A stretch of DNA of 64,000 nucleotides from Sphingomonas sp. DG1-23 (lineage in GTDB: Bacteria > Pseudomonadota > Alphaproteobacteria > Sphingomonadales > Sphingomonadaceae), in assembly GCF_030730875.1 (NCBI RefSeq), contig NZ_JAVAMA010000004.1, positions 186,001-250,000 of the forward strand, given 5' to 3'. Below, piece by piece: positions 1 through 64,000 of the stretch. How positions within the stretch are numbered: the first letter of the stretch is position 1; each line of letters starts with the position of its first letter. The notes under the pieces were generated by a model. That model was not told the DNA's origin, ran no database searches, and was given only the letters and a program-made list of their open reading frames with translations. Position numbers and translations under genes: made by a program.

Positions 1-2
1 AG

Positions 3-1250
3 CGCATGCGCTGGTGGCACGAGGCGCGGTTCGGGATGTTCATCCATTGGGGGCTGTACAGCCTGATCGGCCATCAGGAATGGGTGATGGAATCCGAAGG
101 GATCCCGATCCGGCAGTATGAGAAGCTGGCGCGGCACTTCAATCCGAAGCCCGGCTGCGCCCGCGAATGGGCGCGCCTCGCAAAACGCGCCGGCCAGAAA
201 TACATGGTGCTCACCACCAAGCACCACGAGGGCTTCTGCCTGTGGGACAGCAAGCTCACCGATTACAATGCGGCGAAGCAGGGCCCGCGCCGCGACCTTG
301 TCCGCGAGTTCGTCGAGGCGGCGCGCGCCGAGGGGCTGAAGGTCGGGCTCTATTACTCGTTGATGGACTGGCATCATCCCGACGGCGAGACCTGTGCGAC
401 CGACCCGGCCGCGCGCGAGCGCTTCGTGACCTGGACCCACGGGCTGATCCGCGAGCTGCTGACCAATTACGGCAAGATCGACATATTGTGGTACGACGTG
501 ACCTTGCCGCTGACCCCCGGGCAATGGCGCGCCGAGGAAATGAACGCGATGGTGTTCGACCTTCAGCCGCAGATCATCGTCAACAACCGCAACGGCCTCG
601 CCGGCGACTTCTCGACTCCCGAGCACAAGGTGGCGGCGGACAAGCGCGCATGGGAGACGTGCGAGACGATGAATCTCGGCTGGGGTTATCAGCGCAGCGA
701 CGACGAATGGAAGAGCGCGAAGCGGATCGTCAACGACCTGACCCTGTGCGTCCAGCAGGGCGGCAATTATCTGCTCAACATCGGTCCCGATGCGGCGGGC
801 GACGTGCCGGCGGAATCGGTGCGGGTGCTCGAGCAAGTCGGCGACTGGCTGAAGACCAACGGCGCGGCGATCTATGGCGCGCGCGGCCGCGCGGCCGATG
901 CGTTCGGCAATTACACCAATTTCACCGCGGCGGGGAACACGCTCTACGTTCACGTCTATTTCTGGCCGTCGAAGACGCCGGCGGCGGCGTGGCTCGATTT
1001 CTTCGGCCCCGAGACGGTGGTCGCGGTGGGTGGGGTTAGGGCGAAGGCGCTGTCGGCGCGACTGCTCAAGACCGGCGAGGCGGTGCGCTTCACCCAGGAC
1101 CGGGTGTCGCTGCGGCTGACCGGTCTGCCCGCGGCCGCACCGGATTCGCCGACCACGGTGATCGCGATCGAATGCGACGGGCCGGCGTTCGTCGATCACC
1201 ATCTGATCCGGCCGGAGTGGAAACGATACGGAGTCGCCGTCGGCGCCTGA
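3..1250 (+). CDS. GH29 alpha-L-fucosidase, 5' end cut by window
   Basis: Retaining exo-alpha-L-fucosidase of family GH29, expected to release terminal L-fucose from plant or algal glycans outside the cytoplasm. The frame is open to the first base. The first Met (base 6) runs straight into the conserved barrel start RWWHEARFGMFIHWG, so a signal peptide and a short N-terminus are probably missing. Counting from that Met, TKHHEGF (residues 71-77) is a family hallmark, and D164 in WYDV lies where GH29 has the nucleophile Asp of WFDG. A beta-sandwich-like tail follows from about residue 330. A second fucosidase (GH95) and fucose-oxidation genes lie downstream, which supports the assignment. The acid/base residue was not located. 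The family call is secure; the true start is outside the window. Confidence 0.9.
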   Translation, partial: RMRWWHEARFGMFIHWGLYSLIGHQEWVMESEGIPIRQYEKLARHFNPKPGCAREWARLAKRAGQKYMVLTTKHHEGFCLWDSKLTDYNAAKQGPRRDLVREFVEAARAEGLKVGLYYSLMDWHHPDGETCATDPAARERFVTWTHGLIRELLTNYGKIDILWYDVTLPLTPGQWRAEEMNAMVFDLQPQIIVNNRNGLAGDFSTPEHKVAADKRAWETCETMNLGWGYQRSDDEWKSAKRIVNDLTLCVQQGGNYLLNIGPDAAGDVPAESVRVLEQVGDWLKTNGAAIYGARGRAADAFGNYTNFTAAGNTLYVHVYFWPSKTPAAAWLDFFGPETVVAVGGVRAKALSARLLKTGEAVRFTQDRVSLRLTGLPAAAPDSPTTVIAIECDGPAFVDHHLIRPEWKRYGVAVGA

Positions 1251-1349
1251 GGTCCGGGATGACGGCGGAGTCGCCGGTGTCGATGGTCACTTGTCACGGT
1301 TGACACGCAAACGCGGTTTTTGCCGGAATGCACTTCGGAGGAGTGGAGC

Positions 1350-1393
1350 GATGCGCCCGCGATGCGCCCGCGATGCGCCCGCGACGCGCCTGC
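1350..1393. repeat. Four tandem copies of an 11-base unit
   Basis: The unit gatgcgcccgc occurs three times without change at 1350-1360, 1361-1371 and 1372-1382. A fourth copy, gacgcgcctgc (1383-1393), has two changes. It lies in non-coding sequence downstream of the GH29 stop. A copy-number-variable minisatellite is possible. Confidence 0.75.
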
Positions 1394-1629
1394 TACGCGA
1401 CTTGCAGGCGACCGGTACGCGCCGCCGACGCGACACTGTTGCAACGCCACGCGACATCGAAGCGGCATGCACGCGGCACGCACGCGCCGGCCAGCAACTT
1501 CCGGGAATTGCCGGGCGCAGTGCGAGCGGTTCGACGATGCGAAAGAGCGGCGGGCAATCCCGACCGCCCGAGGCAAGCAGACGAAATCCTACATTGCAAG
1601 CGTGGGGCGGCGGGGCCGGACTCACTCAT

Positions 1630-1797
1630 CGTCATCCCGGAAGCCGCTTTTCTCCAAATCTTTGATTTGGACAGAAAAGCGAGCTGTCCGGGATCCACCG
1701 TGAGGCAGGTATCCAGCGGCGCGGTGGATCCCGGACTGCAAGGCTTTCCAACGTAAAACCTGCGGTTTTCCGGGAAAGCCTAACATCCGGGATGACG
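1630..1797. repeat. Nested inverted-repeat element
   Basis: Outer arms cgtcatcccgg (1630-1640) and ccgggatgacg (1787-1797) are perfect complements. Inside are three further hairpins: 1646-1680 (arms of 8 and 7 bases with a small bulge), tccgggatccaccg (1687-1700) with its complement at 1722-1735, and 1741-1781 (aggctttcc with ggaaagcct, plus an inner aaaacc/ggtttt stem). It sits between two convergent genes, so it could terminate both. The cgtcatcccgg-type end resembles the hairpins at 33703, 37571 and 44446, which suggests a dispersed family. Confidence 0.7.
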
Positions 1798-1821
1798 TTA
1801 TGGGCTTATCGGGTAAGGATC

Positions 1822-4179
1822 CTAACGCAGCCTGGAGGCGCGCAGCCCGGCGGAGCCGTGCGTCAGGCGAACCCGCTCGTTCCTGCGCAACGTGAGATCG
1901 ACGACCGCGTCCTTCGACCGGACGCGGACTGCCCCGTCGCTGCCGGCGCTCAGCACCGCTTCCTCGAGCAGGCCGGCCGACCAGCTTATGTCGACGCCGA
2001 CATTGCCGCGCGCGCGCAGCCCGGACGCGCGGCCGCTCGGCCAGAGGCGTGGCAGCGCGGGGAGCAGGTGGATCGTGCCCGAATGGCTCTGCACCAGCAT
2101 CTGGCCGATCCCGGCCGCGCCGCCGAGATTGCCGTCGATCTGGAACGGCGGGTGGGCGTCGAACATGTTGGGATAGGTGCGGCCCGGCTCGAGCAGCATC
2201 TTGAGCACCTTGTACGCGCGCTCGCGCTGGCCGAGCCGCGCCCATAGATTGATCCGCCACGCGAGGCCCCAGCCGGTGGCGTCGTCGCCGCGGATCTCGA
2301 GCGAGCGCATCGCCGCCTTCGCGAGCTCGGGGGTCCGCTGCGGCGAGATCTGGTCGCCGGGATAGAGCGCATAGAGATGGCTGACATGGCGGTGGTTGAT
2401 CTCGGGCGCCTCGACATCCCAGTCATCGAACCATTCCTGCAGCTGGCCGGCCTTGCCGATCCGGTCGGGCGGCAGCTTCGCCAGCGCGGCGGCGATCTCG
2501 GCGCGCAATGCCGCGTCCTTGCCGAGCAGCTTCGACGCGGCGATCGTCCGGGCGAACAGGTCGCGCAGCAACTGGCTGTCCATTGCCGGGCCGGCGCAGA
2601 TCGACACGCCGGGCCGGTGCGAATTCTCGGGCGAGTTGGACGGGTTCATCACCAATTCGCCGGTGCGCGGATGCGGGGTCAGCGCGTCGAGATAGAAAAG
2701 GCACGACGACGTCATCAGCGGGTAGAGCCGCGCGAGGAACGCGGGATCCCGCGAATAATCCCAATGGTCCCACAATGTGCTGAGCAGCCACGCGCCGCCC
2801 ATCGGCCACATGCCGTAGAGTGCCGCCGAATTGACCGTCGCCTGCCGGAACAGATCGGTGTTGTGATAGGTGACCCAGCCGCGGGCGCCCCAATCGTTGC
2901 GCGCACTGCGCTGGCCGGTGACCGCAAGATCCTCGGTCATGCGCAGCAAAGGCTCGATCAGTTCGCTGAGATGGGCACTGTCGGCGAGCCAGTAATTCAT
3001 CTCGGCATTGATGTTGAGCGTCCATTTGGACTCCCATGGCGGGGCGGTGCGCTCGTTCCAGATGCCTTGCAGATTGGCGGGCTGGGTGCCGGGGCGTGAC
3101 GAACTGATCAGCAGATAGCGGCCATATTGATAATAGAGCGCCGCAAGGGCGGGGTCGTCGAGATCGGCGGAGCGGGCGATGCGCTGGTCGGTCGGCAGCT
3201 CGGCCGCGGGGCTGCGCCCGAGATCGATCGACACGCGGCGGAACAGCCGCCGATGCTCGGCCTGATGCGCGGCGAGCAGATCGGGCCAGCTTTTGGCTTT
3301 GGCGGCCGCGATGTCGGTCTTTGCGATGGCCGAGGGATCGCCGGCAATATCGTCGAAGCGGCGGAAGCTGGTGGCGGTGCCGACCAGCAAGATCACTTCG
3401 TCGGCATCCTCGATGCGGATGCCGTCGCGCCCGAGCGTCTGGCGGCCGCCGGTGCGGCGGACATGGACCCGCGTCTCGAAGCGGATCCCGCCGGGCACGC
3501 CATGCTGCGCGGGCCCGACGCCACGCATCACGAGGGTGTCGTCGCCCTCGACAAGGATCTCGGCATCCTGCGGAGTGGACAAAGAGAGGGTGACGTTGAC
3601 CGAGCCGGCCGGCGCGTCGGTGGTCAGGCGGAGTGCGACGACGCGATCGGCGGCGGAGGCGAATGCCTCGCGCAGATGGGTGACGGTGCGGACCTTGAAC
3701 CGGGTAGCCGCGATCGCGCCGTCGAGATCGAGCGACCGGCGATAGCTCCGGGCGTTCTCGATGCCGGGGAACAGCAAAAGCAGATCGCCGATCGGTTGGT
3801 ACGACATCTGGCGCGCGGGCTTTGCGACGAGGACCTCGTCGGCAAGGTCCTGCGCTTCCCTGTAGCGGCCCGCCCAGATCAGCTCGCGCACCCTGGGAAG
3901 GCCGGCGCCGGCTTTGGGATTGATGCTGTCATAGGGCGAGCCGGCGAAGAAGCTGTCCTCGTTGAGCTGGATGCGCTCATTGGCGATCCCGCCGAACACC
4001 ATCGCGCCGAGCCGGCCATTGCCGAGCGGCAGCGCCTGTACCCATTCGGTGGCGGGCGCATCGTACCAGAGCAGATTCGAGTCCTCGGCGGCGGCGGTGG
4101 CGCGCGCGGGCAGGGTGCTCGCCAGCGCGACGCCGGTGCCCGCCTTGATCGCTGCGCGGCGCGAGAGACGCGGAGTCAT
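1822..4179 (-). CDS. GH95 alpha-L-fucosidase/L-galactosidase, Tat-exported
   Basis: Inverting glycosidase of family GH95 (785 aa), known to cleave alpha-1,2-linked L-fucose or alpha-L-galactose from xyloglucan-like and other glycans. The start at 4179 gives MTPRLSRRAAIKAG, a Tat-type twin-arginine signal, followed by an AxA-like cleavage region near residue 30. The family motifs NLQGIWN, LNINAEMNYW, NPSNSPEN (the Glu falls where the catalytic acid lies in characterised GH95) and FQIDGNLGG are all present. The ATG overlaps the stop of the GH79-type gene as ATGA (4176-4179), so the two are probably translationally coupled and share the operator at 5592. Fucosidase versus L-galactosidase cannot be decided from sequence. 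Confidence 0.92.
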   Translation of the reverse strand: MTPRLSRRAAIKAGTGVALASTLPARATAAAEDSNLLWYDAPATEWVQALPLGNGRLGAMVFGGIANERIQLNEDSFFAGSPYDSINPKAGAGLPRVRELIWAGRYREAQDLADEVLVAKPARQMSYQPIGDLLLLFPGIENARSYRRSLDLDGAIAATRFKVRTVTHLREAFASAADRVVALRLTTDAPAGSVNVTLSLSTPQDAEILVEGDDTLVMRGVGPAQHGVPGGIRFETRVHVRRTGGRQTLGRDGIRIEDADEVILLVGTATSFRRFDDIAGDPSAIAKTDIAAAKAKSWPDLLAAHQAEHRRLFRRVSIDLGRSPAAELPTDQRIARSADLDDPALAALYYQYGRYLLISSSRPGTQPANLQGIWNERTAPPWESKWTLNINAEMNYWLADSAHLSELIEPLLRMTEDLAVTGQRSARNDWGARGWVTYHNTDLFRQATVNSAALYGMWPMGGAWLLSTLWDHWDYSRDPAFLARLYPLMTSSCLFYLDALTPHPRTGELVMNPSNSPENSHRPGVSICAGPAMDSQLLRDLFARTIAASKLLGKDAALRAEIAAALAKLPPDRIGKAGQLQEWFDDWDVEAPEINHRHVSHLYALYPGDQISPQRTPELAKAAMRSLEIRGDDATGWGLAWRINLWARLGQRERAYKVLKMLLEPGRTYPNMFDAHPPFQIDGNLGGAAGIGQMLVQSHSGTIHLLPALPRLWPSGRASGLRARGNVGVDISWSAGLLEEAVLSAGSDGAVRVRSKDAVVDLTLRRNERVRLTHGSAGLRASRLR

Positions 4180-5573
4180 CGGCCGCGGCCGAGCGTGAGC
4201 AATATCGCGGTCAATGGCGGGATCGTCATGTTGCGCTCCGGACGTTGCGACCGCTGGGTCAAGGTCGTCGCATCCCGCGCCGAGGCCGAGGGACCGGTCA
4301 ATATTGTCCGTTTCGGCTCGGGCACGCCAGGCAATTGCACCTGGACCGGTGTGTCGCTTTTGTTGATCACTGCGATCCGCGTCCGGCCGGCGTGGCGCAG
4401 CGCGTAATAGCCGAGATAGGGATCGTCGGGCGTCGCACCGGTGTCGAGGAACGTCGCGCCGTCGAGCGCCTGGGCGAACCGGGTGCCGAAATAGAGCGGG
4501 CGCCGGGTGAAGCCCTTCGACGGCGTGCCGACGATCGGCGAATAATTGCCGTTGCCGCCGCCGTGCCAGTTCACTCCGATCCAGCCGCGCCGGGCAAAGC
4601 GCAGCATCGTGTCCGCCCCCCAGATCGCCGCGGCATGGACGTCGGAGACGCCGATCTTGCCGCCGTCCCAGCAGCTGTTTCCCTCGGCCATGCGATAGGG
4701 CAGGCCGGCGGCGCGCACGGCCGCCTGCACGGTCTCGACGCCCGCCAATTTGAGCGTGGTGGTTTTGGGGTCGGGCTCCATCAGCTGGTCGAGCGTCGCG
4801 TCGGGCGAGCCGGCCGGGCCCATCGCGTAATAATGGCCGGTCAGCATGATCACGTCGGGATAGCGTGGCGCGGCTTGGGCGAAGGCGGTGAGATAATCGA
4901 GCTTGTTCGAGATGTCGGGGCCGGCGAATTTGACCCCGGGCGCGGCGGCGGCGATCGCGCTGTGGAAGCGGTCCCATTCCGCGAGGAAATCCCGCGGTCC
5001 CCATGCGGCGGGGCGGAAGCGGTTGCGGAAGGCGTCGGGCTCGTTGCCGATCTGCAGCGCGCGCAGTCGCGGCCCGAGGATGCGCTGGACGTCCGCCGCC
5101 TCGCGCGCCGCCTGCTCGGGCGTCGCATGGGCCAGGTTGAGCCCGTACAGGCAGCTCCAGCCGGTGGCGTCGAGGAAGCCGCGCAGGGTGCGCAATGCCG
5201 CAGTCGATACGAACATGCCGTGCTTGATCGACTTGTTATGCTCGGGGCCGAAAATCTCGAACGGCAGTGGGCGATCGGTGTCGCCGATATAGTCGGTATG
5301 CTCGCCCGAGGACCCGCCGAGGCGCAGATTGCCGGCGGGGGACAGGCCGCGGACCAGCGCGACGAGCTGCTTGTTGTCCGCCGAGAAATAGCCGGGGTTG
5401 GAGAGCTGGGCGCGCTCGAAGGAGAGGCCGATAAAATCGCGCGGGATGGTCGCGCCGGTGCGGTTCGGGTCGAAGCCGAGCTGGATTGCCGAGCCGCCGG
5501 CGAAGGCGGCGCGCGGCAGGGTGGAGGCGACGCCCGCAGCCGCCATCATCCGGACGAGATCGCGACGCCGCAT
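4176..5573 (-). CDS. GH79-type glycoside hydrolase (beta-glucuronidase-like)
   Basis: Secreted (beta/alpha)8 glycosidase of 465 aa with a C-terminal beta-sandwich like GH79C. It begins MRRRDLVRMMAAAGVASTLP, a Tat-like or Sec signal. QIGNEPD (E178) fits the acid/base and MAEGNSCWDGG (E297) fits the nucleophile of GH79, and the stretch NWHGGGNGNYSPI is also typical. GH79 members act on beta-glucuronides, including those of arabinogalactan. The Shine-Dalgarno gggagg stands upstream of the ATG at 5573. The last about 40 residues, after PKRTILTGPSASARDA, look like a normal domain end. It is the first gene of a two-gene operon with GH95. The substrate is inferred from the family only. Confidence 0.8.
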   Translation of the reverse strand: MRRRDLVRMMAAAGVASTLPRAAFAGGSAIQLGFDPNRTGATIPRDFIGLSFERAQLSNPGYFSADNKQLVALVRGLSPAGNLRLGGSSGEHTDYIGDTDRPLPFEIFGPEHNKSIKHGMFVSTAALRTLRGFLDATGWSCLYGLNLAHATPEQAAREAADVQRILGPRLRALQIGNEPDAFRNRFRPAAWGPRDFLAEWDRFHSAIAAAAPGVKFAGPDISNKLDYLTAFAQAAPRYPDVIMLTGHYYAMGPAGSPDATLDQLMEPDPKTTTLKLAGVETVQAAVRAAGLPYRMAEGNSCWDGGKIGVSDVHAAAIWGADTMLRFARRGWIGVNWHGGGNGNYSPIVGTPSKGFTRRPLYFGTRFAQALDGATFLDTGATPDDPYLGYYALRHAGRTRIAVINKSDTPVQVQLPGVPEPKRTILTGPSASARDATTLTQRSQRPERNMTIPPLTAILLTLGRGR

Positions 5574-5591
5574 GCTTCCTCCCTTGTGCTA

Positions 5592-5614
5592 ATTCGTATG
5601 ATCATCGTATGAAT
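5592..5614. promoter_or_regulatory. Predicted GntR/FadR-type operator, divergent promoter
   Basis: The site attcgtatgatcatcgtatgaat contains the core cgtatgat plus a second cgtatga. It lies between the divergent GH79-GH95 operon and the CE15-type gene. The core recurs at 12001, 13691, 16160, 20811 and 30918, always next to a gene of this sugar locus. The regulator is most likely the FCD-domain protein encoded at 12860. Confidence 0.65.
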
Positions 5615-5625
5615 ACCCGGCGGCA

Positions 5626-6969
5626 ATGACAACGAGATTAATCGATAGGCATGCCGTCAATCCTGTATTACAGGTTGCGCGAGAGGATGAAAAGCTGAAG
5701 TTCGGGACAAGCCCTTTCGCGTTCGGCCTGTGGCTGGGCGGCATGGCGCTGGGTGCGATGCCGGCGTCCGCCCAGCTCGACGGCAATGCGGACGAAGCGC
5801 GGGTCGGCACCATTGCGCTGCCGCCGGTGCTGACCCTGGCGAACGGGCGGCCGGCGTCCGATGCGCGCGGCTGGCGCGAGCGGCGCGCCGAGCTGGTGCA
5901 TCTGTTCGAACAGTGGATCTACGGCGTCGCGCCGGCGCCGCTGCGGCAACAGCGTTATGTGATCGACGAACAGGGACCGGCGTTGGGCGGGCTGGCGGTG
6001 CGGCGGCAAGTGACGATCCTGCTCGACGGGCGCCGCGACGGGCCGCAGATGCGGGTGTTGCTCTATCTGCCGGCGCGCGCGACCGGCCGCGTGCCGGTGT
6101 TCGTCGGGCCCAATTTCCATGGCAATCAGGCAGTCAATGCCGATCCTGCGATTGCGATCACCCCAGGCTGGGTCACCCCCGCGGCCGGCATCCGCAAGGG
6201 CAGCGCCACGATGCAGTCGCGCGGGATCGACGCCGGCGAATGGCCGATCGCGACGATCCTCGCGGCCGGCTATGGCGTCGCGACATATTTCACCGGCGAC
6301 CTCTATCCCGACGACGAGAGCAAGCGCGGCGACAGCATCCAGCCGTTCTTCCGCACCAATGCTTCCGATCCGGCGCATTGGGGGGCGATCGCGACCTGGG
6401 CGTGGGGGCTCAGCCGGGTGTACGACTATCTCGCGACCGATCGCGCGGTCGATGCGCGCCGGGTCATCGTGTTCGGCCATTCGCGCTATGGCAAGGCGGC
6501 GCTGTGGGCCGGGGCGCGCGACGAACGCTTCGCGATGGTGATCGCGAATAATTCGGGCGAGGGCGGCGCGGCGCTGTATCGCCGCAATTTCGGCGAGACG
6601 ATCCGGGTGATGAACACTTACTGGTTCGCGCCGCGGTTCAAGACCTTTGCCGAGCGCGAGCGCGACTTGCCGGTCGACGCGCACGAGCTGATCGCGCTGG
6701 TGGCGCCGCGCCCGGTCTATATCGCCAGCGCGAGCGAGGATTGGTGGGCCGATCCCAGGGGCGAATTCCTCGCCGCCAAAGGCGCCGACCCGGTCTATCG
6801 CCTGCTCGGCGCGGGCGGGCTCGACAGCGCCGAGATGCCGCCGCCCGACCGCTCGATCCAATCGCGGATCGGCTACCATATCCGCACCGGACCGCATGCG
6901 CTGACCGCGTCGGACTGGACGCATTTCCTCGCATTCGCCGACCGCTGGCTCGGTCCCGCGCGCCCATGA
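5626..6969 (+). CDS. CE15-type glucuronoyl esterase-like hydrolase
   Basis: Secreted alpha/beta-hydrolase (up to 447 aa) resembling carbohydrate esterase family 15, which cleaves esters between glucuronic acid and lignin alcohols. The nucleophile motif reads GHSRYGKAALWAGA (family G-C-S-R-x-G-K), NNSGEGGAAL follows where CE15 often has the acidic residue, and the C-terminal DWTHFLAF supplies the His. A hydrophobic signal segment (FAFGLWLGGMALGAMPASAQ) ends about 45 residues after the ATG at 5626, which is unusually late. That ATG is also only 12 bases from the operator. The real start may be internal, or one base may be missing in the A run at 5690-5693 (see findings). It is followed by GH2 with ATGA-type proximity, so the two are probably one operon. 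Confidence 0.75.
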   Translation: MTTRLIDRHAVNPVLQVAREDEKLKFGTSPFAFGLWLGGMALGAMPASAQLDGNADEARVGTIALPPVLTLANGRPASDARGWRERRAELVHLFEQWIYGVAPAPLRQQRYVIDEQGPALGGLAVRRQVTILLDGRRDGPQMRVLLYLPARATGRVPVFVGPNFHGNQAVNADPAIAITPGWVTPAAGIRKGSATMQSRGIDAGEWPIATILAAGYGVATYFTGDLYPDDESKRGDSIQPFFRTNASDPAHWGAIATWAWGLSRVYDYLATDRAVDARRVIVFGHSRYGKAALWAGARDERFAMVIANNSGEGGAALYRRNFGETIRVMNTYWFAPRFKTFAERERDLPVDAHELIALVAPRPVYIASASEDWWADPRGEFLAAKGADPVYRLLGAGGLDSAEMPPPDRSIQSRIGYHIRTGPHALTASDWTHFLAFADRWLGPARP

Positions 6970-6983
6970 ACAGGAGTAGAGTG

Positions 6984-9620
6984 ATGCTGAACCGGATCCT
7001 CGCGGTCGCGATACTGCTGCTGGCGGTCTGGGCGTCGCCTGCGGCGGCGCAGGGCCGCGCCGAGACGGTGCTCGCCGAGGGCTGGCGCTTCCACAAGGGC
7101 GAGGCCGCCGGCGATGCGACCGTAGCGGGGTTCGACGATGCGAATTGGCAGCGCGTCGCGGTGCCGCATACGTGGAACAAGGTCGGCAATTACGACGTCA
7201 AGCGTCGCCCCGACGCCGATACGACGCGCGGGGTGGGCTGGTATCGGCTGCGCTTCACTTTGCCGGCGAATGCGGCTGGCAAGCGGGTGCACTTGCAGTT
7301 CGACGCGGCGAGCATCGTCGCCGACGTCTGGGTCAACGGCCGCAAGCTCGGCCGCCACGAGGGCGCGTTCAGCCGCTTCCGCCTCGACGCGACCGATGCG
7401 GTGCGCCCGGGCGAGAACGTGCTGAGCGTGAAGGTCGACAATTCGAAGCCCGAGCCGGGCAGCACGACCGAATTCGTCGTGCCGATCTCGGGCGATTTCT
7501 TCATGTATGGCGGGTTGTATCGCCCGGTGTCGCTGATCGTGACCGGGCAGGCGCATATCGACCTGCTCGATCATGGCGGGCCCGGAATCTATGGCCGGGT
7601 CACCAAAATCGACGATGCCGCCGCCACCGTCGCGGTGCTGACCCGGCTGCGCAATTCGGGCCGGGCGGGGGCAGTGACGCTGCGCACCAGCATCGCCGAT
7701 GGCGACGGCAGGCAGGTCGCGCGCAGCGAGCAGAAGCTGCGCCTCGCCGCGGGCGCGACGGTCGGCCGCGAGACGGTGCTGACCATCGCCAATCCGCGGC
7801 GCTGGAACGGGCGCGACGATCCCTATCTCTATCGCACCATGGTCGAGCTGATCGGCCGCGGCGGCGATGTGCTCGACCGGGTCGAGCAGCCGCTCGGATT
7901 GCGCACCGTCGCGGTCGATCCGAACAAGGGCTTTATCCTCAACGGCCGCCCGATGCGGCTGAACGGCGTCAATCGGCATCAGGACCGCCAGGAGAAAGGC
8001 TGGGCGCTCAGCCAGGCCGATTACGAGCAGGACATGGCGCTGATCGAGGAGCTCGGCGCCAATTCGATCCGGCTGGCGCATTACAATCACGCCACCCCGT
8101 TCTTCGATCTCGCCGACCGCAACGGCATGGTGCTGTGGGCCGAGCTCGGGCTGGTCAATCTCGCCTCGATCCCCGGCAAGGCGGATACCCCGCCGGCGAT
8201 GAAGGCCAGTGCCGAGGCGCAACTGATCGAGCTGATCCGCCAGAATTACAACCATCCCTCGGTCGGGGTGTGGTCGATCGGCAACGAGATCACCAATTGG
8301 TCGTCCAAGGGGCTGACCCCGTCGAACGCGCGGCCGCTGATGAACGCGCTCGACGCCCTCGCCAAGCGCGAGGACCCGGCCCGGCCGACGACGATCGCGG
8401 CGTGCTGCGAAGTGCTGCCCGGCGACAAGGACGACGGCCGCGACCGCACCGCGGGGACCGCCGACACGGTCGCCTACAACCTCTATTATGGCTGGTACAC
8501 GTCGGGTCGGGTCCAGGATGCGACGCGGCTCGGCCCGGTGATGCAGGGCTATCACCGCGAGAATCCGACTTTGCCGGTCGGGGTCGGCGAATATGGCGCG
8601 GGCGGCGCGATCACCCAGCACACCGACAATGTCCATGGCGGCAAGATCGAGAGCATCTATCGCCCGCAGGCCGAGGAGATCCAGGCGGTGGTCCACGAGC
8701 TTTCGTGGAAGGAACTCGCGCCGCTCGATTTCCTGTGGGGCACCTGGGTGTGGCAGATGTTCGACGCGACCAGCGACCTGCGCGAGGAAGGCGACAGCAG
8801 CGACATCAACACCAAGGGACTGGTGACCTTCGACCGCAGCGTCAGGAAGGACGCATTCTGGTTCTACAAGGCGGCGTGGAGCAAGGCGCCGGTGCTGTAT
8901 CTGGCGGGTCGCCGCTATCTCGACCGCGCCTATCCGGTGATCGACGTCCGCGCTTATTCGAACGCGTCCGAGGCGCAATTGAGCGTCAACGGACGGGCGC
9001 TGGGCAGCGCGAAATGCGTGGACTTCGTCTGCGTCTGGCCGCGGGTGCGGCTGGCGCCCGGCGAGAATGCGGTGGTGGCGACGGCGGGAGGGCAGACCGA
9101 CCGGATCGCACTGCGCTATAGCGGTCCCGAGCGCGCGCTCCATGTCCGCACCGGCACGCTCGAGGGTGTCACGCTGGCCGACGGCACGCGCTACGGATCG
9201 GACGATTTCTTCGACGGCGGGCTCGGCTTCACGCTCAATCCGTATCAGCGCGAGCTGTATGCGGCGGGGCAGCAGCGCAAGCCGGCCAAGGTGGTCGCGG
9301 GCGCGCGCGAGCCGCTTCTGTATGCGAGCTGGCGGGCGGGCAAGGCATTCCGCTACAAGCTGCCGCTGCCCGACGGGCAGTATCGGGTGACGCTGCATCT
9401 GTTCGATCCGGTCGAGACCGCGCCGGGCAAGCGGGTGTTCACCGTGACGGCTGGCGGCGGCGCGCCGGTGCGCGTCGATCCGGTGGCGCGGGCGGGGGCT
9501 GGGCTGACCGCGACCACGGTCGAGCTGCCGGCGACTGCGAAGGGTGGCGTGTTGACGCTGGATTTCGCGGGGGTGACCGGCGAGGCTCTGGTGTCGGCGA
9601 TCGATGTGGTGGCGCGGTAG
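6984..9620 (+). CDS. GH2 family glycosidase with C-terminal malectin-like domain
   Basis: Secreted retaining glycosidase of family GH2 (878 aa), either a beta-galactosidase or beta-glucuronidase type. The start at 6984 is chosen because AGGAG (6972-6976) stands 7 bases upstream; an ATG at 6966 overlaps the preceding stop but lacks this site. Residues 1-23 form a signal peptide ending AAAQ. The order is a sugar-binding jelly roll (about 30-190), an Ig-like domain, a catalytic barrel (about 310-600) with acid/base E435 in SIGNE and nucleophile E536 in GEYGAG, a DUF4982-like domain, and a malectin-like domain (about 740-878). It is downstream of the CE15-type esterase, so the pair may act together on glucuronic-acid-bearing side chains. 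The exact sugar is not predictable. Confidence 0.88.
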   Translation: MLNRILAVAILLLAVWASPAAAQGRAETVLAEGWRFHKGEAAGDATVAGFDDANWQRVAVPHTWNKVGNYDVKRRPDADTTRGVGWYRLRFTLPANAAGKRVHLQFDAASIVADVWVNGRKLGRHEGAFSRFRLDATDAVRPGENVLSVKVDNSKPEPGSTTEFVVPISGDFFMYGGLYRPVSLIVTGQAHIDLLDHGGPGIYGRVTKIDDAAATVAVLTRLRNSGRAGAVTLRTSIADGDGRQVARSEQKLRLAAGATVGRETVLTIANPRRWNGRDDPYLYRTMVELIGRGGDVLDRVEQPLGLRTVAVDPNKGFILNGRPMRLNGVNRHQDRQEKGWALSQADYEQDMALIEELGANSIRLAHYNHATPFFDLADRNGMVLWAELGLVNLASIPGKADTPPAMKASAEAQLIELIRQNYNHPSVGVWSIGNEITNWSSKGLTPSNARPLMNALDALAKREDPARPTTIAACCEVLPGDKDDGRDRTAGTADTVAYNLYYGWYTSGRVQDATRLGPVMQGYHRENPTLPVGVGEYGAGGAITQHTDNVHGGKIESIYRPQAEEIQAVVHELSWKELAPLDFLWGTWVWQMFDATSDLREEGDSSDINTKGLVTFDRSVRKDAFWFYKAAWSKAPVLYLAGRRYLDRAYPVIDVRAYSNASEAQLSVNGRALGSAKCVDFVCVWPRVRLAPGENAVVATAGGQTDRIALRYSGPERALHVRTGTLEGVTLADGTRYGSDDFFDGGLGFTLNPYQRELYAAGQQRKPAKVVAGAREPLLYASWRAGKAFRYKLPLPDGQYRVTLHLFDPVETAPGKRVFTVTAGGGAPVRVDPVARAGAGLTATTVELPATAKGGVLTLDFAGVTGEALVSAIDVVAR

Positions 9621-9649
9621 GGTCGCTCAGCTGCTTCGACCTGAATTCC

Positions 9650-9841
9650 CCTCTCCCCTTGATAGGGGAGAGGATAGCGAAGCTTGCCAGCTTGCTGGCT
9701 AGCGCAGCTTGGTGAGGGGTAGAGCGGCGCGCAGCGCCGCGCGGCTGCTGTGCAGCCGCACCCCCTCACCCAGCTCCGACTAAGGCTTTGCTTCGCAAAC
9801 CCAAGTCTGCGCAACCCTCTCCCCCTTGCAGGGGGCGAGGG
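9650..9841. repeat. Hairpin-rich intergenic repeat between convergent genes
   Basis: A 9-base stem (9650-9658 with 9665-9673, loop ttgata) opens the element. A second stem with arms ccctctccccc and gggggcgaggg (about 9815-9841) closes it. The sequence between carries the C-rich phrase ccccctcaccc typical of small intergenic elements in sphingomonads. It lies between GH2 (+) and the mutarotase (-) and may stop transcription from both sides. Neither stem is followed by a clear T run. Confidence 0.55.
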
Positions 9842-9864
9842 AAGGTTAGGGCGAGCCGATTACT

Positions 9865-10218
9865 CTAGAGCCCCGGATGCTCGGTGAGGCGGAAGATGCG
9901 GTCCATCGGGTGCCAGGTGCCGTCGGGTCCGGCTGCCGGGATGGGCTGCTGGAAACGCTGCATCTTGGCGACCCACGCCACCACCGCGGGGTTCGCCGCA
10001 TCGGCGGCCGCCTTGCGCTCGGCCGAATAGGCGGCGCTCGCGTCGATGATCATGAACAGCCGGTTGTCCGCGCGGTAAATCTCCATATTGTCGATGCCGG
10101 CGTCGCGGATCGATTGGGTCACTGCGGGATCGGTGTTGCCGACGCGATGCCAATGCTCGTACTCGGCGATCAGATCCGCATCGTCGACCAGATCGAGCGC
10201 GAGGCAGATGCGTGTCAT
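9865..10218 (-). CDS. L-fucose/L-rhamnose mutarotase family protein
   Basis: Small cytoplasmic dimeric alpha-beta protein of 117 aa, the usual length for the RhaM/DUF718 mutarotase family, which speeds interconversion of sugar anomers. Visible family features are the early ALDL strand, EYEHWHR (residues 20-26), MEIYRADNRLFMII and the WHPMDRIFRL end. The ATG overlaps the SDR stop (ATGA, 10215-10218), making it the last gene of the AKR-SDR-mutarotase unit. In Xanthomonas campestris a mutarotase closes the L-fucose cluster, so L-fucose is the likely substrate here. L-rhamnose cannot be excluded. Confidence 0.88.
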   Translation of the reverse strand: MTRICLALDLVDDADLIAEYEHWHRVGNTDPAVTQSIRDAGIDNMEIYRADNRLFMIIDASAAYSAERKAAADAANPAVVAWVAKMQRFQQPIPAAGPDGTWHPMDRIFRLTEHPGL

Positions 10219-10943
10219 GCGTTGCTCCAGCCGCCGTCGATGACGTTGATCGTCCCCGTCGTGTACGAAGACAGGTCGCTGCCGAGATAGAGCGCGAGCT
10301 CGGCGATTTCCTTGCTCGATCCGATCCGGCCCATCGGCTGGCGCGCGACGAATTCGGAACGCGCCTTGTCGGCATCGCCGGTCGCGGCGAGCCGCTCGTC
10401 GAGCGACGGCGACTGGACCGTGCCGGGGCAGATCGCGTTGCAGCGGACGCCGTTGCCGACATAGTCCTGCGCCACCGACTTGGTCAGCCCGATCACCGCG
10501 GCCTTCGAGGCGCCGTAGACGAAGCGGTTCTGGACCGCGATCACCGATCCGGCGACCGACGACATGTTGACGATCGATCCGCCGCCGCGCGCGATCATGC
10601 CCGGCAGGAAGGCGCGGATCATCCGATAGGCCGACTTGACGTTGAGATCGAACGAGAAGTCGAAATCCTTCTCGTCGGTGGTCAGGATCGTGCCGGCATG
10701 GACGAAGCCCGCGCAGTTGAACAGGATGTCGACTTCGCCGATCTTCTCGCCGAATGCGGCGATCGCATCGCCGTCGAGCAGGTCGAGGACATGGGTTTCG
10801 CAGCCCTCGAGCGTGGCGAGCGCTTCGGCGTTGATGTCGGCGGCGATGACGCGGGCACCTTCGCGCGCGAACAATTCGGCACTGGCGCGGCCGATGCCCT
10901 GGGCGGCGGCGGTGATGATGGCGGTCTTGCCTGCGAGGCGCAT
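10215..10943 (-). CDS. SDR dehydrogenase, likely 2-keto-3-deoxy-L-fuconate 4-dehydrogenase
   Basis: Classical short-chain dehydrogenase of 242 aa. It shows the NAD-binding TAAAQGIG (residues 11-18), the NCAG motif, a catalytic Ser in NMSSVAG and the YGASK Tyr-Lys pair. D36 after the second strand favours NAD over NADP. The sequence resembles the subgroup containing the L-2-keto-3-deoxyrhamnonate/fuconate 4-dehydrogenases of oxidative deoxyhexose pathways. Its place between the AKR and the mutarotase supports oxidation of C4 of 2-keto-3-deoxy-L-fuconate. It starts 10 bases after the AKR stop. Substrate is inferred from context. Confidence 0.85.
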   Translation of the reverse strand: MRLAGKTAIITAAAQGIGRASAELFAREGARVIAADINAEALATLEGCETHVLDLLDGDAIAAFGEKIGEVDILFNCAGFVHAGTILTTDEKDFDFSFDLNVKSAYRMIRAFLPGMIARGGGSIVNMSSVAGSVIAVQNRFVYGASKAAVIGLTKSVAQDYVGNGVRCNAICPGTVQSPSLDERLAATGDADKARSEFVARQPMGRIGSSKEIAELALYLGSDLSSYTTGTINVIDGGWSNA

Positions 10944-10953
10944 CTGTCTTTCC

Positions 10954-11964
10954 TCAAATGGTGGGAATGGGGGTGTCGGCGCGGATCAGTCCGCGGTCCT
11001 TGAGATCGCGCCACAATGCCGGCGGAATATGAGTCTCGATCAGCTTCACTGCCTGTGCGACCTGGCGCGGACTGTTCATGCCGGGGATCACCGAGACCAC
11101 CTGCGGGTGGGCGAGGGGGAGCTGCAACGCCGCCGCGGCGAGCGGCACGCCATGTTCGGCACAGAGATCCTCGATCGCGGCGACCCTCGCGACGATTTCG
11201 GGCGGGGCGGGCTGGTAATCGTAATGCAACTCGCCGCCGCCGCGGACGCCCTTGGCGAGGATCCCCGAATTATACGGGCCGCCGAGCACGATCTTGACAT
11301 GGCGGCGCGCGCACAGCGGCAGGAAGGTTTCGAGCGCGTCCTGCTCGAGCAAGGTGTAGCGCCCGGCGAGCAGGACCAGGTCGATCTCGCCGACCGCGAG
11401 CACTTCCTCGCACACCTGCGTCTCGTTGACGCCGAGTCCGATCGCGCCGACCGCGCCGCTATCGCGCAGCTCGCGCATCGCGCGATAGCCGCCCTCGATG
11501 AATTCGGCGAAGCGGCGGGGATGGTCGTCGCCATGCGTCATCCGGCCGACGTCATGTGCATAGAGGATGTCGACGCGGTCGCGCCGCAGCCGCGCACGGC
11601 TCGCTTCGTACGAGCGCATCACCGCGTCATAGCTGTAATCGAACACGCTCTCGAACGGCTCGGGGGTGACGAACGCCTGGCGCGGGACGGAGAGATCGGT
11701 ATCGGGCGCGACGGGATCGAGCCGGCGCCCGACCTTGGTCGAGACGATCGCACGCTGATCGGAGTCGAGCTCGGCGAGCGCCTCGCCGAGCCGCTTCTCG
11801 CTCAGGCCGAAGCCGTAATGCGGGGCGGTGTCGTAATAGAGCAGGCCGGCGTCCCACGCGCTGCCGATGGTCGCCGCGGCGTCCTGGTCGGGCATCGCGC
11901 GATAGAGATTGCCGATCGAGGCGGCGCCGAAGCCGAGCCGCCCCAAGGCTGTGAGATCGACCAT
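10954..11964 (-). CDS. Aldo-keto reductase, likely L-fucose 1-dehydrogenase
   Basis: AKR barrel of 336 aa from the D-threo-aldose/L-fucose 1-dehydrogenase group, expected to oxidise L-fucose with NAD(P) to the lactone in the cytoplasm. The tetrad is visible: Asp and Tyr in YYDTAPHYGFGLSEKRLG, Lys in STKVGR and His in LYAHDVGR. The Shine-Dalgarno ggagcgg precedes the ATG. An operator-like site (12001-12020) lies 37 bases upstream, inside the 3' end of the lactonase gene, so this gene can start its own transcript with the SDR and mutarotase. The same enzyme group also oxidises L-galactose and D-arabinose. Confidence 0.85.
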   Translation of the reverse strand: MVDLTALGRLGFGAASIGNLYRAMPDQDAAATIGSAWDAGLLYYDTAPHYGFGLSEKRLGEALAELDSDQRAIVSTKVGRRLDPVAPDTDLSVPRQAFVTPEPFESVFDYSYDAVMRSYEASRARLRRDRVDILYAHDVGRMTHGDDHPRRFAEFIEGGYRAMRELRDSGAVGAIGLGVNETQVCEEVLAVGEIDLVLLAGRYTLLEQDALETFLPLCARRHVKIVLGGPYNSGILAKGVRGGGELHYDYQPAPPEIVARVAAIEDLCAEHGVPLAAAALQLPLAHPQVVSVIPGMNSPRQVAQAVKLIETHIPPALWRDLKDRGLIRADTPIPTI

Positions 11965-12000
11965 GACGTTCCGCTCCGGCTGATTGCGCGTCAGCTAAAG

Positions 12001-12020
12001 ATCATCATACGTCATACGTC
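12001..12020 (-). promoter_or_regulatory. Predicted operator upstream of the AKR-SDR-mutarotase unit
   Basis: Read on the minus strand the site is gacgtatgacgtatgatgat, with two overlapping copies of the gacgtatga core. It overlaps the stop codon of the lactonase gene (12012-12014) and lies 37 bases before the AKR start. This placement implies an internal promoter within the minus-strand cluster. Confidence 0.6.
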
Positions 12021-12839
12021 AATGGCATAGAAGTGCGTCGCCGCACCTTCGAACAGCCGGGCCAGCGTTTCGGGCGTCGAGGGGCCGATCAGGTCGCGGG
12101 TCGCGTGGATCCAGTCGGCATAAGTGTCGCCGGCGTGGCGCAGCACCGGCCAGTCGCTGCCCCACATCAGCCGTTCGCCGAAGCAGGACAGGAGGTGCGC
12201 GACATAGGGACGCAACGCCTCGTACGGCTGGCCCTCGGCCTGTTCGGTGCGCAGTCCCGACAGCTTGCACCAGATATTGGGGAGGGCGGCCAGCGCGGCG
12301 ATCTCGTCGCGCCACGGATCGAGTTCGCTTTTGGCCGCGTGCGGCTTGGCGGCGTGATCGACGACGATCGGAAGCGCGGGCCAGCGCGTGGCGAAGCGGT
12401 GGAGCGTAGCCAGATGGCGCGGCTCGATCAGCGCGTCGAAGCGCAGGCCGTGCGCCAGCATCGCCTCGATCGCCGGGTCGAGGCCGGGCTGCAGGATCCA
12501 TCCGGTATCGGGAATGCCCTGGAGCATCGGCCGCAGGCCGCGGATCTTCGGATGGCGGGCCAGTTCGGCGATGCGGCGCGGCGCATCGGGATGGGCGAGA
12601 TCGACCCAACCGACGATCGCGCGGATCAGCGGATCGTCGAGCCCGAGCATCCAGTCGGTGTCGCGGTCGTCGGACTGCGACTGGACGAGCACGCCGCCGA
12701 CAAGGTCGAGGTTCATGGCCTCGGCGCGCAGATCCCCGGGCAGGAAATCGCGATGGATGCGCGGCCATTCGGCATCGGGCCACGCATGGCCGGGTCCGCC
12801 GATCCGCCAGAAATGGATATGCGAATCGAGAATGCGCAT
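12012..12839 (-). CDS. Amidohydrolase-family lactonase, likely L-fuconolactonase
   Basis: Cytoplasmic amidohydrolase-2 family protein (275 aa, COG3618-like) expected to open L-fucono-1,5-lactone to L-fuconate. The start at 12839 is chosen because MRILDSHIHFW puts the metal-binding HxH (HIH) at the usual N-terminal place; a GTG lies one codon upstream. Further family marks are IVVDHAAKP, IWCKLSGL and MWGSDWPV with the catalytic Asp. It begins 20 bases after the GntR stop and is probably cotranscribed with the regulator. The neighbouring AKR and dehydratase support the fuconolactone assignment; other sugar lactones are possible. Confidence 0.87.
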   Translation of the reverse strand: MRILDSHIHFWRIGGPGHAWPDAEWPRIHRDFLPGDLRAEAMNLDLVGGVLVQSQSDDRDTDWMLGLDDPLIRAIVGWVDLAHPDAPRRIAELARHPKIRGLRPMLQGIPDTGWILQPGLDPAIEAMLAHGLRFDALIEPRHLATLHRFATRWPALPIVVDHAAKPHAAKSELDPWRDEIAALAALPNIWCKLSGLRTEQAEGQPYEALRPYVAHLLSCFGERLMWGSDWPVLRHAGDTYADWIHATRDLIGPSTPETLARLFEGAATHFYAIDV

Positions 12840-12859
12840 CACGACCTGCCGGGGTTCGA

Positions 12860-13600
12860 TCAGCCGCGCGGCTTGCGCGCGGCGCGGCGGCGCGCCCAGG
12901 ACGATTCGATATGGTCGCGCATCGCGCGGCACGCGCGCTCGCCGTCGCCGTCGACGATCGCGGCATAGATCGCCTCGTGCGCGGCATGAGTCTCGCGGAC
13001 GTGCTCGACGTTGAGCTTGCCGCTATAGCCGTGGTTGCGCAGCGCCTCGGCCTGCACCCCGTCGATCACTGCCTTGCTCAATTTGTCGCCCGACATGCGC
13101 ATCAGGATGTCGTGAAAGGCGATGTCCTCATGGACATAAGCGGCGGGGTGGGGGATCAATTTCTGGAGCTTGGCCATCTGCTCGCCGAGCTCGGCGATCG
13201 TCTCGGGCGTGCGGCGCTCGGCAGCCTTGGCGGCCATCGCGCCTTCGAGCAGCGAACGGATCTCCGAAAGATTGTCGAGATAGGACAGCCCGTCCTCGCG
13301 CTTGAACAAAGCCGCGAGAATCATCGGGTCGAGCATGCCCCATGCGCTCGAATCGCGGACGATCGTGCCGCGGCCCTGCTGGGAGACGACGAGCCCCTTT
13401 TCGGTGAGCGCCATCGTCGCTTCGCGGATCACGGTACGGCTGACGCCATACATCTCGCCGAGCATGCCTTCGGGGGGCAGCGCGGTGCCCGCCGGATAGG
13501 TTTCGGTGACGATCGCATTGACCAGATCCTCGACCACCGCCTCGGCGAGGCGCGGGCGGCGGCGGATGCGCATCGGCTCGGGGACGGGGTGATCGTTCAT
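12860..13600 (-). CDS. FadR/UxuR-type GntR transcriptional regulator
   Basis: DNA-binding regulator of 246 aa. The N-terminal winged helix (residues about 12-80) has the GntR pattern ALPPEGMLGEMYGVSRTVIREA and a wing ending QQGRGTIV. The C-terminal FCD domain (about 100-235) has the His-rich ligand pocket residues expected for sugar-acid effectors. The start at 13600 (MNDHPVPEP) is preferred over longer forms that would run into the operator region. It is divergent from the dehydratase gene, with an operator between them, so it probably regulates itself. Its likely ligand is L-fuconate or a pathway intermediate; this is inferred from neighbours. Confidence 0.9.
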   Translation of the reverse strand: MNDHPVPEPMRIRRRPRLAEAVVEDLVNAIVTETYPAGTALPPEGMLGEMYGVSRTVIREATMALTEKGLVVSQQGRGTIVRDSSAWGMLDPMILAALFKREDGLSYLDNLSEIRSLLEGAMAAKAAERRTPETIAELGEQMAKLQKLIPHPAAYVHEDIAFHDILMRMSGDKLSKAVIDGVQAEALRNHGYSGKLNVEHVRETHAAHEAIYAAIVDGDGERACRAMRDHIESSWARRRAARKPRG

Positions 13601-13690
13601 TGCGGATGCGTCTCGTCGATAAGGGCGTTTCGAATATCGGGCACGTTGCGCGCGAACCACGCGCTTCGTCAACGCCTTGCCAATGAGAAA

Positions 13691-13712
13691 GATAATACAT
13701 AATACGTATTCT
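13691..13712. promoter_or_regulatory. Predicted operator between GntR regulator and dehydratase
   Basis: The site gataatacataatacgtattctg contains the perfect palindrome aatacgtatt (13701-13710). It lies 91 bases upstream of the regulator start and 38 bases upstream of the dehydratase start. It matches the acgtat half of the core found at the other five sites. Repression of both directions by the FCD regulator is the simplest reading. Confidence 0.65.
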
Positions 13713-13749
13713 GGATCGCAGGAACGCGCGGTCGCACGGAGGGGCGTGA

Positions 13750-14904
13750 ATGAAAGTCACCGGCTATCGCAGCCTGGTCACCTCGCACGATTGGGGGCGC
13801 CCGGTCGGCGATGCCAACGGCGTCGTCGCTTCCGGCGTCACCGAAGTGCCGATCCTGATCCTCGAAACCGATTCGGGGCTCGAGGGCGTCGGACTGGGCC
13901 AGCATGCCGATATCGCCCGGGTATTCTCCGCGGTCGAGGGGCAGGATCCGCGCGCGGTGCCGGCCCTGTACGACAGCATGCTGTCGCACGTGTTCAAGAG
14001 CGGCCATGCCGGGCTGACCTATGGCGCGATCGCCGCGATCGACATGGCATTGTGGGATTTGAAGGCGAAGATGGCCGAGGAGCCGCTGTGGCGGACGCTC
14101 GGCGCCGCCGACCGCTTCGTTCGCGGCTATGCTTCGGGGCTGTGCTACGGGCTCGACGACGATGCATTCGATGCGCTGTATCTGCGCTGGGCGGAGCGCG
14201 GCTTCACTTCGGCCAAGATCAAGGGCGGCAAGCACGTCGCGCGCGACATCGGCCGGCTCAGGCGCGTGCGCGAGATCCTCGCGCGCAACAGCGAGGCGCC
14301 GGCGCTGATGCTCGACGTCAACGAGAGCTGGAACCGCAAGCAGGCGATCCGCCATCTCGCCGAGATCGAGGCGGCGGGGATCGACCTGACCTGGATCGAG
14401 GAGCCGGTGCGGCGCTGGGACGCCGCGGGCCTCGCCGCGATCAGCCGCGCGGCGCGCTGCGCGGTGGCGACGGGCGAGAATCTGACCGGGCTCGAGCAAT
14501 TCGCGCCCTTGCTCGATGCCGCCGCGGTCGACGTCGTCCAGGCCGGCAGCGTCTGGGGAATCACCCATTTCCAGCGGGTCGCGATCGCCGCGCATGTCCG
14601 CGACCTGCCGGTGTCGCCGGTCGGCTATGACTGCAATCCGATCGCGCATGCCGCGGCGGCGGCGCCGAACATGATCGGCATCGAGGTGCAGGACATGAAC
14701 TGGCCGCTCGGCCTCTATGTCGATCAGGAGATCGCCGATGGCGGGATCGTGCTCGGCGACCGGCCGGGGCTGGGGATCCTCGTCGACGAGGCGAGGATCG
14801 ATCGCGAACGCATCGACGGCGGCTGGGCGTCGCGCGAAGGCCCGCACCGTCGTCCGCGCGAGGCGGGGCTGCGGCTGGTTCCCGAAGGCGGACCGGTGCA
14901 TTGA
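13750..14904 (+). CDS. Enolase-superfamily sugar-acid dehydratase, candidate L-fuconate dehydratase
   Basis: Mandelate-racemase/muconate-lactonising family protein of 384 aa. The KxK base motif is K156-I-K158. Metal ligands fit D189 (MLDVNE), E217 (WIEEP) and E243 (ATGEN). The C-terminal His/Asp pair is less clear; H300 in NPIAHAA is a candidate. Such enzymes dehydrate hexonates to 2-keto-3-deoxy acids, and the pathway context asks for L-fuconate dehydratase. It is shorter than the characterised Xanthomonas FucD (about 440 aa), so a different dehydratase clade is possible. The next gene begins at its stop, so dehydratase and MFS permease are one operon. Confidence 0.75.
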   Translation: MKVTGYRSLVTSHDWGRPVGDANGVVASGVTEVPILILETDSGLEGVGLGQHADIARVFSAVEGQDPRAVPALYDSMLSHVFKSGHAGLTYGAIAAIDMALWDLKAKMAEEPLWRTLGAADRFVRGYASGLCYGLDDDAFDALYLRWAERGFTSAKIKGGKHVARDIGRLRRVREILARNSEAPALMLDVNESWNRKQAIRHLAEIEAAGIDLTWIEEPVRRWDAAGLAAISRAARCAVATGENLTGLEQFAPLLDAAAVDVVQAGSVWGITHFQRVAIAAHVRDLPVSPVGYDCNPIAHAAAAAPNMIGIEVQDMNWPLGLYVDQEIADGGIVLGDRPGLGILVDEARIDRERIDGGWASREGPHRRPREAGLRLVPEGGPVH

Positions 14905-14912
14905 GCGCGACG

Positions 14913-16157
14913 ATGAGTGCACCGGATTATGTGGCGGGAAGCCAGCGGACCCGGCTGCAGGTCTCGCTGATGGTCAATTTCTTCCTGCTGATGGCGCTGT
15001 ACAGCGGCGTGCTCGGCGTGCTGCTGCCCAATCAGATCGCCGAGCTCGATCCGGGCAACAAGGCGAACAATCTGGCGCTGCTGTTCGCGATAACATCGAT
15101 CTTCTCGACCCTCGCGACTCCGATTTCGGGGGCGCTGTCCGACCGGACGCGGAGCCGCTGGGGGCGGCGCACGCCGTGGATCGCGATCGGATCGCTGATC
15201 GGCTCGCTGGCATTGTTCGGCGTGTCGCTGATGACGAGCTTCTGGTCGCTGATCGTTTTGTGGGTGATGGCGGCGGTCGCGTACAATTCGATGCAGCCGG
15301 CGATGACCACCCTGATCGCCGACCGCTTCGCGCCGGAAGTGCGCGGCGGGATATCGGGGATCGTCGGCGCGGGGATGACCGCGGGGCTGACCGCCGGCAC
15401 GGTGGTCGCCGGCTATCTGGCGGGCGATGCGATGCTCGCTTACGGGCTGTTCGCCGCGGCGATCGCGGTATCGTGCCTCGCCTTTGTCGGGCTCAATCGC
15501 GAGCCGTCGAGCGAAGCCTTGCCGCGGCGGCCGATCGCGTGGGGCGAGTTCCTGCGCGGCTTCTGGATCAGTCCGCGCGAGCATCCGGACTTCGCCTGGG
15601 CGTTCCTCAGCCGGTTCACCATTTACATGGGGTATCAGGCGGTCGCGGCGTATCTGCTCTACATCCTGCGCGACTATATCCGGCTGAGCGACGGCGCTTC
15701 CAACATCGCGATCGCCAACATGGCGATCGTCACCTTGATCTGCCTCGTCGCATCGTCCTTGCTGTCGGGCTGGTGGTCCGATCGCATCCAACGCCGCAAG
15801 CCGTTCGTCATCGCCGGCAGCCTGATCATGGGCTGCGCGATGGTCGCGCCGCTCGCTTTGCCGTCGATGGCGGGGATGTGGGTCTACGCCGCGGTGATCG
15901 GCGTCGGCTACGGCATGTTCATGTCGATCGACATCGCGCTGATGACGCAGGTGCTGCCGCAGAGCGCGCTGGGCGACGAGGGGCGCGACCTCGGCGTGCT
16001 GACCACCGCGGTGAACATTCCCCAGATCCTCAGCCCGGTGATGGCCGCGGCTTTGCTCGGCGCGACCGGCGGCGACTATCGCGTCATCTTCGGGGCGGCA
16101 ATCGTCTTCGTGTTCGGCTCGGCTCTGTGCATCCTCCCGATCCGCTCGGTCCGCTAA
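14913..16157 (+). CDS. MFS sugar permease
   Basis: Inner-membrane major facilitator protein of about 414 aa with twelve hydrophobic segments. The loop between helices 2 and 3 reads GALSDRTRSRWGRR, the usual MFS signature, and a long loop near residue 200 separates the two halves. The ATG at 14913 is used; a TTG at 14901 overlaps the upstream stop (TTGA) and would add four residues. Its position behind the dehydratase and before the TonB receptor suggests uptake of L-fucose or a related free sugar from the periplasm. The substrate is inferred. Confidence 0.85.
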   Translation: MSAPDYVAGSQRTRLQVSLMVNFFLLMALYSGVLGVLLPNQIAELDPGNKANNLALLFAITSIFSTLATPISGALSDRTRSRWGRRTPWIAIGSLIGSLALFGVSLMTSFWSLIVLWVMAAVAYNSMQPAMTTLIADRFAPEVRGGISGIVGAGMTAGLTAGTVVAGYLAGDAMLAYGLFAAAIAVSCLAFVGLNREPSSEALPRRPIAWGEFLRGFWISPREHPDFAWAFLSRFTIYMGYQAVAAYLLYILRDYIRLSDGASNIAIANMAIVTLICLVASSLLSGWWSDRIQRRKPFVIAGSLIMGCAMVAPLALPSMAGMWVYAAVIGVGYGMFMSIDIALMTQVLPQSALGDEGRDLGVLTTAVNIPQILSPVMAAALLGATGGDYRVIFGAAIVFVFGSALCILPIRSVR

Positions 16158-16159
16158 AC

Positions 16160-16180
16160 ATAATACGTATGATCATCATT
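16160..16180. promoter_or_regulatory. Predicted operator upstream of the TonB receptor
   Basis: The site ataatacgtatgatcatcat shares tacgtatgat with the other sites of the locus and begins only 3 bases after the MFS stop codon. A ttgaca sequence (16180-16185) abuts it and could be a -35 element, but I see no well-spaced -10 box. Confidence 0.65.
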
Positions 16181-16233
16181 TGACATGCGGCATATTTTAT
16201 GATGGACAGGGGAAAATAATCGGAGAGGACATC

Positions 16234-19029
16234 ATGGCGTTTCTGGCCCGTAATCTGCGCGTCGCATTGCTCGCGACTCCCGCATTGGGTGCCTTGTTGT
16301 GGAGCGGCGCGGCAGCCGCCCAGACGGCCGATCCGGCCGCACAGACCGCCGCCGAGGCCGCCGATCCCGCGCTCGAGGAAACCGACGAGATCGTCGTCAC
16401 CGGCATCCGCGCCGCCGAGCGCGCAGCGATCGACATCAAGCGCAATTCGGTCGCAGTGGTCGATTCGATCGTCGCCGAGGATCTCGGCAAGCTTCCCGAC
16501 GGCAATGTCGCCGAATCGCTCCAGCGCGTCACCGGCGTGACGATCGAGCGCAATCGCGGCGAAGGGCGCTTCGTCACCGTCCGCGGCTTCGGACCCAAGT
16601 TCAACGCGGTCACCGTCAACGGCCGCACCCTGGCCACCGACAATAATGGCCGCGAATTCTCGTTCGACGTGCTGCCGTCCGAGATCATTTCGGGCGCCGA
16701 TGTCTACAAATCGCCGCAGGCCAACATCAACGGCGCGTCGATCGGCGCCACCGTCGACGTCCGCACCTTGCGCCCGCTCGACCAGAAGACCGGGTTCAAG
16801 TTCGCGGGCTCCGCGGCGGGAATGTGGTCCGAACTGGCCGATAGCTGGAACCCCGAAGTCTCGGGCGTGGCGAGCTGGAAGAATGATGCCGGCACCTTCG
16901 GCGTGGCGATTTCGGGCGTCTATTCGAAGCAGGACAACCGCATCGACGAATTCACCATCGGTGCGGGCCATGTAAAGCGGGGCAGCCTGGCCGCGAACCC
17001 GGCCGAGGGGCGCAACGCCAACGAGTATTTCTTCGGCCGTCTCGGCGCCGGGGTCACTCCGTTCACCGGCGTCGATATGCCGTCGAACCTGTCGCCCTTC
17101 TTCTTCGAGCGCGAATTGACTCGCTGGGGCGCGAACGCCTCGGTCCAGATGCGGCCGAGCGACAAGTTCACCGTCACGATCGACGGCCTGTATTCGAAGG
17201 CGCGCTTCGTCGAGCAGCAGACCGGTCTGGCCTATGACTTTTCGGGCGGCACGGTGGTCGAGCAGGTGGTGACGGGCGGCAGCCTCGTCGGCGGCGTCCA
17301 GACCGGCGGTGCGGTCCAGTTCCAGCGCGTGCAGGGTGGCTTCGTCGACCAGATCATCCAGTATGACGATCGCGACGTCACCACCGATCAGTTCGGCATC
17401 AATGTCGACTGGCGCCCGACCGACGATCTGCGGATCCGGCTCGACGGGTCGGTTTCGGATGCGCGCCGCCGCGGCAAGGAGAACAATCTGTTCACCACCA
17501 TCCGGCGGAAGAACATCAATTACAGCTATGATCGTCGCAGCGGCAGTCCGATCTATGATTATACGTTGAGCAGCCCCAATTATGCGGACGCCGCGACCAA
17601 TCCCCAGGGCGTGACCGCGCATTATTACATCTGGGGCGGCGGCGCGGATATCGACGACGAGATCGAGGAATATCGCAGCGACGTGGAATGGAAGCCGGGC
17701 GGTGGGCCTTTCACGCTGAGCGCCGGCGCGATGGCGCAGAGCCGGATCAAGACGATCACTGCGAACGAGACCTCGTTCGGCGAACAATGCGCCTATTGCA
17801 ATTCGGACCGCGTGCTGCCGGCATCCTTGTTCCAGCCGACCGATCGCAACTTCTTCTCGGGCGGCGGCGGGGATATCCTTCGCGACTGGCTGATCTACGA
17901 TCCGCTCGCACTGGTGCAAACCGTCGACCAGTTCGCCGCGCAAGACGGCAAGGCGTTCAATCCCGGGGTGTTCTCGCCGGCGGCCTCGTCGGTGGTGAAC
18001 GAGAAGGTTCGGGTCGGCTATCTGATGGGGTCGCTCGACACCCAGGTCGCCGGCATGCCGCTCGCGATCAATGTCGGCCTGCGCTACGAGAATACCGATT
18101 ACACCTCGTCGGGCGCATCGCGCACCGTGGTCAGCGCCCGGCCGAACGGCGCGGGCCAGAATATCGTCGTGGTGTCGCCGGTGATCCCGGTCAGCTTCCG
18201 CGGCAAATATGACGACTGGCTGCCGTCGCTCAACGCACGGCTTTCGCTGACCGACAATCTCCTGCTGCGCTTCGCCGCCTCGAAGGTGATGACCCGGCCG
18301 ACGTTGTCCGATCTGTCGCCGCGCCAGTCGATCCAGACCAATCCGGGCAATGAGACGATCAGCCGCGGCAATCCGGATCTCCAGCCGTTCCGCGCGAAGC
18401 AGGTCGAGTTCGGCGCCGAATGGTATTTCACCCAAGATTCGCTGCTGAGCGGCGCGGTCTTCTACAAGGACATCGAATCCTTCGTGACATTGGTCACCAC
18501 CCCGCAGGTGGTCGATCAGGTGAGGTTCCAGGTCACCGTGCCGGACAATGGCAAGGGCGCGACGGTGAAGGGCTTCGAGATCGGCTATCGCCAGTCGTTC
18601 GCGTCGTGGCTGCCGGCGCCGTTCGACGGCTTCGGTGTGCAGACCAGCTTCAATTACACCGACTCGAACGCGAACTATACCAACGCGGTCGCCAATGTGT
18701 CGTTCGGGCTCGAGGGGCTTTCGAAGACGTCGTACAGCCTTGTCGGCTTTTACGAGAAATACGGCTTCTCGGCGCGCGCGGCCTATACCTATCGCGACAA
18801 TTTCCTGCAGGTCGCGTCGGGGCGCAACGGCGAGCCCGAATATTTCGATGCCTATGGTCAGCTCGACGTCAGCCTGTCCTACGACGTGGGATCGCACTTC
18901 ACCGTCTTCGCCGACGCGGTCAATCTGAACAACGCCAAGGAGTTCATCTATTCGGTGAGCGCGGACCGGACCAAGGAGTTCCGCCAGACCGGCAGGCGCG
19001 TTTCGGCGGGGGCGCGGGTTCGGTTCTAG
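16234..19029 (+). CDS. TonB-dependent receptor (Xanthomonas/Caulobacter type)
   Basis: Outer-membrane active transporter of 931 aa for oligosaccharides. The start at 16234 has gagagg 5 bases upstream and gives a signal peptide ending AAAAQ at residue 30. EIVVTGIR (residues 52-59) is the TonB-box-like segment of this group. The plug domain (about 65-190) contains DGNVAESLQRVTGV and VTVRGFGP. A 22-strand barrel follows and the protein ends in Phe (RVRF), as needed for BAM recognition. It has its own operator and lies between permease and GH28 genes, so it is probably the import gate of the locus. The exact glycan is unknown. Confidence 0.93.
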   Translation: MAFLARNLRVALLATPALGALLWSGAAAAQTADPAAQTAAEAADPALEETDEIVVTGIRAAERAAIDIKRNSVAVVDSIVAEDLGKLPDGNVAESLQRVTGVTIERNRGEGRFVTVRGFGPKFNAVTVNGRTLATDNNGREFSFDVLPSEIISGADVYKSPQANINGASIGATVDVRTLRPLDQKTGFKFAGSAAGMWSELADSWNPEVSGVASWKNDAGTFGVAISGVYSKQDNRIDEFTIGAGHVKRGSLAANPAEGRNANEYFFGRLGAGVTPFTGVDMPSNLSPFFFERELTRWGANASVQMRPSDKFTVTIDGLYSKARFVEQQTGLAYDFSGGTVVEQVVTGGSLVGGVQTGGAVQFQRVQGGFVDQIIQYDDRDVTTDQFGINVDWRPTDDLRIRLDGSVSDARRRGKENNLFTTIRRKNINYSYDRRSGSPIYDYTLSSPNYADAATNPQGVTAHYYIWGGGADIDDEIEEYRSDVEWKPGGGPFTLSAGAMAQSRIKTITANETSFGEQCAYCNSDRVLPASLFQPTDRNFFSGGGGDILRDWLIYDPLALVQTVDQFAAQDGKAFNPGVFSPAASSVVNEKVRVGYLMGSLDTQVAGMPLAINVGLRYENTDYTSSGASRTVVSARPNGAGQNIVVVSPVIPVSFRGKYDDWLPSLNARLSLTDNLLLRFAASKVMTRPTLSDLSPRQSIQTNPGNETISRGNPDLQPFRAKQVEFGAEWYFTQDSLLSGAVFYKDIESFVTLVTTPQVVDQVRFQVTVPDNGKGATVKGFEIGYRQSFASWLPAPFDGFGVQTSFNYTDSNANYTNAVANVSFGLEGLSKTSYSLVGFYEKYGFSARAAYTYRDNFLQVASGRNGEPEYFDAYGQLDVSLSYDVGSHFTVFADAVNLNNAKEFIYSVSADRTKEFRQTGRRVSAGARVRF

Positions 19030-19037
19030 ACGTGTTA

Positions 19038-19141
19038 AGCCCCTCCCCTTCAGGGGAGGGGTTGGGGTGGGGCATGTCCGCGGGCTTCGGTCTCAGTGAG
19101 ACATCCCCCACTCCCAACCCCTCCCCTGAAGGGGAGGGGCT
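19038..19141. repeat. 29-base perfect inverted repeat between convergent genes
   Basis: The arm at 19038-19066 (agcccctccccttcaggggag and on) is exactly complementary to 19113-19141. Each arm itself folds into a ccctccccttcaggggaggg hairpin. It fills the gap between the TonB receptor (+) and GH28 (-). A two-way terminator or a mobile miniature element is likely. Confidence 0.75.
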
Positions 19142-19147
19142 ATTTGA

Positions 19148-20770
19148 TCAGCTTCCATAAGTTGTCACATCGCCCAGTGCGACATCGCGGCTGTCGCGGC
19201 TGTCGAGCACCGCGTCGCGGCGCATCGGCGAGGCGATGCGATCGACGATCGCACCCTCGACGTTGCGCAACGCGACGACCGGGCGGGCGTCCGGAGCGGC
19301 GGTGCGCAGACTGACGTCGCGGATGGTGAGGCGGCGGGCATGGCGGGCGTAGAAGCCGGCAGCGGGCAGGGTGCCGAGATAGCTGACCTCGAGGCTGGTC
19401 TCGCGGCGATATTCGGGCACGCGGGCGGCATCCTCGCGCGTGCCGCCGCCGGCAGCAGCGATATCGATGTTGCGGAAGGTCACGTCCTCGACCGGGGAAT
19501 CGGCAATGCCCTCGACCCCGCAGGGAAAGCGCGGCTGCGCGCCCGATACCGCGACGTCCTCGAAGCGCACGCCGCGAATCCGGCCGACCGGCGTGCCGCG
19601 CGGTGCGCGCATCCGCGCGGCATGGTGGACGAATAACGGATGATTGACCGGATCGCGCAGGATGATCCCCGATACCGACACGTCTTCCAGCGTCCCGCCG
19701 TCGACGATCCCCATCAGGATTCCGCGGCTATGGGTGCAGATGCAGTCGCTGATCCGGACGTTGCGGAAGCCGCCATTGGTCTCGGTGCCCAATTTGATCC
19801 GGCCGAGCGGGCCCAGCTTGTCGGGGGCGGGATAGTCCGATGCGCGGTAGCTGCCGTCGAGCAGCGATCCCATCGCATAGCCGCTGGTCTTGCAGCCCGC
19901 GATCAATATGTCTTCGCAGATCACCGCGCGGCCGAGCGCGTAGCTGCTCTTGAGGACGATCGCATCGTCCCTGGGCGCGTTGACCGTGCAATTGACCACC
20001 CGCACGTCGCGGCACGCATCGATGTCGATGCCGTCGCGATCGGTGTCGATCACGAGGCCGTCGAGTTGCATATTGGTGCAGCCATGCGCGATCACGCCGA
20101 AATGCCCGGCCTGCAGGATAGTGAAGCCGTGGAGGCGGACGTTGCGGCAGTTCATCAGCCCGATCGCCTTGTTGGCGCGGCCGATCGGCGCGCGTTCCTT
20201 CGCATCGCGCAGCGCCAGTTCGCGCGGCGTGATGCCGAGCGCGGCGGCGGACTGCCAGCCCGGGCGGGCATGCCAGCGATCGCCCGGACCCTCGCGGTCG
20301 AGCCCCAGCCCGTGGAGCATGCCCGGGCCGAGGATCGCGACGTTGGACACCCCGTCGCCGCGGATCAGGCTGTTGTGGACATGGGTGATCCCGAAATCCT
20401 GGAACTGCTCCTCCCGGTAATTCTCGGGCGGATCGTATTGCGCGCCGTGGGTGTCGGGATCGGCGGCGACGATCGTCGCGCCCGCCGAGAGCACCAGCGC
20501 GATATTGTCGCGCAGCCGCAGGGTGAAGCAGAGATAGCGGCCCGCCGGGATCACGACGGTGCCGCCGCCGCGCTTCGCCGCCGTCTCGATCGCGCGATTG
20601 ATTGCCGGGCTGTCGATCGTCTTGCCGTCGCCGCGCGCACCGTGGCGGCGGACATCCTCGAACACGCCGGCGGCGACCGCCTGCGCCTGATCGGTCAGCC
20701 CGGCGGCGAGCAGCAAGGCGCCGGTGCCGAACAGCGTGGCGCGGCGATCGATCATGGCAGCTGTAAACAA
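19148..20770 (-). CDS. GH28-like polygalacturonase-type glycosidase
   Basis: Secreted right-handed beta-helix glycosidase of family GH28, about 540 aa. Catalytic landmarks are DTDRDGIDID, the paired Asp in APRDDAIVLKS and RIKLGTETNGG (the RIK motif). The usual GHG is replaced around TSGYAMGS. The TTG at 20770 has gggag 6 bases upstream and is used here; an ATG at 20755 (MIDRRATLFGTG) would lose five residues and lacks a good ribosome site. A signal peptide ending QAQA follows in either case. Activity on galacturonan or rhamnogalacturonan is the family norm. The operator at 20811 lies between it and the divergent beta-helix gene. Confidence 0.85.
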   Translation of the reverse strand: MFTAAMIDRRATLFGTGALLLAAGLTDQAQAVAAGVFEDVRRHGARGDGKTIDSPAINRAIETAAKRGGGTVVIPAGRYLCFTLRLRDNIALVLSAGATIVAADPDTHGAQYDPPENYREEQFQDFGITHVHNSLIRGDGVSNVAILGPGMLHGLGLDREGPGDRWHARPGWQSAAALGITPRELALRDAKERAPIGRANKAIGLMNCRNVRLHGFTILQAGHFGVIAHGCTNMQLDGLVIDTDRDGIDIDACRDVRVVNCTVNAPRDDAIVLKSSYALGRAVICEDILIAGCKTSGYAMGSLLDGSYRASDYPAPDKLGPLGRIKLGTETNGGFRNVRISDCICTHSRGILMGIVDGGTLEDVSVSGIILRDPVNHPLFVHHAARMRAPRGTPVGRIRGVRFEDVAVSGAQPRFPCGVEGIADSPVEDVTFRNIDIAAAGGGTREDAARVPEYRRETSLEVSYLGTLPAAGFYARHARRLTIRDVSLRTAAPDARPVVALRNVEGAIVDRIASPMRRDAVLDSRDSRDVALGDVTTYGS

Positions 20771-20810
20771 TGCGCTCTCCCGCAACAGCGCGCTTGCATG
20801 CGCGTCAAAC

Positions 20811-20830
20811 ATAAGACATCATACGTATAT
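20811..20830. promoter_or_regulatory. Predicted operator between GH28 and beta-helix genes
   Basis: The site ataagacatcatacgtatat, read on the minus strand, holds acgtatgatgtct. These 13 bases are identical to 30924-30936 upstream of the eight-gene operon. It lies 41 bases before the GH28 TTG start and 58 bases before the beta-helix ATG. Confidence 0.68.
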
Positions 20831-20887
20831 CGCGAGCGCTGTCCATCGGCGTTCCGCTTCAACGACAAGCATTTGGGAGCAGGATCG

Positions 20888-22906
20888 ATGAACGCTGGCG
20901 CCGCTAGATCGCCGATCCGCGCGACCGCGCGAACCGCGATGACGGTGGCGGCATTGCTCGCAGCGACGAGCGCCTTTGCCCAGGCAGTGATCCATGTCGC
21001 GCCGAACGGCGACGATCGCGCGCCGGGCAGCAAGGCGCGGCCGGTGCGCTCGCTCGAACGCGCGCAGGCGCTGGCGCGCGCGGCCAATGCGGGCGGCGAC
21101 GTCACCGTGATCCTCGCCGACGGCAGCTACAGCCTCGAGCGGCCGCTGCGCTTTGGTGCTGCGGACGGAGGGCGGCGCGGCCACCGGGTCGAATGGCGTG
21201 CGGCCGACGGCGCGCAGCCGATGCTGTCGGGCGGACTGAACGTCGGCGGCTTCCGCCTTTATGACGAAGAGCGGCGGATCTGGGTCGCCGACGTGCCCAA
21301 GGGCGTGGATTCGCGCCAGCTCTGGGTCAACGACCAGCTCGCCGAACGGCCGTGGATCGAGATCAAGGCCACGGATCTCGCCTTCACCGCCACCGGCTTC
21401 GACATCGTCAATCCCGACCTCGCTTATGTCGCGGCGATCAAGCGGGCGGACCGGCTCGAGCTCGAGGCGACCGGCTTCTTCACCGATCGCTATTCGCCGG
21501 TGCAGTCGATCGCGGGGCGCACGGTGACGATGCAGCAACCGGCATGGGACAATAACAGCTGGGGCTATGACACCATTACCAAACCGATCTTCCCGGCGGA
21601 TTCGCGGCTGTTCCTCGTCAACGCGCTCGAATTCATCGGCAAGGCCAATGACTGGCACGCCAGGCCCTATCAATGGTTCCTCGATCCGCAGGCCGGCAAG
21701 CTCTATCTTCGGATCGCGCAGGACGACGATGTCAGGCGGCTGAAGGTGGTGCTGCCGCGGCTCGATGCATTGGTCTCGATCGCGGGTACGCCGGCGGCCC
21801 CGGTCGAGCGGCTGAGCTTCCGGGGCTTGCGCTTCTCCTACACCAGCTGGATGGGGCCTTCGCAGCCGACCGGCTATGCCAACCAGCAGAGCGGCGCCTT
21901 TCTGTCCGAAGTCTCGCCGATCCGGCCGCAATCGGCGTGGCAGAGCTGCGGCTGGGGCTGCGTCGAGTTCGAATCGATGCGCCAGCGCTGGAACCAGATG
22001 CCCGCCGCCGTCCAGGTCGCCGCGGCGCGCGACGTGACGTTCGAGGGGAACCGCTTCACCCAGCTCGGCCAGATCGGGCTCGGCATCGGCAACGACGCCA
22101 ACGCCAATCTGAGCGGCGCCGGCCTCGCCACTGCGCGGATCCGGGTGGCACGCAACCATTTCGCGGTGCTTTCCGGCAGCGCGATCATGGCAGGCGGCAT
22201 CCGCGCCGACGCGCATCATCCCGGCGACGCCGCCTTGGTCAATCGCGATCTCGTCATCGAGGACAATGTGGTCGCGACGGTGAGCCAGGATTACAAGGAC
22301 AATGCCGCGATCCTGACCACCTATGTCAGCGGCGCGCGGATCGCGCACAACGACGTCAGCGACGCGCCCTATGACGGCATCGCGGTCGGCTGGGGCTGGG
22401 GGTATAACGATGCCGGCGGCAACCCGAATTACGACGAGAACCAGAAGGGCTACGTTCACAATATCCGCTACACCACGCCGACGACCTTGCGCGATACCGT
22501 GGTGGAGAATAACCGCATCCACGGCGTGAAGACGTGGTTCATGGACGGCGGCGCGATCTACAATCTGTCGGCCAATCCCGGCGCGGTCATCCGCGGCAAC
22601 CACATCTTCGATATCGACGACAAGATCGCGATCTATCTCGATGAAGGCAGCAAGCATTTCCGGGTGACCGGCAACGTCGTCGAGACGCGCGGCAAATGGC
22701 TCAACATCAACACCGCCGGCAAGATGTTCCGCCGGCGGATCTCGACCGACAATCTGGCGACCGGCAATTGGCACAGTTCGTCCACCACCGGCGGGCGCTG
22801 GCTGGCCGAGATCGGCAATACCGCGCGCGACAATGTACTGGTGCCCGACCGCGATTGGCCCGCCGAGGCCAAGGCGGTGATCGATAACGCAGGCGTGCGC
22901 CGCTGA
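20888..22906 (+). CDS. Secreted right-handed beta-helix protein, possibly GH141-like
   Basis: Exported protein of 672 aa starting at 20888 behind gggagcagg. The signal peptide ends SAFAQ near residue 33. The first domain, VAPNGDDRAPGSKARPVRSLERAQALAR, is the opening seen in pectate-lyase-like and GH141 beta-helix enzymes. Helix repeats with IEDN, VENNRI, GAIYNL and IRGNHI fill residues about 240-650. GH141 includes an alpha-L-fucosidase acting on rhamnogalacturonan II, which would suit the two other fucosidases here, but I cannot prove the family or assign catalytic Asp residues with certainty. It ends in a clear terminator. Confidence 0.7.
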   Translation: MNAGAARSPIRATARTAMTVAALLAATSAFAQAVIHVAPNGDDRAPGSKARPVRSLERAQALARAANAGGDVTVILADGSYSLERPLRFGAADGGRRGHRVEWRAADGAQPMLSGGLNVGGFRLYDEERRIWVADVPKGVDSRQLWVNDQLAERPWIEIKATDLAFTATGFDIVNPDLAYVAAIKRADRLELEATGFFTDRYSPVQSIAGRTVTMQQPAWDNNSWGYDTITKPIFPADSRLFLVNALEFIGKANDWHARPYQWFLDPQAGKLYLRIAQDDDVRRLKVVLPRLDALVSIAGTPAAPVERLSFRGLRFSYTSWMGPSQPTGYANQQSGAFLSEVSPIRPQSAWQSCGWGCVEFESMRQRWNQMPAAVQVAAARDVTFEGNRFTQLGQIGLGIGNDANANLSGAGLATARIRVARNHFAVLSGSAIMAGGIRADAHHPGDAALVNRDLVIEDNVVATVSQDYKDNAAILTTYVSGARIAHNDVSDAPYDGIAVGWGWGYNDAGGNPNYDENQKGYVHNIRYTTPTTLRDTVVENNRIHGVKTWFMDGGAIYNLSANPGAVIRGNHIFDIDDKIAIYLDEGSKHFRVTGNVVETRGKWLNINTAGKMFRRRISTDNLATGNWHSSSTTGGRWLAEIGNTARDNVLVPDRDWPAEAKAVIDNAGVRR

Positions 22907-22939
22907 CTCCATTCGCATACCGGCCCCCTCCCCGGTCTT

Positions 22940-22978
22940 CGGCCGCCGCACCTGAATGGCGCGGCGGCCGATTTTTTC
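22940..22978 (+). terminator. Rho-independent terminator after the beta-helix gene
   Basis: A 10-base stem, cggccgccgc (22940-22949) with gcggcggccg (22961-22970), and an 11-base loop are followed by a six-T run (22972-22977). The T run overlaps the stop codon of the convergent glycerate kinase gene. Confidence 0.85.
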
Positions 22979-23780
22979 AGGCAGGGCGGCGGTCGGTGTC
23001 GAGGCGCAGGAAGAGGTCGGCGCGGGCGGGCATCTCTTCGAGAATCCAGCGCGTCAGCCGCTCGTAATGCGCGATGAAGCGGGCGAGGGTAGGGGCGTCC
23101 ATCAGGCCCGCCGTGTCGCGGCCCTGCGCTTCGAGGGTTCGGCGCAGCGTGTCTTCCTGTTCGCCGCGCCAGCGCGCGACGATCTCGAAACCGGGCGCGG
23201 CGAGGAGGACGAGGCGGTCGATCCGCGCGAACAGATCGGCATAGCTGGTCCGCAGCGCGGCGTTGACCGCGCGCCGCCACACGCCCTCGGGATCGGCGTC
23301 GCGCTCGAGCGCATTGACCGGCACTGCCAGGACGCGGTCGTCCTCCGCGCGGGCGCCGACGCACCAGCCTTCGAAGATCAGCAAGTCGAGATTGGCTGGA
23401 ACCGGCTGCCAACGTGTTTCAGGCTCGGGTTCGTCGCGCGCCTTGTCGAAGCGAGGGAGAACGGTGGCGTGCCCGGCGCGGATCGCGTCGAGCGATGCGA
23501 TCCCGTACGCCACGTCATGCGTCAGCGGGACGCCGCGGGTCCGTAGCAAGGGGTGGACGTCCCGCGCCAGCGCCGCGCGTGCCTCTCCAGACAGATAGAG
23601 ATCGTCGAGCGACAGGATCGCAGTGGCGATGCCGCGCGCCGCCATCCGGTCGCGCAGACCCTCCGCCAGCGTCGACTTGCCCGATCCCTGCGCGCCGCAG
23701 AGGCCGAGGATCAGCGGCCGGCGCGCGCCCGCGAGCCAGCCGCGAACCGCGGTCTCTACCCGGTCAAGCGACCCGGTCAC
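22977..23780 (-). CDS. D-glycerate 3-kinase-like protein
   Basis: P-loop kinase of 267 aa in the plant/yeast-type glycerate kinase group. The Walker A motif is GAQGSGKST, followed by ILSLDDLYL and a LIFEGWCVG region as in that family. The GTG at 23780 is chosen so that the protein starts VTGSLDRVE, about 20 residues before the first strand; this overlaps the upstream dehydrogenase stop by 17 bases. It would convert D-glycerate to 3-phosphoglycerate and feed glycolysis. Last gene of the eight-gene operon; with the 2-hydroxyacid dehydrogenase it suggests that hydroxypyruvate or tartronate semialdehyde is made upstream. Confidence 0.82.
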   Translation of the reverse strand: MTGSLDRVETAVRGWLAGARRPLILGLCGAQGSGKSTLAEGLRDRMAARGIATAILSLDDLYLSGEARAALARDVHPLLRTRGVPLTHDVAYGIASLDAIRAGHATVLPRFDKARDEPEPETRWQPVPANLDLLIFEGWCVGARAEDDRVLAVPVNALERDADPEGVWRRAVNAALRTSYADLFARIDRLVLLAAPGFEIVARWRGEQEDTLRRTLEAQGRDTAGLMDAPTLARFIAHYERLTRWILEEMPARADLFLRLDTDRRPA

Positions 23781-24720
23781 GCGGCGGCTCGCCCGCGAAA
23801 AAGGCGTCGAGATTGTCGGCGACGCGCATCCCCATCGCGATCCGCGTCTCGCGCGTCGCGCTGCCGAGGTGCGGCAGCAGCACCGCATTAGGGCAGGCGA
23901 GCAGCGCCGGCGCCACTTGCGGCTCCTGCGCATAGACGTCGAGCCCCGCCGCGGCGATGGTCCCGTTCGACAGGGCGTCGGCGAGAGCGGTTTCGTCGAC
24001 CAAAGTGCCGCGCGCGGTGTTCACCAGCACCGCGCTTGGGCGCATCGCCGACAGGAAATCGGCATCGACCATGTGGCGCGTCGCCGCGCCGCCGGGGGCG
24101 TGGAGCGACACCACATCCGAATCGGCGGCGAGCGCGGCGGGTGTCGCGCGATAGGCTTTAGCCGGCATGTCGTCGGCACGGCTGCGGCTGTGATAGATTA
24201 TGTGCATCCCGAACGCCCGCGCGCGCTCGGCGGTGGCACGCGCGATGCGGCCATAGCCGATCAGCCCGAGCGTCTTGCCGCCGAGGCTGGTGCCGAGCAG
24301 ATGCGTCGGCCGCCAGCCGGACCATTTCCCCGCGCGCAATTCGCGCTCGCCTTCGGAGGCGCGCCGAGTGGCCATCAGGATCAGCAGCATCGCGATATCG
24401 GCAGTGGCGTCGGTGAGCACGTCGGGGGTGTTGGTGACGATGATCCCGGCGGCGCGCGCGGCGTCGAGGTCGATATGCTCGAAGCCGGCGCCGTAATTGG
24501 CGATGATCCGGGCGCGGCGACCATCGACCGCGACGATGTCCGGCGGCAGCCGGTCGGTGACCGTCGGGCACACCGCGTCATGGTCGCGCATCGCCGCGGC
24601 CAATGCGGGGGAGTCGAGCGGGACGTCGTCGAGGTTGCGCGTGACATCGTAGCGTTCGGCCAGCCGCTCCTCGACCGGCTGTGGCCAGCGCCGGGTGAGC
24701 AGGATGCGGGGACGGCTCAC
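23764..24720 (-). CDS. D-2-hydroxyacid dehydrogenase (glyoxylate/hydroxypyruvate reductase-like)
   Basis: NAD(P)-dependent oxidoreductase of 318 aa. The nucleotide fold shows LGLIGYGRIARA, where the third Gly position is Ala-like. Catalytic residues fit Arg in NTARG, Glu in DVYAQEP and His in LLPHLGSAT. The start is GTG at 24720, whose last two bases form the stop of the preceding gene (GTGA). It is closest in style to glyoxylate and hydroxypyruvate reductases, which make glycolate or D-glycerate. The next gene is a glycerate kinase, so reduction of hydroxypyruvate to D-glycerate is the most economical role. Confidence 0.85.
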   Translation of the reverse strand: MSRPRILLTRRWPQPVEERLAERYDVTRNLDDVPLDSPALAAAMRDHDAVCPTVTDRLPPDIVAVDGRRARIIANYGAGFEHIDLDAARAAGIIVTNTPDVLTDATADIAMLLILMATRRASEGERELRAGKWSGWRPTHLLGTSLGGKTLGLIGYGRIARATAERARAFGMHIIYHSRSRADDMPAKAYRATPAALAADSDVVSLHAPGGAATRHMVDADFLSAMRPSAVLVNTARGTLVDETALADALSNGTIAAAGLDVYAQEPQVAPALLACPNAVLLPHLGSATRETRIAMGMRVADNLDAFFAGEPPRDRVA

Positions 24721-25883
24721 AGCAGCCCGCGCGCGGCGAGATTACGCATCAAGGCCGCCGTGCCGAACGTCCATGGCGCACAGGCGTCGGTCGCGGTCAC
24801 GCGGTTGACCAGCGCGCCGAGCGGATCGCAGCTGATCCGCACCGTGTCGCCCTTGTGGTGCGTGAAGCCCTTGCCCTCGGCATCGCGATCTTCGGTCGGT
24901 GCGAACATGGTGCCGAGATAGAGCACGAGCCCGTCGGGATAGCGATGGTGTTCGTTGATCGCCTGCGCGACGATGTCCGCGGGCGGGCGGCTTATCGCCG
25001 ACATCGCCGATCGTCCCTGAAGCACGAACCCGTCGGTGCCGGTGACCGTCAGGCCGACCTCCGCCGCCTCGACATCGGCGAGGCCGAAGCGGCGGTCGAA
25101 CAATCGCACGAACGGCCCGACCGCCGCGGCGGCATTGTTGTCCTTGGCCTTGCCGAGCAGCAGCGCCGATCGCCCCTCGACGTCGCGCAGATTGACGTCG
25201 TTGCCGAGCGTCGCGCCGACGATCCGGCCGGTCGAGGCGATTACCAGCACGATCTCGGGCTCGGGGTTGTTCCAGCTGGAGGCGGGGTGGACGCCGATCT
25301 CGGCGCCGACGCCGACCGTCGACAGCGGCTGGGCCTTGGTGAAGATCTCCGCGTCGGGCCCGATGCCGACCTCGAGATACTGGCTCCATGCACCGGCCGC
25401 GATCAGCGCCCCCTTGAGCGCCATCGCCTCGGGCGAGCCGGGGCGCAGCCGTCGGAGATCGTCGCCGACGAGCGCGCGAACCTGCTCGCGGATGCCGGTC
25501 GCGGCGTCGGCATCGCCGCGGGCGCGCTCCTCGATCACGCGTTCGAGCATCGACGTGGCGAAGGTGACCCCCGCTGCTTTCACTGCCTGCAGGTCGATCG
25601 GAGAGAGCAGCCATGGGCGGCTGTCGTCACGCGCGCGCGGATCGGTGTTGGCAAGGATTTCGGCAAGCTGCCCGATGTCCTCGCCCGGCGCATCGCGCAG
25701 CGCTGCAGCGGGATCGGCGGTTTCGCAGAGATCGCGTACGGTGGCGAAGGCGGCGCTGACATCGGTCAGACGATCGCCATCGACGCGGACCGGCGAGGGG
25801 CCGCTACGGTCGGGGCGCCAGACGCGGCCGAGCAGCAGAGCGTCGCGGTCGTCGGGCAATATGTCTTCGGGAAGCAGCGGCAT
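24717..25883 (-). CDS. FAH-family 2-keto-3-deoxy sugar-acid dehydratase (XylX-like)
   Basis: Fumarylacetoacetate-hydrolase-fold protein of 388 aa. Both length and motifs (VTFATSMLERVIEERARGD, SQYLEVGIGPDAEIFTKAQ, SSWNNPEPEIVL, GNDVNLRDVEGRSALLLGKA) match the group containing Caulobacter XylX, 2-keto-3-deoxy-D-xylonate dehydratase, rather than the shorter (about 280 aa) diketo-acid hydrolases. Metal ligands are likely the Glu pair in NNPEPE and the Asp in GNDVN. It would dehydrate a 2-keto-3-deoxy aldonate to a semialdehyde or diketo acid. It starts 3 bases after the enoyl-CoA hydratase stop. The substrate in this operon is unknown. Confidence 0.82.
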   Translation of the reverse strand: MPLLPEDILPDDRDALLLGRVWRPDRSGPSPVRVDGDRLTDVSAAFATVRDLCETADPAAALRDAPGEDIGQLAEILANTDPRARDDSRPWLLSPIDLQAVKAAGVTFATSMLERVIEERARGDADAATGIREQVRALVGDDLRRLRPGSPEAMALKGALIAAGAWSQYLEVGIGPDAEIFTKAQPLSTVGVGAEIGVHPASSWNNPEPEIVLVIASTGRIVGATLGNDVNLRDVEGRSALLLGKAKDNNAAAAVGPFVRLFDRRFGLADVEAAEVGLTVTGTDGFVLQGRSAMSAISRPPADIVAQAINEHHRYPDGLVLYLGTMFAPTEDRDAEGKGFTHHKGDTVRISCDPLGALVNRVTATDACAPWTFGTAALMRNLAARGLL

Positions 25884-25886
25884 GGT

Positions 25887-26657
25887 TCAGCGCCTCCTGA
25901 AATCGGCTGCGCGCTTCTCGGCAAAGGCGGCGCGGCCCTCGCGGGCGTCCTCGGTCGCGAAGCAGATAGCCTGCAAGTCGCGTTCGTACTCGATCGCCTT
26001 GTCCCACGGCATGGTGAAGGCGGCGCGCAGGTTGAGCTTGGCGGTTTCCGCGGCGATCGGCGCGCGCGACGCGATCACGGCGGCGATCTCGTGCGCGCGC
26101 TCCGCGAGGCGATCCGGCGCCAGCACCTCGCTGACCAATCCCCAGGCCAGCGCGCGATCGGCGTGGATCATGTCGCCGGTCAGCAGCATCATCGCGGCGT
26201 TCGACGTGCCGACCGAATAAGCCAGCCCCGCCGCCATGCCGCCGCCGCCGATCCAGCCGAGCTTGATCTCGGGCGCGGCGAAGCGCGCGTTGGTCGAGGC
26301 GATGCGGATGTCGCAGGCCATCGCCGTCTCCAGCCCGCCGCCCAGCGCATAGCCGTTGATCGCGGCGATCACCGGCTTGCGGCAGGCGCGCAACGCGTCG
26401 CAATAATCGGCGCGGTTGCGGAAATCCCACGCCGTCGCATAGCCGTCGAGCGTGGTGATGTCCGATCCGGCGCTGAACGCCTTTTCGCCCGCGCCGGTGA
26501 CGACCACGGCGCGCACCGCATCCGAACCGTTGCACTCGGCGACCGCCGCGACCAGCGCGTCGGCCATCGCCGGAGTCATCGCGTTCAACTTGTGCGCGCG
26601 ATCGATCAGGATCGTCGCGACGCGATCCTGAATGGTGAACCGCAGGTCTTCGCTCAT
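25887..26657 (-). CDS. Enoyl-CoA hydratase/isomerase family protein
   Basis: Crotonase-fold enzyme of 256 aa acting on an acyl-CoA. The oxyanion-hole segments are GEKAFSAGSDITTLDG and INGYALGGGLETAMACD. The residue that is the second catalytic Glu in many hydratases falls in the region LLTGDMIHADRALAWGLV and reads Asp-Met, so hydratase activity is not certain; isomerase, hydrolase or carbon-carbon lyase activity is possible. Its start overlaps the stop of the solute-binding-like gene (26654-26657). Together with the CoA-transferase it shows that a CoA ester is formed in this pathway. Confidence 0.85.
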   Translation of the reverse strand: MSEDLRFTIQDRVATILIDRAHKLNAMTPAMADALVAAVAECNGSDAVRAVVVTGAGEKAFSAGSDITTLDGYATAWDFRNRADYCDALRACRKPVIAAINGYALGGGLETAMACDIRIASTNARFAAPEIKLGWIGGGGMAAGLAYSVGTSNAAMMLLTGDMIHADRALAWGLVSEVLAPDRLAERAHEIAAVIASRAPIAAETAKLNLRAAFTMPWDKAIEYERDLQAICFATEDAREGRAAFAEKRAADFRRR

Positions 26658-27772
26658 GTCTCCGCTCCGGGCGTGTGATGTCGGGAATAGGCAGCCTCGA
26701 CCGCGTCGAGCACCGGATCGGCGGGCGCGCCGTCGAGCAGGCCGGCGCGCAGCAGCGCCGATGCTTGGGTCTGGAAGGCGATGGCGTGGTTGTGGCGCGG
26801 GCGGACCAGTGCCGCCTCGATCGTCGCGCGCGTCGCGCTGTAGAAGCCCATGGCCGCGGCATCGACCTGCGGGTCGGCCCAGGCGGATCGCAGCGAGGGT
26901 TGGCCGTCATGCGCGGGAATGAAGCCGCGCTGCACCGAATCGGACATCAGCCGGCGGAGATGGTCGAGCAATTGCGGCGTCACCTTGGCGCGGCGCGAAA
27001 CGGCGATGCCGGTGCCGCCCAAGGTCGAGCCGATCCGCCCGCCGGGGCCGCGTGGCGCATCGGCATAGGCAATCGCGCCCTGCGCCGAATAATTCACATA
27101 GCCATAGATCAGCGGGCACAGCACCGGGCCGTCGCCCGATGCCATCGCCTCGAGCATCGCGATCGGATTGAGTCCGGCGGCGCGGCGCGAGGCGTCGCCG
27201 GCGAGGCGCGTGAGGATCGTCCAGGCTTCGCGCGCGACCCTGCGATCGATGAAGCTGTCGCGTGGCTGTGACGATTCGGCACCAAGCGCGCCGCACAACG
27301 ACTGGAAGCTGAGCGCGGCATGCGGACCGGCGAGCGACAAGGCAACCGGCGCGCGTTCGGCGAGCGCGATCACTTCGTCCCAACTGGCGGGCGGGGCTTC
27401 GGCCATGTCGCGGCGGCAGGCCATAACCTGCGTCGCCGCATCGAGCGGCAGCGCCCAGTGGCGCCCCGCATAACGATAGCTCGCCAGCGACGGGCCGATC
27501 GCCGCCGCATCCAGCCGCGCAAGCTCGTCCGCCGCGAACAGATCCTCGAGCGGGACGAGGCACTCGGCGGCGACGGCCTCGCCGACATGCGGATGATCGA
27601 GCACGACGAGGTCATAGAGCGCGCATTGCTCGCCGATCGGCCGCGATTCGAAGCCTTCGAGCGAATGCTTGTCCCACGCGATCCTGACATCGCGCGCGGC
27701 CTCCGCCGCCGCGGCGAGCGCATTGTAGCCGCGCGGGTGTTCCCAGGTCAGGCCGCGATATTCGGGGATCAT
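26654..27772 (-). CDS. Solute-binding-protein-like protein without signal peptide
   Basis: Protein of 372 aa resembling family 1 extracellular sugar-binding proteins: RGLTWEHPRGYNALAAAAEA at the N-terminus, then DLVVLDHPHVGEA, a hinge-like ALPLDAATQVMACRRDM and SWDEVIALAERAP. It starts MIPEYRGLTW and has no signal peptide or lipobox, and no ABC permease or ATPase gene is near. It may be a cytoplasmic ligand-binding or scaffold protein. Its ends overlap both neighbours (stop of the CoA-transferase at 27769-27772, start of the hydratase at 26654-26657), so it belongs to the pathway operon. Function unknown. Confidence 0.65.
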   Translation of the reverse strand: MIPEYRGLTWEHPRGYNALAAAAEAARDVRIAWDKHSLEGFESRPIGEQCALYDLVVLDHPHVGEAVAAECLVPLEDLFAADELARLDAAAIGPSLASYRYAGRHWALPLDAATQVMACRRDMAEAPPASWDEVIALAERAPVALSLAGPHAALSFQSLCGALGAESSQPRDSFIDRRVAREAWTILTRLAGDASRRAAGLNPIAMLEAMASGDGPVLCPLIYGYVNYSAQGAIAYADAPRGPGGRIGSTLGGTGIAVSRRAKVTPQLLDHLRRLMSDSVQRGFIPAHDGQPSLRSAWADPQVDAAAMGFYSATRATIEAALVRPRHNHAIAFQTQASALLRAGLLDGAPADPVLDAVEAAYSRHHTPGAET

Positions 27773-28959
27773 GCGTGCTGGCGGACCACGCCCGATTCGA
27801 CCAGCCGGTCGATCGCGTCGCGATCGAGGCCCAATTCGGTCAGCACCTCGCGACTATGCTCGCCGACCAAGGGCGCGCCGCGGTCGATCCGCGACGGGGT
27901 TTTCGAGAAGCGGATCGGGAAGCCCGGGGTCTTCACCCGGCCCTCGGTCGGATGGTCATATTCGACGAAGGTGCCGTTGTGCCGGATCTGGGGATCGTCG
28001 ACCAGATCGGCATAGCCATAGACCGGGCCGGCCCAGATATCGGCGGTGCGGAAGCGCTCGAGCCATTCGGCGCTGGTCGCCGTCAACAGCCTGGCCTTCA
28101 CCGCGGCGAAGATCGCGTCGCGCTCGGTCCAGCCATGGGTCTGGTCGTCCATTCCCGCGAAAGCGGGCTCGTCGAGCAATTCGCCGAGCTTGGCGAGCGG
28201 CGCCATCGCCAGCGTGATATAGCCGTCTTTGGTCTCGAACACGCCGTAGGGCGCGCGGATATAGCTGTGGGCGTGCGCCTCGGTCGAGCGCGCCTGCGGC
28301 TTGCCGCCGACGGTGAACACCGACAATTCCTGCATCTGGATCGTGGCGATCGCGTCGAGCATGTTGATCTGGACCAACTGGCCCTCGCCGGTGCGCTCGC
28401 GGTGGAACAAGGCGGCGAGCGCGCCCTCGAACGCCGAATAGGCGGTCACGGCGTCGACCAGATATTGCCCGGCGGGCGAGGGCGGCTGCCCCTCCGCGCC
28501 GGTCGACAGCATCGCGCCGGACATGCCCTGCAGCAGCAGATCCTGCCCCGGATAGAGGCGATAGGGGCCGTCCTCGCCATAGCCCGACATCGAGATGTAG
28601 ATCAGCCGCGGATTGATCGCCGACAATGTCGCATAATCGACACCCAGCCGCTCGGCGACGCCGGGGCGGTAATTCTGCAGGAAGACGTCGGCGGTCTTGA
28701 CCATCTCGACCAGCAGCGCCTTGCCTTCGGGCGCCTTGAGATCGACTGCGAGCGAACGCTTGTTGCGATTGAGCGAGAGGAACGAGACGTTGATCTGGTT
28801 GCCGGTCGCGCCGCCGGCGGCGGCGTGGCGCTGCCATTCGCCGGTGATCGGCTCGACCTTGATGACGTCGGCGCCGAGATCGCCCAGCCGCTGCGCGGCG
28901 AACGGGCCGGCCATCGCGATCGAGCAATCGAGCACGCGGATGCCGCTGAGGATATTCAT
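27769..28959 (-). CDS. CaiB/BaiF-type CoA-transferase
   Basis: Class III CoA-transferase of 396 aa. The N-terminal MNILSGIRVLDCSIAMAGP, GADVIKVEPITGEW and FLSLNRNKRSLAVDLK are the standard family landmarks. The nucleophile Asp is expected in YPGQDLLLQGMSG (QDLL). Family members move CoA from one carboxylic acid thioester to another, for example formyl-CoA to oxalate or succinyl-CoA to a substrate acid. Next to an enoyl-CoA hydratase and sugar-acid enzymes it probably activates a short acid from sugar breakdown. It starts 15 bases after the SDR stop. Neither donor nor acceptor can be named. Confidence 0.88.
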   Translation of the reverse strand: MNILSGIRVLDCSIAMAGPFAAQRLGDLGADVIKVEPITGEWQRHAAAGGATGNQINVSFLSLNRNKRSLAVDLKAPEGKALLVEMVKTADVFLQNYRPGVAERLGVDYATLSAINPRLIYISMSGYGEDGPYRLYPGQDLLLQGMSGAMLSTGAEGQPPSPAGQYLVDAVTAYSAFEGALAALFHRERTGEGQLVQINMLDAIATIQMQELSVFTVGGKPQARSTEAHAHSYIRAPYGVFETKDGYITLAMAPLAKLGELLDEPAFAGMDDQTHGWTERDAIFAAVKARLLTATSAEWLERFRTADIWAGPVYGYADLVDDPQIRHNGTFVEYDHPTEGRVKTPGFPIRFSKTPSRIDRGAPLVGEHSREVLTELGLDRDAIDRLVESGVVRQHA

Positions 28960-28973
28960 GATTGGCTGGTCCT

Positions 28974-29720
28974 TCAGGCCATGATCCAGCCGCCGTTGAC
29001 GTGCAGCGTCTGGCCGGTGATGAAGCTCGCCTCGTCGGCGGCGAAAAAGGCGATCGCCGCGGCGATGTCCTCGGCCGATCCGCGCCGCTTGATCGCCTGC
29101 GCGTCGAGGACCATGCGGTTATAGCCTTCGGGGTCGGGATGGATCTTCTCGGCGTCGGTCGGGAAGGCGCCGGGGGCGATCGCGTTGACGGTCACGCCAT
29201 AGGGGCCGAATTCGCGCGCCCAGGCGCGGGTCAGGCCGATCAATGCCCCTTTTGAGGCGACATAAGGCGAGAGGTTCGCCCAGCCGCCCGAGATGGTGAT
29301 GCTCGAAATGTTGACGATGCGGCCGAAGCCGCGGTCGCGCATTCCCGGCAATGCCGCCTGCACCGCGACGATCCCGGCGTCGACGTTGACCCGCTGGACG
29401 AGCTGGTGCTCCTCGATCGAATAGTCCTCGAAGGGTTTCGACGGATAGATCGCGGCATTGTTGACCACGATGTCGAAGCCGCCGGTCTCGCCGGTCAGCC
29501 GGTCGAGTTCGGCGCGGAAGCCGGCGAGGTCCGAGAGGTCCGCGGTCGACACGATCAGCCGTCCGGCGTCGATCGCGGCGGCGGCATCGCGCAGCTTCGC
29601 CACCTTGGCCGGATCATTGTCGACCGCGACCACGGTCGCGCCGCGCCGCATCAGCAACAGGCTGGTGTCGAGGCCGAGCCCGCCCGCCGCACCGGTGTAG
29701 AGGATCCGGCGGCCCTTCAT
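28974..29720 (-). CDS. SDR-family NAD(P)-dependent dehydrogenase
   Basis: Short-chain dehydrogenase of 248 aa. The cofactor motif is TGAAGGLG, with D34 in VVAVDND pointing to NAD preference. NNAA, the Ser of NISSITISG and YVASK complete the active site. It is distinct from the fucose-pathway SDR at 10215. The start overlaps the DUF4432 stop (29717-29720). It probably oxidises a sugar, sugar lactone or keto-acid alcohol group in the unidentified pathway. Confidence 0.88.
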   Translation of the reverse strand: MKGRRILYTGAAGGLGLDTSLLLMRRGATVVAVDNDPAKVAKLRDAAAAIDAGRLIVSTADLSDLAGFRAELDRLTGETGGFDIVVNNAAIYPSKPFEDYSIEEHQLVQRVNVDAGIVAVQAALPGMRDRGFGRIVNISSITISGGWANLSPYVASKGALIGLTRAWAREFGPYGVTVNAIAPGAFPTDAEKIHPDPEGYNRMVLDAQAIKRRGSAEDIAAAIAFFAADEASFITGQTLHVNGGWIMA

Positions 29721-30898
29721 GCGCCGCGTCCGGGGATGGCGGGGAAGTTGCCGCTGGGCTGCGGATATTCCTCTTCCGGCTGGCGGGCGACGCGCTCGAT
29801 CCGGGCGACGGCGTCGGCCACCGCCGCCGCGTCGGGCAATATCCGCAACACGGTGTCGTAGCGACGCTCGTCGCCATGCTCGAGCCAGATCAATTCGCCG
29901 CGCTCGCGGGCGAAATCCTTGCCGAGGACATGGTTCGTCGAAGGCTCAATGCCCATCGCGTAATGACCGGCGTGAAAGTTCTGCCACTGATACATTGCCG
30001 GGAACTGGCGCTTGAGCGTCTCTACCTCGAAGCCGAAGCCGAGCGCCTCGTTGACCAATGCGACATTGACCCGGCCGTCGCCGTCGGCGGCCATGTCGTG
30101 CTGCCAGACCTGCTCGTGGAAATTCAGGATCGGGGCGGGCATGGTGCGATAGCCGACGCCCTGCGCTTCGTATTTGTCCGCATGCGCCGCCCACAGCACC
30201 TCGCGGATCGGTGCGACGTAGCGCGATCCTTCCGCCAGCACCGGATGGCCGGCGTTGATGTGATAGCAATACATATGCGGGGTGCGGTAGAAACCATGAT
30301 TGACCACGCGATCGTGCATGCGGATTTCGTCGCTGCCGACATTCGCCTCGATGCGGCGGATCAAATGCAGATCCTCGCCGAACACGGTCGATTGCTGGAC
30401 CACGCCCTCGGCCCACAGCACGCATGCGTCGCCGTCCCAGCGCTCGCCATAGCCGGTGAGGCGCGCGGGGATCGTGCCGACGCGGCCGTGGAGCGACGAC
30501 GACACGGCCTTGCGCGGGCCGTAGAAATAATGGCCGGCGGGATCCTCGTGCATGAACAAAGTGTGGTCGAGGCCGCAGGTGATGTTGAGCCCGGACATCG
30601 AGCGGAACCAGCCGAGCCCGCCTTCGCCTTCATAGTCGTGGAGACTGGGATGGCGGAACCCCGCGGGCGAGTGCCAGCCGACCGCGCGGCCGGAATGCTC
30701 GCACTCGGCGATGTCCATCGCGCGATCGACCAGCACGGTGAAGCGCAAGCCGGTGCCGGTGCGGAATTCGAGCCGGCGGACGCCGCGCTCCACCCCGTCG
30801 CCGAGCGTCGACAGCTGGACGCCGGCGAATTGCGACAGGCTGCCGGTGCGCTCGGCAAGCGCCCGCCGCGACAATGTCTCGCCGAACAGCGCGACCAC
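29717..30898 (-). CDS. DUF4432-like aldose-epimerase-fold protein
   Basis: Cytoplasmic protein of 393 aa resembling DUF4432, a family with the galactose-mutarotase-like beta-sandwich. Landmarks are VLVDRAMDIAECEHSG, SGLNITCGLDHTLF, YCYHINAGHPVL and MGIEPSTNHVLG. The start is set at GTG 30898, with ggagggg 3-10 bases upstream; the frame stays open further up, but that would place the operator inside the gene. It is the first gene of the eight-gene operon, which suits an entry step such as mutarotation or isomerisation of an incoming sugar. The substrate is unknown. Confidence 0.75.
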   Translation of the reverse strand: MVALFGETLSRRALAERTGSLSQFAGVQLSTLGDGVERGVRRLEFRTGTGLRFTVLVDRAMDIAECEHSGRAVGWHSPAGFRHPSLHDYEGEGGLGWFRSMSGLNITCGLDHTLFMHEDPAGHYFYGPRKAVSSSLHGRVGTIPARLTGYGERWDGDACVLWAEGVVQQSTVFGEDLHLIRRIEANVGSDEIRMHDRVVNHGFYRTPHMYCYHINAGHPVLAEGSRYVAPIREVLWAAHADKYEAQGVGYRTMPAPILNFHEQVWQHDMAADGDGRVNVALVNEALGFGFEVETLKRQFPAMYQWQNFHAGHYAMGIEPSTNHVLGKDFARERGELIWLEHGDERRYDTVLRILPDAAAVADAVARIERVARQPEEEYPQPSGNFPAIPGRGA

Positions 30899-30917
30899 CA
30901 GCCCCTCCACGTAGAAT

Positions 30918-30940
30918 TTATAAGACGTATGATGTCTAAC
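30918..30940 (-). promoter_or_regulatory. Predicted operator of the eight-gene operon
   Basis: The site ttataagacgtatgatgtct carries agac/gtct arms around gtatgat. Its 13-base acgtatgatgtct is identical to the site before GH28 (20811). It lies 20 bases upstream of the chosen GTG start, so it would cover or follow the promoter. This ties the operon to the fucose-locus regulator. Confidence 0.65.
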
Positions 30941-31101
30941 CGGTGATTTGGGCTTCGTCAAACGCTACGCGGGAGCGGACCGTATTCAGCGCAGGGGCAA
31001 GGATCGGCCGCTGGTGTCACCTCGGGGGCCATCGGAGCCGAGGGGCGCGGCCTCGATGCGGAGTCGGGCGTGACCGGGGCATAGGGCGGGGCGCTTCCCG
31101 A

Positions 31102-31584
31102 CTAGCGCGCCCGATTGAAGTAGCTGGTGGTGATTTCGGGCTGGCCGTTCAGATTGAGCCAGACGACGGTCTCGGTCATCGTTTTGCCGTCGGCAGCGAC
31201 CACATAGGTCCGGGTCGTGCGGGGCATATGGTCTTTGTAAAAGGCAGCGACCATCACGTTCGATGCGGGCACACGCGTGGCGAGCATGTCCACGCCCGGA
31301 TAGCCTTGGCTAGGCGCTGCCGTGCCATCCAGCGGATAGGTGCCTTCTGCCCGGATCGGCGAACCGTCGCCACCGGTCACCTCGAGAGTCGTCCGCCATT
31401 TGCCCTGGCCGGCATCACTATAGGTGATGGTTACCGCCTTGGGACGCTTCTCGGGGGGAAACGGCATTCGAGCGACGTCGAGCTGCCAGGTGCCGAGGAG
31501 CGGCGAGGGCGCTTGCGACTGCGCTGCGGCGGGGAGCGCCAGGATCACACCTGCGAACATCAGGGACGAAAGAAGTCGCGTCAT
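31102..31584 (-). CDS. Secreted protein of unknown function
   Basis: Small exported protein of 160 aa. The start at 31584 is chosen because ggagag stands just upstream and the product begins with a clean signal peptide ending PAAAQ near residue 22. The mature part starts SPLLGTWQLDVARMPFPPEKRP, a lipocalin-like opening (GTWxLD) also seen in many sphingomonad hypothetical proteins, followed by beta-strand-like segments. It has no obvious partner; the operon with the DUF4432 gene begins 203 bases away on the same strand. I do not recognise a function. Confidence 0.7.
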   Translation of the reverse strand: MTRLLSSLMFAGVILALPAAAQSQAPSPLLGTWQLDVARMPFPPEKRPKAVTITYSDAGQGKWRTTLEVTGGDGSPIRAEGTYPLDGTAAPSQGYPGVDMLATRVPASNVMVAAFYKDHMPRTTRTYVVAADGKTMTETVVWLNLNGQPEITTSYFNRAR

Positions 31585-32290
31585 CGCATCTCTCCAATAT
31601 CGGCACGGTCGGTCAGGATCGAATCTTCGCAAGCGCGCCGGTCTTGCGGCGCAGGCATGGATTCCAGCGGCGCCGCATCTGCCTCGAACGCTTTCGATTT
31701 CGAGCCGCGATTAAAACAACATATGTAGACTTAAGAGTCAATCACGGCCCCGGAGGGCATCGCGCGGATCGCACCGCGGTATAGCGGGGAGGCATAGGGC
31801 TATTAATGCAAGCTCTCGCAGATGTCGCATTTGTCCAATCGGACAATCGGACTCGCGGTTAAAAGGGATGGGCGAGCAGGTTCCGCAGGCGGGGGCCGGG
31901 GAGCCCGGACGAGACTCCGTCCGGGCTCCAGTTCGCAATTATGGTTTTCCGAGCTGGATTGTTCACAAGCCACGCAATGCGGGATGCTCCGCGTCGTTGG
32001 CGCAACCGGGAGGTCTGAAACGTGCGAAATGCGCCACTGACGGCCCCCGGGGCACGTATGCTGCGTGCGGCTCGGGGCGAACTGGCCCGTTGGCTGAGAG
32101 GCTTGGGCGAGATGAGCCGAACCCTCTTCCCGGAAGAGTTTGCAGGGCAGGGCCCTCGCACGCCCGCACCCAAGCTCGCAAATAAGGTCGCCGGCGATGG
32201 CCGGGCGCCCGGGCTATTTCGGCAAGAGATCCGCTGAAGCGATAGCCGCGCGACACCGAAACGGGGCGGCAATCTCGAGACTGGCATAGT
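31585..32290. other. 706-base gene-free interval with structured segments
   Basis: No credible coding frame was found between the secreted protein and rnhA. Two short palindromes are visible: ttgtccaatcggacaa (31831-31846) and a strong 11-base stem gagcccggacg/cgtccgggctc (31901-31911 with 31918-31928). A further stretch, about 31980-32220, has several complementary segments, such as gcttggg/cccaagc at 32101 and 32169, and could encode a structured RNA. I cannot assign it to a known family. Confidence 0.5.
31901..31928. repeat. Strong isolated hairpin
   Basis: Perfect 11-base stem with a 6-base loop (agactc) in the gene-free interval. No T run follows on either strand, so intrinsic termination is not well supported. 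Confidence 0.6.
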
Positions 32291-32734
32291 CTAGCGCTGC
32301 GCGAGCGCGGCGTCGCTGGCGAGCCTGTCGGCGCGCTCGTTGTCGGGATGGCCGGCATGACCCTTGACCCACACCCATTCGACGCGGTGCGGTTTCACCG
32401 CCGCCAGCAATTCCTGCCACAGATCGGCATTCTTGACCGGCTTCTTGTCCGCGGTCCGCCAGCCATTTTTGAGCCAGCCATGGATCCACTTGGTCAGTCC
32501 GTCCATGACGTAGCGGCTGTCGGTCGACAGCGTGACCCGGCACGGCCGCTTGAGTGCCTTGAGGCCCTCGATCGCCGCCATCAGCTCCATGCGGTTGTTG
32601 GTGGTGAGCGGCTCGCCGCCAGACAGCTCCTTCTCGACGCCGCCCATCCGCAGCACTGCGCCCCAGCCGCCGCGCCCGGGATTGCCTTTGCACGCGCCGT
32701 CGGTGGCGATTTCGACATGCTGAAGTTCGGTCAT
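32291..32734 (-). CDS. rnhA: Ribonuclease HI
   Basis: Cytoplasmic endonuclease of 147 aa that cuts the RNA strand of RNA-DNA hybrids, for example R-loops and primers. All four acidic ligands are in place: D12 ([11 protein letters not shown]), E50 (NNRMELMAA), D72 (STDSRYV) and D136 (NERADRLA). H126 lies in the flexible KGHAGH loop. Length and spacing are those of Escherichia coli RNase HI plus two residues. The start overlaps the thrB stop as ATGA. The order ispH-thrB-rnhA is common in alphaproteobacteria. Confidence 0.97.
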
Positions 32735-33687
32735 GCGAAAAGCGCGTCGCCGTTCGCCGCGTAGAAGTCCAGCCGTCGCAGATAAGCGAGTGGATCTTTC
32801 CGGGTGACGAGCGCGCCGGCGGGGGTGTTGAGCCAGTCCCAGGCGCGCGTGAGGAAGAAGCGCAGCGCCGCGCCTTCGGCGAGAATCGGGAGGGCGGCCC
32901 GCTCGGCATCGGAAAGTCCGGCACTGGCGGCATAGCCTTCGACCAGCGCAGCGCCGATCGCCGGATCGTAGTTCTCGCCGCGCGCGTCGAATGCCCAGGC
33001 GCCGTGCATCACTGCGAGGTCATAGGCGCGGATATCGGTGCAGGCGAAATAGAAGTCGATCAGTCCGGTCACGCGATTGCCGAGCATCAGGACGTTGTCG
33101 GGAAAGAGGTCGGCGTGGATAGCGCCACGCGGCAGATCGGCGGGCCAGCCGGCGAGGATCGTGTCGAGCGCCTTGCCGGCGCGATCGTAGAGGCCGGGCT
33201 GGATCGTATCGAGGTCGCGCCCGCAGCGCTCGAACAAAGGTTGCCATGCCTCCACGCCCATCGAATTGGGCCGATCGCGCACGAAATCCGCAGTCGCCTT
33301 GTGCATCTTGCCCATCGCCTCGGCGGCGGCGCGGGCCTGGGCCGGGGAGGGGTGCGAGACCGAGACGCCCGACAGGAACTGGATCAGACAGGCGGGCCGG
33401 CCCTCGAGCTGGTGGATCAGCATGCCGGCGCGATCGGGCACCGCGGGCGGGACCGGCAATCCCTTCTCGGCGAGGTGATCGAGCAGCGCCATGAAATAAG
33501 GCAAGTCATCGGCCGCGACGCGCTTCTCGTAGAGCGTCAGGATGAAGCGGCTCTTGCTGGTGTCGACGAGATAGTTCGAATTCTCGACGCCCTCGGCGAT
33601 GCCCTTGGCGGAGACGAGCTCGCCGACGTCGAACTTCGCGAGGAAGTCCGTCAGCGCTTCCGCCGATACCTGCGTGTAGACCGCCAT
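32731..33687 (-). CDS. thrB: Homoserine kinase (APH-fold type)
   Basis: Kinase of 318 aa that phosphorylates L-homoserine for threonine synthesis. It belongs to the aminoglycoside-phosphotransferase-fold ThrB found in proteobacteria, not the GHMP type. Landmarks are the N-terminal [27 protein letters not shown], the catalytic loop [11 protein letters not shown] and the metal-binding IDFYFACTD. It sits between ispH and rnhA with a 4-base overlap to rnhA. It is separated from ispH by a hairpin-containing gap of about 120 bases. Confidence 0.95.
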
Positions 33688-33702
33688 GTTCGCCCCTCGT
33701 CA

Positions 33703-33720
33703 TCCCCGCGAAAGCGGGGA
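33703..33720. repeat. Short GNRA-loop hairpin
   Basis: tccccgc/gcggggaca-type stem of 7 bases (33703-33709 with 33714-33720) closing a gaaa loop, in the gap between thrB and ispH. The flanking cgtcatcccc phrase recurs near 1630 and 44446, so it is probably one copy of a dispersed intergenic element extending to about 33800. Confidence 0.55.
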
Positions 33721-33811
33721 CCCATCTCCCGGATGGACCGCGCGCGCAACTGCAGTTGTGCTTGGGGAAGCGATAGGAGACGGGCCCCGGCTTTCGCCAG
33801 GGTGACGCGAA

Positions 33812-34765
33812 TCAGGCCGCTTCCAACCCGCGCGGCAGCTTGAAGGCGATATTCTCGGCGACCGTCTCGACTTCGCGCTCGGCCACCGCGAAACGCGTGC
33901 CGATCCGCTCGACGACTTCGCGCACCAGCAATTCGGGGGCGGAGGCGCCGGCGGTCAGCCCGACCCTGGTGACGCCGTCGAACCAGGCGAAGTCGATATC
34001 GTCGGCGCGCTGGATCAGCGTGGCGCAGGTGCCGCCGCGCACCGCGACTTCGACCAGCCGCATCGAATTGGACGATTTGGGCGAGCCGATCACCAGCACC
34101 AGATCGACCTGCTCCGCGAGCGCCTTGACCGCGCCCTGACGATTGGAGGTTGCGTAGCAGATGTCGTCGGCGCCCGGCGCGAGGATCGCTGGGAAGCGCC
34201 GCTTGAGCACCGCGAGCATCGCCGCGGTATCGTCGACCGACAAAGTGGTCTGGGTGAGGAAGGCGAGGTTCTCGGGATCGGCGATCGCCACCGCCTCGGC
34301 GTCTTCCACCGTCTCGATCAGCGTCATCGCGCCTTCGGGCACCTGGCCGAAGGTGCCGATCACTTCGGGGTGGCCGGCATGGCCGATGAACAGGATGTGC
34401 CGCCCGGCCGCGACCAGCCGCTCGGCCTGGCGATGGACCTTGGAGACCAGCGGGCAGGTCGCGTCGAGATAGGAGAGGCCGCGTTCGGCCGCCTTGGCCG
34501 GAACCGCCTTGGGCACGCCGTGCGCCGAGAACACCACCGGTACGCCGTCCGGCACCTGATCGAGCTCCTCGACGAAGATCGCGCCCTTCGCCTTCAGGGT
34601 GTCGACGACATATTTGTTGTGGACGATCTCGTGGCGCACATAGACCGGCGCGCCGTATTTCTCGATCGCGAGCTCGACGATACGGATCGCGCGGTCGACC
34701 CCGGCGCAGAAGCCGCGGGGGGCGGCGATGAGCAGTTCGAGCGGCGGTTTGGCGGTCGCATCCAT
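33812..34765 (-). CDS. ispH: 4-hydroxy-3-methylbut-2-enyl diphosphate reductase
   Basis: Last enzyme of the MEP isoprenoid pathway, reducing HMBPP to IPP and DMAPP with an iron-sulphur cluster. Protein of 317 aa with the three cluster cysteines C20 (APRGFCAGV), C104 (DATCPLV) and C203 ([10 protein letters not shown]). The substrate residues are in VRHEIVHN (H45 region), FSAHGV and TTLSVDD. It is divergent from the lipoprotein gene at 34879. A clear and complete housekeeping gene. Confidence 0.97.
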
Positions 34766-34878
34766 GGCAGGCGGGCTCTACGCGATTGCTTGCGCGGGCG
34801 AAAGCCGGTTCCTATGGTGCCGCGGTTTCCGGGCTGCGCGTGCGCGGCCCGTTGTTCCGTCTGAAAGGTGTACCGCCC

Positions 34879-35517
34879 GTGTCGCTCGCCAAGCTCGCCG
34901 TCCCCGCCATGATCCTGCTGGCCGCCGGCGGCTGCTCCCGCACCGGCGAGATCGCCGAGGGCGGCATCACCGCGGTGCGCTCGGCCTGCCCGCATATCGG
35001 CGTCCCGGCCGGCACCGGCGACGTCACCTTGTTCAATCCGGCGAACAGCCGCGAGGCGAGCGCGATCGACGTGACCGCGGTGCTCACCAACGTCCAGTCG
35101 ACCTGCGACGAGACCGGCCCGCAGATCCTCGCCAACGTGACCTTCGACGTGCTGGCACGCCGCAATCAGCCGGGCCCGGCGCGCGACGTGACCTTGCCCT
35201 ATTTCATCACCGTCGTCCGCGGCGGCACCAACGTCACTGCCAAGCGCATCGGCCAGGTCACGGTCCGCTTCGCCGAGGGCCAGCTCCGCGCGCAGGTGAG
35301 CGGCCAGGCGAACGCCAGCATCGATCGCGCCGCGGCGACCTTGCCCGAGGAAGTGCGCCAGCGGCTGACCGAGAAGCGCAAGGCCGGCGATCAGGCGGCT
35401 GCGATGGACCCGCTCGCCGATCCGACGATCCGCTCGGCCGTGCTCGCCTCGACCTTCGAGGCGCTGGTCGGCTTCCAGCTCACCGAAGATCAGCTGAAGT
35501 ACAACGTCACGCGCTGA
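34879..35517 (+). CDS. Predicted lipoprotein of unknown function
   Basis: Envelope lipoprotein of 212 aa. The GTG at 34879 gives a short lipoprotein signal with the lipobox LAAGGC; a longer upstream reading would bury it. The mature part contains the repeated beta-strand pattern DVTAVLTNVQSTC and a VTVRFAEGQLRAQVSGQA segment, and ends in an acidic-basic helix (LPEEVRQRLTEKRKAG). Similar proteins occur next to ispH in sphingomonads as far as I recall, but no function is established. The gene is followed by a hairpin element. Confidence 0.75.
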   Translation: MSLAKLAVPAMILLAAGGCSRTGEIAEGGITAVRSACPHIGVPAGTGDVTLFNPANSREASAIDVTAVLTNVQSTCDETGPQILANVTFDVLARRNQPGPARDVTLPYFITVVRGGTNVTAKRIGQVTVRFAEGQLRAQVSGQANASIDRAAATLPEEVRQRLTEKRKAGDQAAAMDPLADPTIRSAVLASTFEALVGFQLTEDQLKYNVTR

Positions 35518-35522
35518 TTGTT

Positions 35523-35626
35523 CCTCTCCCGCTTGCGGGAGGGGCCAGGGCGGTCGCGACGGGGAGGTCGGCGCGTCTCACGCACGTCGGACCCTCCCCC
35601 GACCCCTCCCGCAAGCGGGAGGGGAG
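35523..35626. repeat. Inverted-repeat element, terminator-like
   Basis: A ctcccgcttgcgggag hairpin (about 35526-35541) and its complementary copy cccctcccgcaagcgggagg (35604-35623) flank a GC-rich centre. The second copy is followed by gatttt. It lies directly after the lipoprotein stop and probably ends its transcript before the glycine riboswitch. The architecture is like that at 19038 and 41741. Confidence 0.65.
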
Positions 35627-35721
35627 ATTTTCGAGCAGGGCCGAGCCGCCGTTTCGCGATTGACTCGAATCACCCGCCCGGCCAAGGCTCGCGGCGTCGA
35701 TGGCGGGGAATCGCCATAGGC

Positions 35722-35911
35722 ACGCGCGGGAGAGTGGCGGTCCTTCGAGGAGCGCCCGCCGAAGGAGCAACCGCCCCGGAATCTCTCAGGCATCAGGGAC
35801 CGCGCGCGCTGTGACACTCTGGAAAGCGCCGCCCGAAAGGGTAGGCCACCGAAGGGGTAACCCGGGACTGCGGTCCGGGGGAAAGCTCTCAGGTTCCGTG
35901 ACAGAGGGGGC
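35722..35911 (+). promoter_or_regulatory. Tandem glycine riboswitch
   Basis: Two consecutive glycine aptamers upstream of the glycine-cleavage genes. Aptamer 1 (about 35724-35812) shows cgggagagt, ccgaaggagcaa and aatctctcaggcatcagggacc. Aptamer 2 (about 35813-35911) shows acactctgg, ccgaaggggtaa and aaagctctcaggttccgtgacagaggg. These are the conserved blocks of the gcvT-type riboswitch. Glycine binding should switch on gcvT-gcvH-gcvPA-gcvPB expression. The riboswitch ends 63 bases before the gcvT start. Confidence 0.95.
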
Positions 35912-35974
35912 GAGGGACTTTGCGCACGATCGGTGCGTTCGGTCGCTCGTTTATCCTTGTGCGGAGTGCCCCCG

Positions 35975-37189
35975 ATGAGCCGAGACGTCCATAATGGCCC
36001 GACCGACGAAACCCAGGCCCGCGGCACGGCGTACAGCCATGACGCCGATGCGGGGGAGGAAGCCGTCGCGCTCCAGCAGCTTCCGCTCGACGGCTGGCAC
36101 CGCGCGCGCGGCGGCCGGATGGTGCCGTTCGCGGGATATGAGATGCCCGTCCAATACGAAGGCATCATGGCCGAGCATCTCTGGACGCGCGAACATGCCG
36201 GGCTGTTCGACGTCAGCCATATGGGCCAGCTGCTGTTCTCGGGTCCCGGTGTCGATGCCCAGCTCGAGACGCTGCTGCCGGGCGATCTCAAGGGGCTGAG
36301 CGAAGGGCGGATGCGCTATTCGCTGCTGCTCGCCGAGAATGGCGGGATCCACGATGATCTGATGGTTACCCGATTGCCGGCCGATAATGGCTTCGAGACC
36401 GAGGCGGGCGACTTCTACATGGTCGTCAACGGCGCCTGCAAATGGGACGATATCGGAGTGTTTCGCGAATTGCTGCCCGACGAGGTCGGGATCAGCCATC
36501 TCGACGAGCAGGCCTTGCTGGCGCTGCAGGGCCCCGAAGCAGCGGCTGCGCTCGAGCGCATCGTGCCGGGCGTCGCCCGCCTCGTGTTCATGACCGCCGC
36601 CGCATTCGAATGGAACGGCAATCCGCTCTGGATCAGCCGCTCGGGCTATACCGGCGAGGACGGGTTCGAGATCTCACTGCCCGGCGACGCTGCCGAGGCG
36701 TTGGCGGAGGCTCTGTGCGCCCAGCCGGAGGTCAAGCCGATCGGGCTCGGCGCGCGCGATTCGCTGCGGCTCGAAGCGGGGCTGCCGCTCTACGGCCACG
36801 ACCTCGACCTGGAGACCACCCCGGTCGCCGCCGATCTCGGCTTCGCGCTGTCGAAGCGCCGGCGCGAGGAGGGCGGTTTCCCCGGCCATGCCCGGATCAT
36901 CGCCGAGCGCGAGGGCGCCGCGATCGTTAAGCGCGTCGGTCTGATCGTCGAGGGCCGCCAGCCGGTCCGCGAAGGCGCGGCGGTGGTCGATTCCGACGGC
37001 ACCGAGGTCGGCAAGGTGACCAGCGGCGGGTTCGCACCGTCGGTCGAGAAGCCCATCGCCATGGCCTATGTGCCCGTCGCGCTCGCCGCGTCCGGCACCC
37101 GGATCACGCTCGCCCAGCGCGGCAAGGTTCATCACGCGGAGGTCGTGGCGATGCCCTTCGTCCCGCATCGCTATGTCAGAAAGGGGTAA
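35975..37189 (+). CDS. gcvT: Aminomethyltransferase (glycine cleavage T protein)
   Basis: Moves the aminomethyl group of H protein to tetrahydrofolate and releases ammonia. The domain begins at [28 protein letters not shown] and shows [12 protein letters not shown], the LLALQGPEA and [13 protein letters not shown] motifs with the folate-binding Glu, and [21 protein letters not shown]. From the ATG at 35975 the protein is 404 aa, about 40 residues longer at the N-terminus than usual. No ATG, GTG or TTG lies closer to the domain in frame, so the extension seems real. The riboswitch upstream controls it and gcvH follows directly. Confidence 0.95.
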
Positions 37190-37190
37190 T

Positions 37191-37562
37191 ATGAGCCGCT
37201 ATTTCACCGAAGATCATGAGTGGATCGAAGTCGACGGCGATACCGCGACGGTCGGGATCACCGAATATGCGCAGAGCCAGCTCGGCGACATCGTGTTCGT
37301 CGAGACCCCCGAAGAGGGCAAGACCGTGAGCAAGGGCGACGACGCCGCGGTGGTCGAGAGCGTCAAGGCCGCGTCGGACGTCTACGCCCCGGTCGCCGGC
37401 ACGGTGATCGAAGGCAATGCCGCGCTCGCCGACAACCCGGCCCTCGTCAACGAGGATCCCGAGGGCGAAGGCTGGTTCTTCAAGCTCACGCTGGCCGATG
37501 CGGACGAGCTCGACGGCCTGATGGACGAGGCCGCATATCAGGATTTCGTGAGCAAGCTCTGA
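37191..37562 (+). CDS. gcvH: Glycine cleavage system H protein
   Basis: Lipoyl carrier of 123 aa that shuttles the aminomethyl group between P and T proteins. The start at 37191 has aaagggg upstream and is 1 base from the gcvT stop. [23 protein letters not shown] and the lipoylated K59 in [12 protein letters not shown] are all conserved. Length is typical. It is separated from gcvPA by a 149-base hairpin repeat. Confidence 0.97.
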
Positions 37563-37570
37563 GTTCCAAC

Positions 37571-37678
37571 CGTCATGCCGGACTCGTTCCGGCATCCACG
37601 GTGCCGCGGCGGCAGGGCTAAAGGTTCGAGACCAGCCCTTGCCGCACGGTGGACCCCGGCACTTCGGCCGGGGTGACG
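37571..37678. repeat. Hairpin repeat between gcvH and gcvPA
   Basis: Outer cgtca/tgacg ends enclose an atgccgga/tccggcat hairpin (about 37575-37595) and a ccccggc/gccgggg hairpin near the right end (about 37656-37672). It interrupts the gcv operon without coding sequence. It is of the same style as the elements at 1630 and 44446, and may attenuate or protect mRNA between H and P genes. Confidence 0.6.
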
Positions 37679-37711
37679 ATGATTGTCATGGCCGCCGGCC
37701 GGAGATGTAAA

Positions 37712-39070
37712 TTGCGCTATCTGCCCCTTACCCCGTCCGACCGCACGGCGATGCTCGCCACGATCGGCGCCAATTCGGTCGATGATCTGTTCGTCGACGT
37801 GCCCGAGATCGCGCGGCTCGACGGGCCGGTCCATGGTCTGCCCCTTCACGCCAGCGAGCTCGCGGTGGAGCGGCACATGACTGCGCTGGCGCGGAAGAAC
37901 CTCGCCGCGGGCGAGGTTCCCTTCTTCCTCGGCTGCGGGGCGTATCGCCATCATGTGCCGGCGTCGGTCGATCATCTGATCCAGCGCGGCGAGTTCCTCA
38001 CCGCCTATACGCCGTACCAGCCCGAGATCGCGCAGGGCACCTTGCAGGTGATGTTCGAGTTCCAGACCCAGGTCGCGCGGCTGCTCGGCTGCGACGTGGC
38101 GAACGCGTCGATGTACGACGGCTCGACGGCGTGCTGGGAAGCGATCGTGATGGCGCGGCGGGTGACGAAGCGCGGCAAGGCGATCCTCTCGGGTGGGCTG
38201 CATCCGCATTATGTCTCGGTCGCCAACACGATGGCGAAGTTCACCGGCGACCAGCTGGTCACGTCGCTGCCGACGCTGTCACCCGAGCCCGACACGCTCG
38301 ACCTGATCGATGCGATCGACGACGACACCAGCTGCGTGGTGGTCCAATATCCCGACATTCTCGGCCGGATCGAGGACATGAGCGCGCTCGCCGAGGCATG
38401 CCATGCGAAGAAGGCGCTGCTGGTCGCAGTCGTGACCGAACCGGTCGCGCTGGGGGCGATAAAGTCGCCGGGCGAGATGGGCGCGGACATCGTCGTGGGC
38501 GAGGGCCAGTCGCTGGGCGTCGGTCTGCAGTTCGGCGGGCCCTATGTCGGGCTGTTCGCCTGTTCGGACAAGCTGGTCCGCCAGATGCCGGGGCGGCTGT
38601 GCGGCGAAACGGTCGACGCCGAAGGCAAGCGCGGCTTCGTGCTGACCTTGTCTACGCGCGAGCAACATATTCGCCGCGAGAAGGCGACCTCGAATATCTG
38701 CACAAGCTCCGTGCTGTGCGCGCTGGCGATGTCGGCGCACATGACCTTGCTCGGCGAGAAGGGGTTGCGCCGGCTCGCCGGGATCAACCATGTCGCCGCG
38801 AGCGCCGCTGCCGACCGGCTGACCGAAGTCGCCGGCGTCGAACTGGTCACCGATCGCTTCTTCAACGAGTTCACCCTGAAGCTGTCGAAGGAGGCGCGTC
38901 CGGTCGTCCGCGCGCTGGCGGACAAGGGCATCCTCGCCGGCGTGTCGCTCGGCCGGCTCTACCCCAATGCCCCCGATCTCGCGAACGGGCTGGTCGTCGC
39001 GGTCACCGAAACCACCACCGGGGAGGACGTCGAGACGCTTGCCTCCGCGCTCGAGGAGGCGCTGGCATGA
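37712..39070 (+). CDS. gcvPA: Glycine dehydrogenase (decarboxylating) subunit 1
   Basis: N-terminal half of the PLP-dependent P protein, in the split form. The TTG at 37712 is chosen because ggag stands 8 bases upstream and the product then begins [14 protein letters not shown], the canonical start; ATGs further up would add non-conserved residues from the repeat. Protein of 452 aa with [28 protein letters not shown], and [16 protein letters not shown]. It overlaps gcvPB as ATGA (39067-39070), as expected for subunits made in equal amount. Confidence 0.95.
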
Positions 39071-40695
39071 GCAACATCAATCAGTCGGGCTGGCGCCCCA
39101 CCACCCCGCAGGCGGGCGAAGCTTCGGACGGGACCTTCACGGGCAACCGCGCGCTGATGCTCGAAGAGCCGCTGATCTTCGAGATCGGCTCGACCGAAAC
39201 CACCGGCGTCGATTTCGATCCTCCCCGTGCTCCTGCGAAAGCAGGAGGCCAGGGTGAGTCTGCCCGTGGCTCCGGGCTCCTGCTTTCGCAGGAGCACAGG
39301 TTGGGCAATCTGACGCGCGAAAAGAAGATCGGGCTTCCCGGCCTGTCGGAGCCCGAAGCGGTGCGCCATTACACCCGGCTCAGCCGCCAGAATTACGCGA
39401 TCGACCTCGGCCTCTTCCCGCTCGGCTCGTGCACGATGAAGCATAATCCGCGGCTCAACGAGCGGATGGCGCGGCTTCCCGGATTCGCCGATCTCCACCC
39501 GCTGACCCCGGTCGATGCGTGCCAGGGCGCGTTCGAAGTGATCCATCAGCTCGCGCACTGGCTGGTGACGCTCACCGGCATGCATTCGGTGGCGATGAGC
39601 CCCAAGGCGGGCGCGCATGGCGAGCTTTGCGGCGTGCTCGCGATCCGCGCGGCGCTCGATGCCAAAGGCGAGCAGGCCCGTAAGGTGCTGCTGGTACCCG
39701 AGAGCGCGCACGGCACCAATCCGGCGACCGCGGCGTTCGCCGGCTTCTCGGTCGAGGACATCCCCGCGACCGAGGCGGGCCGGGTGAACCTCGAAGCGCT
39801 CAAGGCGCGGCTGGGGCCGGACGTGGCGGGCGTGATGATCACCAACCCGAACACCTGCGGGCTGTTCGAGCCGGACATGAAGGCGATCTCCGACGCGGTC
39901 CATGCGGCCGGCGGCTTCGTCTATTGCGACGGCGCCAATTTCAACGCGATCGTCGGCCGGGTCCGCCCGGGCGATCTCGGCATCGACGCGATGCACATCA
40001 ATCTGCACAAGACCTTCTCTACGCCGCATGGCGGCGGCGGGCCGGGCTCGGGGCCGGTGGTGTTCTCCGAAGCGCTGACGCCGTACGCGCCTCTGCCGTT
40101 CGTCGAGAAGCAGGGCGATCATTTCGTTCTGGTCGAGGAAGAGACGGCGGGCGAGCATCACGCATCGAGCTTCGGCCGGATGGTCGCGTTCCATGGCCAG
40201 ATGGGCATGTTCACCCGGGCGCTGACCTATATCCTCAGCCACGGCGCCGACGGGCTGCGCCAGGTCGCCGAGGATTCGGTGCTCAACGCCAATTACATCC
40301 TGCGCTCGATGGAGGATGTGCTCGACGCGCCCTTCGCCAAATCGGGGCCGTGCATGCACGAGGCGATCTTCAGCGATAAGGGGCTGCCCGAGGGATTCTC
40401 GACGATCGATGTGGCCAAGGGGCTGATCGACGAGGGATTCCATCCGATGACGGTATATTTCCCGCTGGTCGTGCACGGGGCGATGCTGGTCGAGCCTACC
40501 GAGACCGAAAGCAAGGCCACGCTGGATCAATTCATAGGCGCCTTCCGTTCTGTGGCCGAACGGGCTAAGGGCGGCGATCTCGCGATCAAGACCGCGCCGC
40601 ATTTCGCGCCGCGCCGGCGACTCGACGAGACCCTCGCCGCGCGCAAGCCGGTGCTGGTGTACAAGGAGCCCCAACGGGCGGAAGCGGCGGAATAG
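39067..40695 (+). CDS. gcvPB: Glycine dehydrogenase (decarboxylating) subunit 2, with in-frame repeat insertion
   Basis: PLP-binding half of the split P protein (542 aa), which decarboxylates glycine onto H-protein lipoate. The PLP Lys lies in [20 protein letters not shown], preceded by [10 protein letters not shown]. Between VDFDPP (about residue 52) and [14 protein letters not shown], where the family normally has some 15 residues, there is a stretch of roughly 40 residues encoded largely by a 71-base palindromic repeat (39227-39297). The reading frame is kept, so the protein is probably functional with a surface loop. Operon end is likely soon after; the DUF6481 gene follows at 24 bases. 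Confidence 0.95.
39227..39297. repeat. Palindromic repeat inside gcvPB
   Basis: A 21-base arm at 39227-39247 (gtgctcctgcgaaagcaggag) is exactly complementary to 39277-39297, and each arm itself forms a small hairpin around gcgaaagc. The layout is that of the intergenic repeats in this window, but here it lies within a coding sequence and is translated. Confidence 0.85.
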
Positions 40696-40718
40696 CCGCG
40701 CAGGAGTTTGATTACCGA

Positions 40719-41111
40719 ATGACGTATAACGATACTTTCCGCGACCGCGCCGGTCGCTCGGCCGATGCCAAGAAGGCGCTGCTCGAGAAGCTCAAGGCCG
40801 CGCCGAAGCTGAGCGAGGCCGAGCTGGCCGAGCGCAAGGCCGCGCGTCTGGCGCGCGAGAAGGCCGAGGAAGATGCGCGCGCGGCGAAGCTGGCGGCGAT
40901 CCAGGCCGAGAAGGATGCGATCGAAAAGGCCAAGGCCGACGCCGAGGCGGCGAAGCTCGCGGCGCAGCGCGAAGCCGAGGCGCAGGCCGCGGCCAAGGCA
41001 GCCGAGAAGGCCGAGGCGGCACGGGCAGCCAAGGAAAAGCTGGCCGCATCGTTCATGCTGCCGAGCAAGGGCAGCGAGAGCCGCTACCCGGCGCGCAAGG
41101 GCAAGAAGTAA
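40719..41111 (+). CDS. Alanine/lysine-rich coiled-coil protein (DUF6481-like)
   Basis: Small charged protein of 130 aa. Residues about 35-110 are an uninterrupted heptad-like helix rich in Ala, Glu, Lys and Arg (for example AEKDAIEKAKADAEAAKLAA). It has a conserved-looking start MTYNDTFRDRAGRSADAKKA and a basic tail RYPARKGKK. Proteins of this kind are annotated DUF6481 in sphingomonads; no function is known to me. A caggag site lies 12 bases upstream. It is 23 bases after gcvPB and may be cotranscribed. Confidence 0.75.
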   Translation: MTYNDTFRDRAGRSADAKKALLEKLKAAPKLSEAELAERKAARLAREKAEEDARAAKLAAIQAEKDAIEKAKADAEAAKLAAQREAEAQAAAKAAEKAEAARAAKEKLAASFMLPSKGSESRYPARKGKK

Positions 41112-41130
41112 GCGCTTCGGTGCGCCCGGC

Positions 41131-41724
41131 ATGAGCCCCCGCCGCTACGCCCCGGCCACCGAACGCAACCGCGAATCGATCGCGGCGGTGCTCGCGGCCG
41201 AATTGCCGACGAGCGGGCTGGTGCTCGAGATCGCCAGCGGCAGCGGCGAGCATTGCGCCGCCTTTGCCGAGCGATTTGCCGCGCTGCAATGGCAGCCGAG
41301 CGATCCGGAGGAAGCGGCGCGCGCGTCGATCGACGATTGGTGCGCCGAACGGCCGAATGTCCTGCCGTCGCTCGCGCTCGACGCCGCGGCGGAAAGCTGG
41401 CCGATCGCTGCCGCGGACGCCATTCTCTGCGTCAACATGGTGCATATCAGTCCGTGGGAAGCGACCCTGGGGCTGATGGCGGGGGCGAGGCGGCTGCTCG
41501 CGCCGGGCGCGCCGCTGGTGCTTTATGGGCCGTATCGCCAGCGCGACGTGCCCACCGCCGAATCGAACGAGGCGTTCGACATCTCGCTCAAGGCGCGCGA
41601 TCCGCGCTGGGGGCTTCGCCATGTCGAGGACGTATCGGCCGCCGCCGCGACGCGTGGACTGGCGCTTCAGCGGGTCGTGACGATGCCCGCGAACAATCTG
41701 ACATTGGTGTTCCGGCGGAATTAG
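41131..41724 (+). CDS. DUF938-family SAM-dependent methyltransferase-like protein
   Basis: Rossmann-fold protein of 197 aa. SAM-binding landmarks are LVLEIASGSGEHCAAFA (motif I) and a downstream ILCVNMVHISPWEAT (motif IV-like). The start MSPRRYAPATERNRESIAAVL is typical of DUF938. The family has no firmly known substrate. It starts 19 bases after the DUF6481 stop and ends before an inverted-repeat element that probably terminates the unit. Confidence 0.85.
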   Translation: MSPRRYAPATERNRESIAAVLAAELPTSGLVLEIASGSGEHCAAFAERFAALQWQPSDPEEAARASIDDWCAERPNVLPSLALDAAAESWPIAAADAILCVNMVHISPWEATLGLMAGARRLLAPGAPLVLYGPYRQRDVPTAESNEAFDISLKARDPRWGLRHVEDVSAAAATRGLALQRVVTMPANNLTLVFRRN

Positions 41725-41740
41725 ATCTGTCGCTGTCAAA

Positions 41741-41892
41741 TCCCCCTCCCTTCAAGGGTGGGGTTAGGGTGGGTAGCCTCGGGCGAGGCTCGATGCCTCG
41801 TCCGAGGCTTGCTGCTGCGAGGCCGCTGAGTCCCTTGAGCGCGCAGACGCGCGCACCCACCCCCCGGCCCCTCCCTGCAAGCAGGGAGGGGA
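41741..41892. repeat. Inverted-repeat element between convergent genes
   Basis: C-rich left end (ccctcccttcaagggtgggg) and right end tccctgcaagcaggga with flanking cccc/gggg form hairpins and are partly complementary to each other. In the centre gcctcgggcgaggc is a further hairpin. It lies between the methyltransferase (+) and the EamA permease (-) and probably stops both transcripts. Confidence 0.6.
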
Positions 41893-41905
41893 GCCAAATG
41901 AGTCT

Positions 41906-42856
41906 TTACGAAGCCGCGGCGTCGCTGACGCCTTCGGTGTTGCGCAGGTGGAGCAGGCGCTCGCGCCAGACGATGTAGAGCCCGCTGGCGATGATGATCG
42001 GCGCGCCGAGCCAGGTCCATGGCGTCGGCCAGGCGCCGAAGATCAGCCAGCCGTAGAAGGTGCCCCAGATCAGGCTCGAATAATCCATCGGGATCACGGT
42101 GGAGACCGGCGCGAAGCGCACCGACGCCGTGAGCGCGAGCTGCGCGACGCCGCCGACCACGCCGATCGCGACGAGGTTCGCCCATGTCACCCAATCGTGC
42201 GACTGGAGCTGGAAGGCATAGGCCACGCCGAGCGGCGGCAGCGACAGTACCGAAAACCAGAAGACGGTGGTGCCGGCGCTCTCGGTCTTGCCGATCTGGC
42301 GCAGGGTGATCGCGACGACCGCGACGAACAAAGCGGCGAGCAATCCGACCACCGCGCCGAATAGCGGAAACTGGCCGCTGCCGGGCTGGGCGACGATCAG
42401 CACGCCGGCGAAGCCGAGGATCACTGCGCCCCAGCGGTGCCAGCCGGTCTTCTCGTGGAGCACCAGCGCGCCGAGAATGGTGGCGAAGATCGGCACGGTG
42501 AACTGGAGCGTCGTCGCCTCGGCGAGCGGCAGCAGCAGCACCGCGCCGAACGTGAAGACCATGCCGGTGAGGCCGATCGCCGTGCGGGTGACATGCGCGC
42601 CGAAGCGGCTGGTGCGGATCGAGCCGAGGCCGGGCCCCATCATGATCCACGCAGTGACGATCGGCACCGCCCAGAGCTGGCGGTGGAACATCGTCTCGAC
42701 CAGAGTCGCGCCGCGCGTTTCGGCGAGCTTGATCAGCGCCGACATCGTCGACAGGCACAGGATCGCGATAAGACGCAATGCCAAGCCTTTGAAGACGCTT
42801 TCGGTTCGCGCTGGTGCCACGCCCGCCCGGTTAGGCGGCGGTGTTGCGCCGCACAA
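41906..42856 (-). CDS. EamA/DMT-superfamily permease
   Basis: Inner-membrane drug/metabolite transporter of about 316 aa with ten hydrophobic helices in two EamA repeats. Landmarks are the RLIAILCLSTMSALIKL start helix, PLAEATTLQFTVPIFATILGALVLHEK (end of repeat 1) and VIPMDYSSLIWGTFYGWLIFGAWP (repeat 2). Such proteins export amino acids, nucleosides or other metabolites; the substrate is unknown. The first about 20 residues are hydrophilic and a GTG start at MAPARTE-like position is possible. It is divergent from proS. Confidence 0.85.
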   Translation of the reverse strand: MCGATPPPNRAGVAPARTESVFKGLALRLIAILCLSTMSALIKLAETRGATLVETMFHRQLWAVPIVTAWIMMGPGLGSIRTSRFGAHVTRTAIGLTGMVFTFGAVLLLPLAEATTLQFTVPIFATILGALVLHEKTGWHRWGAVILGFAGVLIVAQPGSGQFPLFGAVVGLLAALFVAVVAITLRQIGKTESAGTTVFWFSVLSLPPLGVAYAFQLQSHDWVTWANLVAIGVVGGVAQLALTASVRFAPVSTVIPMDYSSLIWGTFYGWLIFGAWPTPWTWLGAPIIIASGLYIVWRERLLHLRNTEGVSDAAAS

Positions 42857-42905
42857 CCCCGCATAGGTGCTACCCAGCGCGCGATTCCCCCGCTAATCGG
42901 GCGGC

Positions 42906-44432
42906 ATGATCAAACACGCTCTCAACGTCACCCGCGAACAGGATTTCGCCGCCTGGTATCAAGCCGTCATCTCGGAGGCCGATCTGGCCGAGGAGAGCGG
43001 CGTGCGCGGCTGCATGGTCATCCGGCCGTGGGGATACGGCATCTGGGAACGGATCCAGCGGCTGCTCGACGATCGCATCAAGGCGACCGGCCACGAGAAT
43101 TGCTATTTCCCGCTGTTCATCCCGCTCTCCTATTTCGAAAAGGAGGCCGAGCATGTCGACGGTTTCGCCAAGGAGATGGCGGTGGTCACGCATCACCGCC
43201 TCGTCCAGAAGGACGGCAAGCTCGTTCCCGATCCCGAGGCGAAGCTCGAAGAGCCGCTCGTCGTGCGGCCGACCTCGGAGACGGTGATCGGCGCGGCCTT
43301 TTCGCGCTGGGTGCAGAGCTGGCGCGATTTGCCGGTGCTGATCAACCAATGGGCGAACGTGGTGCGCTGGGAGATGCGCACCCGGATGTTCCTGCGCACC
43401 TCCGAGTTCCTCTGGCAGGAGGGGCATACCGCGCATGCCAGCGAGGCCGAGGCGCGCGAGGAGACGATGAAGATCCTCGAACTCTATCGCAGCTTCGCCG
43501 AGGATTGCCTCGCAATGCCGGTGGTCGCGGGCGAGAAGCCCGAGAATGAGCGCTTCCCCGGCGCGGTCTCGACCTATTCGATCGAGGCGATGATGCAGGA
43601 CGGCAAGGCGCTCCAGGCGGGGACCAGCCACTTCCTCGGCACCACTTTCTCGAGCGCGCAGAACATCAGGTTCCAGAACGCCGAGGGCGAGCTCGAGCTG
43701 GCGCAGACGACGAGCTGGGGCGTCTCGACCCGAATGATCGGCGGCGTGATCATGGTGCACGGCGACGACGATGGCTTGCGCGTGCCGCCGCGGATCGCGC
43801 CGTGGCAGGTGGTGATCGTGCCGATGCTGCGCGATCAGCCCGAGGATTCCGAGATCGTCGCTTATTGCAAGACGCTGCAGCAGGAATTGTCGGTGTTCGG
43901 CGTGTTCGGCGAGCCGGTTCGCGCGCTGCTCGACCTGCGCCCGGCCAAGGCGGCGACCAAACGCTGGGGCTGGGTCAAGAAGGGCGCGCCGATCGTGATC
44001 GAGGTCGGCGGGCGCGACATGGCCGGCGGCAACGTCTCGGTGATCCGCCGCGACCGGCTCTATCGCGAGGACGGCAAGCTCGACAGCATCGTGGTCGCGC
44101 GGGGGCAGTTCGTCGACGAGGCGACGCAGATGCTGGAGAGCATCCAGCAGGCGCTGCACGCGCAGGCGCGCGCGCGGATGGACGCCAATATCCGCCGCGA
44201 CGTGAGCGATTTCGCCGCGCTGGAAGCGGCGTTCGAAGGCGACAAGCCGGGCTGGCTCGAAGTGAACTGGTCGCGGCCGAGCGGTGCCGAGCTCGACAAG
44301 GTGGTCGAGCGGCTCAAGGCGCTCAAGCTCACCTTCCGCAACGTGCCCGGCGACGCCGCAGCGGCGGAGGGCGCGTGCATCTTCACCGGCGCGCCCGCGG
44401 TCGAGCGGATTTTGGTCGCGCGTGCGTATTGA
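42906..44432 (+). CDS. proS: Prolyl-tRNA synthetase, archaeal/eukaryotic-like type
   Basis: Class II synthetase of 508 aa charging tRNA-Pro. Motif 1 region is RPWGYGIWERIQ, motif 2 contains WANVVRWEMRTRMFLRTSEFLWQEGHTAH, and motif 3 is near GGVIMVHGDDDGLRVPP, which is characteristic of the archaeal/eukaryotic-like ProRS. There is no editing insertion as in the Escherichia coli type, and the anticodon-binding domain (about 285-400) is followed by a C-terminal extension ending in a Tyr (VARAY). This form is found in several bacterial groups. It is followed by a hairpin repeat. Confidence 0.95.
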   Translation: MIKHALNVTREQDFAAWYQAVISEADLAEESGVRGCMVIRPWGYGIWERIQRLLDDRIKATGHENCYFPLFIPLSYFEKEAEHVDGFAKEMAVVTHHRLVQKDGKLVPDPEAKLEEPLVVRPTSETVIGAAFSRWVQSWRDLPVLINQWANVVRWEMRTRMFLRTSEFLWQEGHTAHASEAEAREETMKILELYRSFAEDCLAMPVVAGEKPENERFPGAVSTYSIEAMMQDGKALQAGTSHFLGTTFSSAQNIRFQNAEGELELAQTTSWGVSTRMIGGVIMVHGDDDGLRVPPRIAPWQVVIVPMLRDQPEDSEIVAYCKTLQQELSVFGVFGEPVRALLDLRPAKAATKRWGWVKKGAPIVIEVGGRDMAGGNVSVIRRDRLYREDGKLDSIVVARGQFVDEATQMLESIQQALHAQARARMDANIRRDVSDFAALEAAFEGDKPGWLEVNWSRPSGAELDKVVERLKALKLTFRNVPGDAAAAEGACIFTGAPAVERILVARAY

Positions 44433-44445
44433 TCTTCCCCGGATC

Positions 44446-44471
44446 GTCGTCCCGGCGTTCGCCGGGATGAC
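44446..44471. repeat. Hairpin after proS
   Basis: gtcgtcccggcg (44446-44457) pairs with cgccgggatgac (44460-44471) with one G-T pair and a two-base tip. It lies between proS and the oxygenase gene. The sequence gtcatcccggcg is the ends-type seen in the 1630 and 37571 elements. Confidence 0.6.
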
Positions 44472-44483
44472 GGGGTAGGGCTG

Positions 44484-45083
44484 GTGCGCACGCTTTTTTC
44501 CACGCTGCTCTATCAGCAGAAGCTCGGCGACGACGCGTTGATCGAGGAGCTCGAAGCCTCGTGCCTTCAGCTCGCCCAGGACGATCGGGCGGGGCGCAGC
44601 TGGGCGAAGGAGCATGGCTATCAGGGCTATACCTCCTACGCCTCGCTCGACGATCTGCCGATTCGCGATCCCGCATTCGCCGATTTGAAGCGCCTGCTCG
44701 ACAAGCATGTCGCGAAGTTCGCCGAGGCCTGCGGGTTCGATCTGGGCGGCAGGAAGCTCAAGCTCGACAGCCTGTGGGTCAATGTCCTGAACGGTGGCGG
44801 CGGGCATAGCGGGCATGTCCATCCGCACAGCGTGGTCTCGGGAACGGTCTATGTCGCGCTGCCCTCGGGCGCGCGCGGGCTGCGGCTCGAGGATCCGCGG
44901 CTGGCGATGATGATGGCGGCGCCGCCGCGGCGCGCCGATGTCGCCGAGGCGCTGCGCAGCTTCGTCGAGGTGGTGCCCGAGCCGGGTACGGTGCTGCTCT
45001 GGGAGAGCTGGCTGCGGCATGAGGTGCCGCCCGGATCGGGCAAGGGCAAGAGGATCAGCGTGAGCTTCAACTATCGCTGGTAG
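44484..45083 (+). CDS. TIGR02466-type 2OG-Fe(II) oxygenase-like protein
   Basis: Protein of 199 aa with the double-stranded beta-helix pattern of 2-oxoglutarate/iron oxygenases. NVLNGGGGHSGHVHPHSVVSGTVYV supplies the candidate metal His residues, and GTVLLWESWLRHEVPPGSG supplies the distal His, followed by an Arg (KRISVSFNY) for 2-oxoglutarate. It matches the TIGR02466 family, whose substrate is unknown. The start is GTG at 44484, with few good ribosome-site bases upstream. No functional link to neighbours is evident. Confidence 0.8.
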   Translation: MRTLFSTLLYQQKLGDDALIEELEASCLQLAQDDRAGRSWAKEHGYQGYTSYASLDDLPIRDPAFADLKRLLDKHVAKFAEACGFDLGGRKLKLDSLWVNVLNGGGGHSGHVHPHSVVSGTVYVALPSGARGLRLEDPRLAMMMAAPPRRADVAEALRSFVEVVPEPGTVLLWESWLRHEVPPGSGKGKRISVSFNYRW

Positions 45084-45096
45084 CGGGAGGGGGGAC

Positions 45097-46119
45097 ATGG
45101 TCGATCGACGGACGTTGCTCGCCGGTGTGCTGATGCTTCCGGCGGCGGCGCGCGCCGGGGAGCAATGGGACGCGATCGTCGATCCGCGCACCGGCACGCT
45201 CGGCAAGGCGCTCGATCAGGCCGCGGTGGCGGGGGGGCGTCCCTTTCGGATATTGGTGCGCGAAGGCGCCTTGGTCGAGAAGCCGACGATCACCGTTCCC
45301 AACGTCACGATCGTCGGAAGCGGGCGGAACACCGTACTCAGCTTCGGCAGCTATGCCGGGCTCAAGCACCCCGACGGCGCCAATACGGGCACCGGGCGCA
45401 CCGGCACGCTGACGCTGGCCGCGCCGGGAACGACGCTTCGCAACCTCACCATCCGCAACAGCTTCGATTATATCGGTGCGAAGCGCGACAGCGCCGGCAA
45501 TGGCGCGCAGGCCGTGGCGCTGGTGATCGGGCGCGAAGCCGACCGGACGCTGATCGAGCATTGCTGGCTCGAAGGCTATCAGGACACGCTCTACGTGCAG
45601 GGCCGGTCGCGGATCGCCGACTGCCGGATCGCCGGCGGCGTAGATTTCATCTTCGGCGGCGCGGCGGCTTGGTTCGAGCGCTGCGAGATCGTCACCCGCT
45701 TCGTCCCGAACGTTCCCGAATTCGGCTATCTGACTGCGCCGAGCACGCCGCTGGACCAGCCTTTCGGACTGGTCTTCTCGCATTGCCGCCTGACCCACGA
45801 GCCCGGCGTCCGCGCCCGTTCGACCTGGCTCGGCCGGCCGTGGCGCGCGGGCGGCGACATGAAGCTGACCGGGCAATCGGTGTTTCTGGATTGCTGGATG
45901 GGCGCGCACATCAAGCGCGCGGGCTGGACGTGGATGGGCTATAAAGGCCCCGACGGCGGGCAGCGCCGGCTTCCTCCCCAGGAAGCGCGGTTGTACGAAC
46001 ATGCCAGCCGCGGGCCAGGGGCGGGGCCCGCTTCGCCGACGCGGCGCTTCCTGAGCGCGACGGAGGCAGCGCAATTCACGCGCACGAACATACTCGGCGA
46101 TTGGAACGGTTTGGGTTAG
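45097..46119 (+). CDS. Pectinesterase (CE8 family)
   Basis: Secreted pectin methylesterase of 340 aa, removing methyl esters from homogalacturonan. MVDRRTLLAGVLMLPAAARA is a Tat- or Sec-type signal ending near residue 20. The beta-helix motifs are GYQDTLYVQG (catalytic Asp), GGVDFIFGGAA (second Asp) and TWLGRPW (substrate Arg), all as in family CE8. It begins 13 bases after the oxygenase stop. It is the only pectin gene in the housekeeping block and shows no operator of the fucose locus, so it may be constitutive. Confidence 0.9.
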   Translation: MVDRRTLLAGVLMLPAAARAGEQWDAIVDPRTGTLGKALDQAAVAGGRPFRILVREGALVEKPTITVPNVTIVGSGRNTVLSFGSYAGLKHPDGANTGTGRTGTLTLAAPGTTLRNLTIRNSFDYIGAKRDSAGNGAQAVALVIGREADRTLIEHCWLEGYQDTLYVQGRSRIADCRIAGGVDFIFGGAAAWFERCEIVTRFVPNVPEFGYLTAPSTPLDQPFGLVFSHCRLTHEPGVRARSTWLGRPWRAGGDMKLTGQSVFLDCWMGAHIKRAGWTWMGYKGPDGGQRRLPPQEARLYEHASRGPGAGPASPTRRFLSATEAAQFTRTNILGDWNGLG

Positions 46120-46151
46120 GGTGCTGCGGCGGGGGGCGTCTGGAGGAAGCG

Positions 46152-46502
46152 ATGTCTCGCATCACCTTGTTCGCCGCGGCGCTGGCGGTCACCATCCCGG
46201 CTGCAGCGCTCGCGCATCACGGCTGGAGTTCGTACGACGAGAGCAAGCCGCTCACCGTCACCGGCGCGCTGCAAAAGGTCGCCTGGTCCAATCCGCACGG
46301 CAGCGCCGAGATGCGCTGGCAGGGCAAGCAATGGCATGTCGTGCTCGCGCCGGTCGCCCGAATGGAAGCGCGCGGGCTGACCGCGGCGATGATCGACAAG
46401 GGCCAGACGGTGACCCTGACCGGCTATGCCCGCAAGGACGGTACCGCCGAGATGCGGATCGAGCGCGTCCAGGCCGGCGGCAAGACGATCGAGCTGCGCT
46501 GA
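46152..46502 (+). CDS. Small secreted DUF6152-like protein
   Basis: Exported protein of 116 aa. The ATG at 46152 has ggaggaag upstream and gives a signal peptide ending ALA. The mature start HHGWSSYDESKPLTVTGALQKVAWSNPHG is the mark of DUF6152, a small beta-barrel-like (OB-like) periplasmic family with His residues at the N-terminus that could bind metal. Function unknown. The next gene, a small membrane protein, starts 3 bases after its stop, so the two are an operon. Confidence 0.82.
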   Translation: MSRITLFAAALAVTIPAAALAHHGWSSYDESKPLTVTGALQKVAWSNPHGSAEMRWQGKQWHVVLAPVARMEARGLTAAMIDKGQTVTLTGYARKDGTAEMRIERVQAGGKTIELR

Positions 46503-46505
46503 GGC

Positions 46506-46991
46506 GTGGACGCAGCGCTGCTGACCTTCGCTTCATGGCTCGACGCGATCGGCGTGGGGCAATGGGCGAAGGGCAGCGCGTGGGTCTATCCGCTGGTGAA
46601 CAGCTTGCACCTGCTCGGGCTGGTGATGCTGGTCGGCGGTATCGGCGTGGTCGATCTGCGGCTCGCCGGATTCTGGCGCGGCCTGCCTGCCGCCGCGTTG
46701 TCGCGTGCGCTGACGCCGATTGCGCTTGTCGGGCTGGCGCTGCTGGCGACTAGCGGGACGGTGTTGTTCGCAGCCGATGGCACGGCACTGGCGCGCTCGG
46801 TGACCTTTCACCGCAAGCTGGTGCTGATCGCGCTCGCGCTCGCAAATGCGCTGCTGTTCCGGCTGGTGTGGCAGCGGCGGGTCGAAGCCGGCGAAGAGGT
46901 GCCGCCGCTGATCGGGCGAGCGAGCGCGCTGGGGTCGCTGGCGATGTGGCTGGGCGTGGGAGCGTTGGGGCGCCTGATCGCCTATAGCTGA
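46506..46991 (+). CDS. Small integral membrane protein (DUF6644-like)
   Basis: Protein of 161 aa with about four transmembrane helices (around residues 30-55, 65-90, 102-120, 140-160). The GTG at 46506 lies 3 bases after the DUF6152 stop. HLLGLVMLVGGIGVVDLRLAG and a paired His in FHRKLVLIALALANALLF resemble di-haem or copper-resistance-type membrane proteins, but no motif is decisive. DUF6152 and DUF6644 genes are often adjacent, as I recall, so they probably work together in the envelope. Confidence 0.78.
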   Translation: MDAALLTFASWLDAIGVGQWAKGSAWVYPLVNSLHLLGLVMLVGGIGVVDLRLAGFWRGLPAAALSRALTPIALVGLALLATSGTVLFAADGTALARSVTFHRKLVLIALALANALLFRLVWQRRVEAGEEVPPLIGRASALGSLAMWLGVGALGRLIAYS

Positions 46992-46997
46992 GCCGGG

Positions 46998-47330
46998 TCA
47001 GCAGATGACGAGGGTCAGTGAACGCATCAGGCTGCGTTCGATCGGTGCGTCGAAGCGGCAGCCGATAGTGTCACCGTCGTTCCACACCACCGTCGCGGCG
47101 ATCGGCAGGCCGCCATGAAGGCGCAGCCACAGGCGTTCGCCTTCGGGATGTTCGCCGGCGCAGGCGAGGCGGCAGCCATAGACCGAGAGATCGTCGAGCG
47201 TGGCTTCGACCGCGGCTTCACCCTGTTTGCGGACGGTGGCGCGGCTGACAAGGATACGGTGACGCGGCGCGCTGCGCTGTTCGACGAGCGCAGGTCCTAC
47301 CGTTCGATACTGCGAAAGCCTCGTTGCCAT
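46998..47330 (-). CDS. PilZ-domain protein
   Basis: Single-domain protein of 110 aa likely to bind cyclic di-GMP. The N-terminal Arg motif is QRSAPRHR (residues 18-25) and the second motif is DLSVYGCRL (DxSxxG type, residues 47-55). A WNDGDTIGCRF strand follows. It has no partner domain. It lies convergent to the small membrane protein gene and downstream of glpD on the same strand; no operon is obvious. Confidence 0.85.
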   Translation of the reverse strand: MATRLSQYRTVGPALVEQRSAPRHRILVSRATVRKQGEAAVEATLDDLSVYGCRLACAGEHPEGERLWLRLHGGLPIAATVVWNDGDTIGCRFDAPIERSLMRSLTLVIC

Positions 47331-47380
47331 GTTCGTCCTGCCCCCGGCGGAAACGCTAGGGAGCAGTTATCAACAAGTGG

Positions 47381-48838
47381 TTAAGCGAATGTTGCAGTCC
47401 ACCACCGGGTAAATGCGTCGCGCTCGGCGTCGGTCAGGTGCAGCCCGAGCTTCGAGCGGCGGAACAGCGCGTCGTCGGGGGAGCGCGCCCATTCGCGGTC
47501 GTGCATCCAGCGCGCCTCGATCTCGGTCAGGCCCGCGCCGAACGCTCGGCCCATCGCCGCTTCGTCGCGCGCGTCGCCGAGCAACTCGCCGATCAAGGTG
47601 CCATAGGCATGCGCCATCCGCCGCGCGCGATCCTCGCCGAGAAACGGCCAGCGCGCCCGGACATGATCGAGATGCAGATCGAACCCCGCGATCATCCCGC
47701 CGGGAAAGGCCCGCGCACGCGTGCGGCAACGCGGCGCGATGCCGAGCAGCGGGCCGATCTTGTCCATCGCCTCTTCGGCAAGCGCGCGGGCGGTAGTGAT
47801 CTTGCCGCCGAAGACCGAGAGAAGCGGCGGGCCTTCGCCGTCGAGCTCGAGCACGTAATCGCGGGTGACTGCCTGCGCCCGGTCGGCGCCGTCGTCATGA
47901 AGCGGGCGCACGCCGGACCAGCTCCACACAATATCGGCGGGCGAGACCTGTCGCGTGAAATAGCGGTTCACCGCGTCGCAGAGATATTGGATCTCCTCTT
48001 GCGAACAGACCGCATCTTCGGGGCGCTCGACGGGTATGTCGGTGGTGCCGATCTCGGTGAAGCCGCCCTCATAGGGGATGGCGAAGACGATCCGCCGGTC
48101 GGGCTGCTGGAGGATATAGGCATGGTCGCCTTCGAACAGCCGCGGCACGACGATATGGCTGCCTTTGACGAGACGAACCTGCGACAGAGTCGCAATAGAT
48201 AGCGTATTGAGAATCGTTCGCACCCAAGGTCCGGCGGCGTTGACCAGTCCTCGCGCCTCCACGACGCGTCCGTCGGACAGGCGCGCGCGCCATATGTCGC
48301 CGGCGCGATCGGTGGAGAGGAGTTCGGTACGCGTCGCGACTTCGGTGCCGTGGGCGGCGGCGTCGAGGGCATTGGCGAGGGTGAGGCGGGAGTCGTCGAC
48401 CCACGCGTCCGAATAGACGAACCCGCGATGCTCGCCGGCGAGGGGGGCAGTGAACGCGGTGTCGGTGGGTCTCAGGCTGCGCGAGCGCGGCAGCGAAGAT
48501 CGGCCGGCGAGCATATCATAGAGCCACAGCCCGGTGCGGACGACCCACCACGGCCGCACCGAATGGGCATGCGGCAGCACGAAGGTGAGCGGTCGGATCA
48601 GGTGCGGTGCGGCTTCGAGCAGCCGCTCGCGTTCGTGGAGCGCTTCGCGGACGAGGCGGAACTCGTACGTTTCGAGATAACGCAGCCCGCCATGGATCAG
48701 CTTGGTCGAGGCCGAGGAGGTGTGGCTGGCGATATCGTCTTTTTCGACCAGCAGGACCTTCAGGCCGGCGAGCGATGCCTCGCGGGCGATCGCGCAGCCA
48801 TTGATCCCGCCGCCGACGATGAGGAGGTCGTACGCCAC
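47381..48838 (-). CDS. glpD: Aerobic glycerol-3-phosphate dehydrogenase
   Basis: FAD flavoprotein of 485 aa that oxidises sn-glycerol-3-phosphate to dihydroxyacetone phosphate at the membrane. The FAD fingerprint is LLIVGGGINGCAIARE, followed by TSSASTKLIHGGLRYLE, NAAGPW and FGGKITTARALAEEA, all typical for GlpD. The start is GTG at 48838, only 10 bases after the POT transporter stop, so it may be read from that operon. No glpK or glpF is seen nearby. Confidence 0.93.
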   Translation of the reverse strand: MAYDLLIVGGGINGCAIAREASLAGLKVLLVEKDDIASHTSSASTKLIHGGLRYLETYEFRLVREALHERERLLEAAPHLIRPLTFVLPHAHSVRPWWVVRTGLWLYDMLAGRSSLPRSRSLRPTDTAFTAPLAGEHRGFVYSDAWVDDSRLTLANALDAAAHGTEVATRTELLSTDRAGDIWRARLSDGRVVEARGLVNAAGPWVRTILNTLSIATLSQVRLVKGSHIVVPRLFEGDHAYILQQPDRRIVFAIPYEGGFTEIGTTDIPVERPEDAVCSQEEIQYLCDAVNRYFTRQVSPADIVWSWSGVRPLHDDGADRAQAVTRDYVLELDGEGPPLLSVFGGKITTARALAEEAMDKIGPLLGIAPRCRTRARAFPGGMIAGFDLHLDHVRARWPFLGEDRARRMAHAYGTLIGELLGDARDEAAMGRAFGAGLTEIEARWMHDREWARSPDDALFRRSKLGLHLTDAERDAFTRWWTATFA

Positions 48839-48848
48839 CGCGACATCG

Positions 48849-50204
48849 CTAGAGCAAATCCGAAGCGGGATCGAGCAAGTGTTGCAGCGGCTTGCGGACG
48901 AGGAAGATCAGCAGCGCGCCGCCAAAGGCGATCGCCGCATCGAGGATCCAGAAGCCGGCATTGCTCATCTGATCGTAGAAACCCCCGACCCAGCCCATCA
49001 GCGTCGACCCGACGAACAGCGAGAGATAGGCGCCGCCCATCAAGGTCGAGGTGAAGCGCTCGGGCGCCGCCTGCGAGATCAATGCGAGCAGGATCGGCCA
49101 GAACCACATGAACGCCACGCCCATGCCGAAGAAGCCGGCGAGCGCCCAAAGCACCGAAACTCGGCCGTCCGCCCCCGCGGTGGCGCAGCCCAGCGCGAAG
49201 AGCAGTGCCGAGGCGCCGATGATCACCGATCCGATGCCCATCTTGGCGATGCTGCCCGGCTCGCGCCCGCGCCGCGCCTGCCACGCCCAGAGCGCTACGA
49301 GCGGCGTCGCGATGGCAATGCTCGAAAAGGCCTCGACTGAATTGAACCAGCTCGCCGGGACGGCGCCGAACGGCGAGAGCAAGTCGACATGCTGATCGAT
49401 CCAGACGATCCCGATGTTCCAGATCATCGGATAGGCGATGTTCGCCGGGATGGTAAGCGCGATCAGGCCGATCAGCGCCCAGGTCCGCCGCCGTTCGTGC
49501 GCGGTCAGCGGCGGCAGGGCGACATGGTCGACTCGTTTCGGCTCGACATCGACGAAATGACGCTGTCCGGCGAGATAGATGCAGAAGGCCACCAGCATCA
49601 CTGCGGCGGCGAGCGCGAAACCCGCATGCCACCCATAGATCGCCGCGACGCTCCCCGCGCCCAGCGGTCCGAGCACCGCGCCGATATTGATGCCGGTCGC
49701 ATAGAGCGTGAAGCCGCGGGCGCGCAGCGATTCGGCTTCGGCGGGGTAGAGCGCGCCGACCTGCGCCGCGATATTGCCCTTGAGGCAGCCCGAGCCGAGG
49801 ATCAGCATCACCAGAGCGACGAGAAAGGTCGTATCGAACGACATAGCCAGATGCCCTGCGCTCATCAGCAACGCGCCGAGGATCACCGTCCGCCGTGCGC
49901 CCAGCCAGCGATCGGCGAGTAACCCGCCGAGGATCGGGGTGAAATAGACCAGTCCGCTATACCAGCCGAAGATCAGCGAGGCGAAAGCCTGGTTCGATAT
50001 CGGGCCGCGCAGTTCGAAGAGGCCGCGCAGCTGCGCGAGCCCAAGGACTTGCCCGGCATGATCGGGCAGGAGCAATTGCTTGACCAGATAGAGCGCGAGA
50101 AGTCCGGTCATCCCGTAATAAGAGAAACGTTCGGCCAGCTCGGTCGCCGCGAGAAAAGCGAGACCCTTGGGGTGGGCGGCGCGGGGTATAGTGCTGTCAG
50201 TCAT
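48849..50204 (-). CDS. POT/PTR-family proton-peptide symporter
   Basis: Inner-membrane transporter of 451 aa importing di- and tripeptides. The ExxERFxYYG motif is ELAERFSYYGMTGLL near the N-terminus, and FTPILGGLLADRWLGARR is the conserved loop of the family. The start at 50204 (MTDSTIPRA) has gagg upstream; a longer reading would overlap the preceding gene. It lies in the S9 peptidase-DUF5695-DUF6055 cluster and could import the peptides those enzymes release. Confidence 0.9.
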   Translation of the reverse strand: MTDSTIPRAAHPKGLAFLAATELAERFSYYGMTGLLALYLVKQLLLPDHAGQVLGLAQLRGLFELRGPISNQAFASLIFGWYSGLVYFTPILGGLLADRWLGARRTVILGALLMSAGHLAMSFDTTFLVALVMLILGSGCLKGNIAAQVGALYPAEAESLRARGFTLYATGINIGAVLGPLGAGSVAAIYGWHAGFALAAAVMLVAFCIYLAGQRHFVDVEPKRVDHVALPPLTAHERRRTWALIGLIALTIPANIAYPMIWNIGIVWIDQHVDLLSPFGAVPASWFNSVEAFSSIAIATPLVALWAWQARRGREPGSIAKMGIGSVIIGASALLFALGCATAGADGRVSVLWALAGFFGMGVAFMWFWPILLALISQAAPERFTSTLMGGAYLSLFVGSTLMGWVGGFYDQMSNAGFWILDAAIAFGGALLIFLVRKPLQHLLDPASDLL

Positions 50205-50214
50205 CGTCGCCACC

Positions 50215-52023
50215 TCATTTGCGCCAGACATAATTCGGTTTCGCGGTGACTTCGGCGGGCGCGCCGGTCAGGTCGGCGCCGCGCTTCGGATCGCTCGCCG
50301 CCGCCTGATCGACGAAGCCAGAATAGGCGCCGCGGGCGAAGGACGCGCCGCGTTGCTCGACATCGCCGATCAGCTGCGCGGTGCCCGAAAGCACGATGTT
50401 CTTCTCATATTCGCCGATGCCCAGAAAGGTCGTGGCGACGCGGGCGTCGTCTTTCACGATCGTATTGCCGCGGATCACCGACAGCGCCGAGACGCGGGCG
50501 CGGCCGAACAGCTCTCCGCCATCGATCACGGCATGGTCCTCCACCTGCGCCTGATCGCGCACGCTGCCCGAAAGCACCCGCGCATAGGGACCGACATAAG
50601 CGGATGCGTCGACCTTGGCGCCCGCCGCGACCCAGCCGCCGCCATTCTTATGCCGATGGCCGCCCGCAATCGGCGCGAGAGCCACGGGCGTGGCACCCGC
50701 GAACTGGACCATCCACGGATAGCGGTAGATCGAGTGCCAAGGCTGTTCCCAGCGGATATGCTGGAATTGCGCGGGGGTGGCGACGACGATCAGGTACAGG
50801 CCCTGGTCGTCAGGCCGGAGCGCCAGCGTCGTCTCGGCATCGGCACCGCGCTGGAGCGGCGAATAGCGGCTCTTGCCGGCGACATCGACTGCGATCAGGC
50901 CCCAGCGCCAGTCCGGGGCGGGGGCGGGGATCGCGGCGGGTTCGTCGGCAAGGCCGGGCAGTTTGGTGGTGGCCGAGGCGCGCTGCACGACGCCGCGGAA
51001 CGTGGCGGTGACGCGGGTCGCGCCGGTATCGGGGGCCAACCTGACCAAATTGTAACCCCAGCGTTGCGGCGCCCACGCCGCAGGAACGGCGAAGCGACGC
51101 TTCGCCAGATCGAGCGGATCCAGCAATGTCGTGCGCAACAGCCGGTCGCCGGTCTGCGGTTCGTAGCCGCCATATTCGCGGCGATAGATCGCGCCCTGAT
51201 CGGATCCGTCCGGATTGGTATAGTCCCAATGGGCATTGTGCATCGCCCAGTCGCCGAATGCGTCGTTGAGCTGCGTCAGAGTCCAGCCCTGATTGCGCAT
51301 CAGCACTTCGATCGGATCGGCCCGGTCCGCGCCAGCGCTTCCCTGTCCGGGAGCCTTGCGCCAGATGTCGTTGACCACGGCGTAGCCGAAGCGGTTCTTC
51401 AGATATTCGAGGAACTGCCAGTTGCAGTACCGCACCCGGCTCGAGCCGTAATAGAGATGCGGGTAATTGACCGACAGCACCGAGCAATGGGTGTTGCCGC
51501 GGAATTCGGGAAGCTGGGTGGTCATCCAGTTGGCGTGGCTCTCCCACAGCCAGCCGCCAAAAGGCGTATCGCGGAACGATCCGGTGCCGCCCTGCAGCGA
51601 ATGGGTCAACTCGTGGGCGAGGCCGAAGCGGTCCTTGAGCCCGCCGGGCCCGATCCACATGCCGATATTGCCGGCATCGTCGACTCCGCCGGTCAGGCCG
51701 TAGCTGGCGTCGATGAAGACATTGGTCTTACGCTTGGTGGCGGTGACGCAATCGGGCTCGGGGAAATCGAGCGTGCCGATGAAATAGGACCAGACGGCCT
51801 CGAGATGTTCGCCCGCCGCTTTGGCGACCTGCGTGGACACGAGATCGCCGGTCCAATGGAAGGCGAAATGCGGCGTCTCGTAGCGCAGCGGCAGCTTCGC
51901 ATTGGGATCCGCGGGATCGGTGGCAACCGGCGACCACGCGCCGGCGACGCATGCAGCGCTCGCGCTACCGCCGCCGGAGACCAACGCGAGCCCCAGGGCG
52001 GCGGCGGTAACGCGAAGCCGCAT
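50215..52023 (-). CDS. DUF6055-like secreted protein with HELTH motif and hexapeptide-repeat tail
   Basis: Exported protein of 602 aa. The signal peptide ends SASA near residue 23. HELTH at 137-141 and WESH at 160-163 resemble a gluzincin-type zinc site, so a metallopeptidase or metallo-glycopeptidase is possible. The middle part is beta-rich. Residues about 470-590 contain hexapeptide-type repeats (VDASAYVGPYARVLSGSV, VEDHAVIDGGELFGRA), which suggests a left-handed beta-helix. The start overlaps the DUF5695 stop by one base (TGATG). Function is not established; the peptidase operon points to glycoprotein breakdown. Confidence 0.75.
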   Translation of the reverse strand: MRLRVTAAALGLALVSGGGSASAACVAGAWSPVATDPADPNAKLPLRYETPHFAFHWTGDLVSTQVAKAAGEHLEAVWSYFIGTLDFPEPDCVTATKRKTNVFIDASYGLTGGVDDAGNIGMWIGPGGLKDRFGLAHELTHSLQGGTGSFRDTPFGGWLWESHANWMTTQLPEFRGNTHCSVLSVNYPHLYYGSSRVRYCNWQFLEYLKNRFGYAVVNDIWRKAPGQGSAGADRADPIEVLMRNQGWTLTQLNDAFGDWAMHNAHWDYTNPDGSDQGAIYRREYGGYEPQTGDRLLRTTLLDPLDLAKRRFAVPAAWAPQRWGYNLVRLAPDTGATRVTATFRGVVQRASATTKLPGLADEPAAIPAPAPDWRWGLIAVDVAGKSRYSPLQRGADAETTLALRPDDQGLYLIVVATPAQFQHIRWEQPWHSIYRYPWMVQFAGATPVALAPIAGGHRHKNGGGWVAAGAKVDASAYVGPYARVLSGSVRDQAQVEDHAVIDGGELFGRARVSALSVIRGNTIVKDDARVATTFLGIGEYEKNIVLSGTAQLIGDVEQRGASFARGAYSGFVDQAAASDPKRGADLTGAPAEVTAKPNYVWRK

Positions 52024-54764
52024 CAGCGCGGGCTGAGCTTGACCAAGGTCGGCGCGCTGCCGAGCGCGATGGTATAGCCGTCGCGTTCCAATGTGCCGGT
52101 CGAGGGGGTCAACGCCTTCGCGCCTTGTGTCGTGGTTTCGATCCGCAGCCGCGCCGCGGGGGTCGTCGGGGTCGCCGGATCGAGCATCAGCGTGATCGCG
52201 CCGTTCACCGGCGTGTAGACCACATTGGCGATCTTGCCGGCGTCGAGCGTGATCCACGCGCCTGCCGGCGCGACGAACACGCGCGCGCGTGCGCCGTCCT
52301 TCGGCTGGATCTGCACGCCGTCCTTGCCGTGCGTCACCTCGCCGCCGAAGCCGAGCCAGCCGAAGGTCGGATCGTTGACGAGATAGGTCGCCGCGGTCAG
52401 CGCATGGCCATAGAAACCCATGCCGTAATCGCCGGTATAGGGATCCCATTTCATCATGTCGGGCCAGGCGTGGAACGCGGCGGAGGAGAATCCCTGCTGG
52501 TCGATATTGGTGATGCCGCCCATCATCCCGCCATAGGCGACGCGCAGCAGATGCAGGTCCGTGGGGTTCTGGCGATAGGCGTCGAACAAAGGGACGGCGT
52601 TCAGCGCTGAGCCGTAATGGTGGATCTGGCGCTCGATCCGCGGATATTTGCCGCCGTAGAGGAAGTCCCAATAACGGCGGGCATTGCCGTTATAGCCCCA
52701 GCTCGGGATCGTCGGATCATAGCCGAGGATCACTTCCCGCGTGACGTCGGCCTGCGGCTGGTAGCCGAAATAGCGCATCCACGCATAGACTTCGGGCTGG
52801 CCCGTCGAATCCCACGGCATTTCCGATCCGAACGGGAATTTGAGCGTGCGCCAGTGATCGGCGCGCTTCTTCATCAGCCGTTCCATCTCGGTCGCCTCGG
52901 CCGTCAGGCCCTCGCGCTTGAGATCCTTGAGGATGTCGACGAACACGTCGCCCTCCATCAGCCCGAACTCGGCATAATAAGGCGCGTCGCGCATCATCGC
53001 GACGGTGGTCTGGTAGGCCTTGCCGAGATACCAGCGCCAGTCGTGGCGGGTGACCGTGCCCGGATGGTTGCGCGCAGTGCGATAGAGCACCCAATGGCCA
53101 ATTGCGACGTGCGGATAATTATAGGCGCGGCCGAGATCGTTCGCGTCCTTCTCCTTCCACGAGGTCCACGACTTCCACTTGTCGGCATCCTTGTAGAGAT
53201 CGGGGAATTTGGCGGGATCATAATAGAACAGGCTCTTCTTGACCGCGCCGGCCTGCGGGCCGTCGGCGATCTGGAGGTTGCCGACCACTGTCTCGTCGAC
53301 CATCCGCTCGATCTTGGCGACCTCGGCCGGATCGGGATTGTCGAGCTGCTTCATCGTCGCCGCGACCCAGGCGCCGCCGCCGCCTTCGTCGCTCATCCCC
53401 GCGATCCAGACGCGCGGCTCGACGTCGACGATCTTTTTCGCTTCGTTGTCCCAGGTCAGGATCGCTGGTGAGCGACCGAACTTGTCGCCCTTGCCCTCAT
53501 ACCATTGCTGCGTCGTCGAGAAGCGGCCGAGATCGGCCATGGTCTGATCGAGCGGCTTGGTGACGAAATAGCTGACCGTCTGCACCTGCCCGTCGGCATA
53601 AGTGAGCGTGAGGCGAACCTGGCCCCATTGCTTGCCGCGCACGGTCAGCTTCGCCCAGCCTTTCTGATTGCCGGCGGGGCTTGCCTCGATCGCGCCCGCC
53701 GGGAAGCTCTCGATCTTGCGGATCGCGCTCGGCGCCTTGACGAACAGCGACGCGGCCTGGTCGGTGGGGACGACGTAACCGGGAATGCCGACCGCGACCG
53801 GGCGCCTGTTGGCGATCAGCGTCCCTTCGATCGCGCGGATCGACGGCGTCTGGGTCATGCGGACGCCCACCTCGATCGCCTGGCCCGGCGCGAGCGTGCG
53901 GCCGGTGGGCGCATTCCACTGCTCGCCGGCTTCTTTCCACTCGCGGTCGGCATAGCCGAGGCTGTGGACGGTCCAGTCGTAGAACCCCTCGGAAGTCTGG
54001 CCGCGCGGGCTCTTGTCGGTGAAGATCGACTCCCTGGCCTCCCGCGGATTCTTGAGCGGCGCCCAGGATTCGAGCGCGCTGCCTTTCTCGGGCAGCACCA
54101 GCAGCGCTGGGCCCTGGCCGTTGAGCCGGGTGACCTGCAGATAGCCGGCGTCGCGCCCGATATAGGGATCGACGAAGCTAGCTTCGGCATGCGCCTGGTC
54201 GAGGTTGCGATCGGTGATGATGTTGTCGAACACCATCGGCATGCCGAGCGCGCCGATCTCGAGCGGCTGTTTGGTCGTGTTGGTGATTCGGAAGCGGAGC
54301 CCGAGCAGGCCAGCCTCGTTCACCCAGCGACGCTCGACCGTGAAGGGAGCATCAGCGCCCATGCTCTTCGTGATGTCCGCCGCGGCGATCACCCTGCCCG
54401 TCGCGGGCAGCAGCCGGATCGGCTTGCGCGCGTGCGCCGAGGCGAAGTCGCGCCATTCGCCGCCGGGCGCGCGGACGCGCAGATTGAGGTCGCCGATATG
54501 ATTGTAGCCGTCGCCGGCGCGTTCGGGCTCGCGCGCGGTGGGGACGAAGCTGAACGCCGGGTCTGCCGCAGGCGACAGGCGTGCGAGCGTCTGGGTGTCG
54601 CTGCGCAAAGCGACCTCGAAACTGCCGACCTTGTACGGCGTGGTGTGGATCGGCGGATAGACCGGCTTGGGCTGCTCCTGCGCGACCAGCGCCGGGACGA
54701 AGACGGCGGACGACGCGCCGGCGAGAAGAAGAGCCACGGGGCCGAGGATGCGGGCGTTCAGCAT
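52023..54764 (-). CDS. Large secreted DUF5695-like protein
   Basis: Exported protein of 913 aa. The ATG at 54764 is chosen with gagag just upstream; an ATG at 54776 overlaps the S9 stop. The signal peptide ends VPALVAQ. The N-terminal half is beta-rich (about 30-450) and the C-terminal half shows alpha/alpha-toroid-like phrases (GHWVLYRTARNH, RRYWDFLYGGKYPRIERQ, YGSALNAVPLFDAYR) seen in glycoside hydrolases. It fits DUF5695, a family with no activity known to me. Position between a proline-type peptidase and DUF6055 suggests a glycoprotein glycan as substrate. Confidence 0.75.
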   Translation of the reverse strand: MLNARILGPVALLLAGASSAVFVPALVAQEQPKPVYPPIHTTPYKVGSFEVALRSDTQTLARLSPAADPAFSFVPTAREPERAGDGYNHIGDLNLRVRAPGGEWRDFASAHARKPIRLLPATGRVIAAADITKSMGADAPFTVERRWVNEAGLLGLRFRITNTTKQPLEIGALGMPMVFDNIITDRNLDQAHAEASFVDPYIGRDAGYLQVTRLNGQGPALLVLPEKGSALESWAPLKNPREARESIFTDKSPRGQTSEGFYDWTVHSLGYADREWKEAGEQWNAPTGRTLAPGQAIEVGVRMTQTPSIRAIEGTLIANRRPVAVGIPGYVVPTDQAASLFVKAPSAIRKIESFPAGAIEASPAGNQKGWAKLTVRGKQWGQVRLTLTYADGQVQTVSYFVTKPLDQTMADLGRFSTTQQWYEGKGDKFGRSPAILTWDNEAKKIVDVEPRVWIAGMSDEGGGGAWVAATMKQLDNPDPAEVAKIERMVDETVVGNLQIADGPQAGAVKKSLFYYDPAKFPDLYKDADKWKSWTSWKEKDANDLGRAYNYPHVAIGHWVLYRTARNHPGTVTRHDWRWYLGKAYQTTVAMMRDAPYYAEFGLMEGDVFVDILKDLKREGLTAEATEMERLMKKRADHWRTLKFPFGSEMPWDSTGQPEVYAWMRYFGYQPQADVTREVILGYDPTIPSWGYNGNARRYWDFLYGGKYPRIERQIHHYGSALNAVPLFDAYRQNPTDLHLLRVAYGGMMGGITNIDQQGFSSAAFHAWPDMMKWDPYTGDYGMGFYGHALTAATYLVNDPTFGWLGFGGEVTHGKDGVQIQPKDGARARVFVAPAGAWITLDAGKIANVVYTPVNGAITLMLDPATPTTPAARLRIETTTQGAKALTPSTGTLERDGYTIALGSAPTLVKLSPR

Positions 54765-54772
54765 GATGTCTC

Positions 54773-57127
54773 TCATTTGGTGGCCGCGCCGATCGCAGGC
54801 ATGGCAGGGGCGGGCGCCGGGAGCGGCAGCACGGGCGGCTTCTCGTCGAGCAGATGGCGGGTGAAATAGTCGCGCAGCTTGCGCCAGAAGAAGGGCTGGG
54901 CGACGCGGTGCGTGGTGTTCGGCAGGATCACCACGTCGACGTCGCGCCCGGCGGTGATCAGCGCATTGGCGAGGCGGAGGCTCTCGGTCACCGGCACATT
55001 GTCGTCGATGTCGCCGTGAATCAGCAGCAGCTTGCCCTGCAAATTCTTCGCCACCGACATGTTGGAGTTGCGCTCCCACACGGCCTCGTCGGGATTGCCC
55101 ATCGAGACTTCGGGCCACCACGCCTTGTCGAGGCGCAGATCGTGATTGCCCGACGAGGCAACCGCGACCTTGAAGAAATTCGGCCGGCGCAGCACGAAGC
55201 GCGCGGCATCATACCCGCCCGCCGAACCGCCATAGACGCCGACGCGGCCGGCATCGATATACGGGTATTTCGCGGCCATTTGGCGAATCATCGCGATATG
55301 ATCGTCGAGCCCGACCTCGCCGAGATTCTGGTATGCGGGGAGGCGGAAGGCCTGGCCGCGGCGCGAGGTGCCGGTGCCGTCGATACTGACCACGATCGCG
55401 CCCAATTGCGCGACGCTGCCCGCACCCGCGGTGACCGCGCCGCTCCAGCTGGTCGGCACGTTGGTGGTGGTCGGGCCGGTATAGACGGCGTCGATGATCG
55501 GATAGCTGCGCTTCGGATCGAAATTCGCCGGGCGCCAGATCATCCCGTAGAGCCGGGTCTTGCCGTCCGCGGCGAGGCCGGCGAACGGCTCGGGCGCGGT
55601 ATATCCGGTCGCGAACAGCGCGCTGGCATCGGCGCGTGCGAGCTCGGTGACGATGCGGCCGTCGCGTGCGTCGCGGACGACGGTGCGGGTCGGCGCGGTC
55701 GGGCTCGACATCGCGTCGATGAACCATTTGCCGTCGGACGATACTTCGATCTCGTGATCGAGCGGCTCGGGCGTGAGCAATAGCGGCTGCTGGCCGTCGA
55801 GAGTGACCCGATAGAGTGCGCGATAATAGGGATTGCGATCACGCTCGCGGCCGACGCCGGTGAGCAACAAAGTGCGCGCCTTCGCGTCGATATGCGCCAC
55901 GTCGAGCACTTCCCAGTCGCCGCGGGTGAGCGGGAGCGCGCGATCGGGATCGTCGGGGCGGATCAGATAGAGCTGCGCCCAGCCCGAGCGTTCGGACACG
56001 TCGAGCTCGCCGCCCAGCTCGGGAGCCGGCCGCAAATAGCTCGACGTCACGGTGACGATCGGCGCGACTGACTCGCGCGCGGTGACGGTCGATTTGCCGG
56101 TTTTGGGATCGGCTTCATAAACGACGAGCTGCCTGTAGCCGCGCTCGGTCCACTGCACGCGCGCCTTGCCGCCCGCCCAGCCCATGTCCGGCGGCGACGG
56201 GTAAAGGATCGATTCGGAAGGGATGTCGAGCGGCACGATCCGCGCGCGCCTGCGCTTCAGGGCATCCTCGACGTCGACCGTGAACCGCGTCGCCTGCGGC
56301 AGCTTCGCGGCGCCGGCGAGCGGGTATACGTATTGGAAGCCGCGCGGATAGAAGCTGCCCGGCGGGTTTTCCTGGGTGATCGACAGCCGCGCGACGCCGC
56401 GCGTGTCGAGCCGCCAGCTCAGTATCTGACGGCTGTCGGGTGCCCAGACCACCGACACCGGCATCTTGGGCTCTTCGGTGCCGGCCTTGAGGATGTCGGC
56501 GAGCTGCGGGATGCTGCGGCCATAGGGCTGTTCGCGCGTCCCGTCGGTGGTGAGCGCGACTTCGCGGCCCGACTTGCGCTCGCGCGCGAACAGGTTGAAG
56601 TCGCGCGCGACGATCTCGAACCGGCCATCGGGCGAGACCGCGCCTTCGCCCTCGGGATCGCCTTTCTTCGCTTCGACCAGCGTACCGGCGGAATTCAGCG
56701 TCCATTGCCTGTCGGCGACGCCGAAGGTGAGCGCGCCGTCTTTGGCGCTGTAATCGGGATCGTCGAGGCGGAGTGCGGCTGGATCGACTTCCTTGCCGGT
56801 CGCCTCGGCGAGCAATCGGGCCAACCGGACCTCGTCGACGATCGGGCGCGATTGGCCGGTGGCGAGATCGAGATAGCGGATCTCCCGCTCGCCTGCGCTG
56901 CCGAGCCGGTAGAGGATGCCGGTGCCGTCGCGGGTGAAGGTCGCGCGCAGGTCGGAATTGACGATCAATTTATCGAGTTCGGGCCGCAAATAGCGATCCG
57001 CACGGGCATAGCGCTCGGCGACGGTCGGCCCTGTCGTCGGGCCGGCATGGGCCGATGCAACCGGAATGGCGACCAGCGCGAACACTGCTCCCACACGGTT
57101 TGGCTTCCAATGTCGATTGCCTGGCAT
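54773..57127 (-). CDS. S9-family dipeptidyl peptidase IV-like serine peptidase
   Basis: Secreted or periplasmic prolyl-oligopeptidase-type enzyme of 784 aa. The start at 57127 has gggagg 6 bases upstream and gives a signal peptide ending ASAHA. A beta-propeller (about 60-500) precedes the alpha/beta-hydrolase domain with Ser635 in YGGSAGG, Asp near 708 (HGDIDDNVP) and His740 (NTTHR). DPP-IV-type enzymes cut after X-Pro or X-Ala at the N-terminus. It is the first gene of the minus-strand operon and divergent from a FadR-type regulator, with an operator between. Fits breakdown of proline-rich peptides. Confidence 0.93.
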   Translation of the reverse strand: MPGNRHWKPNRVGAVFALVAIPVASAHAGPTTGPTVAERYARADRYLRPELDKLIVNSDLRATFTRDGTGILYRLGSAGEREIRYLDLATGQSRPIVDEVRLARLLAEATGKEVDPAALRLDDPDYSAKDGALTFGVADRQWTLNSAGTLVEAKKGDPEGEGAVSPDGRFEIVARDFNLFARERKSGREVALTTDGTREQPYGRSIPQLADILKAGTEEPKMPVSVVWAPDSRQILSWRLDTRGVARLSITQENPPGSFYPRGFQYVYPLAGAAKLPQATRFTVDVEDALKRRRARIVPLDIPSESILYPSPPDMGWAGGKARVQWTERGYRQLVVYEADPKTGKSTVTARESVAPIVTVTSSYLRPAPELGGELDVSERSGWAQLYLIRPDDPDRALPLTRGDWEVLDVAHIDAKARTLLLTGVGRERDRNPYYRALYRVTLDGQQPLLLTPEPLDHEIEVSSDGKWFIDAMSSPTAPTRTVVRDARDGRIVTELARADASALFATGYTAPEPFAGLAADGKTRLYGMIWRPANFDPKRSYPIIDAVYTGPTTTNVPTSWSGAVTAGAGSVAQLGAIVVSIDGTGTSRRGQAFRLPAYQNLGEVGLDDHIAMIRQMAAKYPYIDAGRVGVYGGSAGGYDAARFVLRRPNFFKVAVASSGNHDLRLDKAWWPEVSMGNPDEAVWERNSNMSVAKNLQGKLLLIHGDIDDNVPVTESLRLANALITAGRDVDVVILPNTTHRVAQPFFWRKLRDYFTRHLLDEKPPVLPLPAPAPAMPAIGAATK

Positions 57128-57180
57128 TCGCGCCCTCCCTCGCAGATGCATATCACGCGAATATCGCAGCTCAAGAAAAT

Positions 57181-57200
57181 TATACGGTATATTGTATGAC
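57181..57200. promoter_or_regulatory. Predicted operator between S9 peptidase and second FadR-type regulator
   Basis: tatacggtatattgtatgac contains two related halves (tatacggtat and ttgtatga). The 10-base tatacggtat recurs exactly at 58044-58053 before GH127. It differs from the acgtatgat core of the fucose locus, consistent with a different regulator. Confidence 0.6.
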
Positions 57201-57253
57201 GGATTGTATTTACGTGCGCATACGATAGCGTTGTCGGCGGAGAGGGAGCGGGA

Positions 57254-58000
57254 TTGGCTGAGTACGGCACCCATATCAGGAAGGGCTCGATGCTGCAGAG
57301 CCTCAGCGCCCAGCGCCTCAAGGGCTCGCTGGCGCAGCAGCTCGCGGTGATGATCCTGTCGGGCGAGCTGCCCGAGGGGCATGTTTTCCCGAGCGAACTC
57401 GATTATGCCGAGCAGATCGGCATCTCGCGGCCGGCGCTCCGCGAGGCATTTCGCATGCTCGCCGCCAAGGGGTTGGTGGATAGCCGGCCCAAGGCCGGGA
57501 CGCGCGTCGCGGCGCGGCGCCACTGGAGCCTGCTCGATCCCGATTTGCTCGCGTGGCAATTCGAAGCGGCGCCGAGCCCCAAATTCGTGGCGGATCTGTT
57601 CGAACTGCGCATGGTGGTGGAGCCCAATGCCGCCGCGTTTGCCGCGCAGCGCCGCAGCGAGACGCAATTGTCGGCGATGCGCGAGGCGCTTGATGCGATG
57701 GCGCTGCACGGGCTGGCGACCGAAAAGGGACGCTTCGCCGACCAGCGCTTTCACATGATCATGATGGAGGCGACCCGGAACGACGCGATGATCGCGCTGG
57801 CGAGCTCGATTCTCGCGGCGATCGCGTGGACGACGATCTACAAGCAGCGCAAGCGCGCGCTGCCGCGTGATCCCATCCCGGATCACCGCGCCTTGCTGGA
57901 TGCGATCGCAGCCAGCGATGTCGAGGCGGCGCGTGCTGCGATGACCGAACTGGTGCGCCTTGCGCTGGCGGATACCGAGGACTCGCTGCTCGACGATTAG
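57254..58000 (+). CDS. FadR-type (GntR, FCD domain) regulator
   Basis: DNA-binding regulator of 248 aa. The winged helix (about 20-85) reads GHVFPSELDYAEQIGISRPALREAFR, and RPKAGTRVAARRHW forms the wing. The FCD domain (about 100-235) has the expected His residues for a metal-dependent ligand site. The TTG at 57254 is used, with gggag upstream; Met13 (MLQSLS) is a possible later start. It is divergent from the S9 operon and upstream of GH127, both of which carry the TATACGGTAT motif. The ligand may be an arabinose- or hydroxyproline-derived acid; this is a guess from context. Confidence 0.88.
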   Translation: MAEYGTHIRKGSMLQSLSAQRLKGSLAQQLAVMILSGELPEGHVFPSELDYAEQIGISRPALREAFRMLAAKGLVDSRPKAGTRVAARRHWSLLDPDLLAWQFEAAPSPKFVADLFELRMVVEPNAAAFAAQRRSETQLSAMREALDAMALHGLATEKGRFADQRFHMIMMEATRNDAMIALASSILAAIAWTTIYKQRKRALPRDPIPDHRALLDAIAASDVEAARAAMTELVRLALADTEDSLLDD

Positions 58001-58040
58001 GCCGGAATGCGGGATTGACGCTCTCAATCTCGCTGCGTAA

Positions 58041-58057
58041 TCGTATACGGTATTCAG
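58041..58057 (+). promoter_or_regulatory. Predicted operator next to the GH127 ribosome site
   Basis: tcgtatacggtattcag holds the 10-base tatacggtat (58044-58053) found also at 57181. It ends 3 bases before the aggag ribosome site, so a bound regulator would block the promoter or initiation region of GH127. Confidence 0.55.
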
Positions 58058-58066
58058 GAGATCGAG

Positions 58067-60451
58067 ATGCAGACGATGCGCGCTTCCCGTCGTGAATTGA
58101 TGTTCGGAGCTGCCGCGCTGGCGGTGACGGCGCAGACGGGGATCGCACGCGCTGCGGCGGTCGGGGCGTTCGCGCCGAAGGGGGTCAAGCCGCTGCCGCT
58201 CGCTTCGGTGCGGTTGCGGCCGTCGGATTACGCCACCGCGGTCGAGGTCAACCGCAAGTATCTCCACCGGCTTAGCCCCGATCGGCTGCTCCACAATTTC
58301 CGCAAATATGCCGGGCTCGAGCCCAAGGCCGCGATCTATGGCGGGTGGGAGAGCGATACGATCGCCGGTCATACGCTGGGCCATTACCTTACCGCGCTGG
58401 TGCTCACCTGGCAGCAGACCGGCGATATGGAGATGCGCACCCGCGCCGATTACATCGTCGACGAACTCGCCGAGGCGCAGGCCAAGCGCGGGACGGGTTA
58501 CGTCGGCGCGCTCGGCCGCAAGCGCAAGGACGGTACCGTCGTCGACGGCGAAGAGATCTTCGGCGAAGTGATGAAGGGCGAAATCAAGTCCGGCGGATTC
58601 GATCTCAACGGCTCCTGGTCGCCGCTCTACACCGTCCACAAATTGTTCGCGGGGCTGCTCGACGTCCATGGCGCGTGGGGCAACAAGAAAGCGCTGACGG
58701 TCGTCGAAGGGTTGGGCGGTTATTTCGAGCGCGTGTTTGCCGCGCTCACCCCGGCGCAGGTGCAGGAAGTGCTCGGCTGCGAATATGGCGGACTCAACGA
58801 GAGCTATGCCGAGATGCACCAGCGCACCGGCAACCCGCGCTGGCTCAAGATGGCCGAGACGCTCTACGACAATCGCGTGCTCGATCCGCTGAGCAATCGC
58901 GAGGACAAGCTCGCCAATTTCCACGCCAACACGCAGGTGCCCAAGCTGATCGGACTGGCGCGAATCTACGACATCACCGGCGACGAGAAGCGCCGGACCG
59001 CGGCGACCTTCTTCTGGGAGCGGGTGACCGGGCATCACAGCTTCGTGATCGGCGGCAATGCCGACCGCGAATATTTCTTCACGCCGGATACGGTAGCCGA
59101 CCACATCACCGAGCAGACCTGCGAGCATTGCAACACCTACAACATGCTCAAGCTGACCCGGCATCTCTATGGCTGGCAGCCAGACGGCGCGCTGTTCGAT
59201 TATTATGAGCGCGCCCACCTCAACCACGTGATGTCGGCGCAGGATCCGGCGACCGGCGGGTTCACCTATATGACGCCGCTGATGACCGGTACCGAGCGCG
59301 GTTATTCCACCGTGGACGATGACGCCTTCTGGTGCTGCGTGGGCAGCGGCATGGAAGTCCATTCCAAGCACGGCGAGTCGATCTTCTGGGAAGACGATGC
59401 CGGCGGGCTGATCGTCAACCTCTACATCCCGGCCGACGCCAGCTGGGCGAAGCGCAATGCTTCGCTGACGCTGGACACCAATTATCCGTTCGCCCCCGAA
59501 AGCACGCTGACCTTCGCGAAGGTCAAGGCCGGCCGTTTCCCGGTCGCGCTGCGCGTACCGGGCTGGGCGGCCGGCAAAGCGGCGGTCAAGGTCAACGGCC
59601 AGCCTGCGCAGCCGGTGTTCGAGCGCGGCTATGCCGTGGTGAACCGGCGCTGGAAGGCGGGCGACACGGTGTCGATCACGCTGCCGCTCGAGCTGCGGAT
59701 CGAATCCGCGCCGGGCGACGAGAATACGGTTGCGGTGCTCAGCGGTCCGATGGTGCTTTCGGCCGACCTGGGACCGAAAGACGTGAAATGGGAGCAGGCC
59801 GATCCGGCGCTGGTCGGGGCCGATCTGCTTGCGGCCTTCACGCCGAGCGATCCAGCCAAGGGCATCTTCAACACGCGCGGCATCGTGCGCCCTGCGGATC
59901 TGCAGTTCGTGCCCTTCTATCGCCAGTATAACCGCCGCAGCGCGACCTATTTCAAGCGCTTCTCGGAGAGCGCGTGGGCGGCCGAGGAAAAGGCATTCCT
60001 CGCCGAGCAGACCCGGCTCAAGGATATCGCTGCGCGCTCGGTCGACGTCATGTTCCTCGGCGAGATGCAGCCCGAGCGCGATCACAACCTCACTTCCGAG
60101 ATTTCCTATCCGGTCACCTATCGCGGCCGGCAGGGGCGCGACGCGCGCTCGGGCGGGTTCATCGAGTTCGCGCTCAAGACAAAGGAAGGGCCGCTGATCC
60201 TGCAGGCGACCTATTGGGGCGGCGAGCGCAAGCGGGGCTTCGACATATTGGTCGATAACGTGAAGGTCGCCACCCAGACGCTCGACAACGACAAGCCCGG
60301 CAAGTTCTTCGACGTCGAATATCCGCTCGCCGAGGCGCTGACCAGGGGCAAGAAATCGGTGCAGGTGCGGATCGTGCCGCATGATCGCAGCACCGCGGGT
60401 CCGGTGTTCGGAGTGCGGCTGTTTACCGCCAAGGCGGGTGCCGCAATTTGA
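58067..60451 (+). CDS. GH127 beta-L-arabinofuranosidase
   Basis: Exported glycosidase of 794 aa that releases beta-linked L-arabinofuranose, for example from hydroxyproline-linked arabino-oligosaccharides or rhamnogalacturonan II. A Tat/Sec-like signal (RASRRELMFGAAALAV) ends near residue 30. The zinc-cysteine site is E353 and C355 in TCEHCNTYN plus C423 and C424 in FWCCVGSGME, as in characterised GH127. E335 (NADREYF) is a candidate general acid. A C-terminal beta-domain (DUF4986-like) follows from about 650. The aggag site is 6 bases upstream. Its stop overlaps the next start as TTGA. Confidence 0.95.
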   Translation: MQTMRASRRELMFGAAALAVTAQTGIARAAAVGAFAPKGVKPLPLASVRLRPSDYATAVEVNRKYLHRLSPDRLLHNFRKYAGLEPKAAIYGGWESDTIAGHTLGHYLTALVLTWQQTGDMEMRTRADYIVDELAEAQAKRGTGYVGALGRKRKDGTVVDGEEIFGEVMKGEIKSGGFDLNGSWSPLYTVHKLFAGLLDVHGAWGNKKALTVVEGLGGYFERVFAALTPAQVQEVLGCEYGGLNESYAEMHQRTGNPRWLKMAETLYDNRVLDPLSNREDKLANFHANTQVPKLIGLARIYDITGDEKRRTAATFFWERVTGHHSFVIGGNADREYFFTPDTVADHITEQTCEHCNTYNMLKLTRHLYGWQPDGALFDYYERAHLNHVMSAQDPATGGFTYMTPLMTGTERGYSTVDDDAFWCCVGSGMEVHSKHGESIFWEDDAGGLIVNLYIPADASWAKRNASLTLDTNYPFAPESTLTFAKVKAGRFPVALRVPGWAAGKAAVKVNGQPAQPVFERGYAVVNRRWKAGDTVSITLPLELRIESAPGDENTVAVLSGPMVLSADLGPKDVKWEQADPALVGADLLAAFTPSDPAKGIFNTRGIVRPADLQFVPFYRQYNRRSATYFKRFSESAWAAEEKAFLAEQTRLKDIAARSVDVMFLGEMQPERDHNLTSEISYPVTYRGRQGRDARSGGFIEFALKTKEGPLILQATYWGGERKRGFDILVDNVKVATQTLDNDKPGKFFDVEYPLAEALTRGKKSVQVRIVPHDRSTAGPVFGVRLFTAKAGAAI

Positions 60452-61470
60452 GCGAGGCCGGGCCCGGCGTCGCGATGACGCTCGACGAATTGCGCGAACT
60501 CGCCCGGGCGAAGCTGCGCGCGGCAGAGCTGGCCGGGGATCATGCCGATGCGGTGGCCGAGACGATGGTCTCGGGCGAGCGCGACGGTTGCGCCAGCCAC
60601 GGAATCTATCGCCTGCTCGTCGCCGATCGCAGCATCCGCGCCGGGGTGGTCGTGCCCGATGCCGTGCCGCAGGTCTCCGAGCCCAGGGCGGGATTGGTGC
60701 GGGTCGATGGCAGGGGCGGCTTCGCGCAGCTCGCTTTCGAGCGCGGCATGCCGTTGTTGGTGGAAAAGGCGCGCGCCAACGGCATCGCAGCACTGGCGCT
60801 CAACAACGTCGTTCACTTTGCCGCGCTGTGGCCCGAGGTCGAGGCGCTGGCCGGGCAGGGGCTGGTCGCATTGGCCTTCACCCCCAGCCACGCCTGGGTT
60901 GCGCCCGCCGGTGGCACGAAGCCGGTGTTCGGCACCAATCCGATCGCGTTCGGCTGGCCGCGCCCCGGCCGCGATCCGTTCGTCTTCGATTTCGCGACCA
61001 GCGCGGTCGCGCGCGGCGAGATCGAGTTGCACCGCCGCGAAGGTCGGGCTGTCCCGGGAGATTGGGGCTATGATGCCGAGGGCCGCGCCACGACCGATGC
61101 CGAGGCAGTGCTGAACGGCGCGATGCGCACCTTCGGCGGCCACAAAGGCTCGGCGCTGGCGGCGATGGTCGAATTGCTCGCCGGACCGCTGATCGCCGAC
61201 ATGACCAGCATGGAATCCATCGCGGCGGATGGCGCGCGCGGCGGCTCGCCGATCGGAGGCGAGTTGATCCTCGCGATCGATCCGGCGGGGTTTCTCGGCG
61301 ATGCGGTGCAGGCCCATCTCGCACGCGCCGAAGCGATGTTCGGGGCGATCGAAGGGCAGGGCGCACGGCTGCCATCGCAGCGGCGCTATGCCGCGCGGAA
61401 GCAGAGCCTTGCACGGGGCGTGACGATCCCGGCGGCGCTCTATGCGGACATCATGGCGATCGGAGGTTAA
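60448..61470 (+). CDS. Ldh-family (malate/L-sulfolactate/ureidoglycolate type) oxidoreductase
   Basis: NAD(P)-dependent oxidoreductase of 340 aa in the family containing YlbC-type malate dehydrogenases and delta-1-piperideine/pyrroline-2-carboxylate reductases. CASHGIYRL supplies the conserved Ser-His pair, NNVVHFAALWPEVEAL and GTNPIAFGWP the cofactor pocket. The TTG start overlaps the GH127 stop (TTGA). Reduction of delta-1-pyrroline-2-carboxylate, an intermediate of hydroxyproline or D-proline breakdown, would fit the proline-rich glycoprotein idea. The true substrate is open. Confidence 0.83.
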   Translation: MSEAGPGVAMTLDELRELARAKLRAAELAGDHADAVAETMVSGERDGCASHGIYRLLVADRSIRAGVVVPDAVPQVSEPRAGLVRVDGRGGFAQLAFERGMPLLVEKARANGIAALALNNVVHFAALWPEVEALAGQGLVALAFTPSHAWVAPAGGTKPVFGTNPIAFGWPRPGRDPFVFDFATSAVARGEIELHRREGRAVPGDWGYDAEGRATTDAEAVLNGAMRTFGGHKGSALAAMVELLAGPLIADMTSMESIAADGARGGSPIGGELILAIDPAGFLGDAVQAHLARAEAMFGAIEGQGARLPSQRRYAARKQSLARGVTIPAALYADIMAIGG

Positions 61471-61472
61471 AC

Positions 61473-63236
61473 GTGCAGGCTTGGCACAAGGTGGCGATTT
61501 TGCTCGCAGGGGTGGCGACGCTGACGACTGCGACGCATGCGGGCGCGCCGGCATCCGGGCCCGATGCGCAACTGCGCAAGCTCTATACCGAGGAATATGC
61601 GTGGCGGCAGCGCCAGCAGGCGCCCAACGAGGACAGCCCCAAGGACCAGAAGCCGGGGTTGCCCGATGTCGGCCCGGCCGCCCAGGCCGAGCGGCTCGCG
61701 CGCTGGACCGCGACACTGGCTGCGTTGAACAAGATCGAGCCCGCGCGGCTCTCGCCCGCCGAGCGCGTGAATTACGCGGTCTACAAGGGCCAGATCGAGG
61801 CTCTGCTCAACGAACAGAAATATCGCGATTACGAGAAGCCGCTCAACGCCGATTCGAGCTTCTGGGGCGACCTTGCCGGATCGGCGCGCGACGATTTCGT
61901 CCGCGAGGAGGATTATCGCCGCTACATCGCGACGCTACGCGACATCCCGCGCTATTTCGACCAGCAGATCGTCAATATGCGCGCCGGGCTGAAGCGGGGC
62001 TTTACGCCGTCGCGGATCACGCTGCAGGGCCGCGACGCCGGTGTCGCCAAGGTCGCCGAAGCGAAGACGCCCGCGGATTCGCCGTTCTTCGCGCCCTTTG
62101 CCAAATTCCCCGCGGGCATGCCGGCGGAAACGCAGGCGAAACTGCGCGCCGAGGGTGAAGCGGCAATCCGCGAGGCGGTGGTGCCCGCCCATGCCAGGCT
62201 GCTGCGCTTCCTGCGCGACGAATATATCCCCGGCGCCCGCACCGCGCTCGCGGCGAACGACCTCCCCGATGGGCGGGCTTATTATCGCTCGAAGGTTGCC
62301 GAATATACCACGCTCGATCAGACGCCCGAGCAGGTCCATGCCATCGGTTTGGCTGAAGTCGCCAAGATCCGCGCGCGGATGCACGAAGTGATGCGACAGG
62401 TGGGGTTCAAGGGCGACCTCGCCGCCTTCCTCAAGTTCTTGCGCACCGATCCGCAATTCTACGCCAAGACGCCGCAGGCTTTGCTCGACCGCGGTGCGTG
62501 GATCGCCAAGACCTTCGACGGCAAGGCCTCGAAATATTTCGGCCGGCTGCCGCGCAGCCGTTTCGCGGTTATCCCGGTGCCCGACGACATCGCGCCGTTC
62601 TACACCGGCGGACGCGGCGGGCCCGGCGTGTATCTGATCAATACCTATAATCTGCCCGCACGGCCGCTTTATTCGCTACCCGCGTTGACGTTGCACGAAA
62701 GCGCGCCGGGTCACGCCTTCCAGATGCCGCTCGCGGCCGAGAACAAGGATTTGCCGGCGTTCCGCCGCGACACCTATCTCTCGGTCTATGGCGAGGGCTG
62801 GGCGCTCTATTGCGAGGCGCTGGGCGAGGAGATGGGCATGTACGAGACGCCCTACGAGGTGTTCGGCATGCTCTCGTACCAGATGTGGCGCGCGGCGCGG
62901 CTGGTGGTCGATACCGGGATCCACACCAAGGGCTGGACCCGCGAACAGGCGCAGCAATTCCTGCTCGACAATACGGCGCTTGCGAAGCACGAGATCGAGA
63001 CCGAGGTCGATCGCTACATCGCGTGGCCGGGCCAGGCGCTGAGCTATTATACCGGCGAGCTTGCGATCTTGCGCGCGCGTGCGCGCGCCGAAAAGGCGCT
63101 GGGGGCGAGGTTCAACATCCGCGCTTTCCATGATGCGGTGCTCGCGCTCGGATCGGTGCCGATCCCCGAGATCGACCGCCGCGTCGACCAGCTCATCGCC
63201 GAGGGCGGCAAGGGCCCCTATCCCGACGAGGAATGA
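61473..63236 (+). CDS. DUF885-family metallopeptidase-like protein
   Basis: Exported protein of 587 aa. The GTG at 61473 has ggagg upstream and lies 2 bases after the Ldh stop. A signal peptide ends THA (about residue 23). The zinc motif is HESAPGH (408-414), followed by YGEGWALYCE, as in DUF885 proteins that are thought to act as carboxypeptidase-like metalloenzymes. A long helical domain (about 30-380) precedes it. With the S9 peptidase this gives the locus two exported peptidases. Confidence 0.85.
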   Translation: MQAWHKVAILLAGVATLTTATHAGAPASGPDAQLRKLYTEEYAWRQRQQAPNEDSPKDQKPGLPDVGPAAQAERLARWTATLAALNKIEPARLSPAERVNYAVYKGQIEALLNEQKYRDYEKPLNADSSFWGDLAGSARDDFVREEDYRRYIATLRDIPRYFDQQIVNMRAGLKRGFTPSRITLQGRDAGVAKVAEAKTPADSPFFAPFAKFPAGMPAETQAKLRAEGEAAIREAVVPAHARLLRFLRDEYIPGARTALAANDLPDGRAYYRSKVAEYTTLDQTPEQVHAIGLAEVAKIRARMHEVMRQVGFKGDLAAFLKFLRTDPQFYAKTPQALLDRGAWIAKTFDGKASKYFGRLPRSRFAVIPVPDDIAPFYTGGRGGPGVYLINTYNLPARPLYSLPALTLHESAPGHAFQMPLAAENKDLPAFRRDTYLSVYGEGWALYCEALGEEMGMYETPYEVFGMLSYQMWRAARLVVDTGIHTKGWTREQAQQFLLDNTALAKHEIETEVDRYIAWPGQALSYYTGELAILRARARAEKALGARFNIRAFHDAVLALGSVPIPEIDRRVDQLIAEGGKGPYPDEE

Positions 63237-63238
63237 CG

Positions 63239-64000
63239 ATGATTCGATTGCCTGCCCTCGCCGCATTGCTGGCGATGCCCGCGGCTGCCTGTGCCCAGAA
63301 CGCGCCTGAGACGGTGACCTCGCCGGGCAATCCGATCCTCGCCGACGGCCGCAATTACACCACCGACCCCGCGCCCGTGGTCGATGGCGATACGCTGTAC
63401 ATCCTGACCGGACGCGACGAGGCCGCGCCCGAGGTCAACGACTTCATCATGCCCGAATGGCAGCTGCTCGCGACCAGAGACCCCGCGTCGCGCAAATGGC
63501 AGCGCATTCCCGGTTTCATCCGCCCTGAAAATGTCTTCGCCTGGGCCGAGCCCGCGCGCGCTTATGCCGGGCAGATCGTCAAGGGCATGGATGGGCGCTT
63601 CTATTTCTACGCCCCGGTGCTCGAGCGTGACAGCGATGCGAAAGACAAGTTCGCGATCGGGGTGGCGGTGGCGGACAGCCCGCGCGGACCATGGAGAGAC
63701 GCGCATCCGTCAGGACCGATCATCTCGCAGAAGGTGCCGGAGGCGAACGACATCCAGAATATCGACCCGACCGTGCTGCTCGACGACGATGGCCGGGTCT
63801 ACATCTATTGGGGCACGTTCGGACGCTTGCTCGGCATGGAGCTCGAGGGCGACATGATCACCCCCAAAGGGCCGGAAAAGCGGATCGAGGGCCTTACCGG
63901 CTTCTTCGAGGCGCCATGGGTGCTCAAGCGCAAAGGCACCTATTACATGCTCTATGCCGGCAACAAAGCCGGGCCCGGCAGCGATTGCACTCCGGCGGTC
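63239..64000 (+). CDS. GH43-family glycosidase, 3' end cut by window
   Basis: Start of an exported five-bladed propeller glycosidase of family GH43 (at least 254 aa seen). The signal peptide ends ACAQ at residue 20. The catalytic base fits D43 (YTTDPAP), the pKa-modulating Asp is in NIDPTVLLDDDGRVYIYWG, and the acid Glu is in GFFEAPWVLKR. GH43 members act as arabinofuranosidases, xylosidases or arabinanases. The ATG at 63239 has gagga upstream; an ATG at 63233 overlaps the DUF885 stop. It continues past the window end. Confidence 0.9.
   Translation, partial: MIRLPALAALLAMPAAACAQNAPETVTSPGNPILADGRNYTTDPAPVVDGDTLYILTGRDEAAPEVNDFIMPEWQLLATRDPASRKWQRIPGFIRPENVFAWAEPARAYAGQIVKGMDGRFYFYAPVLERDSDAKDKFAIGVAVADSPRGPWRDAHPSGPIISQKVPEANDIQNIDPTVLLDDDGRVYIYWGTFGRLLGMELEGDMITPKGPEKRIEGLTGFFEAPWVLKRKGTYYMLYAGNKAGPGSDCTPAV

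Follow-up and report, generated by a model that had tools for sequence, protein, structure and literature searches.

A putative CoA-thioester route for sugar-acid dehydration in an eight-gene operon of Sphingomonas sp. DG1-23

In the carnitine system, CaiB and CaiD dehydrate a 3-hydroxy acid as its CoA ester, and the product returns the CoA to the substrate. The mesaconyl-CoA and itaconate routes pair a CoA-transferase with a MaoC hydratase. The Weimberg pathway leads from D-xylose or L-arabinose to 2-oxoglutarate. An FAH-superfamily enzyme (COG3970) is described as acting on D-KDP (PMC6336799). In Sphingomonas sp. DG1-23, an operon within the window (the whole stretch of 64,000 nucleotides that was analysed) combines a CaiB-like CoA-transferase, a solute-binding-like protein (SBP-like) and a crotonase-fold enoyl-CoA hydratase (ECH) with predicted sugar-converting enzymes. 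With a probability of roughly 0.6, this operon encodes an oxidative sugar pathway in which the trio CaiB/SBP-like/ECH would dehydrate a sugar acid as a CoA thioester, replacing a metal-dependent aldonate dehydratase. Full-text literature searches aimed at the gene combination, which the initial annotation had not recognised, yielded no description of it.

The operon occupies the minus strand from 22977 to about 30910. Open reading frames and gene calls place all eight genes there in the order first proposed, with junctions of −17 to +14 bases:

29717..30898/30910, minus strand: first gene of the operon, DUF4432, aldose-1-epimerase-like, predicted mutarotase (PF14486, 319 bits)
28974..29720, minus strand: short-chain dehydrogenase (SDR), predicted sugar 1-dehydrogenase (PF13561, 181 bits)
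27769..28959, minus strand: CaiB-like family III CoA-transferase (PF02515, 363 bits)
26654..27772, minus strand: SBP-like protein with no recognisable signal peptide, core partner of the CoA-transferase
25887..26657, minus strand: crotonase-fold ECH (PF00378, 201 bits)
24717..25883, minus strand: FAH-superfamily protein, predicted 2-keto-3-deoxy-acid dehydratase (PF01557)
23764..24720, minus strand: D-2-hydroxyacid dehydrogenase, glyoxylate/hydroxypyruvate-reductase-like (PF02826, 190 bits)
22977..23780, minus strand: P-loop kinase, glycerate-3-kinase-like (D-glycerate-3-kinase, PDB 7xpc, 54 bits)

Seven of the family assignments are backed by Pfam; the kinase gave only weak P-loop matches in Pfam and NCBIfam, and its matches to PDB chains of D-glycerate 3-kinase did not exceed 54 bits. 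The start of the DUF4432 gene is ambiguous (GTG at 30898 or 30910, TTG at 30961), and its product matches PDB 3ty1, a "hypothetical aldose 1-epimerase", with 124 bits. No NCBIfam model scored above its cut-off among the best 25 of 223 matches of the SDR. The closest solved chain to CaiB in the PDB is a succinate-hydroxymethylglutarate CoA-transferase (225 bits), and the 2-hydroxyacid dehydrogenase reaches 276 bits with the glyoxylate reductase model NF009714, below the cut-off of 455. By Pfam, the eight genes include neither an IlvD/EDD nor an enolase-family aldonate dehydratase.

The 13-base operator ACATNATACGTNT has four exact sites in the window against 0.14 expected with up to one mismatch allowed, an expectation that flatters the operator because the pattern was picked once the sites had been seen. 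The same four sites are the sole exact ones across the 4.59 Mb genome. They lie among the following features:

30923..30935, minus strand: operator ACATCATACGTCT ahead of the eight-gene operon
20939..22906, plus strand: right-handed beta-helix protein, GH141-like, with the fold of BT_1002 (AlphaFold2 model, pLDDT 88.2)
20816..20828, plus strand: operator in the GH28/GH141-like (beta-helix) divergent promoter
19148..20755, minus strand: predicted GH28-family rhamnogalacturonidase (NF049898, 552 bits, above the cut-off of 500)
16234..19029, plus strand: TonB-dependent receptor (label read off the sequence)
16158..16170, plus strand: operator ahead of the TonB receptor
13697..13709, plus strand: operator in the GntR/enolase-family divergent promoter
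12860..13600, minus strand: GntR/FCD regulator (PF00392, PF07729), by its position the predicted binder of the common operator
9865..16157, mixed strands: fucose-type gene cluster surrounding the operator at 13697

The single operator assumed ahead of the operon was thus located at 30923 and is common to three neighbouring promoters; an equivalent position is occupied in loci L006–L011, L016 and L017. The fucose-type cluster encodes a RhaM-like mutarotase, an L-KDF 4-dehydrogenase-like SDR, an aldo-keto reductase, a fuconolactonase-like protein, an enolase-family dehydratase and an MFS protein. The operator had been thought to be shared with a fucosidase locus, which was seen for these fucose-catabolic genes and not seen for the GH29/GH95 fucosidases at the start of the window. 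The proposed tie to polymer-sugar genes is supported, with the common operator placing the operon in a predicted pectin/fucose regulon. The best structural match of the beta-helix model is 5mqp (TM 0.70, 22% identity), and the protein is labelled GH141-like. The adjoining GH141-like and GH28 genes point to a predicted link between the operon's sugar and pectin. Homologues of the TonB receptor were found in 22 of 80 related loci. L-Galactose and L-fucose, considered as substrates of the operon, appear disfavoured by their C3 stereochemistry.

The 80 related loci were collected with the SBP-like protein as query, and genes were counted within each locus. CaiB was present in all 80 (as was the query) and ECH in 79, the exception being L076, which lacked an ECH match; DUF4432 was found in 63 and the SDR in 69. 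The genes for CaiB, the SBP-like protein and ECH remain linked across bacteria. The order of the operon's genes, for which a search had been suggested, is kept in other genomes, and the arrangement is therefore not due to chance. Asp169 of CaiB, which we take to be the nucleophile of family III CoA-transferases, is kept in all 109 aligned pieces of relatives and, together with the PF02515 domain, identifies the protein as a member of this family. Likewise, Glu110 and Glu130 of ECH are each kept in 87 of 87 aligned pieces; they are presumably the catalytic pair, judged by motif positions after rat enoyl-CoA hydratase, and with PF00378 they mark a crotonase-type enoyl-CoA hydratase.

The SBP-like protein has a solute-binding (sugar-binding) fold in its predicted structure model. 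No signal peptide or lipobox was recognised at its N-terminus, where the first strand of the model begins at residue 4, and the protein is apparently cytosolic, as judged from its sequence. Permease and ATPase genes are absent among the operon's eight genes according to Pfam, and some relatives possess a transporter with a separate binding protein of its own. Since its fold is that of transport proteins and no catalytic motif was recognised, the SBP-like protein might be a cytosolic sensor or scavenger outside catalysis, with CaiB and ECH acting unaided. This is unlikely in view of the linkage to CaiB: of the loci chosen by the SBP-like protein, all 80 of the first set and 23 of the 26 in a further set contain CaiB. 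At most 72 bases separate the CaiB and SBP-like matches in the 80 loci, and the genes themselves, measured in 68 of the loci, are spaced by −19 to +20 bases. Moreover, an alignment of 38 diverse members has 40 columns without any variation, in our judgement more conservation than expected of a transport protein. Because of the missing recognisable signal peptide, the strong conservation and the CoA-transferase linkage, we regard the SBP-like protein as a core part of the system and not as a transporter part; the label "solute-binding-like" describes the fold correctly, but is incomplete for a strongly conserved core partner of the CoA-transferase.

An IlvD/EDD dehydratase, sought with four usable IlvD queries, was found in none of the 80 loci. 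Enolase-family genes occur inside 26 of the 80, but only L052 has one in the same-strand run of the trio; such a gene near the trio could still serve its pathway. Six Azospirillum loci carry SDR-CaiB-SBP-ECH-FAH-ALDH, which is the Weimberg set minus the aldonate dehydratase alone; by gene content, the trio stands in the place expected for that enzyme. Six further loci contain a PF10282 lactonase and an SDR alongside the trio. Among FAH-bearing loci, none of the 41 with the trio contains IlvD, compared with 9 of the 40 that lack the SBP-like protein (p 0.001, uncorrected for kinship), a modest contrast because 31 of the 40 control loci also lack IlvD.

The CoA genes had been suggested to act after the FAH step. 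In such an order, the FAH protein would dehydrate or cleave first, and CaiB would then activate a small acid fragment for hydration by ECH, with reduction and phosphorylation to phosphoglycerate as the closing reactions. The dehydrogenase and kinase do come last in the window operon, and the families are compatible with a glyceryl- or acrylyl-type CoA ester. However, fragment-processing genes would be expected to accompany the cleaving enzyme, and FAH, kinase and dehydrogenase are found in only 41, 36 and 35 of the 80 loci (absent from 39, 44 and 45), where CaiB and ECH are near constant and mutarotase and SDR mostly remain. This order is accordingly quite improbable. As the FAH, kinase and dehydrogenase genes are optional, the predicted CoA step most likely precedes the FAH step.

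From 26 of 29 full-length SBP-like matches, the further set of 26 loci was obtained. The hydratase in these loci is MaoC in 15, ECH in seven, both in one and none in three. L102 (near a contig end), L103 and L104 are diverged, with an SBP-like protein but no CaiB or hydratase match; in L137–L139, the SBP-like gene is separated from CaiB and ECH by 6 to 9 kb. A paralogous locus of the same genome, L099, contains CaiB-type genes, an SBP-like protein and MaoC, but no crotonase. MaoC and crotonase folds are unrelated and share one reaction type, so the common step is the (de)hydration of a 3-hydroxyacyl-CoA. In the MaoC alignments, the catalytic His is replaced by Val in 8 of 20, which counts against the proposed route. 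Seven of the 15 MaoC loci lie near GH106, an L-KDF-dehydrogenase-like SDR (at least 54% identity) or a 281-aa hydrolase, and the C3 hydroxyl of rhamnose and fucose has the configuration removed by R-hydratases; this association is weak, because among the 80 ECH-type loci 19 are also matched by the SDR query and 8 by the hydrolase query.

Least probable is the breakdown by the trio of a non-sugar acid on the same polymer, such as a hydroxycinnamate or acyl group, through CoA activation and a hydratase or hydratase/lyase: pectin bears acyl groups and hydroxycinnamoyl-CoA lyases of the ECH family exist (ECH matches the model weakly, 143 bits, below the cut-off of 276), but thiolase, acyl-CoA dehydrogenase and aromatic genes are absent among the operon's eight, relatives adjoin sugar ABC transporters, Gfo/Idh, PF10282 lactonase and ALDH, and the modelled fold of the SBP-like partner is sugar-binding.

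For the favoured dehydration of a sugar acid as a CoA thioester, we infer the following steps; what the analysis shows directly is the order of the genes, their families and catalytic residues, the predicted fold, the operator, the conservation and, in sister loci, MaoC in place of crotonase. The mutarotase-like DUF4432 protein and the SDR would convert an aldose via the lactone to the aldonate. CaiB would load CoA onto the aldonate, the donor being at first, for example, succinyl-CoA and later the reaction product, so that a single CoA might be reused over many turns by analogy with carnitine CaiB/CaiD. The SBP-like protein may bind the aldonate, free or as its CoA ester, for transfer between CaiB and ECH. 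The crotonase would eliminate the C3 hydroxyl together with the proton at C2; the resulting enol would give a 2-keto-3-deoxy acid, to be dehydrated further by the FAH protein. In the weakest step, the 2-hydroxyacid dehydrogenase and the glycerate-kinase-like protein would send a C3 product to phosphoglycerate. The earlier suggestion of a CoA ester within a sugar-acid pathway is supported by inference. The aldonyl-CoA intermediate is hypothetical, because none was found in the literature searched, and the dehydration step is deduced from the neighbouring genes. The same genome also holds an IlvD+FAH+SDR set (C18, L184) and a rhamnose-type set (C10, L145), which leaves a second route without an evident purpose, and a pentose route accounts for neither the dehydrogenase nor the kinase, which counts against our explanation.

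If correct, sugar acids would be dehydrated via CoA thioesters, joining sugar oxidation to fatty-acid-type chemistry in a way absent from the literature searched. A function would be suggested for a family labelled only "extracellular solute-binding protein", though without a recognisable export signal, and for CaiB/ECH genes commonly annotated as carnitine or fatty-acid enzymes. Crotonase units would be predicted to act on left-hand C3 acids and MaoC units on right-hand ones, and the route would help to account for the use of pectin sugars by plant-associated bacteria. A speculative and rather doubtful extension is that the trio adds a third class to the sugar-acid dehydratases represented by the IlvD/EDD and enolase types, with the cytosolic SBP-like subunit as obligatory catalytic partner. 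Such a unit would serve acids unusable by the metal enzymes, above all those derived from the 2-O-methyl sugars found in rhamnogalacturonan II, with 2-O-methyl-D-xylose handled by the crotonase version (the window operon) and either 2-O-methyl-L-fucose or a derivative of rhamnose by the MaoC version.

Compared with the Weimberg pathway, the operon shares a predicted sugar dehydrogenase and an FAH-type protein that may act as 2-keto-3-deoxypentonate dehydratase, and the Azospirillum loci also an ALDH, but the trio loci have CoA genes where the IlvD/EDD aldonate dehydratase would be. The family of the FAH protein fits this function, and its Glu179, a candidate for the catalytic residue, is invariant (44 of 44). 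By Pfam, the window operon lacks a 2-oxoglutarate semialdehyde dehydrogenase; the Azospirillum ALDH has a 64% homologue on contig C4. The operator-sharing neighbours (L-KDF dehydrogenase-like SDR, lactonase) belong to the L-fucose/L-rhamnose diketo-hydrolase pathway, whereas the FAH protein of the operon is of the 388-aa type and not the 281-aa hydrolase, a homologue of which (64% identity) is encoded outside the operon on contig C10. Like the described CoA-transferase/MaoC pairs, L099 joins CaiB-type genes to MaoC, but adds a sugar-type ABC transporter, Gfo/Idh, an alpha-L-rhamnosidase and the SBP-like protein. As in the carnitine system, a family III CoA-transferase adjoins a crotonase hydratase in the operon; its CaiB, however, reaches only 147 bits with the L-carnitine CaiB equivalog model (cut-off 413), and the pair stands in a sugar context with an extra SBP-like protein.

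The window occupies G000:C13:186001-250000, that is, contig C13 of the organism's own 4.59 Mb genome. The initial annotation had described an eight-gene operon, and open reading frames, gene calls and family matches confirm the order, strand, overlaps and families given there. An operator, ACATNATACGTNT, was found at four sites in the window and nowhere else in the genome in a genome-wide search.

~30910 down to 22977, strand −: operon of eight genes with intergenic distances of −17 to +14 bases (negative where genes overlap), encoding DUF4432 (aldose-epimerase-like), SDR, family III CoA-transferase (CaiB), SBP_bac_8 (binding-like protein), enoyl-CoA hydratase (ECH), FAH, D-2-hydroxyacid dehydrogenase and P-loop kinase
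ACATNATACGTNT, site before the operon
ACATNATACGTNT, site before a TonB receptor gene
ACATNATACGTNT, site between GH28 and beta-helix genes
ACATNATACGTNT, site between a GntR regulator gene and an enolase-family gene

The likeness of the P-loop kinase to D-glycerate 3-kinase is weak, and the best PDB match of the FAH protein is 9kkt. Within the regulon, the GH28 protein scores above the curated threshold for a rhamnogalacturonidase, and the modeled beta-helix protein (pLDDT 88.2) is predicted to resemble most closely BT_1002 (5mqp), presumably a GH141 fucosidase that acts on rhamnogalacturonan II. Among the fucose-type neighbours is an SDR with a 325-bit match to 8y4j/8xwk, entries that we take to be L-2-keto-3-deoxyfuconate (L-KDF) 4-dehydrogenase. 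ATTCGTATGATCATCGTATGAAT, a longer imperfect palindrome resembling the shared operator, is located at 5592-5614 upstream of glucuronyl-esterase-like and GH2 genes. Between GH95 and the glucuronyl-esterase-like gene, positions 4176-5549 encode a 457-residue protein without Pfam or NCBIfam match.

The operon and its trio of CaiB, binding-like protein and ECH are real and conserved. When species genomes were searched with the binding-like family, 311 stretches were found to encode a relative, and the 80 best loci were retained. Their hosts are sphingomonads, caulobacters, azospirilla, rhizobia, rhodobacters, one comamonad and two actinobacteria, among others. CaiB is present in 80/80, the binding-like protein, as the search query, in 80/80 and ECH in 79/80; SDR follows with 69 and DUF4432 with 63. 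In the 68 loci with all three core genes called and CaiB on the plus strand, the spacing between the CaiB and binding-like genes is −19 to +20 bases. Because of these gene counts and the tight spacing, the comparison indicates that the trio is the unit, usually accompanied by the mutarotase-like DUF4432 gene and the SDR, and that the final three operon genes form an optional tail. The initial annotation suggested seeking the eight-gene order in other genomes; there, FAH, kinase and dehydrogenase occur in 41, 36 and 35 of the 80 loci, respectively. An exact ACATNATACGTNT site is present somewhere in 16/80 related loci; in L006-L011, L016 and L017, the operator begins 33-38 bases ahead of the DUF4432 match. 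Full-length binding-like relatives are uncommon at large: 22 of 398 phylum genomes gave any match, and in four of those 22 the matches were all short and weak.

Further genes were observed near the trio. An FMN-dependent L-lactate dehydrogenase homologue is encoded in 18/80 loci, in 17 within the same-strand run of the trio, and is the next matched gene past the kinase in L018, L019, L021, L024-L028, L032, L038, L042, L043, L058 and L073. Homologues of Gfo/Idh (21/80) and of the sugar-isomerase-like AP_endonuc_2 (20/80) are located mostly just upstream of DUF4432 (L044-L048, L056, L060, L062, L064, L068, L070, L080, L081 and others), hinting at an extra sugar conversion ahead of oxidation.

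With four IlvD queries (E ≤1e-8, coverage ≥35%), IlvD/EDD was detected in 0/80 trio loci; these were the usable ones among five own-genome IlvD proteins, the fifth (L090) being in the wrong reading frame. Enolase-family genes lie within 26/80 loci, in one of them in the trio's own run. Six azospirilla loci (L050, L051, L054, L055, L063, L065) consist of SDR, CaiB, SBP, ECH, FAH and ALDH, followed by a binding protein and an ABC ATPase in the three with further genes called. Six loci of rhizobia and their kin contain SDR and a PF10282 lactonase beyond a divergent transporter block. Judged by gene content, both types are oxidative sugar sets with the trio and without an aldonate dehydratase. The control set, drawn from 289 class genomes, consisted of 40 loci that have this FAH and lack the binding-like protein. 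IlvD was found in 9/40 of these versus 0/41 FAH loci with the trio (p 0.001, not corrected for kinship). This contrast is of modest weight as support, because 31/40 control loci also are without IlvD. The control value of just 9/40, which reflects the unrelated surroundings of most FAH relatives, led to rejection of the idea that the trio cleanly replaces IlvD. Three control loci (L146, L169, L185) have a distant CaiB match and no binding-like protein.

A second copy in the same genome (L099) comprises CaiB, a binding-like protein, a second CaiB and a MaoC hydratase, neighboured by Gfo/Idh, a sugar-type transporter and a GH106 alpha-L-rhamnosidase. A further 26 loci were fetched out of 29 full-length binding-like matches; in one of them (L130), the binding-like protein is the same as that of L056 among the 80 loci. 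CaiB is present in 23 of the 26, MaoC alone in 15, ECH alone in seven, both in one and neither in three. In a tree of 107 binding-like proteins, 13/15 MaoC rows group with the mixed locus L129 in a single clade. More than one exchange of the hydratase is probable, because the MaoC loci L100 and L131 are placed elsewhere on long branches and the L129 ECH is 69% identical to that of the window. The crotonase and MaoC folds are unrelated; common to both is that they hydrate or dehydrate an acyl-CoA at C3, the two being of opposite hand. The exchange therefore supports (de)hydration of a CoA ester and is the strongest single argument for the proposed chemistry. Counter-evidence comes from the MaoC dyad, in which Val replaces His in 8/20 alignments, all of one diverged class. 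Members of this class are encoded near the CaiB and binding-like genes in L122-L128 and L100; a MaoC with the catalytic His is present as well in L100, L124 and L125. In L099, a 741-residue, apparently secreted protein without Pfam match adjoins GH106 (15235-17460; homologue in L133, 67% identity) and is perhaps a glycosidase.

The binding-like protein of the operon has 372 residues, and its ATG overlaps the CaiB stop codon. Since the CaiB and SBP matches are at most 72 bases apart in the 80 loci, there is little space for an export signal in its relatives. AlphaFold2 confidently predicts an SBP fold near maltose- and trehalose-binding proteins, and the 50 matches listed in a second structure alignment comprised binding proteins only and no enzyme with this fold. 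Forty columns are invariant in an alignment of 38 diverse members. A second SBP-family protein, whose start is without obvious signal peptide, is encoded in L099 (G000:C16:114000-133900) at 2325-3509, flanked by genes for a sugar permease and for Gfo/Idh; homologues are found in L132, L133 and L141 (72-74% identity).

Crotonases remove L-3-hydroxyls, drawn left in the Fischer projection; D-xylonate, L-arabinonate, D-galactonate and D-gluconate have this configuration. The 3-hydroxyl taken off by R-specific MaoC enzymes is the right-hand one, present in L-rhamnonate and L-fuconate. GH106, an L-KDF-dehydrogenase-like SDR or a 281-aa hydrolase accompany 7/15 MaoC loci, which would match the predicted hand at C3. 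This association is weak, because the same SDR and hydrolase are near 19/80 and 8/80 ECH-type loci. Given that the own genome already encodes an IlvD, FAH and SDR set (L184) and a rhamnose-type set (L145, labeled by eye), the trio may act on an acid beyond the reach of ordinary enzymes. Because the regulon includes GH141-like and GH28 genes, 2-O-methyl-D-xylose from rhamnogalacturonan II would be an attractive candidate. D-galacturonate seems less likely, as a second route would stand beside the UxaC run 4.8 kb before the window (G000:C13:179898), which resembles an isomerase-type uronate cluster (L144, labeled by eye). L-rhamnose and L-fucose are disfavoured as substrates of the ECH unit in view of other own-genome sets and the C3 configuration. 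The operon FAH as a missing fucose-pathway hydrolase was rejected, as a homologue of the 281-aa hydrolase is encoded on contig C10.

Dehydration of a sugar acid as CoA thioester is supported, as a class of chemistry, by comparison. The nucleophilic Asp of CaiB is kept in 109/109 aligned pieces and both Glu of ECH in 87/87. CaiB would load CoA onto an aldonate, from which ECH would take off C2-H and C3-OH; the 2-keto-3-deoxy product would pass the CoA on and then be dehydrated by the FAH protein. Dehydrogenase and kinase may salvage hydroxypyruvate or glycerate. Full-text literature searches aimed at the gene combination, which the initial annotation had called unfamiliar, returned no description of it, and the CoA-transferase and hydratase passages of a gap-filling paper (PMC9007349) deal with other pathways. 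A homologue of the Azospirillum ALDH is encoded on contig C4 of the own genome (64% identity), and PMC6336799 describes an FAH-superfamily enzyme (COG3970) that acts on D-2-keto-3-deoxypentonate.
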